Below, in pieces: positions 1 to 64,000 of a stretch of DNA of 64,000 nt. How positions within the stretch are numbered: the stretch's first letter is position 1; every line of letters starts with the position of its first letter. The stretch covers positions 744,001 to 808,000 of the forward strand of contig OX637800.1 in the NCBI GenBank assembly GCA_951802425.1, given 5' to 3'. Both the position numbers and the translations under genes were made by a program. The notes beneath the pieces are model-generated. The model made no database searches and was not told where the DNA came from. It was given only the letters and a program-made list of their open reading frames with translations. Source of the stretch: Clavaria fumosa (taxonomy: Eukaryota; Basidiomycota; Agaricomycetes; Agaricales; Clavariaceae).

Positions 1-682
1 TCTACTTAGTACAAATTTCGGAGATCAAGACAGTCAAGATGGCTTTAAGTACGGCCAAGTTCTGGTCAAGAAAATTTTATGTTTCCTGATGCTTTTCCCC
101 CTTCACACTTTGTCTACCAACTTCGTGACCTTTCCAGCAACGTCTCCCTTCTCCCTAGTCATCAGGAAAAGTGCAAAGTGACTTATGATTACTTAACTTT
201 ACTTAGCCATCTTAAATGTGTGATTAAGACTATCAAGACAGTCTCAGATGACAAAGTTGTCTTGGGGATGTCTTAATTTTTTTATAAATAATGGAATCTA
301 AGACATGATAAGTATAACCAAGTAGCCAAGATTATAAGCACCAGATGAAAATAGTACTAAGAGCAAAAAGCCATGGTATAAGAGCTCAAGTGCTATGCCT
401 AAGAAAACATCTGTCTTAAGACTGTCCAGGCATTAAGATAGTATCTTTCATAAGACCATCCAGAAGTTGAGATGTAATTTTAAGAAATGGTTTCACCCAA
501 TCCAAGACCAAATAAGATGGCTAGATGACAAGCTTTAAACTTAAGAAAATATCTTTTCTAAGACCATCCAGATGTAATTACAAAGAGGAGGGTGCCACCC
601 AATCCAAGACCAAATAAGGTGGCAAGTACAGCTCCATCTTTCTCAAGATGACAAGATCTAAACCTAAGAAAAGAACTTTTCT
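1..682. other. AT-rich non-coding repeat-like sequence
   Basis: No convincing gene is seen. The stretch is rich in TAAGAC/GTCTTA words. Positions 53-83 match 18432-18462 closely in direct orientation, and 158-184 match 18701-18727 in inverted orientation. This suggests a dispersed AT-rich repeat that also sits beside the simple-repeat block at 17.5-18.3 kb. Confidence 0.5.
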
Positions 683-852
683 AAGACCATCTAGATATTA
701 AGGTAATATCTTTTCTAAGACCATTCAGATATTAAGGTAATATCTTTTCTAAGACCATTCAGATATTAAGGTAATATCTTTTCTAAGACCATTCAGATAT
801 TAAGGTAATATCCTTTCTAAGACCATTCAGATATTAAGATGTAATTCAATGA
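683..852. repeat. 34-bp tandem repeat, about five copies
   Basis: A 34-bp unit beginning AAGACCATTCAGATATTAAG starts at 683, 717, 751, 785 and 819. Copies differ by only one or two bases. It lies in AT-rich non-coding DNA and shows no coding potential. Confidence 0.85.
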
Positions 853-1059
853 AGTGGTGCACCCAAGCCATTGAAGCCAAGACCAAGAAGATGACCAGCA
901 GAGTCTTAATCAAATGTCTTAATCTGCTGCATCAGGAAACATCAAATTTTCTTAACCAAACATAGCTGAACTTAGCCAGCTTAAAGCACCTTAGCCAGCT
1001 TGACACAAGTAGCTACATATCAAACAAGACAGCTAAGATGGCTAAGATGTATAAGACAA

Positions 1060-1202
1060 GCTGCCACTGCCATTGCCACCACCATCACCACTACACTGTA
1101 CTACCTCCACCACTGTTGCTGCTGCCACTGCTGCCACCACTGTCACTGCTTTGCCACTACTGCTGTATTTCTGCCACCATCACTGCTTTGCTGCTGATGC
1201 TG
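1060..1202. repeat. CCA/CTG-type simple sequence, insertion site of element A
   Basis: Imperfect CCACCATCA/CTGCTGCCA trinucleotide repeats. The last five bases, 1198-1202 (TGCTG), are repeated at 17014-17018 on the far side of element A and form its target-site duplication. Before the insertion this tract ran directly into the GCTGTTGCTGTTG sequence now at 17019. Confidence 0.75.
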
Positions 1203-1507
1203 TGTCAGACTTAGTCTCACGGTTCACACAACTTAACGTAAGGTCGATGATGACGATACTAACATAAGGGGAAAAGGGTACAAGTAAGGAAACGATGTGG
1301 TATATATAGCGAGCGGTTTGGGAGTTGCCGGTGTTCCCACGCTCGGACCCCGTGCGTCACGTGATGCGTCCAGGCCCGGGTCACGTGATTTTCCCATTAT
1401 GTAATCCACCACCCATTCGGGTCATGTGACTTGTCCGCGAACTTCCCGCAACTCTTTTGCAATCCTTTCTTGGCCTTTCCAACCTGCTTATGTAAGCGAT
1501 CCTGACA
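1203..1507 (-). repeat. 3' LTR of element A
   Basis: 305 bp, about 98% identical by eye to 16709-17013. A TATATATA box lies near 1300, about 95 bp from the downstream end in element sense, consistent with a U3/R promoter. Several CACGTGA-type words occur near 1377-1430. Confidence 0.9.
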
Positions 1508-1521
1508 TCACCCCCCTCTTA
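1508..1521 (-). other. Polypurine tract of element A
   Basis: On the minus strand AAGAGGGGGGTGA directly abuts the TGTCAGG start of the 3' LTR. This is the expected plus-strand primer position for reverse transcription, and it fixes the element's orientation. Confidence 0.8.
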
Positions 1522-4500
1522 AGGCTGGGCATCTCGACCTGCCAACTTTGCCTTGTCAGGGTATTGCTGGAAGAAGTCCCGGAGCAACAGTGCAACATTA
1601 GTGAGGTTGCGACAAGGTTCCCAGGTGTTCTCCTCTGCAGGGTATCCTAACCACTTCACCAAATACTTCACTCCCCATCCAACCTTCTTGACATCAAGAA
1701 TTTCCTCCACCTCATACTCCAAGTGGTCATCGTCAATCGTGGGGGGTGGGGGTGGAGGCAAGTTCTGGGAAGGGAAAGAGGGAGCAATATACAGGGTGAG
1801 TAGCAACTCATTGAAAACCCGGTGAATGCGCCATGCTCGGGGGAGCTTGAGTCAGTATGCTGCTGGTCCAACCTTCTCTTGGATAGTGAAGGTTCCAGCC
1901 CGCTTGTTGTCAAGCTTCTTGGATGGTCGATCCATTTTCAGGTTCCGGGTATCCAGCCAGACTAAGTCCCCCTTTGAGTATTCACGACTCGGGCGCTTTC
2001 CTTTATCATAGCTAGCCTTCATCGCATCTGCCGCCTTCCCCATTGCATCCCTGGCTGCTCTTCGGGATTCTGTGAGCTTGGCCATCCACTCGTCTGCTGC
2101 AGGGTTCACTTCAGAGGGCGGCCGGATACCACCATTCCAAGGGTGCCGGCCATACTCCAGATAGAAAGGTGTGAATCCAGTGGCTGAGTGCTCACGGTTA
2201 TTGAGCGCAAATTCGGCTGTGGATAGCCACTCTGCCCAATAATCCTGCAGATGGTCAACATAGGCCCAGAGATACACTTCAACCTCCTGATTGACCCGCT
2301 CTGTCTGTCCATCTGTTTGTGGGTGGAAAGCAGTGCTCGGGTTCACCTTAACTCCAATCATCCCATAAAACTCCCTCATGAATCTGGACACAAATTGGGT
2401 TCCCCGGTCACTCACAACTTTCTGCGGGACTCCATGGTCGCGGAAGACCTGGTCTCGAAGGATCCGAGCAGCACCAAGTCCCGTGAGGTCAAGGCCAATA
2501 GCTTCGATGAGAGTTCGTTTTGTAAACTTGTCAACAATGACAAGGATCACATTGTGACCACGTGAGAGGGGGAAAGGCCCAACAATGTCCCAAGAGATGA
2601 CTGCCCAGGGGCTCTCAGGGACAGGGTGCGGATGGAGCGGAGCGGCACGCCTGGTACGATCAGGCTTGATTCGTTGGCATGTCTCACATCCACCTGCATA
2701 CCGATTGGAATCCTTCACCATGCCCACCCACCAGTAGGACCTCAGCAGAGCCGCCCTCAGTTTCCGTGGACCAGGGTGCCCTGCGATGGGGAGGTCATGC
2801 TCAAAGGTGAGCACTGCCTCACGTGCTTCTGGGGGCACCCAAGTGATTTCTGCCTTCTGCCAGAGTCCCATCCGATCTCTCATCCACTCATCATCAAGCT
2901 CCTCCGGCTTCTGCACATATACCGCGCTGTTTTTCTGGAGTAGCGTCTCCATCTCCGATGTGAACGATGTGCGGGTCTCAGCCTCTGGGAAGACCTGTAC
3001 TGGTGCATCCTCCTCCACCATCTCTCCATAATCTGGCCTCCGTGAGAGTGCATCCGCTTTCTTGTTTGACTTCCCAGTACGGTACTTGATCTCGAAGTCA
3101 AAGCACTGGAGCTCTCCAACCCAACGGACCTGCCTCGGTTTCAACTTCTGGGGCTTCCGGAAGTACTGGAGGTTAGCATGGTCCGTCCAGATTTCGATGG
3201 TCTCTTCCACCCCAATCAGGTAAGCCCGCCACTTGCGTAGTGCCCGGATTACAGCCAGGAACTCCTTGTCGTACACATCGTAATTCTTCTCAGCTGCAGT
3301 GAGGGCTTTGGAAATGTAGTCTACAACTCTCCAAGTCCCATCCACCTGCTGCTGTGAGAGGACTCCTCCAGTTGCCAAGTTGCTCGCATCTGTTTCTACC
3401 TTCCATCTCCCTTTGTCTTGTGGTAGAGCCAAGACCAGGGCTGATACTAGTGCCAGGCGGAGATCTTGGAAGGCTGCTTCCTCCTCCTCCTCCCATCTCC
3501 ACGGGACTTTCCCTGTCAGCCAGAAGAGTGGTTTTGCCTGGGCAGAGAGATTCGGGATGTGACGGCGGAGGTAGTTCAGCATCCCGTTGAATCTTTGTGC
3601 CTCTTTCACATTTTTCGGTCTGGGCCAGTTACGGATCGCCGCGCCTTTAGCTGGGTCATGCTCTAGACAGTTGTGGGAGATCTTCATCCCCAGGAAGAAA
3701 ACCTCACTCTTCTCGAACTCGCACTTGCTGAGTCTGAGACACAGGCCATTCTCCCCAAACTTCTTCAAGACCCGATCCATCCAATACCGATGTGTAGCCA
3801 AATCCTCTGCAAACACTATAACATCATCAACATAGGCTCAGACATGCCCCCCTGCAATCTCTTCTCTCAACACATGGTTCATGAAGCGCTGGAAGGTTGC
3901 AGGCGCATTCTGCAGCCCAAACCACATAACTGCCAGTTCGAAGAGTCCACAAGGCATTAGGAAAGCACAGCAGTGCTGATGTTCTGGCCAGACTTGCATC
4001 GATGGGAAACCTCCCTTTGCATCAATCTTGGAATAGATGGTCGCCCCCTTTAACACATCCACAGTGTCTTGTATGAGGGGGAGGGGGTACTTGTCTTTGA
4101 TTAGATACGAGTTCAGCCTAGAGTAATCGATAATCGGCCGCAGCTTGTCCTTCTCACGTTTGAAGAAGAAGGGGCTCGCGTACGGGGACTTCGAAGGTCG
4201 GATTCGTCCAGAAGCTAGCTGCTCATCCACCCAGCGATTCATTTCCACCATCTCTTCTCGCGTCAGAGAGTATAGCTTAGAGGAGAGGTGTCCAGGGTCT
4301 GTTTTAAACTCGATTTTGATATCAAAGTCAGGGCGGGAGCGGGGGAGCTCATCCCACTTTGCTTCACTAAAAACCAAAGGGTAGCAGCTGGGCCAATCAG
4401 GGGTAGGGCCAGTGTTGGGAAAACAGGTGTCCGGGATACTGGCCGAGGCCAGGGTACTCGCTTTTGGTGGACCTGAGGGTGGAACAGGGGACTGGTGGCT

Positions 4501-5142
4501 GTGTGGGGAGGAGGCACAGGAGTTGGGGCAGCAGGTGAGCCTTACTTCAGCTTTCACCCAGTCAATCTCTGGATTATGACGCTTTAGCCAATCATGCCCA
4601 AGGATCGCCGTGTGGGACTGAGTCTTCCCTAGCAGGAAGTGGATCCGCTCCTGGTGGTCGCCAACCATCACAAGCAGCTCCATCCCATACCGGATCTTAC
4701 CATCTCTGTTCTGTGTTCCATCCACATTATACATGGTGATTGGATTCAGCAAGGGAGATGGTTCCAATCCCACTTTTTTCGCCCACTCCAAGTCCATAAA
4801 GCAGTTGGTGCAGCCTGAGTCGACAAGGGCTTTCGTAGTTGCCCCTTTGCCAGTGCTGAGAGCCTCCAGGTGCACCTGGATGGAGAGCTCTCGGGGCATA
4901 CGCAATAGGGTGTCCTTCAGCACCTCTGCAAGGTGCTTTGTTGGCTCCACTTGGCTGCTAGTCCCCTTTTCTCTTTTCGGTATTTCACTTTTAGCGGTTT
5001 CCGTTTCTGCTTTGTCCTTCACCTCAGCCCCAATCCGGGTGTGTCTCCGCTGCAAGATAGTGTATTTTGGGATACTAGCTGCAGGTACAGGGACGGGAGG
5101 GGGGCTGGGATATCTACTCCTGAGACTCCAGTTCGGACTCAC
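1519..5142 (-). pseudogene. pol: Element A pol (protease-RT-RNase H-integrase-chromodomain), two nonsense codons
   Basis: One reading frame of about 1,200 codons broken by in-frame TGA at 3838-3840 and 1852-1854. Domains in order: retropepsin with LVDSG; reverse transcriptase, where the first stop falls directly before the AYVDD catalytic box; RNase H (ETDASNLATGGVL); integrase with an HHCC finger (H..H, CETC) and DDE residues (WDIVGPF, SDRGTQF, HPQTDGQTERVNQE); and a C-terminal chromodomain (EVEEILDVKK, YLVKWLGY, NTWEP). The second stop separates integrase from chromodomain. The frame begins at GTG in the four-base overlap GTGA with the gag stop, so expression would need a -1 shift or re-initiation. 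The related copy C (62-64 kb) has Leu where A has its first stop. Confidence 0.9.
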
Positions 5143-6140
5143 TGGGCCTCGTCTCCAAAATCTGGCTCCTCAACAGGAGCCCTCTTCTCTCTCTCGAGCA
5201 AATCCAGGCGGTCTTGGAGCAGTGCGATCTCGTTCTTATAGTCCTCTGCACTACGTGCCTGGCTTTCCACGGCGCGGACCTGCGGCCTCGGGATCTGCGG
5301 ACGTGTGTCCTGGAGCTGGCAATCTCTCACCATGTGACCAGCTTGGCCACATCGGAAGCAGGTGCGCAACACTCCAGGGGCACGGGCACAATCCACCACC
5401 ATGGCATCACTGGCATTGGTGGGACGCGGCATGGTGGGAGGGGCAGGGGTGCGGGCCAGAGGCTGGGCCAGGAAGGGACGGGGGGCTGGGGCGAAGCAGG
5501 TTTGTTGAGGGAGGGGGTGGCTGGTTGCGGGCAGAGCAGGACGCACAGAGTTCTGTTGTGCGATGACTCCATCGAGGTGACGCTGCTGAGCGTCTAGCTT
5601 TTTGGCAAGTGCCTTCCACTGCACGTAGGTCTCTGGCATTGGCGAAACACCATAGACCTTTCCCACTAGCCTCCTGCTCAGATTCGACTCCAGCCAATGG
5701 ACCAGGATGTCCGAATCGGCCACTTCTGTCATCCCCGCTCTTCGGAACATCGTTTCGAACTTTGCAAAGAACTCAGGTGCTGTCATGACACCTTGTTTCA
5801 ACCTCGCAATATCTGCGAGGGCAGTCGCCCGGTCGTTCGGGTCATCGAACGCTCGCTTCATCTCTTCCACAAATTCTGCCCAGGTTCCAACCTCATTGTT
5901 ACCCAGGATTTCCTCTCCCTTCACATTTGCCCATTCTGTGGCAAACCCCTCGCCAGTAATTTTGCTGAGGGTGTAGAGGACCTTTGCCAGGTCCGTGGCA
6001 TAGATTATCGGATTCGCCATAAACAGGAGGCGGAGCGACCGGAGGAATGTATGGAAATTTCTTTTTTGCCCATCAAATGGGGCGACGACTAAATCCAGCC
6101 TCGTGGCATGGACTTCAGGTGGGGCGACGTGGTCAGCCAT
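5139..6140 (-). CDS. gag: Element A Gag
   Basis: Open frame of 333 codons starting at ATG 6140 (a GTG codon precedes it). The N-terminal half has the retrotransposon Gag fold signature (FHTFLRSLRL, WAEFVEEMKRAF). The C-terminal part has a CCHC zinc knuckle (CFRCGQAGHMVRDC) flanked by proline-rich linkers, then a short coiled-coil-like tail (EIALLQDRLDLLEREKR). It would form the virus-like particle and bind element RNA. The frame is intact, unlike pol. The stop overlaps the start of the pol frame in GTGA. Confidence 0.85.
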   Translation of the reverse strand: MADHVAPPEVHATRLDLVVAPFDGQKRNFHTFLRSLRLLFMANPIIYATDLAKVLYTLSKITGEGFATEWANVKGEEILGNNEVGTWAEFVEEMKRAFDDPNDRATALADIARLKQGVMTAPEFFAKFETMFRRAGMTEVADSDILVHWLESNLSRRLVGKVYGVSPMPETYVQWKALAKKLDAQQRHLDGVIAQQNSVRPALPATSHPLPQQTCFAPAPRPFLAQPLARTPAPPTMPRPTNASDAMVVDCARAPGVLRTCFRCGQAGHMVRDCQLQDTRPQIPRPQVRAVESQARSAEDYKNEIALLQDRLDLLEREKRAPVEEPDFGDEAQ

Positions 6141-6759
6141 CACAGACCCTGGTGGTGGTGATGGGGTTTCGGGGACGTCGGTAACAGGGGAATCGGGGGG
6201 GAGCTGGGCTTGACCCGGTCTCGGACACAGACGCTGTAAATAGAATTCTGGGCCTTGGGCACTCAGGATTTCTTCGATCTCTTAGCAGTCCTGTCCTCTC
6301 AGCTGCTCTCTATGTATCTAGGTACTTATAGAACTCTTATTCTATAAAACTTGTTGCTAGTGTGGGGCCCGAATGGTGTCCCAGGTGGTCACTCCACAAC
6401 TCCTAGTGAGTTGCCCATGTGCCCTTCTGACAATGGTCACAGAGCAAGGGCCCTGTCCACTGGACCAGGAAACTACAGAAAAACTATGTATAGGGCCTTT
6501 CTGTGCCCTGTACACTACACGATTCACTGGTACGTAGCTGTAAAGCAAAGTTCCGGGCCTTTGGCACTTGGTGTCTCTTGGGGAGGGTCACAGTAGACTT
6601 CCTCCAGGTCTGGTCACGTGTATCTACACACAGTAAAAATTTCACACGGTTCTGTTGCACACCGTGGGCAGGGTAAAGAGAAAGAGGATGAGGGGGATAA
6701 GCTGTCACAGAGTGTGACAGTTTGAGATAGGGGTCCAGGCTAGCCGGGTTAGGACACAG
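6141..6759 (-). other. Leader of element A between gag and the element B insertion
   Basis: Non-coding. It continues at 16672-16708 beyond element B up to the 5' LTR. It contains CTGTCACACTCTGTGACAG (minus strand), a stem with 7-bp arms near 6701-6719. No ORF longer than about 60 codons is convincing. Confidence 0.6.
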
Positions 6760-7668
6760 TGTAGTAGGCTGTGCAGGTGTTGGCTGCAAATAGATGTTCG
6801 CGGCCAGGTTCTTCAGGGGGGTCTTATTACACAATGGGTACACTAGACAGAACCTTGGAGGATGTGGAGGTTGGGTGCAAAAGGTTCAGAAAGTGAAAAT
6901 ATACGTTGTCCGGAGTATCCGGTATCGGATCCGATAGAGTCCGATGTTTGGATCGAAGGTTCGAGGGGCCGGCGACGACGAAGGCCAGCGGATCAATAGG
7001 TACGACAAAAGGTGAGCTTGCCAAAAAATCACAGCACGATGTGGGCATTCAAAAAGCTGGATTTCCGTATAGTCCGAAGTGTGCTTAAGTACAGTTCTGT
7101 AAGTGCAGCAAATTGGAATGTACGGAAATGTCCGGAAAACATATGGAACAGCACCATGTCGTGTGAAGGGTTATATGGGGGAGTTATATCACAAGGGAAT
7201 TGAGTAGCTCGGAGGAATGAAATGTCCGATGAGTAGCACATGTCCGGACCGCTCGTAAACTGAAGGAAAGTGGGGCTGGTACAGCAAAGGGGTATTAGGA
7301 ACAATGGGCAAAGTACTGCAAAGGGTTTGAAACGTTCAAATGATTGAATGGTTGAAAGGGATCACAATATGAAATTTACAGCATGTTATATGAAATAAAG
7401 GAATGGGAATGGAATAGTGAGTATGTCGAGCGCTGACCATGCTGGAGTGATGAAATAGAAAGGCGTGGGTGGTGTGTGAGACCTGCGGGCTGTGATCTTT
7501 ATGGGGAGTCGGAGACCGGAGAGTCCGATGTCGGGTAAGTATCGGTCGTTATCGGATGGTATCGGATTGTTATCAGATGGTATCGGACACGATTGCTTTG
7601 GATCCCGAAATATCCGGATGATTGGTATCTGTCATGTTTCTATGTTTAAACCGCATATTATCCTTACA
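6760..7668 (-). repeat. 3' LTR of element B
   Basis: 909 bp, near-identical to 15763-16671. It contains many TCCGGA/TATCGGA words. A short purine-rich run (GGGAGAA, minus strand) abuts the LTR start just right of 7668 and is the likely polypurine tract. Confidence 0.88.
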
Positions 7669-7827
7669 TTCTCCCAGGGGCTGAAAATGCAACTGCCCTC
7701 GGTTGCGACCAAACAAGGCCAAATAATCGTTTGTTGATCGTGAAGTATGCGTTGTGTGGGTGCACATAGGTCCAAACACGCACTTGTGTCTTCTCCAATA
7801 ACAGCAACGCATCAACCATCCAAAAAA

Positions 7828-9387
7828 ATGCAAAACTTCGACGCTCTCGTTTTCCGGAACGCGGTCCAGGCGATGACAGAGGCGCGGACCATGGTGCCGG
7901 GTGAGGAATTACCGGAGCGGGAGCAGGACAGTGAATACGCGGAGTGGGTGCAGATATATGGGGGTGATGCGGTGCATGGTGTTTCTTTCTTTCTTTTTCA
8001 CTTTGCACTGACAAGTTTTCAGGATGATTTCCTTGCAGGCTACGTTGCTGCAATCGACGATGATGTGGAGGTGGACGAAGGACTCATCCTCGTCACGCGA
8101 AGGCTCAAAAAGTGGCGAAGGCTCAGCGGGGACGAATGGGCCGCCGAGCGGACGAGGAAACAGGAGGAGGCCGAAGCCGAACAGGAACGTGCGGACGAGG
8201 AGAGGGCCGCCGTCGAGAGGGCCGCAGCGGAGGAGAGGCGGACGGAGGCGACGAGAGCTGCCGAGAAGAGGGCGCGCCTTGCCCGGGCGTGTCTCATTGT
8301 GTTCAGTGACAGCGACGACGATGGCGGGGCGGCGGCGGCAACAACAACAACAACAACGGGGGCGGCGGAGTCCGGCGCAACGGCAGCGGCGACGACGACG
8401 GTATCGCCGGATGCCGCGGAGCTGCGTGGGGATGAGGTAGCGACTGCGGAGGTGGAGACAGGAAAGGTACGGGTGGCAGCAGCGGAAGATCGGGACGGTC
8501 ACCGGACCGTGTGGGGAACCGACGGGGTGACGCCCGTCAGTGTTATTGAAGCGGCAGCCGTGGGTGCGGTGGCCGTGGGGGGGCAGCAGACGGTGGAGGT
8601 GCCCCTCACGTTGGAGGCTCGGGTGGGCGGGCGGATGACGGCGACTCCGGTGTGGGTGGAGATGGCGAGGCGGAAGGCGGCGGAGCAGGGGCGAGGGAGG
8701 AGGAGCGGAGCGGGGGCGGACATAAAGTCCCGGGCTGCGCAGCAGCCTGGAGATAAGGTGAGTGATATATTAGAATGTGTGAGGGTTTTAGATATCTGAT
8801 CTGATGAGTAGGAACACGATCCGGTTTGTGAGGAGTGCGCCCGGAAGTGGCGGGCGTGTTACGGAGTGGAGGGGGTAGCATGCCGGTGGTGCCGGACCTA
8901 CAAGGTGTCGTGTAGTCTGTCGGCTATACGAGGTAAGTGGTGTTCTTTTTATTTCTTGATGAACCAATTTGAAAGGTGTGTTTCAGGAGTGAAATCGGAG
9001 AAGGTCGCGGTGTCCGGTGCAGGAGGTAAGTCAAGAGAGTACCGGATCTGTATCGGCTAACGTAGTGGAGTAGGTCCGAAGGCGGCGGAAGCGACCGCGA
9101 GCAAAAGGCCGAGGCGAGGTGCAACGTGGGTACCGGTTCGCGAGGAGACGACGCCAGAGGAGGAGGAGGAGGATGAAATTGAGGATGACAGCGTGGAGCT
9201 GGTGGAGGAGCCGTCAGCGAAGAGGAGGAAGGCAGAGGCGGGTCCTAGCCGGAAGGGAAAGGAGCGGGAGACGGCGCCAGGTGTGTCCGGAAAGGAGGCG
9301 CTGGAGAGAGCGCTCCAGATGATGGAGAGGGGGGCGGATCAGGTGAGGGCTGGGGCGGAGCTTCTCCGGATGCTCCTTCTCGGCTAG
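7828..9387 (+). CDS. Antisense accessory gene of element B with Zn2Cys6-like cluster
   Basis: Four-exon gene opposite to gag-pol: 7828-8757, 8812-8932, 8987-9025, 9074-9387, joined in phase by GTGAGT/TAG, GTAAGT/CAG and GTAAGT/TAG introns, giving about 467 residues. ATG 7828 was chosen; an in-frame ATG lies at 7747. Exon 1 encodes an acidic/basic coiled-coil-rich region (EEAEAEQERADEERAA) and Ala/Thr/Gly-rich linkers. Exon 2 encodes C-x2-C-x6-C-x7-C-x2-C-x6-C, which fits the spacing of fungal binuclear zinc clusters. Exon 4 is charged, with a possible nuclear signal (AKRRKAEAGPSRKGKER) and a leucine-rich end. A further 51-nt intron near 7970-8020 is possible. DNA binding is inferred from the motif only. 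Confidence 0.6.
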
Positions 9388-9615
9388 TCATCTGTTAAAT
9401 ACACAAAAATTTTGTTTGTTTTTGTTTTAATTTTATGTTTTGTTACTGAGTGGAAAAATAGGTGAGAAGTGTGAGACTGAGGTATAAAGTGAAGAACGTC
9501 GGATATAAAGTTTGGAGTTGTCCGAAATTTCTCAATTTTTTTTTTTTTTTTTTTTGGTGTTGTTGAAATCAATGTAAATTATGGAGGAGTGAAGGATTGG
9601 ATGGAAACAAAATGC
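9388..9615. other. Spacer between antisense gene and integrase of B
   Basis: AT-rich, with a run of about 20 T at 9536-9555. It would be the shared 3' region of two convergent genes. No ORF. Confidence 0.6.
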
Positions 9616-11442
9616 TTAATGGCGAGGCCGAAGGTTCCGGGTTGCTCCGGACCGTTGCGGACGAGTTTCCGGAGCGTCGGTATCGGTGCCCTCGTTTTCG
9701 GATTCATCGGATAGATCGGCCGCCTGGTTTTCCTCATCTTCGGTGTCGATAGAGTTATGTGACGTCTCATGTGTTTGATTGTGAGGGACGTCCTCGTTTA
9801 TCTCCGTCGTTTGGTCAGTGATAGCAGTGACCGGAATCGATGTTTGCGACCGAGGATAGTAGGGAATGATGCGGAAAGCTGCGTAGTGGATTTTGGAGAC
9901 GGCCCCGTCGAGTTCCGAGAGAATATATGCGCCGTATTGAGTTCGGCGGACGACGATCATTGGTCCAAAGAATCGCGGTTTTGTCTTCCGGTTTAATTCC
10001 ATTTCTATGGCCAAGTTTCGGATCAATACCAGCGATCCGGGTTGGAAGTCGTAATCAATAATAGACTTGCGGTGTGCGTCGATGAACTGCTTGACGGATT
10101 GTTTGCGGGCGGTGAGCACTTTATCGGCGATTGTTGCAAGATCTTCTTCTCGTTTTTGCAGTTGGCAGGCACGAAGGGCTATCAGTTCCAGAGTGGTCAT
10201 CGGGGCATCGGCGGTCGGAATTAGATATGTTGCTTCGGATATGTCGAAAGGGAAAAGCGGTTCGACGCCGTGTGCGATGTAAAACGGAGAGTGACCGGTG
10301 GATCGTTGGATTGTGGTTCGTTCTGCCCAAATGACTGAGGGTAAAACGTCCGGCCATTTCGATTCGTCTCCGTCTGCTGCTTTGATTAACGACTCGCGGA
10401 CCGACCGGTGGGCACGTTCGATGACGCCGTTAGCGCGGGAATTATATCCGGAAATACGGATGTGATGGATTCCATACCGCTTCTTGAGGAAATCGAGAGC
10501 TTTGATAAATGGGGCACCATTATCCGTAATGATCTCTTCTACTGCTCCCCATCGGCACAGTATGTCTTCAAATATGAAGGTTCCGAGAAGTCGGGCGGTC
10601 TCATTTCGTAGCGGTCTTGCTTCTGGATATGCGGATAACGAGCATCGGGCGTGGACAAGAAGTCGGAAACTGCGGGTTCTGGGTAGGAACATGGTATCTA
10701 TATGCGCTTGACGAAAAAGACCGGCCGGTGTGGCGACCGTCGGTGGAATGAAAATCTTCCGGATTTGCCAAGTCTGGCATTGGTGACAAGTTCGGACAAA
10801 CCATTTTATGTCTTGATCCAACACCGGTCACCAGAACCGATTTAGAATACGTGTTTGGATAACGTAAACGCCTTTGTGGCCGAGTGAATCGTGTGCCTCT
10901 GTGATAATTGCGAGCCGTTTGTGGTCCGGAGGCACTACCTGGTGGCATCCGTTAGGTCGGCGACGCCATAGCTTGTCATCTAGAATGAAGAACTGGGATG
11001 CGGAGTGGACTAATCGTCGGAACTGGTTTGTGTCGATGCCAGAAGGACGGATCGGGTTTCGAAGGAAAGATTCGATTTTGCGGATCTGTTCTTCCCTTTT
11101 CTTTGCTGCGTCAGGTCGCGGTATAAGGATGGTGGAAGATTCATTCGGAGCCGGTGAATCATTGGATGGTACCGTCGAATTGAGTAGCATCGATCCTGTG
11201 TAAGCTTTGAGGCGAGAATGGGCGATGCCGGCGAGTGGCGTTTCGGATGGGTAGGAAGCGTCCGGTGCTCGATTCATGTGTTCCATGGCGAATACATAGC
11301 TCCGATCGATCCAGTCTTCGTGATCTTCGGACTCGGTGTCTTCTTCACCATCTGCGGCATGTCGGCGTGATAGTCCGTTGGCTCTGGTGTGTTTATCTGC
11401 GGGAATATGAACAAGGTCGAAATCGAAGAGTAGTATATCCAT
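9616..11442 (-). pseudogene. Element B RNase H end and integrase, one nonsense codon
   Basis: The frame opens inside the end of RNase H (FDFDLVHIPADKHTRANGLSRR) and continues through an integrase HHCC region (H..GHKG, CHQCQ) and a core with HIDTMF, ITDNGAPF and NSRANGVIERAHRSVRESL. It ends in an acidic then Arg-rich tail (RPQRSGATRNLRPRH) without a chromodomain. An in-frame TGA at 10828-10830 cuts it before the CHQC half of the zinc finger. It is joined to the RT frame by a one-base shift near 11430, so it is not translated as it stands. Confidence 0.85.
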
Positions 11443-13562
11443 CGATTCATGGCAGCGTTTGGTTGAACATCCGGATTGTTTAGCATACCCTTAATGAACT
11501 TCGCGTCCATTTCAACGGTGAATTTCGGAAGGCCGATAAGGTAAATCCGGTACGACCGAAGTGCGCGGAAGAGTCCGTATAATTCAATTTTTGCTTGAGA
11601 GTATCGGGCCTCGCATTCGTTCCAGGTAATCGAGCCGAATCTGGATGGGTATCGGATTCCATCTTGTCCGATTTGAAATAGCGCGAAGCCGACAGCGATG
11701 TTGGACGAGTTGATGGCCAAAATTACGGGCCGTCCAGAGCGGTAATCGATCGGTCGAATGGCGGATGAGTTGACTATTGCGTGTTTGAGTCGATCCATCG
11801 AATTTTGCTCTTCTTCTTCGAACCTGAATGGGACGTCCTTACGAGTTAGGCTGACAAGTGGTCGGGCAAGTACGGCGTAGTTTTTGATGAATATCCGGAG
11901 CAGTCCACAGACGCCTAAAAATGATCGTACATCTGTGAGTGTTTCGCATGGAGGCCAGTCTCGAATGTGCTGAACATTGGAAGCATCCGGAACTCGCCCT
12001 TCATATGTGCATGTGTGTCCGGTAACGATTGTTTCGGGGGTGCAAATTGTCGTTTTCTTGCCATTAAAGGTTCCTCTGACTATTTTGACTCGTTGGAGCA
12101 CCCGGTTGACGTTATTCAAATGCTCCCAAACGAACCGCCATATTTGCGGATTTTCTGGGATCGTCTCGTAAGTGCCATCCGGAAGCTCGTATCGGGTTTC
12201 CGGGCCCTTAATTGCTACATCGTCTACGAATGGGATGGTTACGTGCGGAATTTCGTCTTGTAGTATATGCGTGACGTCTCCGTGCATAATCTGTGTCACG
12301 TTGGTGTATCCCATGGGGATGCAAGTGAGCCGTTTGGCTCCGAGAGGGGTTTGGAACGTGGTAAGGTCTCGACTCCGTTCATCAAGAGATCGTTGATTGA
12401 AGGAGACGAATAGATCGAGAGTTCCGTAGCATCCGCATCCGGCGAATGATTCCGCAAAAACTTCCATTATCGGGGGAACTGCGGAGTCACCAATGGTGAC
12501 TTTGTTTAATGGCTGGAGGTTATGGACAAGTCGGAGAGACTTTCCGTCCTTCTTTAACACGCAAAACCACTGGGACCGATAGGAGGAGTTGGATTCTTCG
12601 TAGACTCCGGCCGCTATCTTGTCTCGGATAACCTTCAGAACTTCGTCGTAGATGCCAGGAGGAATCGGTATATTTTTGAAGATCCAAGGGACATGTTCGA
12701 CTGTCGGGATGATAATGGGATCGAAGTATTTTGCGTCGAATCGTCCTTTTTCGGTCTCCGTCCAAGCGAAGGCATCCTCTTGGGCTTTAATCAGATAGTG
12801 AACGAGTTTTTCTTCGTCCAGCCATAAAAATCCGGTGGGGTTTGCGTTATGCGCATCTTTCCGGTCTTGAGTATATCGGAGACTGGGGGTGAAATCGGGG
12901 GGGTGTGTTGGAAGAGTGGGGATATCGGAGAGGGGATCGGGGTGTTGTCGTCGGACAATCCGAAATTCTTCGGGTAGAGTTGCTTTGATCGGGTTGACAT
13001 GGTTTGCGACTTTCTTGTATTTCTTTCCAAGGTAAACTGGCATAACGATGTCCGGAGACGGTGTATTGGTTTCTGAGTTATTGGGGTACATTACGTGTGT
13101 GGTATCGTGGTACACCGGTGTGTATCCGGCGCTGACCAAGGCTTCATATGAAGTGCCCGAAATATCGGCAAAAGGAAGGGGATCGACAGGAACTAAATTT
13201 TCAAGAGAAGGAGATAAGAGATTGCGAATGGAAGTAGATAGAATAGCTGGAGACTCGTGTTTGTGTATAGCTTCCGTGTCCGCTTTGATTGGAGATGGCT
13301 CCGGAATGTTGCGGTGATCCGGGGCTCCAGCTATTAAAAATCCGGATGCGTTTTCTGAAGTTTGAGGTTCTTCCGGATCGGGATTCGCTCCTTTGTCGGT
13401 ACGATGATCCTTTCTCCAGTGTTCGGATCGTTCAGGATCAGGTCTTGGGCACCATGAGGATGGTCGATAGTTTGGGAGCCAGTAAGCATAAAGAACGGGC
13501 GTCCAACGAGGACCTCGCAAGGTAGGGTATTGGCAACCTGCATTTGGACATGAAACGTGCAT
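11274..13562 (-). pseudogene. Element B reverse transcriptase/RNase H
   Basis: Long open frame. Homology becomes clear from about 13300 downward: RT palm motifs (RSQWFCVLKKDGKSLRLVHN), catalytic PFVDDVAIKGP, connection and RNase H (RPVILAINSSNIAVGFALF, CEARYSQAKIELYGL). FVDD replaces the more common YVDD/YLDD and is seen in other mushroom gypsy elements. The frame differs from both the gag-protease frame upstream and the integrase frame downstream; the downstream change looks like a one-base indel near 11430. The first 70 or so codons, where the frame overlaps protease, are probably spurious. Confidence 0.85.
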
Positions 13563-15373
13563 GGACCGATCTGCAAGGGAAAGTTCTTTATCAGTCCGAG
13601 CGTCGGGGCAATGGTACCGTGTGAGGACTCCATATGAATTACGCGCTCGGAGTGCAGCGGATTACCGAGCTTCTCCCAAACGTCTCTTCGCATTGCCACG
13701 ATCGAGCTGCCTTGATCGAGCAAGCACTCCGCGGCGATCCGGCTATCCAATATGCCTTCTACGATGCGGAGCGGAGCGGCATCGACAGCTACGACAAGAT
13801 CGGAGGTGTCCGGGGTTGTAACGTTTGTGTAGAGCGTATCCTGTACGACGGACGCGGTGACCGGAACTCGGCGGGTGGTAACCATATCCTTCATCTTTTT
13901 GCGGACGTCTCCGGAAATGGCGAGTAATTCATGGGGTGTCACACGGACCGGAATGTTGAGTGTGCGATCGAAAACTTGTTGAACGGTTACCGGAATGTCG
14001 AGTGTGCGATCGAAAACTTGTTGAACGGTTACCGGATTTTCTATCGGAGCTTGGTAATGATACTGGACGTCGGATCGTTCGATTCTTTCCGGCTTCGATG
14101 GACGCATGACCAGAGGCGAGGTAATGACAACAGCGGGCGGAGGAGGTAACCTAGATGGCTGTGGATCGTTATTCCTGGGTGTGGGCGCTTTCCTTTTGCC
14201 CTTATCTACTTTCTTTGCTACATCGTTTGCAAAGGTGCGGACCATGTTTTCCAACGTGGTCGTCTCATTATCTTCTTCTTCTGATTCGTCTTCCATGTCC
14301 GGGGAGTGAGCGGATGGTCTGATCGGCTGTGCTTCAAATACCGCGGTTGTCGCCGGTTGCATGTTCTGGGATTGGTAAGTAGCGTAGTACTTGTCAAAGC
14401 GCTCGGATAAGTTATTTCCTATGATAGTCCCGGGCAAGTATCATCCGGAGGGGAGGCAAATCCTGCCTTCGGTGTTCCGTATACATTTACCGGACTTGAT
14501 GTATTTGAGGGCCTTCGGACAGGCACTAACAAAATGACCTGGTTCCGAACAGAAATTACACGTCCGGCCTGCAGAGGAATTTGTCGTCCGAGGAGCAGAA
14601 CGTTTTGCCTGTTCGAGAGACTGGGCTGATAAAATTGATTCGAGGCGAGCCATTGTGGAGGCGAATGTTGCCAAGGCTGCGGACATATCAAATTCTTCCT
14701 TCTTGATCATTGGTTTCGTCTCTCTCCCGGGGGTTGCGGATGCGAAGCGGATAGGTCCAGAGAATTGATCGGTTGTTACGGAGTGCGGGGACGTTGAGGA
14801 GAGTAGAAATTCGGCTGCGGCGTGAACCTCATTCATCGGGTATGGGTCCTCCGGATGGTGATTAGGTAGTATAATCGCGAGCCGGCTCTCGATCCGGCGC
14901 CTAGTATGATCCCCAAATCCGAGGATGTAAAGCCGGTTTCTGTCATTTGTGGACATACGTTGGGAGGTGATCAAGTGCGAAGTGATCCGGAGAAAGTCCC
15001 GGTAATATTCTCCGTGTTCTGCGCGTGTGTAAACCCCTTTTTGGGCCGAGTCGGATATGAAACGGTCCAAGTCGGCGACAGAGAACAAACGACCGCCATC
15101 GGAGCCTGGATAAAGGCGTCAGACAGCCGCTTTGAAGGTTTCCCAGGTCCATACCGGGTCCGGGGCTGGTGTGAGGGTCTCCCAGAGGAGACATGTGTCT
15201 GTGTCGAGGTAGTGCTTTGCGTACCGAATTAAATCGGCTTCCAGAACGTCTGGATTAATGCCAGTGAGTACGATGTCGATGTCCTCGAAATACCGGTTGA
15301 GATGGGTTGGTACTCCGTCAAAGGCGGGGGCCCCGTGAGCGCCACGGAGCGGATATCTCGGTTGGTTGGCCAT
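13334..15373 (-). pseudogene. Element B gag and protease, two nonsense codons
   Basis: Single frame with TGA at 15119-15121 and 14441-14443. The start is ATG 15373, but the frame stays open upstream to the LTR edge with plausible coding composition (see findings). Gag features: PVWTWETFKAAV, a capsid-like region, and a CCHC knuckle (CNFCSEPGHFVSACPKA). The protease near 13700 has CLLDQGSSIVAMR, a D-Q-G in place of D-S/T-G. Direct repeats in the linker (VTVQQVFDRTL, two copies at about 13950-14035) show a recent in-frame duplication of 51 bp. Confidence 0.8.
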
Positions 15374-15762
15374 TGGTATTGCTGCGTGAGGAAGTTCTTG
15401 TACGGCGTCGAGAGGATTCTGTGGTTCGTCTGTTGGAAATTGTAAGGTGTTCAGTTCGAGGGGTAGTGGTGTGAGCGGTGAGTGTGGTTCTTCGAAGATC
15501 TGTGGTAATGAGGTAACCGGGGTGGCAAAGCTTGTGTGGGAGTAAACAATGGATGAAATACTGGGAATGTCCGATGGAAGAAAGTGGGAAGTTTCAATTA
15601 CTTCTCCGGGAGGTTCGGAGTGCGGTGGTTCTGTGATTCGATCTGGGTTTCGACTTCTCAGACGTTCGGAGCGTCGAGGTTGGAAAGCGGAGGAGCCTCT
15701 GGGAATCCTTGAAGGCTGTAGTGAAGACGTTGTTACGACCCCCTCGCGGTGGGCTCCAAAAT
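15374..15762 (-). other. Leader of element B with probable primer-binding site
   Basis: Next to the 5' LTR end the minus strand reads ATTTTGGAGCCCACCGCG. The TGG-initiated stretch fits a tRNA-primed binding site, but I could not assign the tRNA. The gag frame is open through this whole leader. Confidence 0.55.
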
Positions 15763-16671
15763 TGTAGTAGGCTGTGCAGGTGTTGGCTGCAAATAGATGT
15801 TCGCGGCCAGGTTCTTCAGGGGGGTCTTATTACACAATGGGTACACTAGACAGAACCTTGGAGGATGTGGAGGTTGGGTGCAAAAGGTTCAGAAAGTGAA
15901 AATATACGTTGTCCGGAGTATCCGGTATCGGATCCGATAGAGTCCGATGTTTGGATCGAAGGTTCGAGGGGCCGGCGACGACGAAGGCCAGCGGATCAAT
16001 AGGTACGACAAAAGGTGAGCTTGCCAAAAAATCACAGCACGATGTGGGCATTCAAAAAGCTGGATTTCCGTATAGTCCGAAGTGTGCTTAAGTACAGTTC
16101 TGTAAGTGCAGCAAATTGGAATGTACGGAAATGTCCGGAAAACATATGGAACAGCGCCATGTCGCGTGAAGGGTTATATGGGGGAGTTATATCACAAGGG
16201 AATTGAGTAGCTCGGAGGAATGAAATGTCCGATGAGTAGCACATGTCCGGACCGCTCGTAAACTGAAGGAAAGTGGGGCTGGTACAGCAAAGGGGTATTA
16301 GGAACAATGGGCAAAGTACTGCAAAGGGTTTGAAACGTTCAAATGATTGAATGGTTGAAAGGGATCACAATATGAAATTTACAGCATGTTATATGAAATA
16401 AAGGAATGGGAATGGAATAGTGAGTATGTCGAGCGCTGACCATGCTGGAGTGATGAAATAGAAAGGCAAGGGCGGTGTGTGAGACCTGCAGGCTGTGATC
16501 TTTACGGGGAGTCAGAGACCGGAGAGTCTGATGTCAGGTAAGTATCGGTCGTTATCGGATGGTATCGGATTGTTATCGGATCGTATCGGACGTGATTGCT
16601 TTGGATCCCGAAATATCCGGATGATCGGTATCTGTCATGTTTCTATGTTTAAACCGCATATTATCCTTACA
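15763..16671 (-). repeat. 5' LTR of element B
   Basis: 909-bp partner of 6760-7668. Most differences between the two copies are C/T or G/A, many at CpG. Confidence 0.88.
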
Positions 16672-16708
16672 ACGGGGCTAGGGTGGACAGGGGTTGATGT
16701 TAGTATTG

Positions 16709-17013
16709 TGTCAGACTTAGTCTCACGGTTCACACAACTTAACGTAAGGTCGATGATGACGATACTAACATAAGGGGAAAAGGGTACAAGTAAGGAAACG
16801 ATGTGGTATATATAGCGAGCGGTTTGGGAGTTGCTGGCATTCCCACGCTCGGACCCCGTGCGTCACGTGATGCGTCCAGGCCCGGGTCACGTGATTTTCC
16901 CATTATGTAATCCACCACCCGTTCGGGTCACGTGACTTGTCCGCAAACTTCCCGCAACTCTTTTGCGATCCTTTCTTGGCCTTTCCAACCTGCTTATGTA
17001 AGCGATCCTGACA
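16709..17013 (-). repeat. 5' LTR of element A
   Basis: 305 bp, matching 1203-1507. It looks like a solo LTR until the shared TGCTG target duplication and element B nested between the two copies are recognised. The 37 bp between this LTR and element B (16672-16708) are the start of A's leader. Confidence 0.88.
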
Positions 17014-17018
17014 TGCTG

Positions 17019-17465
17019 CTGTTGCTGTTGGTCTTAGAATGAATGTTGTCTTAGGTGTAGTGCTTGAGCACCCTTATGGCCAAAGATCCCCAAAGTTTGT
17101 CTGAACTGGTCATTGAATCCAAACTTTGGTTCAGTCCTCAGATGTTCACTTCTTCACCTGAACTGAACTTGCAGTTCAGTTCTGGGTTCACTATTAGAGG
17201 GTACTGCCTAATCAGGGTGAGGCTGTGTCAGCATTGCCTGCAGTGTGAAGTGCGAAGTTCCTGCAATTTCAAACTCAGCATGACAACACTGGTTCTCAAC
17301 AACCAATAAACGGATTACCTTCAAATTTTGATAGGATATAAACACCTATTAGGATGGCTTATATTAATATTTTCATGATTTATACACATTTGCTGAGGGC
17401 GCAGGAACAAATCCGCGTCGTGTTTATTTTAAACTCCGACCTACAGAAAGCCGTCACATGCTGCT
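17019..17465. other. Non-coding flank
   Basis: Nothing recognisable; moderately AT-rich. A small palindrome-like CTGAACTGAACTTGCAGTTCAG lies near 17158-17179. Confidence 0.4.
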
Positions 17466-18320
17466 ATGTTGAACTTGTCGTTCTCCCACCATCACCCATG
17501 CCTCTTTGACGACGACGGCACCTTCTCTCTTTTCCCTTCCCTCTCTCCCATCCCCAGCAATGACAACAACGGCGGCGGCACCCTCACCCTCTCCTCTCTC
17601 TCTCTCTCCTCCCTCTATCTCATCCCCAGCAACGACAACGGCACCCTCACCCTCACCACCAGCAACGACGACAATGGCGAAGGCACCCTCGCCCTCACCT
17701 CCAGCGACGACGACGGCGGCACCTTCACCCTCACCCTCTCTCCTCCAGCGATGACGGTGGCGGCGGCGGCGGCGGCCCTCTCCCCCTCTTTCTCCTCCGG
17801 TGACAACAACGACGGCGGCGGCACCCTCAGGGAGGGTCCATCAGGTGCGTCCTCTCCCTTTTTGTTCATATTCTTTTCATTTTTTATTATCTACAAAGTG
17901 ATGGTGAAGGCGCAATGGCGGCGGCAGCAACATCGACGGCGGCGGCAGCGGCAGCAACATCGATGGCGGCGGCGGCGGTGGTAGCAAAGCAATGGCGGCG
18001 GCAGCAGCAGCAGCAACGGCTGCGACGGAGCAACAGCGGCGGCGGCGGCAGCAGCAACGGCGGTGGCGGCGGCAACGGAGCAACAGCAGCAACGGCGGCA
18101 GCAGCAGCAAAGCGACAGCGGCGGCGGTGGCGGCGGCAGTGGCAGCAACAGCAGCGGCGGCGGCAGCAACAGCAGCGGCGGCGGCAGCAACAGCAGCGGC
18201 GGCGGCAGCAACAGCAGCGGCGGCAGCGATGACGACAACAACAGCAGCAGCGGCGGCAGCGATGGCGGCAGCAGCAGGAACGGCGGCGGCGGCGGAGCAA
18301 TAGCAGCAGCGGCGGCGGCT
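17466..18320 (+). repeat. GC-rich simple-sequence block, copy 1
   Basis: Three parts: a CACCCTCACCCTC/CTCTCC-rich tract with GACAACGGCGGC words (17500-17830); a 50-60 bp T-rich core starting GGTGCGTCCTCTCCC (about 17837-17895); and a (GGCGGCAGCAAC)n tract (17910-18310). The same three parts in the same order occur on the minus strand at 31.2-32.7 kb. Long frames here are repeat-derived (poly-Ala, Gly-Ser, Arg-Gln) and are not called genes. Confidence 0.7.
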
Positions 18321-19573
18321 CCTTATATGTTCTTATGTGTACTTGACTGTACTTCATTAAGAACATTTGTCTTAATAACTACTTGAATACTAATAAGTTG
18401 AGTCTAATTTGAGGATTAAGATCATTGAAGTTTGGCCAAGTTCTGGTCAAGAAAGTTTTATGTGTTTAAGACAGGTTTCAGTCAGATTCAGTAGCTGTAA
18501 GGCTAACTTTCAGCTCTTAATTATACTTGATACCTCTTGGTCTGCCAGATGCTAAGAATCATTAAGGCCTGCCAAGATTATTAAGATGTATCTAAGACAA
18601 ATCTGGAAAATTGGATTGTCTTAGACTAAGACAGTCTCGTCTTAGTCCAACTTGTCTTAATTTTTCTTAAATCCAACCTAAGACAGGTCTAAGACTGCCT
18701 AAGTCACTTTGCACTTTTCCTGATGTATTTGTCTATTTCCATTCTCACACCTTTCAGACATCCCTGTGATCTTCCGGGACCGAGTATTCTCAACTATACT
18801 CAACAGTTGATTGGTCTTAGCGAGTTTCCAGGACTGGTCACCAACAAGTCGACCTTCGGCATTACTTACAAGACAGGACAGGCCCTAACAGTCACCCATC
18901 TGCCTCCACATCACAACCTGCTTTTCAGCATAGCATCTATGACCACACAGGTGCTGCATTTCTGCTGAAATTGCCCTCCTCTCCCATTCCCTCTGTTGAT
19001 ATGCATACCATTTCAAATCCCATATTATTTCATATCTCACCAGCAACAACTCTTCATTCCACCTATCATATTGAGCATTTGCTCTAAGCCAGTACACCCA
19101 GAATACTTATTCAAATCAGCCTAGACACATGTTGGAAAGTGGATAATGTATGCAAGACATACTTTCATTCATCCAAGGGTTCCTTAATGGAATGAAATGG
19201 GACTGTGGCCTCAACATATGTGTTGTGCCACCACATATATACATGTCCCAAATTTACCAGATACAATCAATGCCTTATGACAAAGATTGAAATAACTCTG
19301 GAGTTCATCATAAGCAGAGAATGTCAAGGATGTTGAGGACAATGAGGACACAAGCTGAGCAAGGTCCTGATGGAAGTTCAAGGTCAAGAGACATTGATAT
19401 TCAAACTGTGGGTTGTCAAGATCTGTGCAGTTTTATATTAGGGCACATAGCTGGAGTTCATGCAGAAGATGTGAAGCTCCAGATACAGTGATGCAAGAGA
19501 TATTCAAGTGGGTGAAGGCCTGTGCACCAACAGGCACCAATTGAAAGGGAGTTCAAAGTAAACATACTAGTCT
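18321..19573. other. AT-rich non-coding sequence, dispersed repeat
   Basis: 18330-18740 is the same TAAGAC-rich repeat type as 1-680. The part from 18740 to 19573 shows no gene and no further structure. Element D inserted at 19574, duplicating AGTCT. Confidence 0.5.
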
Positions 19574-19800
19574 TGTAAGGCTATAGGCCTTTTCTATTCT
19601 TTTATTACATAATATACATACTATAATAGTCTACTAGCATAGCCGCTTAGGCCATGCTTACATCAGCGGCCCCTAGAGGGCCGCTCGCCTATATATATAT
19701 CGCGTCGCGACTGTACAGAGAGGGTAGATCCCTCTACATAGAACTACCATACTCAATATACAGTTGAGTCCAGTTCTTTTGAGGGATAGAAAGTATTACA
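19574..19800 (+). repeat. 5' LTR of element D
   Basis: 227 bp. It contains TATATATATA at about 19692-19701 and several hairpins, for example GCGGCCC/GGGCCGC arms at 19666-19684. Confidence 0.92.
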
Positions 19801-19838
19801 ACTTTTTTGAACCTTCAACACAACGAGTGTGGCTAGAA

Positions 19839-22511
19839 ATGGGTTACACCCGTATAGCCGCGCAGAAGAAGCACAACAGGAAGGGAGGAGAAACTCCTCC
19901 CTTGGTAGGACCTCTGCGCAACACAGGCATCGCGCAGCCAGAGGGAATAGGACCCTCTGTGGAGCCCAGCGGTGAGCCCCCGCTAAGGGCTGACGTGGCG
20001 TCACCAGCCCCTGACGACGGCATTAGGTCCGAAACATCGTCGACATGTGGCAATCGCCACGAGGAGGGCGCCACAACGCGCCAAGTCACTGGCAAAGCGC
20101 CATCGCTCGAGAAGGCCGGACCTTCAAAAGGAAAGGGCAGAGAGCCCTTAGAAACACGCGAGAGGTGGCCGCGAGAGCGGTCAAGCTCGCGGGCTTCCTC
20201 CAATAGTGAAGATGAGCCTACAGCGATAGCGCGAGCTAACGCTGTAGCCGAGAGACTCTCGGACATTCAGGCGGAACTTTCCTGCCAGGACGAAGAGTTT
20301 GAGGCTCTTGTAAGGGCGATGAAAAATCGCCAAGCCACTATTCGGCAACAGCTAAGCGAGGAGGCTACCCGCGTTAGGCGGGTGCTGGACTCGCTAGATG
20401 AGCAGGGAACCGCGCTAGCGGCTCCCTTACGGCGGCAACGCCGTGATTCGGTGGAACCCGAAGCGGGGCCTGCCCCGCCGAGTCAGGCGCCAGCCAACCA
20501 CGAGGAAGGGTGGCGAAGGGAGAACCGCACGGACGGTTCTCGAACCCCTGGTGAACCAGGAATGGAGGGCGGTAGCCCTCGAGAAATAGCGGGGCCGGAG
20601 CCGCGGCTTATGTCGCGCTACCCACAGCTGGGTCAGCAAGAGCCAACGGGCCGGATGGGTCCGTTCGGATGGATGGAACCGCCCCAGAAGGAGCGGGAGA
20701 TTACTCGGGAGGTGTCCCCGAGTTCTACAAACTACCAGAGCGATGTATTACATCGCTACCTTGTGATGATATGAGATAAAACCTCGCTATTGCCTGAGGC
20801 AATAGCTGAGATTAGGGGGATTAAGATTGACCCCCCTGAGCTTTATGATGGACGAGACGACCTCGTCGTCTGGGAAAGGTGGCTCGATGGCCTCCTTAAT
20901 TACTTCTACTTCTATAGAGTAGTCGGCCTGCAGTTGGAGCACCAACGCGTTATGCTAGCGGGGTCACGTTTAAGCGGAATAGCCGCTACTTGGTATACCC
21001 AAGAAGTAACGGGTCTATCCCGTGCTCCTCGAACGTGGACCTTCGAGGAATTGATAACTGCTATGTTTAAGCGGTTCCTGACCGAGGTAACGGCGCAGAA
21101 GGCAGTGGATGCCTTCTATCAGGTGAAGTTTACAAAGGCGAAGGGCACCTTGGGCTTCTGGAACGAATTGGCCCAGGCGGCAGAGAGAATGCTCACCCCA
21201 CCTGATGCCGGTACGATGAAAAGGCAGTTCCTTAACGGACTGCCTAACAAGATGGTGGAGGCCATCTTCAAAACTCGCGCAATTAGCGTTGAGTTATCCT
21301 CGGTTGAGGATATTATCGACGCTAGTCGCCAAGTGGAAGCGACCCTCCACTACCTCCAGCAGCGGAGGGCGGTGCCTTCGGTAGGGAACCAGGCAGGTCC
21401 CAAAGGAAACCCGCCTACAGGCAGAGTGCCTGTGGGGCAGAGGTTTGTGAGACTGCGGCTGTATCGGCCGCACACAGACCGTAGGCCAGGGGAACCTGTT
21501 CCCCTGCGGATCGACCACGCGCGAGACGAGCGTGTGCAAACCAGAGGAAGCAAACCCCGGCTAGAACCGCCTAAGGCGGTGCCCAAGATAGGGGTACGAG
21601 GCGGAGAGGAGTGGAAAGCTCCTCTAACATGCTATATGTGCGGGAAAGCAGGGCACTACGCGAATGTGTGCCCTCAGTCACAGCGAAAGCCAGAGGCTTT
21701 GAGGGGAAATGTAAGGAACTACGCCTTACAAGAGGAGCTGGGCGAGTTGGAGCCCGAGGAACCGCCGGAAACACTGGCGGTTGAAAGCAAGGAGCCGGAG
21801 GGTGAAGCCCTACCGGAGGAAGTCGCGGAAGACGACTACGCTGGTCGCGGGGACCAGTACGATTCGGACGAGCTCTTCGTCCTTGAAGAGCTCGAGGAGG
21901 AGGCGGAAAGCGACCAGGTCACTGGAATCCGGGAATTAGAAGAGGACGAAGTCCTCTACACGACAGAAGTACGCATTGGCCATGTCGACGACAGGCCATT
22001 TCGGGCGCATGTCTGGAAGGAGCGGATGGGATCGCGCCCGGTAGTAACAAAGGAGGCTAGGCAATGCCTCGCAGCCTACATCACCGTGAACGGTGTAAAA
22101 GCGTATACGCTTTTCGATTCTGGAAGTACCCTGGACCTGATGAGCCCGGACTTTGCCCGGGTGACGAAGGTACCAACTTTCCAACTGGATAATCCAGTTC
22201 CTATCCAACTCGGCTGTATCGGCAGCCGATCAACGATCACACGCGGATGCCGCGTAGTGGTGGATTTGGGAGGAATACTGGTGGAGGACCAGTATTTTGA
22301 TATAGTGAACATCGACCGCTATGATATCATAGTCGGAACGGCGTTCATGTATGACCGCCGTGTGATACTGGATGTGCACCGACGTGCAATCCGGATTGGC
22401 GAAGGGAAGGGAAAAACCCTTCAGGCGATGTCGCCCAGTGAGGAGACGGAAGCATTACGCGTCCGTATATCAGCTAAGAACGCGCCGAGGAAGGGAGCTC
22501 GAAAGAGCTGA
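19839..22511 (+). pseudogene. gag: Element D Gag and protease, one internal nonsense codon
   Basis: First ATG of the frame is 19839; the frame is open back into the LTR but only from non-ATG codons. Residues 1-310 are charged, with a coiled-coil-like part (RLSDIQAELSCQDEEFEALV). An in-frame TGA at 20772-20774 follows. The Gag domain resumes directly after it (PPELYDGRDDLVVWERWLDG, RVMLAGSRLSGIAATWY), with a CCHC knuckle (CYMCGKAGHYANVC, about 21631), an acidic linker and a retropepsin-like domain (YTLFDSGSTLDLMSP, IIVGTAFMYDRRVILD). A second TGA at 22509-22511 separates protease from RT. Codons before and after each stop stay in the same frame, so these are point lesions or readthrough sites. 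Confidence 0.85.
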
Positions 22512-25500
22512 CTACACTCGGGCCCCCGGGATGCGGGTGAGCCCTGGAAGGGGGGAGAGGCTAACGCCTCTGTAAAGATAGACGACGCCTACCTCGAAGG
22601 CAGGCGTGAGTACTGGTTTAACCAGTACGCTGAGCTCTTTGGGGGAGTTCCACCCAGACTGCCACCGTTTCGGGTGGTGAACCACCGCATACCCTTAATA
22701 GACGAAAAGCAAGTCTATAATTATTACCTGCCTCGGTGTGCTGAGGCATTTAAGGAACAATTCCTTGAGAAAGTGAACCGTTATATTACTAACGGTTGGT
22801 GGGAAGCAGGAGCGGCATCGCAAGCAGCTCCTATGTTATGCATACCAAAAAGCAGCTAGAACCCGCTGCTACGGACAGTTGTGGACTGTCGGAAACGGAA
22901 TGCAAACACAGTACGGGATATTACCCCGTTGCCTGATCAGGACCAGATCAGGCAGGACGTGGCTAGAGCCGCGTATAGGTCAAAGATTGACCTATCGGAC
23001 GCGTACGAGCAAGTACGCGTAGAGCCTGAGGACGTGTGGAAGACGGTGTTCGCAACCGTCTTGGGCACCATGTTCTCACAGGTGATGCAGATAGGGGATT
23101 GTAATGCCCCTGCTACCTTCCAGCGCCTGATGACGCATATATTTCGTCATCAATTGGGAAAGTACGTGCACGTGTACTTAGACGATGTATTCGTCTTCTC
23201 CAAGACCCTGGAGGACCATGAGCATCACTTAAAGACGGTCTTTGAGACCCTCAAAGGCGCGAGCCTTTTCTTGAGCAAGAAGAAGTGCTCGTTATACACG
23301 AAGAGCGTAGATTGCTTAGGGCATATTATAGATGCCCGAGGAATCCATGTCACAGTGGATAAAATGGATAAAATCCGTAACTGGAAAACGCCGACAAGCG
23401 TTAATGAGGTGCAGAGGTTCCTCGGATTAGTACAGTACATCGGACAGTTCATGCCCGATCTGTCCGCTTACACTGGCCCTTTGGCTAGTCTGTGTAGTGA
23501 AATGCGAACGTTTCACTGGAGACCACTCCATGACAAGTGCATGGAGATGATTAAGGCATTGGCGTGTAAAACGCCAATATTACGCCCAGTAGACGCGGCA
23601 GTACAGGAGCCAATCTGGCTCGTGTGCGACGCGTCAGTGTCGGGCGTAGGGGCCATGTATGGCCAGGGAAAGACATGGGAAACCTGCCGTCCGGCGGGGT
23701 TTATGTCTAAAAGGTTTAGCCCGGCCCAGTTTAGTTACAAAACCTGGGACCGGGAGGCCTTAGCGATTGTAGAATCACTACAGAAATGGGAGGATAAACT
23801 CCTCGGTAGACGAATCAACGTGGTCACCGACCACAAAGTGCTGGGGTTCTTTAAGAACCAAACGCGCTTGTCTGGCCGGCAGGCCAGGTGGATGGAATAT
23901 ATGGAGAGGTTTAACTACTCCATCACTTACATTAAAGGCGAGAGCAACAAAGTTGCGGATGGCCTTTCGCGTTACCATATGAGTGACGCGACGGATGAGA
24001 TTCATCCGGATCACGAGTACGTAAAGGCAGACGTTCGCCTTGACCCGGAAGGGGATGAGTTGCCCCGCGGACGCCTGGAGGAGGTGCGCGCACTACGAGT
24101 ACGCACACCTGCCGCGGACCAGGAGACCGAGCAGGAGCAACCGCCGCCTATGCCCCAAGCGGACGGGGATGTGAGGGACGAGACGCTCATGCCCTTAAGG
24201 CCCTGCGTGGAAGGGGGGGATAGCAGGATGCTGCAAAGCATCCGGGACGGCTATGAACAGGATCGCCTGTTCAAAATAATTTTGGAGAAACCGGGAAACT
24301 ACACCGGTTTTAAGATCAGGGATGACCTGATCTTAGCTGAGAATAAAAAAGGAGACGAGGTGCTCTGTGTGCCTCGTACCCCTCATGAAGGGAAAAGCAT
24401 CCCTGGGAGAATAATCCAGGAAGCCCATGCGGTCCTAGGACACATGGGGGCGCGGATAACGATGGATTACGTCCGCCGTTACTACTGGTGGCCATCGGTG
24501 TCTAAAGACATCGATAAGTTTTGCTCGTCGTGCGGCGTGTGCCAAACGAGCAAGACTTCCCCTCAGAAGCCGCAGGGGCTTCTACACACCCTTCCGATCC
24601 CCAGGCGGCCCTGGGAATCAATAGGAATGGACTTCGTAGGTCCATTTCCTATGTCGAAAGAGGCGGACTACCTCTGGGTGGTGATCTGCCGCCTCACTTC
24701 ACTGGTACACCTAGTACCAGTTACCGTTTCGGTAACGGCAGCAGAGCTAGCCTGGCTCTTCCTAACCCAGGTAGTGAGACTGCATGGGTTGCCAGGATCG
24801 ATTGTGTCCGATCGTGATCCGAGATTTACATCTGCCTTTTGGCAGGAAACACACCGATTACTCAGTGTCAAGCTGCGGATGTCCACAGCTTTCCATCCGC
24901 AGACGGATGGAGCGACGGAACGGTCGATCCGATCGGTGGTCCAACCGGACCAGACAGACTGGGTGGAGCGAATCCCAATGGTCGAATTCGCCATTAATGT
25001 GTCAATAAGCGCGTCAACGGGGTTTGCCCCATTTGAGCTCACCTATGGGTACATGCCCCAGATGATGGCAGAGTTGCCAGACGACCTCCGGGTGGTGCCC
25101 AGAGGGGTACGGATGTTCGCGGAGAAAGCCGCACTCAACCTTGCAATGGCGCACGACGCGATTATAGAAAGTCGCGTCCACCAAACGTTTTACGCTAACC
25201 AGCGTAGACGGGCAGAGCACCCGTTTAGAGAGGGAGAATTAGTCTACCTCTCAACGGAGAACTTGAATCTCCCTAAAAAACAAGCTAGAAAGCTCATGCC
25301 GAAGTTTATTGGGCCATACCCAATACGGTCATGTAGACCGGAATCGTCTACGTACGAGCTGGAGCTCCCCGACTTGCTAAAGTCGAGGAGAATCCACCCG
25401 ACGTTCCATGTCAGCCGGTTGCGGCGACATGAACCAAACGACGACGCGTTGTTTCCGCGTCGTGAAGTGAAAGTCTTTTATGACTTTGCTGTGGATCCAA

Positions 25501-25724
25501 AGGAGGAATGGCTAGTAGACGCCATTATTGGCCATAGGTGGGAAGGCCGCCACCTGGAATGCGAGGTTCGATGGAACCTCAGGGATACGACCTGGGAGCC
25601 GTACATGGGGGTCAAAGAGCTGGCTGCTCTAGACCATTACCTTGAACTACAAGGTGTAGACTTGTGGAGGGCGCTACCTAGGCGCCCTCGAGCAGAGCGC
25701 AGACGGAACGCCCGCGCAGAGTAG
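22512..25724 (+). pseudogene. pol: Element D RT-RNase H-integrase-chromodomain, one nonsense codon
   Basis: Same frame as Gag. The RT N-terminus (REYWFNQYAELFGG) is cut by TAG at 22857-22859 just before LLRTVVDCRKRN. After it the frame is open for about 950 codons: RT catalytic VYLDDVFVF, RNase H (WLVCDASVSGVGAMYG, ESNKVADGLSRY), integrase zinc finger (H..GHMG, CSSCGVC) and DDE core (GMDFVGPF, SDRDPRFTSAFW, HPQTDGATERSI). The segment after the catalytic Glu looks a few residues shorter than in relatives, suggesting a small in-frame deletion. A chromodomain closes the protein (VDAIIGHRWEGRHLECEVRW, TTWEPYMGVKEL). Confidence 0.88.
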
Positions 25725-25858
25725 TAAACGCGATCGAGCCAGACCGCTGGGTCGTTAGCCACAGTGACTAAGTCACGTGGTGGCTCCACCGTAAGGTACA
25801 AAACCTTAAGAGGGCCCACCCTCTTTTTCTCTTTTTTCCTCATCAGCCATTTGTTACA

Positions 25859-27977
25859 ATGGATGATCCGATGGGGGAAACCCCATCTCCTCGCGCTACC
25901 CGCGCCGCCGTCCCTGGCCTTGCACCAGGGAACTCGCTGCCGACAAGCATTGTCGGAACGGCTGGGTTGTCCCAGCCGTCGTTGTCGCAAGGGGAGGAAA
26001 CTCTCCCCTGGGTCCAGGATCGCATGATCCATGCGATCACCCATGGATCCCGGTGCACTCAGTGTATCGGATTCCATCGTCACATCTTCGAGTCGCTGCT
26101 GCACTCAGACGAAGCGTTTCAACAAACACTTAAGGAAGCGCAGGAAAGCGCTAAGCGTGAGCTCGAGCCGGAGCTCGGAATGATACAACGCAAGTTGGAT
26201 GACTTGCATGAAGAGTATGAGAAGGGCAATGCCCTTTGCGCTGGGCATCGGCAAAAGCTTGAAAAAGCTTACGATAGCCTGGATAAGGTCGAGGCCGACC
26301 TTAGAAAGGCGAAGGAGAAGGTTCTCTCCTTGACAGAAAAGTTGGCAAGCGCCAACGAGGAGCTCGCCGCGGTGCGAACGGCGGCGAAAGGGAAGGGACC
26401 TGACAGGGATCCCTTGGAGCGGGACCCTAAAAGGGCCCGCACTGCTGTCTCATACGCGGACATAGCGCCGCCTATGGGGGACGTGGACGTCCCCATGAAC
26501 ATTGAGGAGGGGTATCCCCCTCTTCCACCTGCTGGTGTTAGCCAGCAGAACCCCGATGCCTCACTGAGGCATAAACGAACGTTTGCGGAGACGGTGCTTG
26601 CGCCTCTGACAAGGGGTTATCCCTTTAATGCCCCCCACCCGGACAGGGCTCCGGATGGCTATCCCTGGCCATCGGGGATGTCCGTCAAGCCTGGGGCATG
26701 GGCTGTTGAGTTGAAGACGGTTGAAGAGGTGATAGCCCTCAACCAGCAGGCGCACCATGGAGCGCCTGACAGCAGTTATGATATGACTGCCGTAATGAAG
26801 ATGCGATGGGCCGTTAAGGAGGCCCAGAAGAACGCGGCAGCAGGAAAGCTGCCTACGCCAGTTGAGGACTGGCTGTTGAGGAACTGGAGAGTTCCTGCCG
26901 GCGTCGAGAAATCGGCAGACCGGGTGGCACGCCATCTGCAGGGGCAGATGTTGCGAGAGAGCGGAGGGATGGGTGACCCATCCCTGAGGGCAGGACCCTT
27001 GGAAGTCGCAGGAGGGGGAGCACCCTCCTATCCGTCGTACCAGACATTGCCGCTGACAGCGGCAAGAGTGGTTGTGCCTCCCATTAGGGAGTTTGTAGAG
27101 ACCGGGGAGCCGTTGCTCCCCCAAGAGCTGTGGCTCTCCTTTGTAGGGGAGAAGGGAGAAATTCCCCCTATGAACCCGAAAGGCGACAGAGGCGCAGTGT
27201 CAGACCTGCGCTGCTGGGCCGCCGACATAAGGATGGGCAGAGCGGCCGTCCTTGGTATTGATAAGGACGGGGATTCACCCCTGTCCTTTGCACGTAAGGT
27301 GGCCATCTGGCGTACCATAATGGCGTGCGCACCGTCCCGGGCCCGAATGCGGCGCCCGTTCCTAGCAATGGCTGTAGCCCTCTTTGTGTCAAAGGGGGCG
27401 TACGCACAGGCCATTAAAGGGAGAGTCCTCCCTGCATGACGTTCCAGGCACTGGAACACAAAGATAATGCCAACCGTCGTGCAGACGATTGAGGCGTTTG
27501 TAGACGCCGGAGTCTCCGTTGGGGAAACGGAGTTCTGGGACAAGTTTGTACTCGCGTGGGCACGCGAGTACGTGTGAAAGGGGAATGCCCCCTTGGACGA
27601 TGATATCCAGCTAGCGCTGGGTGAACGGGAGAAGCCTCCCGTACCGCCCCGGACATATGCACTGCTAGATGCTAGAGTGCATAGGGCGCGGGGCGCGTCC
27701 GTGCTGTCTTCGGTTAAGCGAGAAGGCGGGAGATGAACGGAGGGGCGATGCGCCCCTGGAAGACGGTGGAAGCACGTCCACCGTTAGAAACCCCCTAGGG
27801 CTACCTATTGGGGGTTTAACAATATCCCAGACAGAGGGTGCGGGGCCCTCTCAAAAACAGAAGAAAGCGGCTAAATCATCAGCCGCTAAGGCCGCGAAGG
27901 GGCCTGTTGTGTCGTCGCCCGACTGGAGCGACGATGAGGGCGAGCCGCCATGCGACTACAAGCAGGGCTCGGACTAA
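25859..27977 (+). pseudogene. Element D third ORF, unknown function, decayed end
   Basis: ATG 25859 opens 526 codons lying 134 bp after pol on the same strand. Features: a cysteine/histidine cluster (HGSRCTQCIGFHRHIF, about residues 59-75), a long predicted coiled coil (about residues 90-180), basic words (DPKRARTAV), then a segment with no fold I recognise. The frame continues past TGA stops at 27437-27439 and 27575-27577. After a frame change near 27735 it reaches a Lys/Ala-rich and acidic tail (QKQKKAAKSSAAKAAKG, WSDDEGEPP) ending at 27977. The position matches env or extra ORFs of other LTR elements, but I see no signal peptide or membrane segment, so an envelope role is unlikely. It could be a nucleic-acid-binding accessory protein; that is inference. 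Confidence 0.6.
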
Positions 27978-28274
27978 GCGTCCGAGCCCTTTAAAAACAT
28001 ATGCCTACCCCGCAGGACGAGACAGCGGCACTTGGGGCACCCCCCACCGGGGCGTGCCGCTCGTGACACGCTGTCCAACTGGGGGCAGGTCGCGCAGACC
28101 ACTGGGTAGGACCCGTCAGCACCAGGCGAAGGCCCCAGGAGGGGATTGCGCCCGGTGACATGGCGGTAACCCTGCCCAAGGGGATGCGCCCCTTGTAACG
28201 CTATTCTACTTCTGCTCGTCGTCCCGCACCGCCTGCGCGTTGCCTCTGGTTGGGGCCTCTCCGGAGGGGGAGGG
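27978..28274 (+). other. 3' non-coding region and polypurine tract of element D
   Basis: 27964-27990 is an 11-bp-arm perfect hairpin with a 5-nt loop at the end of the third ORF, followed by stacked GC-rich hairpins around 28020-28080. The polypurine run GGAGGGGGAGGG ends at 28274 against the 3' LTR. Confidence 0.7.
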
Positions 28275-28501
28275 TGTAAGGCTATAGGCCTTTTCTATTC
28301 TTTTATTACATAATATACATACTATAATAGTCTACTAGCATAGCCGCTTAGGCCATGCTTACATCAGCGGCCCCTAGAGGGCCGCTCGCCTATATATATA
28401 TCGCGTCGCGACTGTACAGAGAGGGTAGATCCCTCTACATAGAACTACCATACTCAATATACAGTTGAGTCCGGTTCTTTTGAGGGATGGAAAGTATTAC
28501 A
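28275..28501 (+). repeat. 3' LTR of element D
   Basis: 227 bp, nearly identical to 19574-19800. It ends 164 bp from the 3' end of the lectin-like gene at 28666. Confidence 0.92.
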
Positions 28502-28665
28502 AGTCTGCAAATGGTCAGATGTTAGCTGAACATCCTAATGTCCATCAGAGCACACCGATTCTGGAATTGAAGTACGCAAGACTGAGCCACTGACGTTACT
28601 TCACACGACATACTACGGAACTTCCATGAACAACTGTTTACATGTCAAGCCAGATTGCACCAAGC

Positions 28666-29185
28666 TCAAGCGGGAGTGCCAACATCCCACTTTCCCTCGT
28701 CCGCGTGAAATCGCGCCTCTGAAATGTTATCGCGAGAACCGACATACTCAAAGCCGACTCTGATTGTCACATTGTTGCTGGTTCGGCCTTGGAGGGCATA
28801 GAGGAAAGTGCTGTCAGTCATGACGCCATACTGTTTCTCGGTCAACTTCCCCGGGGCCCATGTGTTGGTTTTGGTCTTGTGGACGTATTCGCAGAGGCAA
28901 TTGTTGATGCCCACATAGTAGACATGAATTGGCTATGGATGAAGGGTGTCAGCATATTGAACAGTCCAGCGATGTCTTCCAGGAAATCAGCTCATCAGCG
29001 CCTTGAATTACAATCACTGCGATGGGGGAGTGGCTGCGGACAGAGCCGCCATCAACGACGAGTCGCTTAATCTGTGCAGTTGTCCTTTCATAGATGCCAC
29101 CATCTACAAGGTCGCGGTAATAAATGCGAGTATGTTCACCAGATTGGAGCTCAATGGCACCGGCTGAAGCGAAACGACTAGACAT
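28666..29185 (-). CDS. Small lectin-like (beta-propeller repeat type) protein
   Basis: Two exons fit: 29012-29185 and 28666-28932, joined by a 79-bp GTAATT...TAG intron in phase 0, giving 146 residues from ATG 29185. The sequence has repeating blade-like motifs (HTRIYYRD, IHVYYVGINNCL, CEYVHK, TWAPGKL) reminiscent of fungal fucose-binding lectins of the AAL type, where each blade carries an Arg/Glu/Trp sugar pocket. At 146 residues it is about half the length of that family, so it may be a fragment. No signal peptide is seen. Family assignment is tentative. Confidence 0.4.
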
Positions 29186-29599
29186 TGCAGCCTGAGGGAT
29201 GACACGATTAGTCTTAAGAGAAAGAGATGCGCATGCATGCCTACTAGATGCTTCTTGTGGACAATGAGCGTTCCTACTCTCTTCACAGTCTTAAAGAGAG
29301 CATTATATATGTCGCGCAGGTTGTCTTCTGCAATTCGAACGTGTTCTTTTCGGTGGGCTCCGAATCACGATTGCAAGTGATAAAGCCTTGGAAGCAATGA
29401 CGTGAAGCTTAAGTGAGTTTGGGGTTACGCCGCCAACTGATCTGTATACGTCCAGAGGTCCTATTAGACTTACGTCGGGAGTTTGGCGACGCTTTTGAAC
29501 TCTTCGCAAACTCTGCCGAGAAGCCCTCATATCGCCGATAGACAAAAGGGACATCTCGCAGGCTTGGGTTAGCTTCGCACAACCATAAATCGTGCAGCT
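29186..29599. other. Non-coding
   Basis: No supported gene. This is the upstream region of the lectin-like gene. Confidence 0.4.
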
Positions 29600-30060
29600 G
29601 ACCTTGACTTCTAACACCCGTGTGCTTACTTTAAGTTTGTCAACAAGTCATATTCTTGATGGCCAAGTCTTCAATGGCTATTGAGACGATTTGAGGTGCT
29701 TCGAGACTACATCGTGCTGCCCTGTCGGTCGTGCGTGTTTATGCCTCCCAGCCACGGGTGCGTGCAGTTCTCTTAGCTCTCTCAGATGCCCGTGCCTTTA
29801 GGGTGGGCACGCGATGCAGTTAAATCAAGAAGAGACAGAACAAAAGAGGTGCAAGAGAGTTCCGCCGCTGGAAACCAGGCGTAAGTTATTAAGCCAGAGA
29901 CAAAGACAATCTGTGACGTGATGTAACGGGACGGGGGTAACGACGTCCACTCGCTTAAGGCGAGCCAGCAGCGGTATGTCCAGACCACAGCGCGCTGCTG
30001 CCGCAGCAGGGCGTTGCCCCCGGTGTCAGTGGCAGCGGCGGGGATGGATGCGGCTACCTC
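29600..30060 (+). repeat. Dispersed duplication, copy 1 (partner 37517-37985)
   Basis: Long imperfect match in direct orientation to 37517-37985, including shared runs such as GAGGTGCTTCGAGACTACAT, GGGCACGCGATGCAGT and CCCCCGGTGTCAGTGGCAG. Each copy lies just downstream (minus strand) of kinase-derived sequence, so the segment probably moved together with the kinase 3' end. Confidence 0.75.
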
Positions 30061-30480
30061 CCAACAGGGTGGCTTGTGTCATACAGGTGGCACAGCAAAC
30101 CAACGACGTCGCCCATCGACGGCCGCATCGACGACCGCGCAGACTAGCACCCAAAAGGCGGGCCTCGCCCGCATCCTGCTTAAAGCTGCGAAATGCTGCG
30201 TGAGTAGATCAAAGAGGTGCGTGGCGCTGGTGTCGAGGTGGTGAGGGGAAGAAGGGAAACAGGAGAGAAGAGGACGGGAGTATGATACGTGGATCGTCAT
30301 TGTCGTCGTCCGTGTTTGAAAAGTCTCGTAAGATGTCCTGTTTGTTACTTGAGACGTGGCGGGCCTTTAGAAGCCGATCTCATGTCTATGCGTTCATTAT
30401 CCCATCCCACCAAGACTGCGAAAGATAGCTTTCAGTGTCACCCTAATGATAGATTAGACATAAGCTTATGTAGGAAAGAT
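30061..30480 (-). pseudogene. TKL kinase pseudogene fragment (N- and C-terminal remnants)
   Basis: On the minus strand, 30480-30290 resembles the kinase N-terminus (WDNERIDM against WDHQRVHV in the intact gene). 30240-30090 resembles its C-terminus (RARPAFWVLV against RARPAFWALL), after which the frame is lost. The catalytic core is missing. It is a decayed, internally deleted paralogue of the gene at 38238-41406. Confidence 0.65.
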
Positions 30481-31017
30481 GGAAGATGAGAGGGTATGTT
30501 GCCTATGAGTGTGATGACAAGCTAAGCGTCACGCGTTCATGCTTAGGAGCGTTCATGCTAAGGAGATTGGTAAGCTCTGAGCACTGTGGCCGAGGTCGCG
30601 TTTGTGAGTCACAGATTTTTTTACTTTGGTTCATGGATGTACCTTTGGACAGGTATTGTCCAAGTTTCTTGGAAGATCTCACCAGTGACGATGCTGTTTG
30701 TCCTTGGGGGCTCACAATCTCACCAGCATCGACGCATGGACAGTCCTCATCAATTGTGCACATGAATAAATGGACAAGGTGCACAATGCACATCCACAAC
30801 ACAGCAGGAACAGAAACAGCAAGGAAATGTGATTATCTAAACATCACGGGTTTCAATGCATAGAGTGACGATAAATTCTCTTCAACATGAATCCTTGGGA
30901 AACCGAGGAATGGGCTTTGGGGCTTAAAAATATCACGATATACCTGCGAGTCTTCAGGAATACAGCTATATGTCTTTGAGGTGCAGCCAAACATCAGCAA
31001 ACCGGGGGTGATACTGC
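30481..31017. other. Non-coding, with a fragment shared with 56463-56600
   Basis: 30677-30830 matches 56463-56600 in direct orientation (GATGCTGTTTGTCCTTGGGG, CATCGACGCATGGACAG and beyond). No gene is supported. Confidence 0.5.
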
Positions 31018-31870
31018 AGTAGACTGTGTAGATCTACATAGACCCTGTAGAACCCATAGAACCCATAGACAACTTCCTGGTCTATGTAGAACTACATAGA
31101 TACAGGCCTTTCTATGTAGAACTATGTAGAACTATGTAGATGGTGCTTCCAGCCTGCCACCACCACCCCTCCCTTCCTTTGCACACCAGCTGCTGCGAAT
31201 CAATGGCCCAGGTCCCCGTCATCGGTCTGTGACCCCAGTGGGGGGCCTGGGCCATTGTTGCTGCTGCTGTTGCTGCTGCCGCCACCCGCCGCCGCCGCCC
31301 ACCGCCGTTGCTGCTGCCGCCGCCGCCGCTGCCGCCGCCCGCCGCTGTCGCTGCTGTTGCCGCCGCCGCCGCCCGTCGCTGTCGCTGCTGCTGCCGCCGC
31401 CACCGCCCGCCGCTGTCGCTGCTGTTGCCGCCGCCGCCGCCCATCGCTGTTGCTGCCGCCGCCGCCGCCGCTGTTGCCGCCACCGCCGCCCGTCGCTGTC
31501 GCTGCTGCTGCCGCCGCCGCCGCCCGCCGCTGTCGCTGCTGTTGCCGCCGCCGCCGCCGCCCGCTGCTGTTGCTGCTGCCGCCGCCGCCGCCCGCCGCTG
31601 TCGCTGCTGCTGCCGCCGCCGCCGCCGCCCGCCGCTGTCGCTGCTGTTGCCGCCGCCGCTGCCCGTCGCTGTCGCTGCTGCTGCCGCCGCCGCCGCCCGC
31701 CGCTGTTGCTGCCGCCGCCGCCGCTGTTGCCGCCGCCGCCGCCCGTCGCTGTTGTTGCTGCTGCCGCCGCCGCCGCCGCCCGCTGCTGTTGCTGCTGCCA
31801 CCGCCGCCGCCTGCCGCCGCCGCCCACCGCTGTTGCTGCTGCCGCCACCGCCGCCGCCCGCTGCTGTTGC

Positions 31871-31901
<31 letters not shown>

Positions 31902-33740
31902 TGCCGCTGTTGCTGCTGCCGCCACCGCTGCCCGCCGCTGTTGCTGCTGCTGCCGCCGCCGCCGCCCGCCGCTGTTGCTGCTGCCGCCGCCGCCCGCCGC
32001 CGCTGTTGTTGCTGCTGCCGCCGCCGTCATCCGCTGCTACCGCCGCTGCCGTCGTCCGCTGCTGCTGCTGATGCTGCTGTCGTCGTCATCGTCCGCTGCT
32101 GCTGCTGTGGCCGCTACCGCCACCATCGCTGTTGCTGCCGCTGCCGATGCTGCTGCTGTCGCTGCCGCCGCCGTCATCGTCGTTGCTGGAGGAGAGAGAG
32201 AGGGAAAGGAAGAGGGAGGAGGGAGGGAGGGAGGGGAGGGAGAGAGGAGAAAGAGGAGGAGGGGTGAGAGAGTGGGGTGAGGGTGAGGGTGAGGGTGAGG
32301 GTGCCGCCGCCGTCCGTTGACCTGTAAATAGTGGAATGAAAAAATAAAATAAAATGAAAATGAAACAAGACGGGGGAGGGCGCACCCGGTGTTGCTGCCG
32401 CCGCTGTTGCCACCGCCGCTGTCACTGTCGCCGCCGCTGCTGCCGCCACTGAAGGAGAGGGAGAGGGAGAGGGAGAGGGAGAGATGAGAGGGAGAGGGTG
32501 CCGCTGCCGCTGCCGCCGCCGCCGCCGCCGTTGGAGGAGAGGGAGAGGGGGAGGAGAGGGAGAGGGGGAGGAGAGGGGAGAGAGGAGGGTGCGGGTGCCG
32601 CCGCCGCCGCCGCTGCCGTCGTCGTCATCGCCGTCATCGCGCCGCCGCTGCCGCTGAAGGAGGGAGGAAAGAGAGGGAGGAGAGAGTGTGGAGGGTGCCG
32701 AGAGTGATGTGTCATGTTCAACATGATCACATGGTCATATTTCAAATTACATAATACAAGTGGCAGTGACGACAGCAGTGACAGTGAGCGCGAGCAGTGA
32801 CGATGACGGCGGCGGGCAGTGATGGCAAGGGCAGCGGCGCATCGTCGGCGGCGGACAGTGACGAGGTGGCGGCGGCGGCGGCAACGGACAGTGACGACGA
32901 GGGCGGTGGCGGCAGCAGCGACGGACAGTGACGACGAGGGCGGCGGCAGCAGCAGCGGCGGACAGTGATGAGGGCGGCGGCGGTGGTGGCGGCAGCGGGC
33001 AGTGACGACGACGGTGGCGGACAGTGCTGACAAGGGTGGCAGCACGTCGGACAGTGACGAGGGCGTCGGCGGCGGCGGCGACGGACAGTGACGACGAGGG
33101 CAGCGGCGGCAGCGGCGGCGGATAGTGACGAGGACGGCGGCGGCGGTGGCAGGCAGTGACGATGACGGCGGCGGACAGAGATGACAAGGGCGGCAGACAT
33201 TGATGAGGGCGGCGGCGGACAGTGACGAGGACAGCGGCGGACAGTGACGAGGACGGCGGCGGCGGCGGCGGGCGGTGACGAGGATGGCAGCGGACAGTGA
33301 TGACAAGGGCGGTGGCGCGGCGTTGGCGGCAGTGACGAGGACGGCGGCGGTGGCGGCGGCGGGCAGTGACGAGGATGGCGGCAGACAGTGACGAGGGCAG
33401 CGGCGGCAGCGGCGGCGGACAGTGACGAGGGCGGCGGCAGCAGCGGCGGCGGACAGTGATGAGGGCGGCGGCAGTGGCGGCGGATAGTGACGAGGGCGGC
33501 GGCGGCAGCAGGCACAGTGCACAATGACGACAAGGGCAGTGGTGGTGCACAGTGACGACGAGGGCGGCGGTGGCGCATGACAATGACGGCCACAGCAGTG
33601 ACCACCACCATGACAATGATGGTGGGCAGCTCTACTAGTGGTACATAGCACCATGTTCTACAACTTGAACAAGGGCCATTCATTGAACAGACTGCAGCTC
33701 CAGAAAGGCCTCATCTACATAGTACTGCATAGATGCACCT
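31018..33740 (-). repeat. Low-complexity block, copy 2: trinucleotide tract, core and minisatellite
   Basis: Read on the minus strand: a minisatellite of GGACAGTGACGA/GGCGGC units (33630-32755 in plus coordinates); a short AT-rich spacer (about 32700-32755); CTCC-rich tracts; a T-rich core starting GGTGCGCCCTCCCCC (32388-32325); (CACCCT)n near 32300; and a 900-bp (GGCGGCAGCAAC)n-type tract (32160-31241). The core and its order match copy 1 at 17.5-18.3 kb. Open frames through it are repeat artefacts. Confidence 0.75.
31033..31090. repeat. Inverted repeat at the left edge of the low-complexity block
   Basis: TCTACATAGACC (31033-31044) and GGTCTATGTAGA (31079-31090) are perfect 12-bp inverted arms. 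Further TCTATGTAG/CTACATAG words occur to 31140 and at 33705-33800, just outside the other edge, so this word family brackets the low-complexity block. Confidence 0.6.
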
Positions 33741-33744
33741 TAGT

Positions 33745-36700
33745 CTATGAAGAGCTGCAGAGGCCTGCATAGATACACCTGATTCTATGGTGTCTATGGC
33801 CTTCTATGGCTTCTACAATCCAAAAACAGGTTTTGCTGATGAAGAGGTGGATGATATAGTGGCGTCGATGGATGTTGGCGGGATCGACCATAACACTTGA
33901 CCGAGTACGTCCAGCTGGAGCTTGTCTGCCTTTGGAGATCGTGGTTAAGGCAACTCGTTTGCCATCACCTTTTTCAACCCCAAGTTGCATGATGATAGTT
34001 ATTACTGGGTGTTTGTTGCCCGGACCAACCAAATTTGGATCAGCGCCGACTTCGCAAGCAGTTTCAGTCGTCTTGACCTTATACTGGAGAATGCTCGTAT
34101 TCTCCTGGGCGACGGCTTTATTTGGGTCACCGCAGTGAAGGGGTAGCCCACCATCCATGTCGTATTGACGGTCGTGAGCTTGGATGGCCACCCCGCGCTT
34201 GAGAAGTTCCGAAGCGAAACGCAGATTGAAAGAGTCGTAGTCGCCAAGTTGGACAAAGTGCGAAAAATTTACCCAGACATCATCAAAGGCTTCTTTCAGA
34301 GTTCTATCGCCGGGGTAAGCATGAAAGGGGGAGGCGCTCTGGATAATGTTCCAGATGTCAGGAGCAACTAGGCATTCAAGGAGTCTCAGGAGCTTGATTG
34401 GCTGATGAAAATGCGGCATCCCTGCTTTTGCTTGTGTGTTTGCCTGTATGGCCCGGTCATGCGCTACTGTGAACAGAGCCCTAGCGACCAGTTCTCCACG
34501 TTCCCCACAAGCCAGGAAACCATTCTTGAGTGCTGATTGAAGGATATCTGGAGCTCGTTGCATGATGGAATTGTTCGTTGGTTCATTCAAGAGGCCTTCA
34601 TTCAAGAGGCGTTCATTCAAGAGGCGGTCATTCAAGAGGCGGTCATTCAAGAGGCGTTCATTCAAGAGGCGTGCGGCGGCCTCTGCGAGGATAGGCTCCG
34701 AGGGATATCCGCTCTGCACGAACTCTCGGTCGCAATGAATATTAAATATGACACGCATTCTGGACTTGATAAGCTGCGCCTGCATCTTAAGTGATTCCGG
34801 GGATATTGGATCGAATTGGATAAGGATACGACAATCGAGCGCAGCGAGCTGGGCAAGAGGGTCTGCCGCAAAATTATTTGATCCGAGCTTCATCATTGCC
34901 AGCGAAATTGTTGGGTGGATGCCAAACATATATCCAGAAATGCTGGAATGATGAGAGAACCACCTGGAATATATGTGAACCAGCTAGCCAAAGTGCATAC
35001 TTGGTGGCACTCACATTGGACGGCCAAACTTCATCATCTGCTCTGGCTTGCATACCTCATTGAGCGTGAGAACCTGAGCCGTAAAATCGTGGCAGAAAAC
35101 ATCGAAAGGGACTTCAAAAAATGGTGGGATAAGCTTCAATTCTGCCTGGACTCGGGGTAAAGGGAACTCGGCATCTGTAGGTTCGAATGCAAAGAGGCTG
35201 GTATTTGTGGACAAGAAAATGAAGAATATCGGTATGTTTTCAAGTGAGCTTAAGACGTGCATAAGGGCAGAGTACGGATTGTAACCCCTTGAAAGACGAC
35301 TGTCGGCCGCAATCTGCAGTGTATGGGCTTCATCAAAGTAGACCATGGCCAAAAATTGGTCATTGATGTCCCCATGGAGACCTTTGAGACACGAAACAAA
35401 GTCGGTGGCTGCCTTCTTCAGGTAATGTCGAAGAGCGCTGAGGAAATGTAGCGGTTTGGATGCGGCACTGTCAATCCCAAGGGCGGCAAGTTTGCCTTTC
35501 TCAATCTACCAACTCATAAGCATTAGCAGAAAAGCAGGGCGGCAACTTACATTTTGCGCAACCTGAATTACGTGATCGTAAAATGCGGTCCTGTGGGTCC
35601 CGACGCTCGTTAGGGTCGAACCATGTGCCATCCAGTTGTACCACTTTAGAGCGACATCTGCCTGGGGTTCATTCTGATACGTTTTAAGTACCTCGACAGC
35701 TTGCGTGAACAGAGCCGACAAAAAGGCAAAATGTCTTATTAACGCCGGCTCCTCTACCCCAAATGAATAGGTTAGGTAATCACGGACGTTGTTGTCAAAT
35801 GGGGGGTAGGCTGATGGGGAAACAATCAATGAGGGCTGAATGAAGAGGAGGATGTATACTTTTGGAACCGAATGGTAACTTCTCGTGCAGATTGAACGGA
35901 AAGGTAAGACGAGCTCTTGCGGAGTGGTCAACAAGACGCGACTTGCCCATTCCGGACGACTGCACAATTGAAAACGAACGGTTGAAATATTTGGGGCCTT
36001 TCTGCGGCGCGTATAGATCCATCGTCGTCAGCAGGATGTCTGGGAATTGAGCCGTGTATTTCATCTCGAACGCTTGTTTAAAGCCTGACACGAGAAGAAT
36101 GAGAGAGAGACATAGGGAAGCATCCATGCTTACACTTCACTGGTTGGCACGTTAGCTGGGAGTATTTCACTCAGAGAGAAAGAGGTGTAGTCACAATCAT
36201 CAGAAGATTCTTGAAGAATTGACCTGGGCAAGCGACCTGACATGGACAAGTGACCTGGAGATTGAGAGAGAGACATAGAGAAACACTCATGCTTACATGT
36301 CACTGGTTGGCATATTAGCTGGAAGTATTTCACTCAGAGAGAAAGAGGAGTAGTCACAACTGGAAGATTCTTGAAAAATGAACGTGGACCAGGGATCTGG
36401 CGGCTCGGACATTGGTGGGTGTAGAATTTCTGCGTGAGAATTATCCCATGTAGTCGAGGGACCGCACGAGACGAGAGTGGACAATGATGAGTATAGTCAG
36501 TATACCTCAAAGCTGGTGCTCAAAGCAGGATGGCGCACTCAAGTTTCGTATGTCCCTGAATGTTCGAGTTTTCCATGCGTCCTTCAGCTTCTCCATTAAT
36601 CCCGGATGCTCCCGGAGCAGCTTCACCGCTTCAGAAAATTCTCTGAACTTCGGGTCGAGCTTCCCTTCGGAGAATCTGATAATTGTCGAGAGAAGGAGCA

Positions 36701-36845
36701 AAAGATTAAACTGTCTCGATTCAACAAGCGGCTCCAATTCAACGAGCACTAGTTCGTCCTGGTGGCGGTGGGCAGCATCATCGAGGTCATCATGCGCCTC
36801 TTCCAGAGTCGTCTCCGGTGTACGTTTGGAAAAGGGCCCATCCAT
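33745..36845 (-). CDS. P-loop NTPase-like protein of a basidiomycete family
   Basis: Multi-exon minus-strand gene from ATG 36845; outer limits are given and exon joins are approximate. The N-terminal exon (36507-36845) is helical. An exon near 36110-35870 carries a Walker A-like SSGMGKSRL. The following exons carry NNVRDYLTYSFG, and near 35350 a Walker B-like VYFDEAHTL. A splice near 34950 restores GRPIISGY and leads into 34929-33745. That exon contains a 15-bp repeat array (34580-34672) coding RLLNE/RLLND repeats. The C-terminal 40 or so residues are encoded by sequence bordering the low-complexity block, so the original end seems lost. ATP binding is inferred from the motifs; the biological role is unknown. 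Confidence 0.55.
34580..34672 (-). repeat. 15-bp coding tandem repeat (RLLNE/D)
   Basis: Six copies of a 15-bp unit (ATTCAAGAGGCGTTC-like, plus strand) within the P-loop gene. The unit is a multiple of three, so copy changes keep the frame and add or remove five residues. Confidence 0.85.
36101..36390. repeat. About 164-bp tandem duplication in an intronic region
   Basis: GAGAGAGAGACATAG begins near-identical segments at about 36102 and 36266 that share GCTTACA(C/T)(T/G)TCACTGGTTGG, GTATTTCACTCAGAGAGAAA and GTAGTCACAA. It lies between the first and second exons of the P-loop gene. Confidence 0.7.
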
Positions 36846-37516
36846 TGGAGGGTTGGTCTGAGAACTGGATGCCAGAAGGCAGAATGCTCGTTCGAAATAA
36901 AGGGGTCAGGGCCGACTCAGCGGAGTTGCAATTGTGGCAAAGCCGCTCCGTTCCGCTATTTCAGAATCCTTACCCGGCGCCGCCAGCCAAGGACGTGCTC
37001 TCGCCTTGTCGAAGGTGGGTGAAGTCCGCATGCGTGTCCCCTGCCACGCGGGTGACAGTGGACGTGCTCGCGCTGCACGGCGCCTCTCGGACCGCGTTGC
37101 GCGTCGCGCTCTTCTGTGCCCTCGGGTTCGCCCACATCGATTGAAGGACATGGCACATTCCATGTATGGCGCCGACAACGACGACGACGATGATGATGAC
37201 GGCGTGACTGGCAAGTTAGTGTGTGTGAGTGTCGTCGCGAATAGAATAGATCGTCTTTGTTTCGTTTTCTGATGCTTTTTTTTTTTCATTTTATTTTCCT
37301 TGAGCAGTGCGAATTTCATCTAGACACGTTACTTTTTGCGAACCGACAGGAGTTTAGTATGCCTGCCTGCTTTTTGCGGGGGTGAGTGAGCTGCACCTCG
37401 CAACCGTTTCGCGCTTCTTCTCCTACTTCCGCTTGCTCCGTTGCGCGTCATCCATACATCCTCGTCGTTACCGCCCATCACTACACAATCGAGTTGCCGC
37501 ATCCACAGACGCCTGC
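36846..37516. other. Non-coding region upstream of the P-loop gene
   Basis: GC-rich to about 37150, then a (GAC)n run near 37175 and A/T-rich tracts. Overlapping frames on both strands have no recognisable domain and are left uncalled. Confidence 0.4.
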
Positions 37517-38237
37517 TGCTGACCTTGTCTTCTAACGCCCCGTGTGCCCGCCCACTTTAAGCTTGTCAACCACGTCGTTTTTTTTTTGAGACAATCTGAG
37601 GTGCTTCGAGACTACATCATGCTTGCCCTGTCTCGGTCATGCGTGTCTGTGCCTGCCGGGCCGCGGGTGCGCGCAGTCCTGTCAGCTCCCTCAGATGCCC
37701 ATGCCTTTGGGGCTGGGCACGCGATGCAGTCAAACCAAGAAGAGACAGAACAAAGGAGTACAAGAGAGCTCCGCCGCTGAAAACCAAGGCGTCGCAATCG
37801 TGAGTCACGATTCGTAACGTGATATAAAGCAGGACGGAATAACGAGTTCCACGTTACTACACGATCAGCATCGACGCCGCGCTGGACTTCCGAGCCAGCA
37901 GCGGTATGCCCAGTACTGTACCACAGCGCGCTGCTGCCGCAGCAGGTGCGTCGCCCCCGGTGTCAGTGGCAGCGGCGGGAGTCGGTGCACCTGTAGGTGC
38001 TAGCGCCAGTAGCTATCACCAATGGTATTGAATTGAAATGAAATGCGGGGTATAGTATAGACAATGATACATGCGATGTGATGTGTGTAAGGTATTAGAT
38101 GCAAGCAGCACAAACAAATCTCGGTCACAAGGGTCGTACGTAGGTAGATGAATAAAAGTTGACCCAATCACAAACCCAGATTAGAAAAACAACATAGTGA
38201 GAAGGACGACGACCGGGGGGGTGGCTCGTGTCGTGCG
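37517..38237 (+). repeat. Dispersed duplication, copy 2, and kinase 3' flank
   Basis: 37517-37985 matches 29600-30060 in direct orientation. 37986-38237 is the downstream flank of the kinase gene, with no ORF. A T-run lies at 37581-37589. Confidence 0.7.
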
Positions 38238-41200
38238 TCACGAGCACGTATCATGCAAGTAACACAACAACCCAACAACATCGCCCATGGACGGGCGCAT
38301 CGACGGCTGCGCAGACCAGCACCGGTCAAGCAGCGCCCAAAACGCAGGCCGCGCCCGCGGCGCGATGCCCTGCCCCGCCCGCTCGTTCCTACCACCACCA
38401 CCCGCCACGGACGGCTTCGCGTTGTGCACCAGCACGTCCACGATCACCGCGCTGTTGTTGCGTCGGTGCGGGAACGGCACGTCACCCGTGGCCACCTTTT
38501 TGGTTTTTTTTTGCATATGCGTTGCGTTGCGTTGCGTTGCAGGGGCGGGGCAGAGTGGGGTGAATTCAGTCAGTCGACAATAGTCTCGCGGTGCCAGAGG
38601 CAAAAGGGCAAGCAATAATGATAAAAATCTTTACCTCTAGACAGACGCATCCAAACGAGTATACGTCACTCGCAGTAGAGATGGGCGGCGCACGACTATC
38701 GTGCGCCAGAGCATGTATAAGCTCAGGAGCCTGCCACCGTGCCGCTTCCGTGAATAGCGAAGAAGACGACGTCGACGTCAACTGCTGCTGATCCTGTTGG
38801 TCATGCTCGCCGCCGACGTGGTCCAGCGACCAAGAGGTCTCCATCACCCTCGACAGCCCAAAGTCCGTGATGATCGCTCGCCCATCGGCGTCCACTAAGA
38901 TGTTCGACTGGGTGGAAAGAGAAACAAGGTAAGAGGATGTATGGTTTGTGGCCACGATAAGAACCTACACCCTTCAGATCAGTGTGAATAACGACTGGTG
39001 AATAGTTGTGCAGGTAAGAACAGCCTAAGGCAGCTTCTATCAACTGACAGCATCAAAAAAAAGAATCAATGAGTCGAGCCGGAAGCCTAGCGGAATACAC
39101 GCACCAGTCTTAGACGATCTGCTGTCGGGTTCTTCACCAAGTACTCCGTGATCGTCCCATTCTCGCACCACGAGCTAACCATCCCCAACAAAGCAGCGCC
39201 GTTTCCGTTCCCGTTTCCCAACTGAACGACGCCAAACAGCTGGGCGATGTGAGGATGCTGTAGTCGTCGCCACACGGCCACTTCGTCTCGCAACCGCTTT
39301 ATAAAAAAGAAAGAAAAAAAAGGGAACAGAAAGACAACGGGGTGGCGAAAGTCAGTTCTTGTGGACGGTGCGACACCAAACCAGACACAAGGAAGAAGCA
39401 GCCACCTTGACCTGCGCTTCCGCTAAAAATTGGCGCATACATTTCACGGCCACCTAACCACCCCACCCACCCCACCCCAACAGCCATCGCCACACACATG
39501 CCAAAGACAAGGAATCAAAACACAACGTCTTCCAATCAGGGCGATTCGAAGAGAGAGAGGAAATAGAGACAACTTTACTCACACTCACGCGCGTCTTGCC
39601 ACACCCCGCCCGCGGCAGCGTCAACTCCCCCTTATACACATCCGCCAACGAGCCATGCGCACACGGCCCTTGCCCGCGCGCCCACGTCACCTGACCTGTC
39701 AAGTCCTCCACGACCAGACGAGCCGGCCCGCCGCCTCCCCTGCGCTGTCCTCCTCCGCGTCGCCGTCGTCCCGGTCGTCGACGACGCGAACGTCCCACGC
39801 GACAACCATCATCATCCCCGTCGTCCACATCAGCTCCGAGTTCCTCGCCTTCCTCTGGGTCGCCGTCATCGTCCACGACAAGCGTCTTGGCACTTGCCTC
39901 CAACGCCTGCTTCTCCAGACACCATTCCAATAGCCGGCCATGCCAGCAAGGCCCGCCACCAGCACCACTAGCGCCGCCACGGGGCTGCTGGCCATCCAAG
40001 CAGCAGCCGGAGAACGACGCGAGCGACTCCGCAGCTGCGCGCAGCGACGAAAAGTAGACCCGTTGGACCCCACTCCCGCTGCGCAATAATGCTGCGGCGT
40101 TCCGGAAATGCACCTCCGCCGCACGCTCACATGCACAGTCAACGAGCAGCTGTCCCCGCGTCGGCCCGGGCGCGTTGGCTAGCTCCCCTAGGATGTATAG
40201 TGCCGTCGTGGGTGATACCGGAAAGAAGAAGCTCGGACGCTGTCTGGATTGGAGAACGTTCGTGAGAACCCAACAGGAGACAACAGACAACTCACGTCTC
40301 CCCATCACGCACGTCATTATCGTCGTCGTCATCCAGAGTCCCATACAACCGCTCCGTGAGTAAGTACTCATTTTGAACCGGTGCAAGGCCGAACGAAAGT
40401 TGGACATCGCACAACTGCCAGCAGCAGCGCTGTAGCTCTGCGTTGCCCAGGTACGCTCGCTCGATTGGGTGAAGACCCAAAAAGTGAGCCGCCCCTATCA
40501 AGAATGCTTGCCTTCGCACCCGGGCGCTCAAGGTGCGCCAGTGAGGCTGCGACTCACTATCCTGTGGCTGCTCTTGCTCCAGCTCCGACTCTTGCTGCTC
40601 CTCATCTTGATGTACACAAGACATCTTATCCAGCATACTGCTGTAGATACTGCTGTTCCGAAAGTGGAGAAACAGAAAGTAGCGACGGAGCATATCCAGG
40701 TCTCGCTCGCTCATCACGAAGTGCGTGTTGGCGGTAGCGGCATTCGTCGTAGTTGTTGGCGTAGTAGGAGCGTTATCCTCTGCTGATGAACTCTCAGCGA
40801 CGATGTTGACAAGGGGAAGGATGCGATCAAGGATGACCTCTACATTCAGCTCGAGCCTACGGAATGCGGTGCATGCAGCGCGCAGAGATGCACGGAAGGA
40901 CGTGTCTCCTTCCTGACATTTTCGTTGTCTATGTGAACGAGGGGAGAGGCAGAGAGGCGATGTAGATGGAGAGAAACAAGAAGAGATGGATGACGATGAG
41001 GAATGGAGTGAGGAAGAGAATAAGGGCGACGGGAGTGAGGACGAGTACGAGGACATGGATGGCGTGCGCGATGAAGTCCAAAACGGCTGAGGAAGTAGGG
41101 AGGAGGAGGAGGAGGAAGGCCTGGTGGACACTTGATCTTCATCGTAGTCACCCTCAGAGTCTGAGAAATCCTGGAAGATGCCTCGAGTTATCCTAGGGAC

Positions 41201-41406
41201 TCGACGAGCCTCGAAAAGCCTGTCTTCTAGGATGTCGTAGACGTGGACACGTTGATGGTCCCAGGGGCAAGCATTTGTTGTCTGTCTATCAACAGAAAAG
41301 ACGACCTTTCATTAGTTTCAAAAGGGTAGATAGATGATTGAATGTCGACGTACGAAAGCCATAACCTATACATAAAAGGAGGAAAGTAAGAAGGTATGTC
41401 GCCCAT
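38238..41406 (-). CDS. TKL-type protein kinase with variant HTD catalytic loop
   Basis: Eight exons join in phase to 841 residues: 41372-41406, 40296-41285, 39589-40243, 39406-39453, 39105-39296, 38969-39043, 38635-38907, 38238-38495. Residues 1-540 are Ser/Pro-rich and acidic, with a conserved segment shared with the paralogues (YLGNAELQRCC). The kinase domain follows: a degenerate glycine loop (GQGPCAHGSLADVYKGEL), VAVK with Lys564, helix-C Glu581 (LRDEVAVWRRLQHPHI), catalytic loop HTDLKGSN (660-667; Thr replaces the Arg of HRD), DFG 680-682, WQAPEL and SDVYSFGC. The end (RPAFWALLDRCW) is typical of tyrosine-kinase-like Ser/Thr kinases. All catalytic Lys/Asp residues are present. Two decayed relatives lie at 30.1-30.5 and 55.6-56.5 kb. 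Confidence 0.8.
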
Positions 41407-42024
41407 GAGAGTGATGATGACAAGCGACGAAGCGAGTGAGATTTGGGTTGGATGAACTTGCCCTTAGAAGGAAGCGCTCGTCTCAGTGATGATGGGGATG
41501 AGAGTGATAAGAGCCAGGGCAAGTTAGGACTGTTCATATAAGTGACTTGCTTTTATATACGTACCTGGCTCCAACTTCTCGCTCCACAGATTCTTTGCTC
41601 CTTTTGGGATGATATTGCATAGTTGGGAGTAGCGTTGAACAGCGTTTGCTGTACAAAATGGTTTGCTGTAAAAAATGGCTTGACAGAACACAGCCATAAA
41701 ATGGGTGTACTCAATGTCGTCATATTATATAAGCAGAGATGTTATGATTACCATATTAGGACATGAGTGTGACTGTTAAAAGGAGTGCCTTGGTCTGCTA
41801 GAGAACGAGTTAGATCTCAGTGTCTCAGGGATGTCGCCACTGAGTTGCGTCACAGCCTACTCGACATAACTCTAAACATTGGTCACATTTACATTGTCTG
41901 ATGGCGTATAGTCTATTTCATCAAACACTGCATAATAGTCCTCGAGTTCCTTGTCGTACTACCTTGTACTATACTGTGTGAATGTCAGTCTCACGACACG
42001 AAGTCGTTTCTGACATCTTATTTA
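41407..42024. other. Intergenic region between kinase start and URA2 end
   Basis: No gene is seen. The kinase promoter should lie here, upstream of 41406. Short near-repeats (TTTGCTGTACAAAATGG / TTTGCTGTAAAAAATGG) occur at about 41647-41681. Confidence 0.5.
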
Positions 42025-45000
42025 TCATCCCATCACGCTCGTCAGCAGCGCCATACGAATCTGTACGCGAGAAAGAAAAGTCAACGCCCCTGCTACGCTC
42101 ACAGACAGCGTAAAAACGCACGAAAAGACCATATCGCATCTGTCGAAAGTACACAGCCCGGCGCGAGTCAAAATCGACTTCGGGGTCGATCTCTGCAGAC
42201 AAGTCACCCAGTCGCATCAATGACGATCAGTTAGTGCTCGCAATTCGTCTAGCAGAAAGCGAAAAAAACGAAAGGAGCGACGAACCGTTCAACCTAGGAA
42301 GGGGATGCATCACAATCATGTCCTCCTTCGCCCTCGACAGCGCAGCGTGATTAACGCGATACGAGTCCCTCACCGCCTGCCACTCAGCCTCGTTCGCAAA
42401 CCGCTCTTTCTGAACGCGGGTGACGTAGAGCACGTCCGTTTCCGCAAGTACCTCCTCGAGAGACTCACAGACCTGTATAGGAATCCCCTTTTTTCGTGCA
42501 ACCGAGGCGACGTGGTCGGGCATCCGCAGCGATTCCGGGGAGACGAAGTTGAGCCGCACCGAGTAGAGACAAAGGAGCGCGACCAAGCTGTGGACCGTGC
42601 GGCCGTTCTTCAGATCACCCAGCAGTGTGATAGTACGTCCGTTCACCGTCCCAAGCTCTGAACGAATCGTATACACATCCAGCAAGGCCTGCAAAGACGA
42701 CGACGCTGTTCAATATTCCGCACGACGAACGCAGCCGCAGGCTTACCTGCGTAGGGTGCTCGCCAATACCATCTCCCGCATTGATAATGGGTACCGGAGA
42801 AAATTTAGCAGCCAATTGAGAGCTCCCGACGTCGGGATGCCGGAGCACGATCGCATCGGCATAACAAGCCAAACATCGGATTGTATCCGCAACCGTCTCG
42901 CCTTTCTGGACCGAGGAGGTCTCAGTAGTCACTTGCACGACCTCTCCGCCACATCGCTTCATCGCGACCTCAAACGAGGTGCTAGTCCTTGTCGAAGGTT
43001 CGTAGAACAAGGTGCAAAGCACTTTTCCCTTCAGTATATCCAGAGTCCCATTTCTTTCCACTTGGAGACGCATCTCATGTGCCAGAGAAAACAAGTCATA
43101 TACATCACGTTGAGTGAATTGTTTGACGCTGAGAATGTGCCGACGCTGAAATGCCGGGTGAGGTACCAGACGCGGGAGAACTTGAGCAGCAACAGCAGCA
43201 GTAGTAGTAGAAACGACTAGTTGAGGTTGAGTAACGGATACTGCAGAGACCAAGGTTGCATTCAGAACGTCGGAACCTTTTTGGGAGCTGTGGTCCAGTT
43301 TAGTGGAAGATAGACTCTTCTGAATCTCGCCGGGGCCATGAGCCACTGTTGAACCTGATATATCTTTGCCATCTGGGTACAAAAGCAGCGATCCATCCAG
43401 GAACACACTCTCGCCATTCAGAACAACCCGGTGAATAGATCCAGACACCAACAGCCCCTCCAGAGGCGACCAACAAGTGCGCCGCTTCTCAAAGCGGACT
43501 TTCCGACCGATCACCACCTCAACATGCGTTTGAGACTGGTCCGGAAGCCCGAATATGCGGATGGGATTGTCGTGAAGCCGTTCCTTGATGTCGGTAAGCG
43601 TCAGGCGCTTCTCGGACGCGGCGGTCAGTAGCAGGGGCAACGCCTCTTCCATGCCGGACCACGGCGAGCGGCTCTGATGAAGCTCCAACGCCAGAAGCTG
43701 AGGCCTTGCTCCGACAGAAAAGATGTCCACGATATCCAAATTCTTCCACAGCATCGCCTGATCTTCGGGAGAAGGGAGCAACTTCGCATTTGGATAATCG
43801 TTGCGCGTGAAAAAGAGCGCAAAGACCGACACATCACAAGTCACTTTCAAGTTTTTCGCTTTGCTCAGAGAAATTAGGACAAGGTCATCTTTGCTCCGCA
43901 CGTCAGACACGTGGACGCTTCGATTGTAGAGGCTGGCTAGTAAGAGGATCGATGCGAGATCCGAGCCCTTCGCATCTGTGACAATCAACTTTTCGACGGG
44001 CCAATACGCGAATTGTGCCGCGACCAACGACAAGGGACACGTTACTTTCTTATCGTGGAAGGATATCCACAGGGCTTTTATATCACCTAGCATGTTTTCG
44101 TCGACGGCGGCGGTGTTTCCAGGGGTAGCCAGAATGCTGAGTGCATAGTTACAATGCGACGTCTTGGCATGCGTCTGCACACGGTGGAGAGATTCGGCAT
44201 TTGTGATATTGTATTTTTCACTGAATGGGAGAATAAGAGTAGTGGTGAAGCCAGAGCTGATCGAGGCTTGCGTGGCTTGAGAAAAGTCCTCGGTGTTGTT
44301 CAGAGAGGGGAGAAACGTGGCAACGTTGACCAAGCCAGGGAAAATATAAGTCATATGTGAGCTTTTAGAGTCCACGCTCGACACGTCGAGGGGAAGTCTT
44401 CGAACCAATGCCTCTACTAGCATCTTAGCATTCTTGACGTTGGTTATCAGAGGGACTGCGAAATCAACGGCCATCCGCCGTGTACGATAGCCCTTGCTCG
44501 TGTAACTCGCTGGCCGACGATAGTGATTTTTGGAGGGTAGGTTGATATACATGTCAATCAGATTATTTGCGAGATGCTGAGTGAGCGAATATTCCGACTT
44601 CTGAGTCTCGTGAGCATCCTCGGAGAGTGTGTCCAAGAACTGTGACATAAAAGAGTCAACTAGAAGATATATGAAACAGAAGTAGTTTTTTTCACCTTGC
44701 ATGGAACATTGTGCTCGGTCAAAAAATCCGCTGTTCCCGCTGTCGCGAAAATATTAAAACCTGCGGCGTAGAGCTTCTGTACCGAAGGCAGGATCTCCAA
44801 TTTTTCGCGGTAACTCCCGACCGAGAGCAGGATATTTTTTTTGGGCAATACAATGCCCGTGGAGATCAGCGCCTTCAGGTACGCCTCGTATTTGTCGTGG
44901 CCAAAGCAAGCTACTTCACCTGTCGATGCCATCTCGACCCCAAGCACAGGGTCTGCACCTGAGAGCCTGCTGAAACTAAACTGAGGAACCTTGATACCCA

Positions 45001-48000
45001 CATAATGCGGAGGAAGCCCAGGATCTGGATACGGTTCAACAGGAATGCCAAGCATAACCTTGGTTGCCATTTCTATCGCGTCAACTCCTGTGACTTTTGA
45101 GACGAAGGGGAACGAACGAGCCGCGCGTAGATTGCATTCGATAACCTTGATCTCATTGTTCTTGGCAATGAATTGAATATTAAACGGTCCCGTCACGTTC
45201 AGCGCGTACGCGATCTTGGCCGTTGCGTCCTCGATCCGCCGGACGGTCTCCGGATCCAGGTCTTGCGGTGGATGGATAAGGGTCGCATCGCCAGAATGCA
45301 CTCCGGCATTCTCAACATGCTCAGAGATGAAATGCATGATCATCTTGCCTTCTTTCGCGACCGCGTCCATTTCAATTTCCTTTGCCTGTTCGATGAATTT
45401 TGATATGACAACGGGATGGTCACGGGAAAATGCTGTCGCTTGAGTAAGGTAGTTCGAAAGGTCGTCGCTCGTGAATACGACGTTCATAGCGGCACCGGAG
45501 AGCACATATGAAGGCCGCACTAACACTGGATAGCCGACTTTGTCACAAAAGACATATGCTTCTTCGAAGCTGGTGAGCTCTTTCCACAGTGGTTGGTCGA
45601 CGCCAATCTCGTCTAGGAGCCGCGAAAATTTGTACCTATTTTCTGCGGTGTCGATCATCTCTGGAGACGTGCCGTAAATATGAACATTCTGGCGATGTAG
45701 AGGTAGGGCGATATTATTCGGCGTCTGGCCTCCCATTGAAAGGATGACGCCCCGGGAGCGTTCTGTATCGCAAATGTCCAAGATAGTCTCCAGACTGATA
45801 TTTTCAAAATAAAGGCGGTCTGCTTCGTCGTAGTCCGTGCTGACGGTTTCCGGGTTGTAGTTTACCATGACGGTCGGAAGTCCTTCATCCCGGAGGGTGC
45901 GAATGGCACGGACAGAGCACCAGTCAAATTCAACCGATGAGCCAATCCTATATGCTCCGGACCCGAGCACCATGACCCCTCTTTCGCCGAAGGTGATGTC
46001 GTGCTCGATGGCATTATAGGTAGTATAGAGATAGTTGGTGAAGGAAGGAAATTCAGCCGCCACAGTGTCGATTTGCTTGACGAATATCGAAACTCTAGAT
46101 TCTTGCCGACGCCTCCGAACAGCGAGTTCCGTTGATCCTATGCATACAGCAAGCTGTCGATCAGAGAACCCGAGTTGTTTCGCTTGGAGTAACATGTCTC
46201 TGCTGATCGTCGAGACGTTGCAGGTCCTGGGGACATCCAAAAGTGTGAAATGATAGTAGAATATACTTGCATACTCACGAAAGGCGCCGCTCCATTTCGA
46301 AGATACCCTGCAGCTTGTTCAGGAACCATTTATCAATTTGTGTCATCTGCCATATCTTGTCGACACTGTATCCCCGCTGAAACGCTGTGGATATTGCAAA
46401 GATCCTCCTGTCAGTAGGATTGAGCAACTCTTCATCGATATCCTCAACGAGATCATTCTACAATAATACGACGTTTAGACTTTGTCGAGTCACGCCAGAG
46501 GAAAGACATGCAACGAACCTTTGCAAAGCCAGAGAATTGGTCATCGATCGCTCTGATGGCCTTCTGAATCGTCTCCTCAAACGTCCTCCCGATGCTCATG
46601 ACCTCGCCGACGCTCTTCATACTGCTACTGAGAAGCCGACTGACACGATTAAACTTTTTCATGTCCCAACGAGGAATCTTGACCACAACGTAGTCCATAC
46701 TGGGTTCGAAACAGGCGCTGGTCACCTTCGTTACAGGATTCTTGATCTCATTCAAAGGAATCCCTAGACCCAATTTTGCGGCGATAAATGCCAATGGATA
46801 TCCTGTTGCCTTGGACGCAAGCGCCGAAGAACGAGACAAACGAGCATTAACCTTATCACAAATCCTGTCAGGTGCGGATTTTCAAGACGGAGGTAAAGAA
46901 CGAACCTCAATTATGCAATATTCCTGCGAGGCAGGGTTGAGGGCGAATTGAATATTACACTCGCCGACGACTTTTAGGTGCCTGATAACGTTCAGGGCCG
47001 TTGTCCGTAACATGTTGTAGTCGGAATCCGAAAGCGTCTGGGAAGGCGCCACCACGATGGAGTCGCCAGTATGAATTCCCAAAGGATCAAAATTCTAGTG
47101 AGAAAAAAGAAATGAGTGAGCGGAGCAAGGGATCAAGAAAAGGCTTTTGCGCACCTCCATGTTACAAACCGTAATACAATTATCCCGACAATCTCTCACA
47201 ACCTCATATTCGATTTCTTTCCATCCTTTCATGCTTTTCTCCACCAAAACCTGCGGGCTGGTTGCGAACGCCTTTTCGCATAGCGCTCTCAACTGTCCCT
47301 CATCTTGCGCAAATCCAGATCCCAGTCCACCTAAGGTATACGCCGCTCTTACAATGACAGGAAATCCAATGGTTTGGGCAGCGCAAAGAGCTTCGTCAGC
47401 GGAGGTAGCCGATGCACTTTGCGCACAACTCTCCCCAATTTCTTCCATGGCGCTGACGAACAGTTTGCGGTCTTCAGTCGTGATTATCGTCTCGATGGGC
47501 GTGCCGAGCACCCTTACACCAAGTGCAGCAAACTCGTCCTTGAGTTTGATGCCTACATTAAGGGCGGTCTGTCCGCCGAAAGTGACATAAATGCCGTCGG
47601 GTTTTTCGAAGTGGATGAGCTTGCGCACGAACTCAGGCGTAACGGGAAGGAAGTAAACTTTGTCCGCAAGCCCCTTCGACGTGGCAATAGTAGCGATATT
47701 AGGATTAACCATAATAGTGTATATTCCCTCTTCTTTGAGTGCCTTGATCGCCTGCGATCCGGAATAGTCAAATTCTCCAGCTTGCCCGATCGAAAGCCCC
47801 CCAGATCCCAAGATCAACACTTTTCGCACGTGAGCGCGGGGGACGAGCTTATCAGTCTCGTATAGCTTTCCTCCTGGCACAAAGATGGGGACAAGCTTAT
47901 TAGCTGCGGCACAGTCCATCATGCTTTGGATGAAGATGTCGAAAAGGAATTCCGTGTCTCGTGGACCAGGATTTGATTCTGGATGAAACTGGACAGAGAA

Positions 48001-49247
48001 GAACGGCTTATCGACGCAAAAAATGCCTTCATTGCTGCTGTCGTTCGCGTTCACGAAGAGTTCTTTCCACCCCTCTGGGAGCGTCGTGGCTTCAACTTGG
48101 AAGCCATGATTCTGGCTCGTGATGTAACAGCGGCCGGAAAGCAAACTCGCGCAAGGGATGTTGTGTCCACGATTCCCGTATACCATTTTCGAAGTCCGTG
48201 CCCCCGCAGCCAAAGCAAGGAGTTGATGGCCCAAACAGATACCAAAGATCGGTCGAACGCCCTCTTTCAGGGCTACAGACAGACGTCTAATCGTACCTTT
48301 CACCGCGGTAGGGTCGCCTGGACCGTTCGAAATGAACAACCCGTCGTATGGTTCCTTCTCAGAAAGAAAATCGTAATCCCAAGGGACGACTTTGAGCTCA
48401 ACGCCGCGCGCGGTGAGACATCGGATTTGATTGCGCTTCATCCCCACGTCCAGCGCCAGAACGCGGAGAGGTCGCCCTGCCGTAGGGTGCAAACGTGGCG
48501 CAGTCGTCGGGCGGTGCAGTTGTGGCTTAGAGATGGATACATTGGCAACAAGATTGTATTCGTTTGGGTCATTCCACGGAATATCGATGTACTCCTCGCG
48601 CCAAGAACTGAAGGAGAGGTAAGGAGACGTCGCTCGTGACGACGGGACAGATTCCGCTCTCGGGAGATGGGTGCTTCCTCTGGGAATCCCTGGGTGTCTC
48701 GCTAGCACACGACACAGCATGGAGCCTTTCTCTCTTAACTTCATCGTGAGAGCTCGTGTGTCAATCCCGCAAATGGCGGGGATGTTGTTTTCCTTGAGCC
48801 ATGTGCCAAGCGAGGAAGCGGCTAAGAAGTGGCAAAAGTCCGCAGAATAGTAACAGACGACGAGGGCTGAGACGTGGATGCGTGAAGACTCGAATCCTTC
48901 CGGAAGGGAGTTCTGGGAGATCGGTCGTGCAGGGACACCATAATTTCCAATCAGAGGGTAAGTGAGCACGAGGATCTGGCCTTCGTAGGAAGGATCAGTC
49001 AGGGATTCTGTATACCCCACCATGCCTGAAGCCGATATGAGAAGTGGGTTATGGGTATGGATTCTGAGAGTGGACCTGTCTGGAAAACGCATTCTCCAGC
49101 CACGCTCTTGCCCTCAGCCCCGAAACTCACACCACGAAATGCTGAGCCATCTGCCAATTCGAGGACGGCGTCTAGGTCGCTCGCTATTCCTGACAACGAC
49201 GCGATGGATCCTCTGCTATCCAGTGGTGCAACGCGTGCAGAAACCAT
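42025..49247 (-). CDS. URA2: Multifunctional carbamoyl-phosphate synthetase / aspartate transcarbamylase
   Basis: Catalyses the first two steps of pyrimidine synthesis in the cytosol: glutamine-dependent carbamoyl phosphate formation and its transfer to aspartate. Ten exons join in phase to 2,225 residues, the usual URA2/CAD length: 49076-49247, 47155-49025, 46906-47094, 46519-46851, 46279-46457, 44696-46226, 42747-44639, 42286-42688, 42122-42192, 42025-42060. Domains: glutaminase (FGICLGHQ with catalytic Cys; FHPES), two CPS halves ([28 protein letters not shown]), an allosteric region, a dihydroorotase-like domain, and ATC ([18 protein letters not shown]). The dihydroorotase-like part reads PGLVNVATF where active enzymes have the HxH zinc ligands, so it is inactive, as in yeast Ura2. 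ATG 49247 is the first in frame. Feedback control by UTP is known for the family. Confidence 0.95.
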
Positions 49248-49442
49248 GGGATTGGCAAAACTGCGTAAGGTGGTCGACCTCCTTGCTTCCTCTTTGCCCA
49301 AGTCGTATTGTTTGAGCAAAGAGGAAGGAAGGAAAGACCACCCAGACCCAGACTAGACCCTGAAAACCGAGGTAGGTCACGTGATACTCTAAGGCGTTTG
49401 CGGCCCCGGCGCTTCTGTGCTGTCCTACCCGCAACTCGCGAC
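49248..49442. promoter_or_regulatory. Divergent promoter region, URA2 / NC2-alpha
   Basis: Only 195 bp separate the two start codons, so both promoters must overlap here. A CACGTGA word is at 49378-49384. No TATA box is obvious. Confidence 0.6.
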
Positions 49443-50195
49443 ATGAAGAACAAAAACAAGCAAACCAAGTTCCCCGTCGTAAGCCCTGATGTGCAAACCG
49501 TGCTCTGGGACCCGTTGAACGTTCTTGTCATCAGGCACGGATCAAGAAGATCATGCAACGAGACGAGGAAGTCGGCAAGGTTGCGCAGGCTACACCCGTG
49601 GTTATATGTAAGGGTGATCGCCTTACCCACGTGTGAAACGACGGATAATGATAGCGTCATGCCGCAGCTAAGGCTCTGGAACTCTTCCTCTCTATGATAA
49701 TAGCGGAAGCAAGCAAAGTAACTGTCGAACGGGGCGCTAAGAGAGTCGAGGCGTATCACCTGTGAGTTCACCTGCCCTGCGGTGGGGCGTCAACGGTCAT
49801 CCGTTCCTCAATGGCCACCCAGTAAACATGCCGTGGAGACAACAGTTGTGTTAGATTTTCTTAAAGAAATCGTACAAGGCATACCAGATCCCTCGGCAGC
49901 GGCGGAGCGCAGAGGCGAAGACGGTGAAGGAGGAAAGAGGAAACGCAATAGGGGCAAGCGAAATAGCACGTCTAACGGCGACGGGGCTGGGAACGACGCA
50001 CCTGTGCCCAAGAGAAGGCAAAGGAAGAAGAGTACCGCCACAGAGAACACGGAATTCGAGCCCGCCCCCCAGACAGACAATGCCTCTTCAAGTGTCAGCC
50101 TCCCGTTGGCGTGGCAACCTCAGCATCAAGAGACAGAGGACGAATGGCAGGATCACGACTACCACGACGACGACGACGAGGACAAGATACGATAA
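49443..50195 (+). CDS. BUR6: NC2-alpha (DRAP1/Bur6), histone-fold transcription repressor subunit
   Basis: With NC2-beta it binds TBP on promoters and blocks TFIIA/TFIIB entry. Four exons join to 191 residues: 49443-49478, 49535-49607, 49668-49761, 49823-50195. The histone fold occupies residues 10-85 (FPVARIKKIMQRDEEVGKVA, ISKALELFL, RVEAYHLKHAVE, LDFLKEIV) and matches NC2-alpha closely. The C-terminal half is disordered: a Lys/Arg-rich stretch (KRKRNRGKR, PKRRQRKK; likely nuclear signal), then an acidic Asp run. The first exon codes only 12 residues and depends on correct splicing of a 56-bp intron. Confidence 0.92.
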
Positions 50196-51282
50196 TCCCC
50201 TCTCGACTATTGGCGCGACCGAGGTTCCTGTCCCGTTCATATATCGGCGACATTCGTTCATCACCTCATTTTCAAAATTCACAAGACCATTCCATGATTC
50301 GCTTGGCTAGCTGAAATGCCAGGACATGAACTCCCCCTGCCGTCTCGATGAGCAAAAGGACACGGAGCAAAGCGCGAGAGCAACGTAGCTGACGAAGTTA
50401 ATGTAATCTGTACTTTCCAGCACTGCTATCGCAACTGTACCTAAGATTACACTAGATGGAAGAAGCAAGCAAAGTCACTTCGTCCGGCTTTAACTGTACG
50501 TAACAGCGAATTACAAAAAGTCACCACTGTACCAGGGAGAAAAAAAAAGTCGCGTTCACAGTTTTTCTCATGGCGGAATGCGCATCCGGATATATGAGGC
50601 TGATCGCACCTCCGCCCCAACGGGATGGGGCGTATTATGTTTGGGAGGAAACGCATATATAGAGGGGGACTTTGTTTGAATTGCAAGCTGGCTTGCGAGG
50701 GGATTTCGAGACACTATCAGCGCAATATAGGCGTTCATTGAGGAGGTAAGGTGTGTCTAGTTCAAAAGTCGCCTTTCATGAGACCCGGTTGAAGTGCAAT
50801 CAAATCCCATTCACTTGATCAACCTCGACGAGCGCTAAGCGCCTGCACCTGGAAAGATAGGACTTCAGGATTCCATTCATGGCATCTCCACTTAAAAACG
50901 TCAACGTAACGCGTGAAAAGAGGAAAAACTGAGGCTAAAGAAACCACGAAGAGCCCATTCAAACCTCTTGCTCAAGAGCGCTCGGCTCGCTCGAATCGCA
51001 AGTCAGCGATCATGAAAAAATGAAACAAGACATGCATGGAGCCCTGTAGCACGGAGAGAGAGAGAAAAGGTGAAAGGCGCAGCGTGGAAAAAAAAGAAAG
51101 TCGTCATAGAAAAAGAGAGTAGAAATTCGAGCCAGTAGGGATCTAACATCTTCACGACATCGACGTCTTTTTTGGTGGGGAGTAAGAAAGAACATTCCAA
51201 CGAAAAGAAAGGGAAATCATTAGGCTCGCCTCATCAGAACACGGTATGAAAAAAAAAAGGAGGAAGTGCAAAGGAAAGCCGT
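50196..51282. other. Intergenic region, NC2-alpha to beta-tubulin (convergent 3' ends)
   Basis: No gene is seen. It contains the 3' untranslated regions of both genes. No repeat or RNA gene is recognised. Confidence 0.5.
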
Positions 51283-53092
<1,810 letters not shown>

Positions 53093-53798
53093 GCTGGAGA
53101 TGTCAAAGCTGTTAGTTGTGTGGTTTGATATGTCAACAGATGAAGGCGAGATTGGGTTCGACGCGCTTGTTTCGACGTTCGCGTTCGCTTGTGAATCATA
53201 GCGACGCGTCGTGTATGATGGTAAAGAAAAGGGAAAAAAAGCCTACACGATGAATGACTTGCGGTTGTAGTGGTGGTGGTTATTGGCAAACTTGCAAACC
53301 GCGACGGATGTTCAAGGAAAAGTCCTTTGTTTGCGAGGGCATAGGGCAGTTTATAATCTCCGACAGTCTATTTGGTCGTGTTCAGCCACATCAACATTTA
53401 CAGTGCAGCAGTGGCAATACTTGGTGGTTACAGATTCGACAGAGGCTAAGTACATATTGTCCAGTTTGGACCTTGATATTGAACGCAGAGGACCTGCGCT
53501 ACAGCAAATTGGCCGAGAGATAGGGTGTTCAGCGCTCAGCTCGCAAGGTGACCGTATTATAATTCATGTAACATTTGCAATTGCAATTGCACTTCCAAAA
53601 AAATAGTACTGTATTGCCTCTCATAATACAGTAATAATGACTCGAGTGAAGAGCGACAAAATTGAGTCGCAAATACTGCCAGGCCCATAGCCGAGCTGTA
53701 AAAGTTAGCCAGATTCTTAGCCAGGTTCATAGCCAAGTCCACACTGTAAAAGTTAGCAGAGCAAAGTTCATTCAATCTCCGCCCCTTTCTATCCAGCC
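53093..53798. other. Beta-tubulin upstream region and spacer
   Basis: Holds the beta-tubulin promoter (minus) and the Dap1 promoter (plus). At 53690-53760 the phrase CTGTAAAAGTTAGC occurs twice, with AGCCAGGTTCATAGCCAAG-like repeats. No gene is supported. Confidence 0.45.
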
Positions 53799-54553
53799 AT
53801 GACCAACACCGATCTCAGCACGCCGCTCAATACCGCTCTCCTCCTCTACATCCTCTACACGGCTTGCCGCATCGCAGTCCCCGCGCTGCACGCGCACGAC
53901 CCCACCGCCGTCCCGCGCGAGTTCAAGGCAGGGTACACCTGGATGCCCCGCTCGCATCCGCCGACCGTGCGTTTCCGCTCGTACACACCGCGCACGCTCG
54001 CACAGTTCGACGGGCGCGACGGCGGCCGCATCTTGCTCGCGATCCATGGGACCGTGTTTGACGTCACGGCTGGCCGCAGCTTTTACGGGCCCAGTGAGTG
54101 AAGCTCGCCTACGTTCCGGATCGACGTTCATTTCTGAATTGACGTCGTTAGATGGGATGTATGGAAACTTTGCGGGGCGGGATGCGTCGCGTGGTATGGC
54201 GAAGCAGTCGTTTGATATTTGTGCGTAGTGTCTTGTCAGAGAAATATGCTCCCGCTAACAATCGCCGTCCAGCAATGCTCACGCCCATAGACCAACCGTT
54301 GGATACACTCAACGATCTGGAGCCTGACGAGATGTACGTTCCGATTCCCTATCCGCATGCCATGCCGGACTGACTCTTTGGTCCTTTATCGATATTTTGT
54401 TTATACGATGTGCAGAGATAATATGAAAGGTGTGCCGGTTCCTTCATAATTGACCGTTTGACTGACGATATCTGCATGGCAGGCTGGATAGATCATTTCT
54501 CCAATAAGTACATTATATGTGGACGATTGGTCAACAACGACGACGCGCTGTAG
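53799..54553 (+). CDS. DAP1: Dap1/PGRMC-type cytochrome b5-fold heme-binding protein
   Basis: Five exons join to 169 residues: 53799-54093, 54152-54220, 54273-54333, 54416-54429 (14 nt), 54483-54553. An N-terminal membrane segment (about residues 12-30, NTALLLYILYTACRIAVP) is followed by the MAPR domain: RSYTPRTLAQFDG, ILLAIHGTVFDVT, FYGPNGMYGNFAGRDASRGM, AKQSFD, and the C-terminal GWIDHFSNKYIICGRL. The family binds heme through a conserved Tyr and supports cytochrome P450 enzymes such as Erg11 in ER sterol synthesis. Exons 3 to 5 were recovered only by splicing; without it the reading stops early. Confidence 0.9.
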
Positions 54554-55021
54554 CATCTCCTTAAATTTAAATCCGAATTCTATCTCAGCATTCTGGCAGA
54601 ACCCGTCATTCATGAACACAGCGAGCAGCGATGGCTACCACAATGCGGCCGAACAAGTGGATGCCACACCTGAGACGATCTTCGAAAATTGCGGAGATGC
54701 ACTGGAGGAAGGAGCCTGGTCAGGAGCCTGGTCAGGAGACTTATTGCCTCTGTCCCTGTGGACAACATAAGCTGCATCGCAATGCACCCCAGAGGACGTT
54801 TAATGCCTGGTAGTCGACGAGATGATAATCCCCAATATCAACACCGAACCGTAGCGATTAGTTGATGGCTGTAGCCATGTTTCATACAAAGTGTATACAT
54901 GGGGAGGCAACAAGTCAAAGAGATAGTAGTCCACATCGATGAAGACAGTACGTCTACTTCTTGCCAGATCTGATATCGATGGCCATTCCAGAAATTGAAT
55001 AAAACAGCTCAATGAGAACAC
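54554..55021. other. Intergenic region between convergent DAP1 and TMA7
   Basis: No gene is seen. An 11-bp tandem (GGAGCCTGGTCA, GGAGCCTGGTCA) lies at about 54711-54735. Confidence 0.5.
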
Positions 55022-55391
55022 TTACTTCTTGATGCCGGTCCTCCCAACAAGCTCGCCTGCAGGCCAGGAATATTGTCAGCTCGACATGCATGCGCCCCGT
55101 ACACGGAGGAAGACGACCTACCCTTCAAGGCTACGGCACAGAAACGGAAAAGCTTGAGCGCCATCAAGAGACCAGAAAGACATGGGATGGATTCGCACCT
55201 TTTTCCCTGGCATCTTTAGCCGCTGCAGCTTCGGCCTTCTTCCTCTCTTTGAATTGCTTGTCCTCCTCCGTTTCCTCCGCTTTCTCTTTCTTAGGCGCCT
55301 GAGCAGACAAAAGGTCAGTGTGATGGCGAAGACGAGAAGGGTGGATGGGCACCTTGAGGGGCTTGAGCTTTCCGCCTTGTCTGCCCGACAT
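55022..55391 (-). CDS. TMA7: TMA7, small ribosome-associated protein
   Basis: Three exons (55353-55391, 55199-55298, 55022-55056) join to 57 residues, close to the 64 of yeast Tma7. The start MSGRQGGKLKPLK and the lysine/glutamate helix (KEETEEDKxFKE-like; here AEETEEDKQFKERKKAEAAA) identify the family; it ends TGIKK. Tma7 co-purifies with ribosomes and affects translation efficiency. The gene is too short and too split to appear as a single ORF. Confidence 0.88.
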
Positions 55392-55639
55392 GGTTGACTG
55401 CGAGGCTGCACTTGTGCACACCCACGTGATGACGAGAGCTTTTCACAATAAACGCGTTGACCGACGCCCTCAGCGCGACCTCGGCCACGGTGCTCCGTTG
55501 ATAGCCTGCCAATCACCTTAGCACGAACGCGTTACACTTAGCTTGTCATCGTACTCATAGGCGACATACCCTCTCATCTGACATCTAAGCCTTGGCCTTT
55601 GTACGTCTATCCTTAGGGTGATACTGAAAGCTATCTTCG

Positions 55640-56470
55640 CATCTAGTCTTGGTGGGATGCTTGCTCATGGGACAACGAACGCATACACATGTACGATGTC
55701 CTCGAAGATCGGCTTTTAATGGCTTGTCGCGTCTGGACATGTTACGAGACTTTTCAAACACGGAAAGGCGACGACAATGACGATCCACGCATCATACCCC
55801 CATTCATATCCTCAATTTCAGCATCTTCACCGCTGCCATCGCTTACCTCTCCACTGTCTTGTTCACCCTCCCTTATGTCCTCTTCCTCTCCACTTCCTCA
55901 TTCTCCCCCTCACCACTTCAACACCAGCGGCAGCGACCAAACGATGAGACGACCTTCCACGCATCCCTCTGATCTACTCTCGCAGCATTTTGCAGCTTCG
56001 AGCAGGATGTGGGCACAATCATGATCCCATGTTCTCGCTGTGGATTCGCCAGTGGAGGATAATCGCGTCAACACCACCACCATCCCCATCACCACCACCA
56101 ACACCACATTGCCGACGACTCCAACCAACACGACGTGTTCGACCATTCAGTGGATCCGAGCTAGACGCACTTCGGCGCTACTTGTCGTTTCAGGAACAGC
56201 AATGCACCAGATGGCCCGCAAGCCTCCCGGGGATCAGAAGCAGAAGTCAGAGTCGGGTGAGAGCAAAGACGAGCGCGAGATGATGGGCAGCTGCCATGTT
56301 GGGCACTCGGTTGCGGAAGCAGGTGTTCTTGGCTGGGGCAGCCCATTTTCTTTGTACCGGATCGAGAAAGCTTACTTGGGTAATGCCGAGCTTCTGCACT
56401 ACTGCGTGATGCCCAAGTCTCGTTTGGCCTTGCATCCGCTGGAGCTCAGCATCTTCAACTCTCGCCAGTG
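55640..56470 (+). pseudogene. TKL kinase pseudogene, N-terminal part
   Basis: The plus strand follows the N-terminal region of the kinase at 38238-41406: WDNERIHMYDVLEDRL (55668-55715), a Ser/Pro-rich stretch, SGSELDALRRYLSFQ (about 56143-56190), LRKQVFLAGAAHFL and IEKAYLGNAEL (56300-56400). Frames change between segments and the kinase domain is absent. A 55970-56015 stretch also matches the fragment at 30170-30215 (inverted), placing all three loci in one duplication family. Confidence 0.65.
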
Positions 56471-57326
56471 ACTATGCTGTTTGTCTTTGGGGGCTCGCAA
56501 CCTCACTACCGTCGACGCATGGTCAGTTCCTCATCGACACATAAACAAATAGACCAGGTGCGCGTCCGCGACGCGGCAGGAACGGAAGCGGCGACAGTGC
56601 ACCGGTCACCACTTCTCGTGGCTTCCCCCAGTCACGTGCAGCCGGGGTTATTCAGAGCCTAACTAAAGCCGCATACTTTCGACGTCAACGGCAGTCTGCG
56701 ATGCACAGAGGCACCAATTAAGCTGTTCTAGCCCTCCCGTCGATGCGTTAAGGTAACTGGTTTGACCGACGGCCCATATGCGCCTCCCACCGTCGCCGTC
56801 CGGGGTCATTCCATACGCCTCTAGCTGGTTTGTAGAATGGCCGCCCTCTGCCAGAATGCGATTGCCACCCTCGTGGTCGTCTGGAATCACCTTGCCATAT
56901 CCCCCTTATTTCGAACCTGCCCTTTCTGACACCGACGAGATGTGCTCGCCTTCCTTGAGCTTGAAGTTACTGCTTCCTTGGCTGAAACGCTTTACGTCGG
57001 ATTTTGTGCCATGGCTTCTGCCCAACGCTCCTCCAGTCGCGTCTCGATTTTTATCCCCTGTCTCGTGACTATGATTCTCGCGACTACTCGCGCTCATTGC
57101 TTCTGAGGTCGCTTTTATGCTCTGTTTCCTCCGAAATAAGGCACCGATGCACTAATCACTAACTGATTGCATTCATCGCTGTTTTTTCATCGCCGTCTTC
57201 AAATAGCGACATCTTTATCTCGTGACTTGCCTCGTCAATAATGTTATCCAACTCAACCAGATAAATAGGCCTCCCTCTTCCCTCCCAATCCCTCATTCGT
57301 CTATACATTCCTTCATTCCAACCGCC
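56471..57326. other. Mostly non-coding, with a weak minus-strand frame
   Basis: 56463-56600 matches 30677-30830 (direct). On the minus strand 57097-56663 is one frame with a single TAA at 56906-56908. Its Gly/Asp-rich part has loose internal similarity (PDDHEGGNRILAEGG, PDGDGGRRIWAVG). I do not recognise it, and call it neither gene nor pseudogene with confidence. Confidence 0.3.
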
Positions 57327-57917
57327 ATGTTGACGCTCAAGCTCTCCTTCCTCTCCCTATTCGCCCTTGTCGCCGCAGTCCCCGCGGCCCTTCCCCCCAT
57401 TTCCGCCTTCCCCTGCCCCGAAGACGGCTACTGCGCCCCTCATCCGACCCCGACCTACGTGGCCCCGACCTACGTGGCGCCGCCCATCATCCCAACGCCC
57501 TATGAGTGGCCCCGTTGCAAGGCCGGTTCGTCCAGTTTCTTTTTTATTATTATGTCGATGAATTCTCTATCCTATGCTCTAGGACAACGAGCTTATTGTT
57601 GCACGCGTGTAAGTACAAGCGCTGTCCTTTTGACCATGTGCTGACGCAGAAACGCGTTGCCAACAGTCGGGCCCCCACGGTCGTGAGTCTTGATCTCTAC
57701 TTTTCGTCTTCCCACTTCGTCTCTAAATAACGGTCTTCTTAGGTCATTGCATTCCGTTAGGCAAACTGCTCGCAGCAGACTTCAAATGCGAGCAGCCTTA
57801 CTGCTGCCCGGATACCGGCTCTGTACCTCTTCTCTCACTCTTTCATGCTTCGCTCGCTTACTTCTCCAATCTCAGTACGACGACACGTCTTGTTCGCCCA
57901 TCATCATCCCCTTCTGA
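57327..57917 (+). CDS. Cysteine-rich small secreted protein, hydrophobin-like spacing
   Basis: Five exons (57327-57525, 57583-57606, 57650-57682, 57743-57822, 57876-57917) join to 125 residues. Residues 1-20 form a signal peptide (LKLSFLSLFALVAAVPAA). A Pro/Thr-rich linker follows (PTYVAPTYVAPP), then cysteines spaced C-x7-CC-x4-C-x8-C-x11-C-x4-CC-x10-C. Without the fourth Cys this is the eight-Cys hydrophobin order (C, CC, C, C, CC, C), but spacing is shorter than class I and the extra Cys is unusual. It could be a hydrophobin-like surface protein or an unrelated effector-type secreted protein. Exon joins are inferred; two tiny exons make alternatives possible. Confidence 0.55.
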
Positions 57918-59635
57918 GGCGTCACCGCGTCACTTGGCCGGGCTGGCGGAAAAAAAACGTTGAGAAAGGACGTCCAATAAGCTGCCCGTCCTCGTAGAAT
58001 CATTTTGCAACTTTTTCTCGGTTCCAGTCCTCGAGCCAATTTTCCTTCCATCCCTTTGGCTACGAATATCCTTTTGAAAGATGAACAATGACTGGTCGAC
58101 TTCTTTTCTTATCCCTGTCTTCGCAGTAGTTTCGGTGTTTCTCTCTCGCAGAGGCCGTTATAAATTTCATCTTTTTCATTTCCGCTTGCAAATTGTCGGC
58201 AGCTGAGCTTTACTTCTCTTCACGGTGCCCGCGGCGCAGACGAAGCGCTGATTGTAGTAATTGGCTCGCCTTTTTTGGATGTCCGATGCGCGTTTCCGTA
58301 ACTCACAAGAGTCCGCCGATATTCTTTGGCACGAGAATGCGCTCTATCACACAGGTGTAATTTTTTTAAAAGAAAACATGAATTGTGAACATCTTATCCA
58401 ATGGATATCATTCACCTGTGACGATGCGTCACGGATTGTGTTCTATGTTGCACTTTTTTTTTTTTTTTTTTTTTTTTTTTTGAATTGAGTTGGGGTTTGG
58501 TTCCCCATGTATTCACAGGGACGTCTAACATGAGACGCGATGAATGACTATTTACGCCCCTGGGACCATGTCCCACGCTCCTGGACATGACCACCTATTA
58601 ACGGTTCCTCCCATCATTCCTTTCTCGGTCTCATTTGTAATATGTGCCTTTGTTAACCTGCACATTGCCCATTACCCGGACTAACCAGAGCCTCCTTATA
58701 GAGGTAACCCCGTGAAGAGTTGGTGGCTAGCCCACCTCCACACCAGTATTGGTACAAACGCCCACGCGGTGTCCACGGACCCGTCCCAATCGGGGACTGG
58801 TCTACCAGCCTTTGTCAAGGTTCAGCAGTTAATGGCTCACCCTGTATTGGTCATAGGATCGTGGAAGGTGGCCACAGCTCCCACCGGCCCAGTTACCTCA
58901 GTGGTACCCTTTCCCAAGTCACAGGTCCGTCCCAATTGGAAGCAGGGCTTATGTTGGGCGAACCAATGGCCTTAGGGCTTACGTTGGGCGAACCAACGGC
59001 CTTAGGGCTTACGTTGGGCGAACCAACGGCCTAATCGGGGACTGGTTTACCAGCCTCAAGTTTTGGCTGCTTCCCCACAACAGTCCATGGGTCCTACACA
59101 AGCTCCCTATATAACACATTAGGGCCTGGGACCATTTCCTTTCCCAAGCGAGTAAGTGGCCGAGATTTCATTGTCTGACATGGTGATGGTTGGTTGTCGT
59201 CTGCTACGATCGGTCCCTGTGCCCAAGGCCACAAGCTACCCCACCACCGGCACGCTGACCCACCGGAATGGGCACCCCCACCCAGGGGTCCACAGCCTCA
59301 GCAGAAGTGCCAGGGTTGTCCTGGACCAGTTCCTCCCACATGACTATTGGTCTCAAAGAGTCACCAATTAAGGCTCCCAGCTAGTCACTAGGAAGCGCCG
59401 ACTGACAGTCGGCTGAACCCTTGCTTGCACCACATCACAGATCACATAGAGTTCATTAAAAAATGTGCTACACTATAAGTAGGAAACAAGAAACAGCTTA
59501 AATGATAGGACTTCAAGAACAAAGATATAAAAGATAAGATATTGCCATGACAATGGCATGAACAGTCTGCAGCTTCAAAAGTTTCATTGGTAGTCAATAA
59601 CCGCTAGAGTCATAATGGTGAAAGCTAGAACACAC
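57918..59635. other. Non-coding, with a long poly-T and a 30-bp tandem repeat
   Basis: A run of about 26 T lies at 58457-58482. Three copies of a 30-bp unit (CTTACGTTGGGCGAACCAAC...) occupy 58949-59033. The moderately GC-rich stretch 58560-59420 looks repetitive but I could not find LTR ends or a target duplication. No gene. Confidence 0.5.
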
Positions 59636-60115
59636 CTAAACACAAGCCTTTTTCTTGCTAGGTGAATTCATGGGGTCAGTTGACATTGTCTTCCTTTTGC
59701 GAGGGGAAGGGGCGGTTCGCTTTGCCGGAAGTAGGATGCACATAGACAGAATGTCAGGGACATATGTGTCCAGGGGTTCTTTGTCATCCTTTGGCCCAAT
59801 ACTCCAGTGCGAGAGGTTAAAGTATAGTTCGACAACTGCCCCTGCAAGCTGACTACAATACTCTGTTGGAGCAATAAGCTTGCCTTGAAGGTCATAAGCA
59901 GGGACAGGGATAACGCGGTGAGTATCCTTCATTTCCTGTAGGGCATCTCGAGCCTCTGCAGACCTGACAGGCCAGTTATTAATCGTGTAGCCTGTCTCAT
60001 TTTCTATGATTGTGCATCAGAGAGTGAATGCGAAGGCATTATAAAACATACCATCTGAATCTGACTCAGTCTTTGAACAATTTCCCTCTCCAGACTTCAC
60101 TTCAAGCTCCTTCAT
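59636..60115 (-). CDS. Hypothetical protein with nuclear-signal-like tail
   Basis: Two exons (60052-60115, 59636-60003) joined by a 48-bp GTATGT...TAG intron give 143 residues from ATG 60115; an upstream ATG at 60137 is out of frame. The middle (TGYTINNWPVRSAEARDAL, VELYFNLSHWSI) resembles proteins common in mushroom genomes with no known function. The C-terminus is basic (PSPRKRKTMS, PSKKKACV). It sits beside a helicase fragment and may belong to a mobile element. Confidence 0.45.
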
Positions 60116-60215
60116 TCTTTGTGTTAGCCTACTCATGTAAACGAAAGATGAAGATTACAAACCTCAAACAAAACATGTCAAAGTTTGAGCCGCAGCTCAC
60201 CTCCGATCACCCTAT

Positions 60216-60483
60216 GAAGGAGACTGGACTTTTGCTTAAATCCCTTAGTAGCCGCTTGCTCCAGAAGCCACCCAACATTGGTACTCCACCTTCTGGGACC
60301 CTAAGCCTCTTCAACTTATATGTGGCACTCTCGCGCAGTTCTGGTCGTGCAACGATACGACTACTGCGAGATTTTGACAATGAGCTGTTCAAAAAATCTC
60401 ATCAGATGGCTTTGCTGGCAGAGGATGACCGGCTAGGGAGGCTTGACCTTCAGACCAGGGACATTTGTCAACAGGATAAATAA
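60216..60483 (+). pseudogene. Pif1-type helicase C-terminal fragment
   Basis: The frame contains LFNLYVALSRSSGRATIRLL followed by RDFDNELF, a close match to the terminal motif of Pif1-like helicases of mushroom genomes (many Helitron-linked), then AEDDRLGRLDLQT to a stop at 60483. Upstream motifs I to V are absent, so this is a remnant. No Helitron ends were identified. Confidence 0.6.
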
Positions 60484-60599
60484 AGGTAGATATGCATGGC
60501 AGACAGAGTGGCATCAGATGCGCATAGCACACAGTCTTGTTTGGTGATGTATGTACTTATGTGGCAGGTTGGTTAATAGTAAACATGAATTATGGGGCG

Positions 60600-60782
60600 G
60601 TAAGAACCCTTGCAAGCAAGGGAACTTTTACCTGCCAGCACATCATCACATGATGGTGATATCTGGGGAATTGATTTGACTGAGGATTTATAACGCCCCC
60701 TCAGCGGTTCGAACTCGTGACCCCAACTACGAGTTCGACCTGTGGCTGCGTGGGACCTTTCTCCCACTGGGCCACGGGGCCC
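60600..60782 (-). repeat. tRNA-derived SINE-like sequence
   Basis: The minus strand from 60780 reads GCCCCGTGGCCCAGTGGG (A-box-like TGGCNNAGTGG). About 50 nt later comes GAGTTCGAACC (B-box-like), ending GAGGGGGC near 60696, whose GGGGC can pair with the initial GCCCC. No proper cloverleaf forms, so it is a tRNA-derived retroposon or pseudogene rather than a working tRNA. About 100 bp of unique-looking tail follows. Confidence 0.5.
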
Positions 60783-60834
60783 CTATGTCGCACATTACGT
60801 CACGCTGCAGCATCCATTCCGGCGCCCGCCCTCC

Positions 60835-61410
60835 ATGGTTTGGCCAGCGCCCATCATTCACTCCTTTGCATCGGTGGCACACATTACCACGGACGAGTCA
60901 GTGTATCATGGCCCATTCAACAAGATCCTCTATTATCTTTTCCCTTGGGAATCCAACTTTGAAATCGTACCTCAGTTCAAACGGCCTCTGAACTCGCACG
61001 AGGGTGTTGATTTCGTAACGGTCCTCGTAGTCAATATTGCTCGTCACCCCGTCTTCTTTGTTGAGGTCAAACCTCCTGCCTCTCTCACCTTGCCTTCCAA
61101 ACGACAGGAAGCAGATATTCAAATGCGCCAGTGTTTCACTGAGTTCCTCGACGAGCCTGCCATCCCAGTATTATACGGTGTCAGTGCCATGGGACCAGTT
61201 TTGTCAGTGTACAAGTACGACACTGCCACAGGCTTGATGCCATTGCAGATCCCTCGAGATCCCATCTTCGTGAACGATGTGGCACCCAAGGAACGATAGG
61301 ATTGTAATATTCTCGAAGATGCTGGCGAGCAGCGGTTACGAGCAATAGTTGAAGAGATCAAAGCCATGTGCGCTCAGCTGCAAGGTGTGCGCCTGGCATT
61401 TATTACTGAC
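60835..61410 (+). pseudogene. PD-(D/E)XK nuclease-like protein, broken
   Basis: ATG 60835 opens a frame similar to a large basidiomycete hypothetical family: GPFNKILYYLFPWESNF, an acidic strand (EGVDFVTVLV) and FFVEVKPPASL. This order fits the D...ExK core of PD-(D/E)XK nucleases, and later comes VLYGVSAMGPVLSVYKYD. A TAG at 61297-61299 interrupts KER-DCNILED where relatives have Trp, consistent with a TGG to TAG change. The frame then stays open to 61411. Nuclease activity is inferred from fold only. Confidence 0.5.
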
Positions 61411-62048
61411 TGATCTGACCTTCGTTGTTTAGGATGAAGCACGAAACTTTCAAATAAGTTTCGAGGGTGGCAAGCCGGATTATGCACCCAAGGAGTTATG
61501 AGAAATCGAAGAGGCTCAACAAATCAGCGGAGTTCGTCGCTTCCCTGTGTCCACAGTTCAGTATATTAATTGTTGTTTGTCTCGAATCATCTTATGGTCC
61601 CAGGTTCTGCCAACTGGTGTGCTCCTGCCAGTTGTTTGCAGGGACCCTATATTTGATGTAGAAAACTGTAGGTAACTAATACAAGGGGGATAGACACTGT
61701 GACCACTACAGCTTGTGAGAATGAAAAAATAGAGCATGGCCGCTCCGACTGTGCTCCCCTAGCAGGACTGTGAGTGTGTAAAGGAGAAGAGTTGGTGGAG
61801 AGTCTTTTCACACCCTGCCAGGTGCCAGAGCTGGAACATGGTGATTGTGCCTCAATAGGCCAGAGGCCCTTCAATGCTAGTCCAGACCTCAAAGAAATGG
61901 CATAGTACACCAGCATGCCAGATCACTCTGTGCCAACAGTTCAATAGGGTAAACATCAAGGCTTACATTTTTAAACATGATTAATACTATGGGTCCTGTT
62001 GTACTGTAACTTTGTAGGAATACTATTTACTTCTTTGCTTGTTCATAT
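61411..62048. other. Non-coding
   Basis: No gene or clear repeat is seen. It borders the LTR of element C. Confidence 0.4.
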
Positions 62049-64000
62049 TGTCAGCCCAGGTCCCTCTCAAAAGCATAAAGGGGGGAAGAACTCGATTTCA
62101 ACATGGGGGACTATAACTATTACATGTGGGGTATATATACTAATAGATGAGGCAGTGTGAGGATGAGTCATGTGAGTAGGAATGAGGCTATGCACTCTGA
62201 GTCATGAGGAGTCAGAAAGGTGAAACAGGGCAAGGGGAATACCATACAGGGAGGGGAGCAGCAAGGCACGGACAGGGGACAATGACAGGGAGAATACTTG
62301 GCACAGTCTTGGCTGCCTGAGGGGAAACCTCAGTTAGCCTTGGTTAGGTTAGATTGTTTGATGGGGGATGTCAGTACCACTATCCTGGATCCACCTCCAT
62401 CACGAATTCCAAAGTGTGGGAAAAGCTATGGGCACCAGCTGTGGTCATGTGACAGGTAGTGCTGTTAACACTGATAATGCCTTTAACACTCCTGCGAGGT
62501 TGCAGGTGGGCACTAAAGGTCATGGTCCATCACATGGCTTCACTACTCACTACTTGCTATTGACCTTCAGGAGACATTCAGGTTCCAGTGGTGGCTTAGG
62601 TAAGCAGTCCTGACATGGCCCCCTCTTCAAGGCTGGGTGTCACAACTGGCTAGTTTCACTTTGTCCAGATGTTTGAGGAAGAAGTCATCTCAGGCCACCA
62701 GTAAGACTTAAGTACTGCAGCTTTCATTTTCTTAGCTCTGGGATGTCCTGCAATAGGGAGATCATGCCCATAGTTGAGCACCATCTCATGCACAGCAGGG
62801 GGTATCCACATGGTATTGCTCTTCCACCATAGTCCAAAATGGTCTTGTGTCCAGCTGTCATTGAGTTCATTGGGTTTCACAACATATTCCACACTATTTT
62901 TCTGGAGTAGTGTCTCCATTTCAGAGGTGAAGCAGGTGCAGGTTTCTACTCCAGAGGGGAATACTTGGATCAGAGCATTTTCCTCTGCAGCATCTCTGTA
63001 GTCTGGCCTTCGAGATAAGGTATTGGCTTTTGTGTTGCTTTTGCCAGTCCAGTATTTAATCTTGAAGTTGAAACATTGGAGTTCCCCATACCAGCATATC
63101 TGTTGGGGCTTCAGTTTCTGTGGCTTTCTGAAATACTGGAGATTGGCATGGTCAGCGCAAATTTCAAAAGTTTCCTGCACTCTGATAAGATATGCTCTCC
63201 ATTCCCTGAGTGCCCTGATGACCACAAGAAACTCCTTGTCATAGACATCATAATTTCTCTCAGCAGCAGTGAGTGCTTGGGAGATGTAGTTGACTGGTCT
63301 CCAGGTACCATCCATCTGTTGCTGGGAGAGTACTCCACCAGTGGCAAGGTTACTTGCATCCATTTCTACCTTCCACTTACCCAAGTCCTGGGGTAGAGCA
63401 AGGACCAGGGCCAAGACAAGTGCTTTCTTTAAATCTAGGAATGCCGCCTCCTGTTCTGTCTGCCAGCACCATGGGACATTGCTGGTAAGTTTAAATAGGG
63501 GTTTGGCATGTGTGGACAGGTTTGGGATGAAGCAGCGCAGATGGTTGATCATCCCAAGGAAATGTTGGAGTCCCTTAACATTCCTAGGGTGTGGCCAATT
63601 TTGTATAGCTTCCACTTTCACTGGGTCATGTTCCAATTGGTTGTGCGAGAGCCTGAGTCCAAGGTAGAATACCTCACTCTTCTCAAATTCACACTTGCTT
63701 GACTGGAGGCACAGTCCATTGTCATGGAACCTTTGTAGCACACAGTCCATCCAGTAGCGATGTGTTGCAGGATCATTGGCAAACACGATGACATCATCAA
63801 TGTATGCAAGCACATGTCCACCAGCAATCTCTCCCCTCAAGATATGGTTCATGAACCTCTGGAATGTAGCAGGGGTGTTCTGAAATCTGAACCACATTAC
63901 TGTCAGTTCAAACAATCCTCACAAGGTCAGGAAAGTGCATTGCTCCTGGTGTCCTTCCCAGAGTCTCATTGATGGGAATCCTCCCTTTGCATTGATCTTG
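62049..64000 (-). mobile_element. Element C: chromovirus related to A, internally deleted, cut by window end
   Basis: Minus strand. The 3' LTR is 62049-62615 (TGTCAG...CTGACA, 567 bp; TATATATA near 62131, about 80 bp from the downstream end as in A). A polypurine tract (GAAGAGGGGGCCA) abuts it. Pol follows from 62636 upward. The 5' part lies beyond 64000. C is the same family as A, by termini, polypurine tract and protein, but is clearly diverged, with a longer U3. An internal TGTCAG at 62369 is an alternative LTR start that I consider less likely. Confidence 0.75.
62636..63999 (-). pseudogene. pol: Element C pol fragment (RT, RNase H, truncated integrase)
   Basis: RT palm with AYIDDVIVF, RNase H (EMDASNLATGGVLSQQQ), and the integrase N-terminus up to SYWWPEM at about 62692. 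There the frame jumps into sequence equivalent to the last 20 or so codons of A's chromodomain region (DFFLKHLDKVKLA in one frame), so roughly 1.1 kb covering the integrase core and chromodomain is deleted. A TGA at 63919-63921 interrupts the RT frame just before LFELTVMWF. Non-functional. Confidence 0.8.

What the first reader, a model, noticed from the sequence alone, without database searches (positions are those of the whole stretch)
19574..28501. Element D is packed with short perfect inverted repeats along its whole length, coding and non-coding
Reading D, a perfect hairpin with 6-11 bp arms and a loop of 0-10 nt turns up roughly every 20-40 bp (counted by eye, not computed). Checked examples: 19881-19903 (10-bp arms, 3-nt loop), 20786-20806 (10-bp arms, 1-nt gap), 22097-22114 (18-bp palindrome), 22274-22296 (9 bp), 22931-22953, 22999-23020 and 23040-23062 (8 bp each, within 130 bp), 24701-24721 (8 bp), 25870-25887 (7 bp, GAAA loop), 25958-25979 (9 bp), 26018-26038 (8 bp), 26965-26985 (10 bp), 27964-27990 (11 bp). 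They run through LTR, Gag, the YLDD codons of RT, the third ORF and the 3' region, while the protein stays a normal chromovirus. I do not see this in A, B, C or host genes here. Two explanations fit: selection for an RNA that folds locally everywhere, or a mutational process, such as the element's own RT switching template within quasi-palindromes and making them perfect. The 1-nt gaps argue for the mutational route. I know of no described element with this property.
Basis: seen in the sequence. Interest (0 to 1): 0.92.

Follow-up and report, generated by a model that had tools for sequence, protein, structure and literature searches.

The report
Retrotransposon filled with perfect hairpins
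A fungal LTR retrotransposon carries about seven times more short perfect hairpins than chance along its whole length, and copies of it show hairpin loops flipped in place, which suggests that a copying error rather than RNA function makes or keeps them.

Summary
Confirmed, far from chance. D (19574-28501) has 172 perfect inverted repeats (arm >=6, loop 0-12) against 22.8 +- 5.0 in 100 dinucleotide shuffles. Shuffles keeping protein, codons and dinucleotides leave a 4.5-6.6-fold excess per ORF. The excess ends at the LTRs, is absent from elements A and B and host genes, and occurs in 20 further copies and related sequences.

Likeliest: template switching inside hairpins during the element's own copying, filtered by protein selection. 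Among 21 copies five hairpins have inverted loops, two of them on several haplotypes. The pattern is strand-symmetric, and six structured ssRNA phages with comparable folding scores reach only 1.4-3.8-fold. New: 5' arms are purine-rich in 98 of 135 hairpins.

Not settled: stems evolve slowly at third positions in the three most diverged relatives, which selection would also give. Stem repair accompanying two flips could be CpG decay. No non-CpG compensatory pair was found. Flips do not separate D from family D2. A simple simulation misses the purine polarity. No DNA from other species was reachable.

The parts
19574..19800 (+). 5' LTR (TG...CA); 5-bp duplication AGTCT at 19569-19573 and 28502-28506
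   Evidence: direct repeat D6; ends and duplication read from the sequence printed
28275..28501 (+). 3' LTR; 2 differences in 228 aligned sites from the 5' LTR
19764..20774 (+). ORF1, 336 aa, no Pfam match; 16 inverted repeats vs 3.6 in codon shuffles
20790..22511 (+). Gag and aspartic protease (RVP_2; zinc knuckle just below its cut-off); 36 inverted repeats vs 5.4
22512..25724 (+). Pol: RT, RNase H, integrase zinc finger, Tf2-1-like SH3 domain (rve below its cut-off); one in-frame TAG in this copy; 61 inverted repeats vs 11.1
25859..27439 (+). ORF3, 526 aa, no Pfam match; 37 inverted repeats vs 7.2
19914..19937 (+). Hairpin whose 2-nt loop AG (19925-19926) is CT in copy L018; there the arms are a perfect 11 bp, the one mismatch being removed by a C to T at a CpG
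21027..21048 (+). Hairpin whose central GG (21037-21038) is CC in 4 copies on two haplotype backgrounds
25086..25104 (+). Hairpin whose loop GGT (25094-25096) is ACC in L028 and ACA in D2; both also carry a pairing T at 25089
25870..25887 (+). Hairpin, 7-bp arms, loop GAAA; TTTC in copy L011
27548..27571 (+). Hairpin whose loop GG (27559-27560) is CC in L009 and L013, on two backgrounds
23180..23196 (+). Hairpin over the two aspartate codons of the RT YLDD motif

Best explanation
D is a Ty3/gypsy-type LTR retrotransposon whose DNA is loaded with perfect hairpins by a mutational process. While its DNA is copied, the polymerase switches template inside an imperfect inverted repeat and copies one arm, with or without the loop, from the other. 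This perfects stems and sometimes turns the loop over. Purifying selection on the proteins decides which tracts survive. SHOWN: the excess and its limits; the loop-size spectrum; Watson-Crick stems without strand preference; loops inverted in place between copies; slow evolution of stems in the most diverged relatives; the purine-rich 5' arm. INFERRED: that switching also perfects and originally made the stems; that the enzyme is the element's own RT (because elements A and B and host genes lack the excess); that the switch is to a same-sense strand, perhaps residual genomic RNA during plus-strand DNA synthesis. That would invert loops, and purine-rich RNA with pyrimidine-rich DNA is the most stable hybrid (recalled), which would fit the purine-rich source arm.
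For: Excess confined to D. Loop spectrum of a folding single strand. Equal folding of both strands (z -2.91 and -2.97) and A.C 16 vs G.T 13 in one-mismatch stems. Six ssRNA phages: comparable z but 1.4-3.8-fold excess of perfect repeats against 7.1, sense strand better folded in 6 of 6 (each within two standard errors), G.T 38 vs A.C 24. In-place inversions with a transversion within the D family: 8 listed at five hairpins, 7 with arms >=5; controls 3, 2, 1 and 0 (2 of the 3 complement events arm-flanked, probably the same GG/CC sites). Same inversion on different haplotypes at 21037 and 27559. Reverse-complement blocks >=10 nt: 85 non-independent copy-pair patterns in 7 places vs 1-4 per control. 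Post-insertion decay shows no repair and no strand preference, so whatever maintains stems acts in replicating lineages. Simulation: about 0.13 sequence-changing switches per point mutation gives a 7-fold excess.
Against: The stem repair that accompanies the flips in L018 and L028 is in both cases a C to T at a CpG; L009 has the first without a flip and D2 shares the second, so independent decay or inheritance is possible. Between the D family and D2 the inversion scan gives 4 events, none arm-flanked, against controls 3, 2, 4, 1. No two-sided non-CpG change. Polymorphic stems have the pairing allele ancestral in 6 of 6 polarisable cases, 5 not polarisable. Stem-making variants exceed expectation only slightly (21 vs 13.4). 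Slow evolution of stems also fits selection. Simple copying gives 5'-arm purine fractions of 0.49-0.54 and arms longer than 11 bp, unlike D's 0.618 and maximum 11. Inversions per non-CpG low-frequency variant (at least 5, perhaps 7, to 382) are several-fold fewer than the simulated need.
Confidence: 0.48

Rival explanations
1. Selection for a genomic RNA that folds locally everywhere (genome-scale ordered RNA structure, or many packaging hairpins), tuned through synonymous codons.
For: Sense RNA folds as strongly against its shuffles as ssRNA phage genomes. Third-position non-CpG fixed differences are rarer in stems: 5/223 vs 26/317 (L051), 6/221 vs 21/314 (L052), 40/366 vs 87/449 (L033). Conserved residues are not distorted. 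Stems keep their places in relatives.
Against: Antisense folds as well; A.C as common as G.T; perfect-repeat excess about twofold to fivefold above the phages. Loops are inverted without apparent consequence. No non-CpG compensation. No loop motif stands out (24 four-nt loops, 4 GNRA).
Confidence: 0.23
2. Selection for hairpins in a single-stranded DNA intermediate (for example shielding cDNA from nucleases or deaminases, or a DNA-binding protein); this would be strand-symmetric and Watson-Crick only.
For: Same symmetry and perfection; loop optimum of 4-5 nt, which suits DNA hairpins (recalled); stems conserved.
Against: No known LTR element needs this (recalled). Loop inversions show that strand switching does occur at these hairpins.
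Confidence: 0.15
3. Host polymerases flip and convert hairpins after insertion; the hairpins have another origin.
For: Three of the five inversions are seen in single copies and could post-date insertion; small inversions between short repeats are reported in other genomes (PMC8755829, PMC9653739: listings and abstract starts only).
Against: Decayed CpG pairs show no repair after insertion (50 pairing, 58 not, in the D family); A, B and host DNA show no clear excess; two inversions are shared by several copies.
Confidence: 0.1
4. Composition, codon usage or a counting artefact.
For: None found.
Against: 172 against a maximum of 36 in 100 dinucleotide shuffles; codon-preserving shuffles likewise; seen in all 21 copies examined.
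Confidence: 0.005

Closest known systems
Template-switch mutations that create and maintain RNA hairpins (PMC8794818; passages and the Discussion section seen)
   Same: Perfect stems made by copying one arm from the other; full loop inversions taken there as a sign of interstrand switching
   Different: There rare events in rRNA and microRNA genes under structural selection; here an element-wide load in protein-coding DNA. Stem repair is not independently proved here
Quasi-palindrome correction in E. coli (PMC7202029; search listing and start of abstract only)
   Same: Imperfect inverted repeats as hot spots of template-switch mutation
   Different: Studied there in bacterial replication; here across a whole eukaryotic retroelement
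Genome-scale ordered RNA structure and ssRNA phage genomes (concept recalled; six phage genomes measured)
   Same: Pervasive local folding with comparable scores
   Different: Phages have 1.4-3.8-fold, D 7.1-fold excess of perfect repeats; phages lean to the sense strand and to G.T, D does not
Yeast Ty3 RNA structure and palindromes (PMC11381356; passages only)
   Same: Local RNA structure in a Ty3-type element
   Different: There six short palindromes near the 5' end were examined and one acts in dimerisation; the passages seen describe no element-wide excess

Membership tests
Ty3/gypsy LTR retrotransposon | LTRs TG..CA with target duplication | tested here: met
Ty3/gypsy LTR retrotransposon | Protease, RT-RNase H, integrase in that order | tested here: met
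   (integrase by its zinc finger and SH3 domains; rve 21.3 bits, below its 32.6 cut-off)
Chromovirus | Integrase C-terminal chromodomain | tested here: inconclusive
   No PF00385 at E 1e-3 in D; 7 of the 120 listed homologues carry it
Ordered RNA genome structure under selection | Folding energy well below shuffles | tested here: met
   z -2.91 sense
Ordered RNA genome structure under selection | Sense-strand bias and tolerance of G.U | tested here: not met
Ordered RNA genome structure under selection | Compensatory covariation in stems | tested here: not met
   No two-sided non-CpG change in five relatives; with CpG included, 8 paired and 0 unpaired two-sided changes in L033 and 11 and 0 over seven relatives, which attributes to random CpG decay; low power at this divergence
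Template-switch / quasi-palindrome mutation | Loop inverted in place between inverted repeats | tested here: met
   within the D family; not seen between D and D2
Template-switch / quasi-palindrome mutation | Stem changed to match the other arm in the same event | tested here: inconclusive
   L018 and L028 fit, but both changes are CpG-type C to T; single-site creation 21 vs 13.4 expected
Template-switch / quasi-palindrome mutation | Occurs during the element's own reverse transcription | not testable with these tools
   inferred from restriction to this lineage

The most novel reading that the evidence does not exclude
A retrotransposon whose own reverse transcription sculpts its genome into hairpins. 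During plus-strand DNA synthesis the RT switches onto purine-rich genomic RNA inside quasi-palindromes, writing perfect stems, flipping loops and leaving hairpins with purine-rich 5' arms, so that the architecture of a whole element is set by a replication error filtered through protein selection.
Probability: 0.3. Interest if true: 0.92.

Novelty: new variant of a known kind. Interest (0 to 1): 0.78.

Why it matters
Whether perfect hairpins come from selection on RNA or from template-switch mutation is an open question, argued mostly from rare events in RNA genes. Here one element has about 150 non-overlapping hairpins per copy, dozens of copies, and no sign of sense-RNA selection, so the two can be separated by comparing copies, strains and relatives. 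It also warns that strong folding scores in a retroelement need not mean a functional RNA structure.

Tried and rejected
Considered and rejected or not claimed: (1) composition or codon usage. (2) A host-wide process. (3) Inserted palindromic repeats: hairpins lie in conserved codons and at the same places in relatives; 57 indel classes showed no clear templated insertion. (4) Paired CpG changes as covariation: random decay, 50 pairing vs 58 not in the D family, 118 vs 183 with relatives. (5) In-place inversions without a transversion filter: 634 events swamped by CpG decay, replaced. (6) Depletion of shared polymorphism in stems: p 0.069 with arms defined on the family itself; 16 vs 61 and not significant with arms from relatives. 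(7) Hairpins forcing odd amino acids: not seen. (8) A clean '5' arm is source, 3' arm is copy' reading: third-position purine against native usage is +0.024 and -0.148 overall but +0.091 and -0.087 for arms >=8; the difference of 0.172 lies inside the range of 60 codon shuffles (mean 0.021, SD 0.094, maximum 0.278), and the simulation does not give the polarity. (9) On re-checking I withdrew the claim that two events repaired a stem, because both changes are CpG-type; the main confidence was set lower for that.

Led nowhere: viral contigs and genome contigs gave no relative, so no DNA from other species; the CAD search (best 120 of 2644 listed) named no host; ORF3 gave one homologue. Eight paper searches (listings and abstract starts) showed no report of a hairpin-dense retroelement; the library lacks most subscription papers.
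Full report
WHAT WAS CLAIMED AND WHETHER IT IS THERE. The finding says that element D is packed with short perfect inverted repeats. It is. With arms of at least 6 and loops of 0-12, D has 172, one per 52 bp, covering 35.6% of its length; 100 dinucleotide-preserving shuffles average 22.8 (SD 5.0, maximum 36) and cover 4.6%. Shuffles that keep protein, codon usage and dinucleotides leave a 4.5- to 6.6-fold excess in each of the four ORFs. The 13 examples are present. The excess ends with the element: bins of 1 kb wholly inside D hold 16-26, no other bin more than 9, and 2 kb on either side are near shuffle level. Element A's 5' part (20 vs 14.8 +- 4.0), element B (23 vs 21.0) and the host CAD region (17 vs 16.4) show no clear excess. 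In the 228-bp LTR alone the count is too small to tell (3 vs 1.06, shuffle maximum 4).

GEOMETRY. There is no excess at loop 0, a sharp peak at 4-5 nt (26 and 27 against 1.2 and 1.4), a tail to about 17 nt and little beyond 20. This is the profile of a strand folding back, not of palindromic sites. Arms fall off from 78 of 6 bp to 2 of 11 bp, none longer.

THE ELEMENT. LTRs TG..CA of 227 bp with a duplication AGTCT (sequence); Gag-protease; Pol with RT, RNase H, integrase zinc finger and Tf2-1-like SH3 domain; two ORFs without Pfam matches. Pol homologues at 52-67% identity include Phanerochaete and Trametes entries, so the host is inferred to be a basidiomycete-type fungus; its CAD gene named no species. 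The YLDD aspartates are invariant in 30 aligned sequences. The genome (48.8 Mb, 17 contigs) has at least 40 copies. This copy has one in-frame TAG in Pol; copies without stops in the matched stretches exist. Hairpins do not distort conserved residues: of 283 columns at least 95% conserved D deviates in 9, 1 of them in arms, against 68 of 274 non-deviating columns in arms.

IS IT SELECTION ON RNA? D folds far below its shuffles (z -2.91), but the antisense strand does as well (-2.97). One-mismatch stems have A.C as often as G.T: 16 and 13, 21 and 15 with looser limits. Six ssRNA phages have comparable folding scores (-1.8 to -3.0) but a 1.4-3.8-fold excess of perfect repeats against 7.1 for D; their sense strand folds better in 6 of 6, though each difference is within two standard errors; pooled G.T is 38 and A.C 24. 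CpG decay, the main variation among copies, makes G.U and A.C about equally often in stems (358 and 410), and when both arms have decayed the result pairs 50 times and fails 58 times. So D consists of perfect Watson-Crick hairpins with no sign that the sense RNA is what matters.

THE KEY OBSERVATION. Among the 21 copies, 12 linked clusters with a transversion were listed. Five of these places proved to be hairpin loops turned over in place. The systematic scan found 8 reverse-complement events at these five hairpins, 7 with flanking arms of at least 5 bp. Controls gave 3 complement-only (2 arm-flanked, probably the GG/CC sites themselves), 2 reverse-only, 1 and 0. At 25870-25887 the loop GAAA is TTTC in L011. 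At 21037 and 27559 GG is CC in 4 and 2 copies, in both cases on different haplotype backgrounds that otherwise carry GG, so flips recur or have been exchanged. In L018 (19914-19937) and L028 (25086-25104) the flipped hairpin is also perfect where most copies have a mismatch. I do not count these as proved repairs: each is a C to T at a CpG, L009 has the first without a flip, and D2 shares the second and has a similar loop. A wider search for reverse-complement blocks of at least 10 nt gave 85 copy-pair patterns in 7 places against 1-4 for each of five control transformations; with blocks of at least 8, 100 against 2-11 (not independent). Between the D family and D2 there is no such signal: 4 inversion events, none arm-flanked, controls 3, 2, 4 and 1; blocks of at least 10 gave 3 each way against 0 or 1. 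Full loop inversion is described for template-switch mutation and taken there as a sign of an interstrand switch (PMC8794818, Discussion).

LONGER TIME SCALE. Family D2 (about 82-85% identical, 12 loci) and four of six fetched pieces of other family members are also rich: 43 vs 10.6 (L033), 24 vs 5.3 (L041), 35 vs 5.3, 36 vs 5.9 and 38 vs 6.3 (L051-L053); L042 and L043 were not counted against shuffles. Many stems lie at the same places: of 39 D2 repeats placed on D, 23 share a centre with one in D. Fixed third-position differences outside CpG are rarer in stems in the three most diverged relatives: 5/223 vs 26/317, 6/221 vs 21/314, 40/366 vs 87/449. The other four pieces have 0-4 differences per class and no consistent direction. 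So stems seem to be maintained; repair under protein constraint or selection could both do this. No two-sided non-CpG change was seen in five relatives. In D2, 42 non-CpG pairs of D stems are broken by a one-sided change while 9 pair only in D2. Polymorphic stems have the pairing allele ancestral in 6 of 6 polarisable cases, 5 more not polarisable. Low-frequency non-CpG variants make stems slightly more often than expected (21 vs 13.4) and break them less often (42 vs 55.6). Present-day data thus show maintenance and flipping better than creation.

A NEW ASYMMETRY. Of 153 non-overlapping hairpins, 98 have a purine-majority 5' arm, 37 a pyrimidine-majority one, 18 are tied (p 1.5e-7 if hairpins are independent). 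The 5'-arm purine fraction is 0.618, against 0.50 +- 0.046 in shuffles, 0.485-0.539 in codon shuffles, 0.457 in A+B and 0.48 in the host stretch, and 0.45-0.55 in the phages. Relatives lean the same way, some weakly (0.53-0.60). Because the arms are reverse complements, this polarity reads the same on both strands. Against native codon use the 3' arm deviates more (-0.148) than the 5' arm (+0.024), as if it were the copy, but this is not so for arms of 8 or more and lies within the spread of codon shuffles. A simulation with 5'-to-3' copying reaches a 7-fold excess at about 0.13 sequence-changing switches per point mutation, yet gives purine fractions of 0.49-0.54 and arms longer than any in D. 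The polarity needs a further cause, for example purine-rich RNA as the preferred alternative template. That is inference.

VERDICT. The mutational reading is the better supported, chiefly by loop inversion, strand symmetry and the phage yardstick. The agent (the element's RT), the strand involved and the original making of the stems are inferred, and selection is not excluded. Eight paper searches showed no earlier description of such an element.

Noticed in passing
L029-L040 and one search list (G000): A rearranged, internally deleted relative of D (D2, about 82-85% identical, copies about 99% alike) sits mostly near contig ends: 13 of the 17 near-full-length matches lie within 120 kb of one. 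It looks like a subtelomeric repeat derived from a D-like element.
   Followed up: partly
19574-28501 and copies L009-L028: Copies differ mainly by C to T and G to A at CpG (968 of 1350 low-frequency variants), a sign of cytosine methylation decay after insertion.
   Followed up: partly
25859-27439: ORF3 is an orphan: one homologue among 7996 scored candidates (P0121, 60% identity over 46%) and no Pfam match.
   Followed up: partly
1201-17014 and 6760-16671: LTR element B (909-bp repeats, 98% alike) lies inside LTR element A (308-bp repeats); neither shows the hairpin excess.
   Followed up: partly
31220-33589: G+C-rich arrays of units of about 34-37 bp, open in several frames on both strands.
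   Followed up: no
25900-25911: A GC-rich simple repeat at the start of ORF3 varies in length: copies carry 3-45 nt more than the window copy.
   Followed up: no
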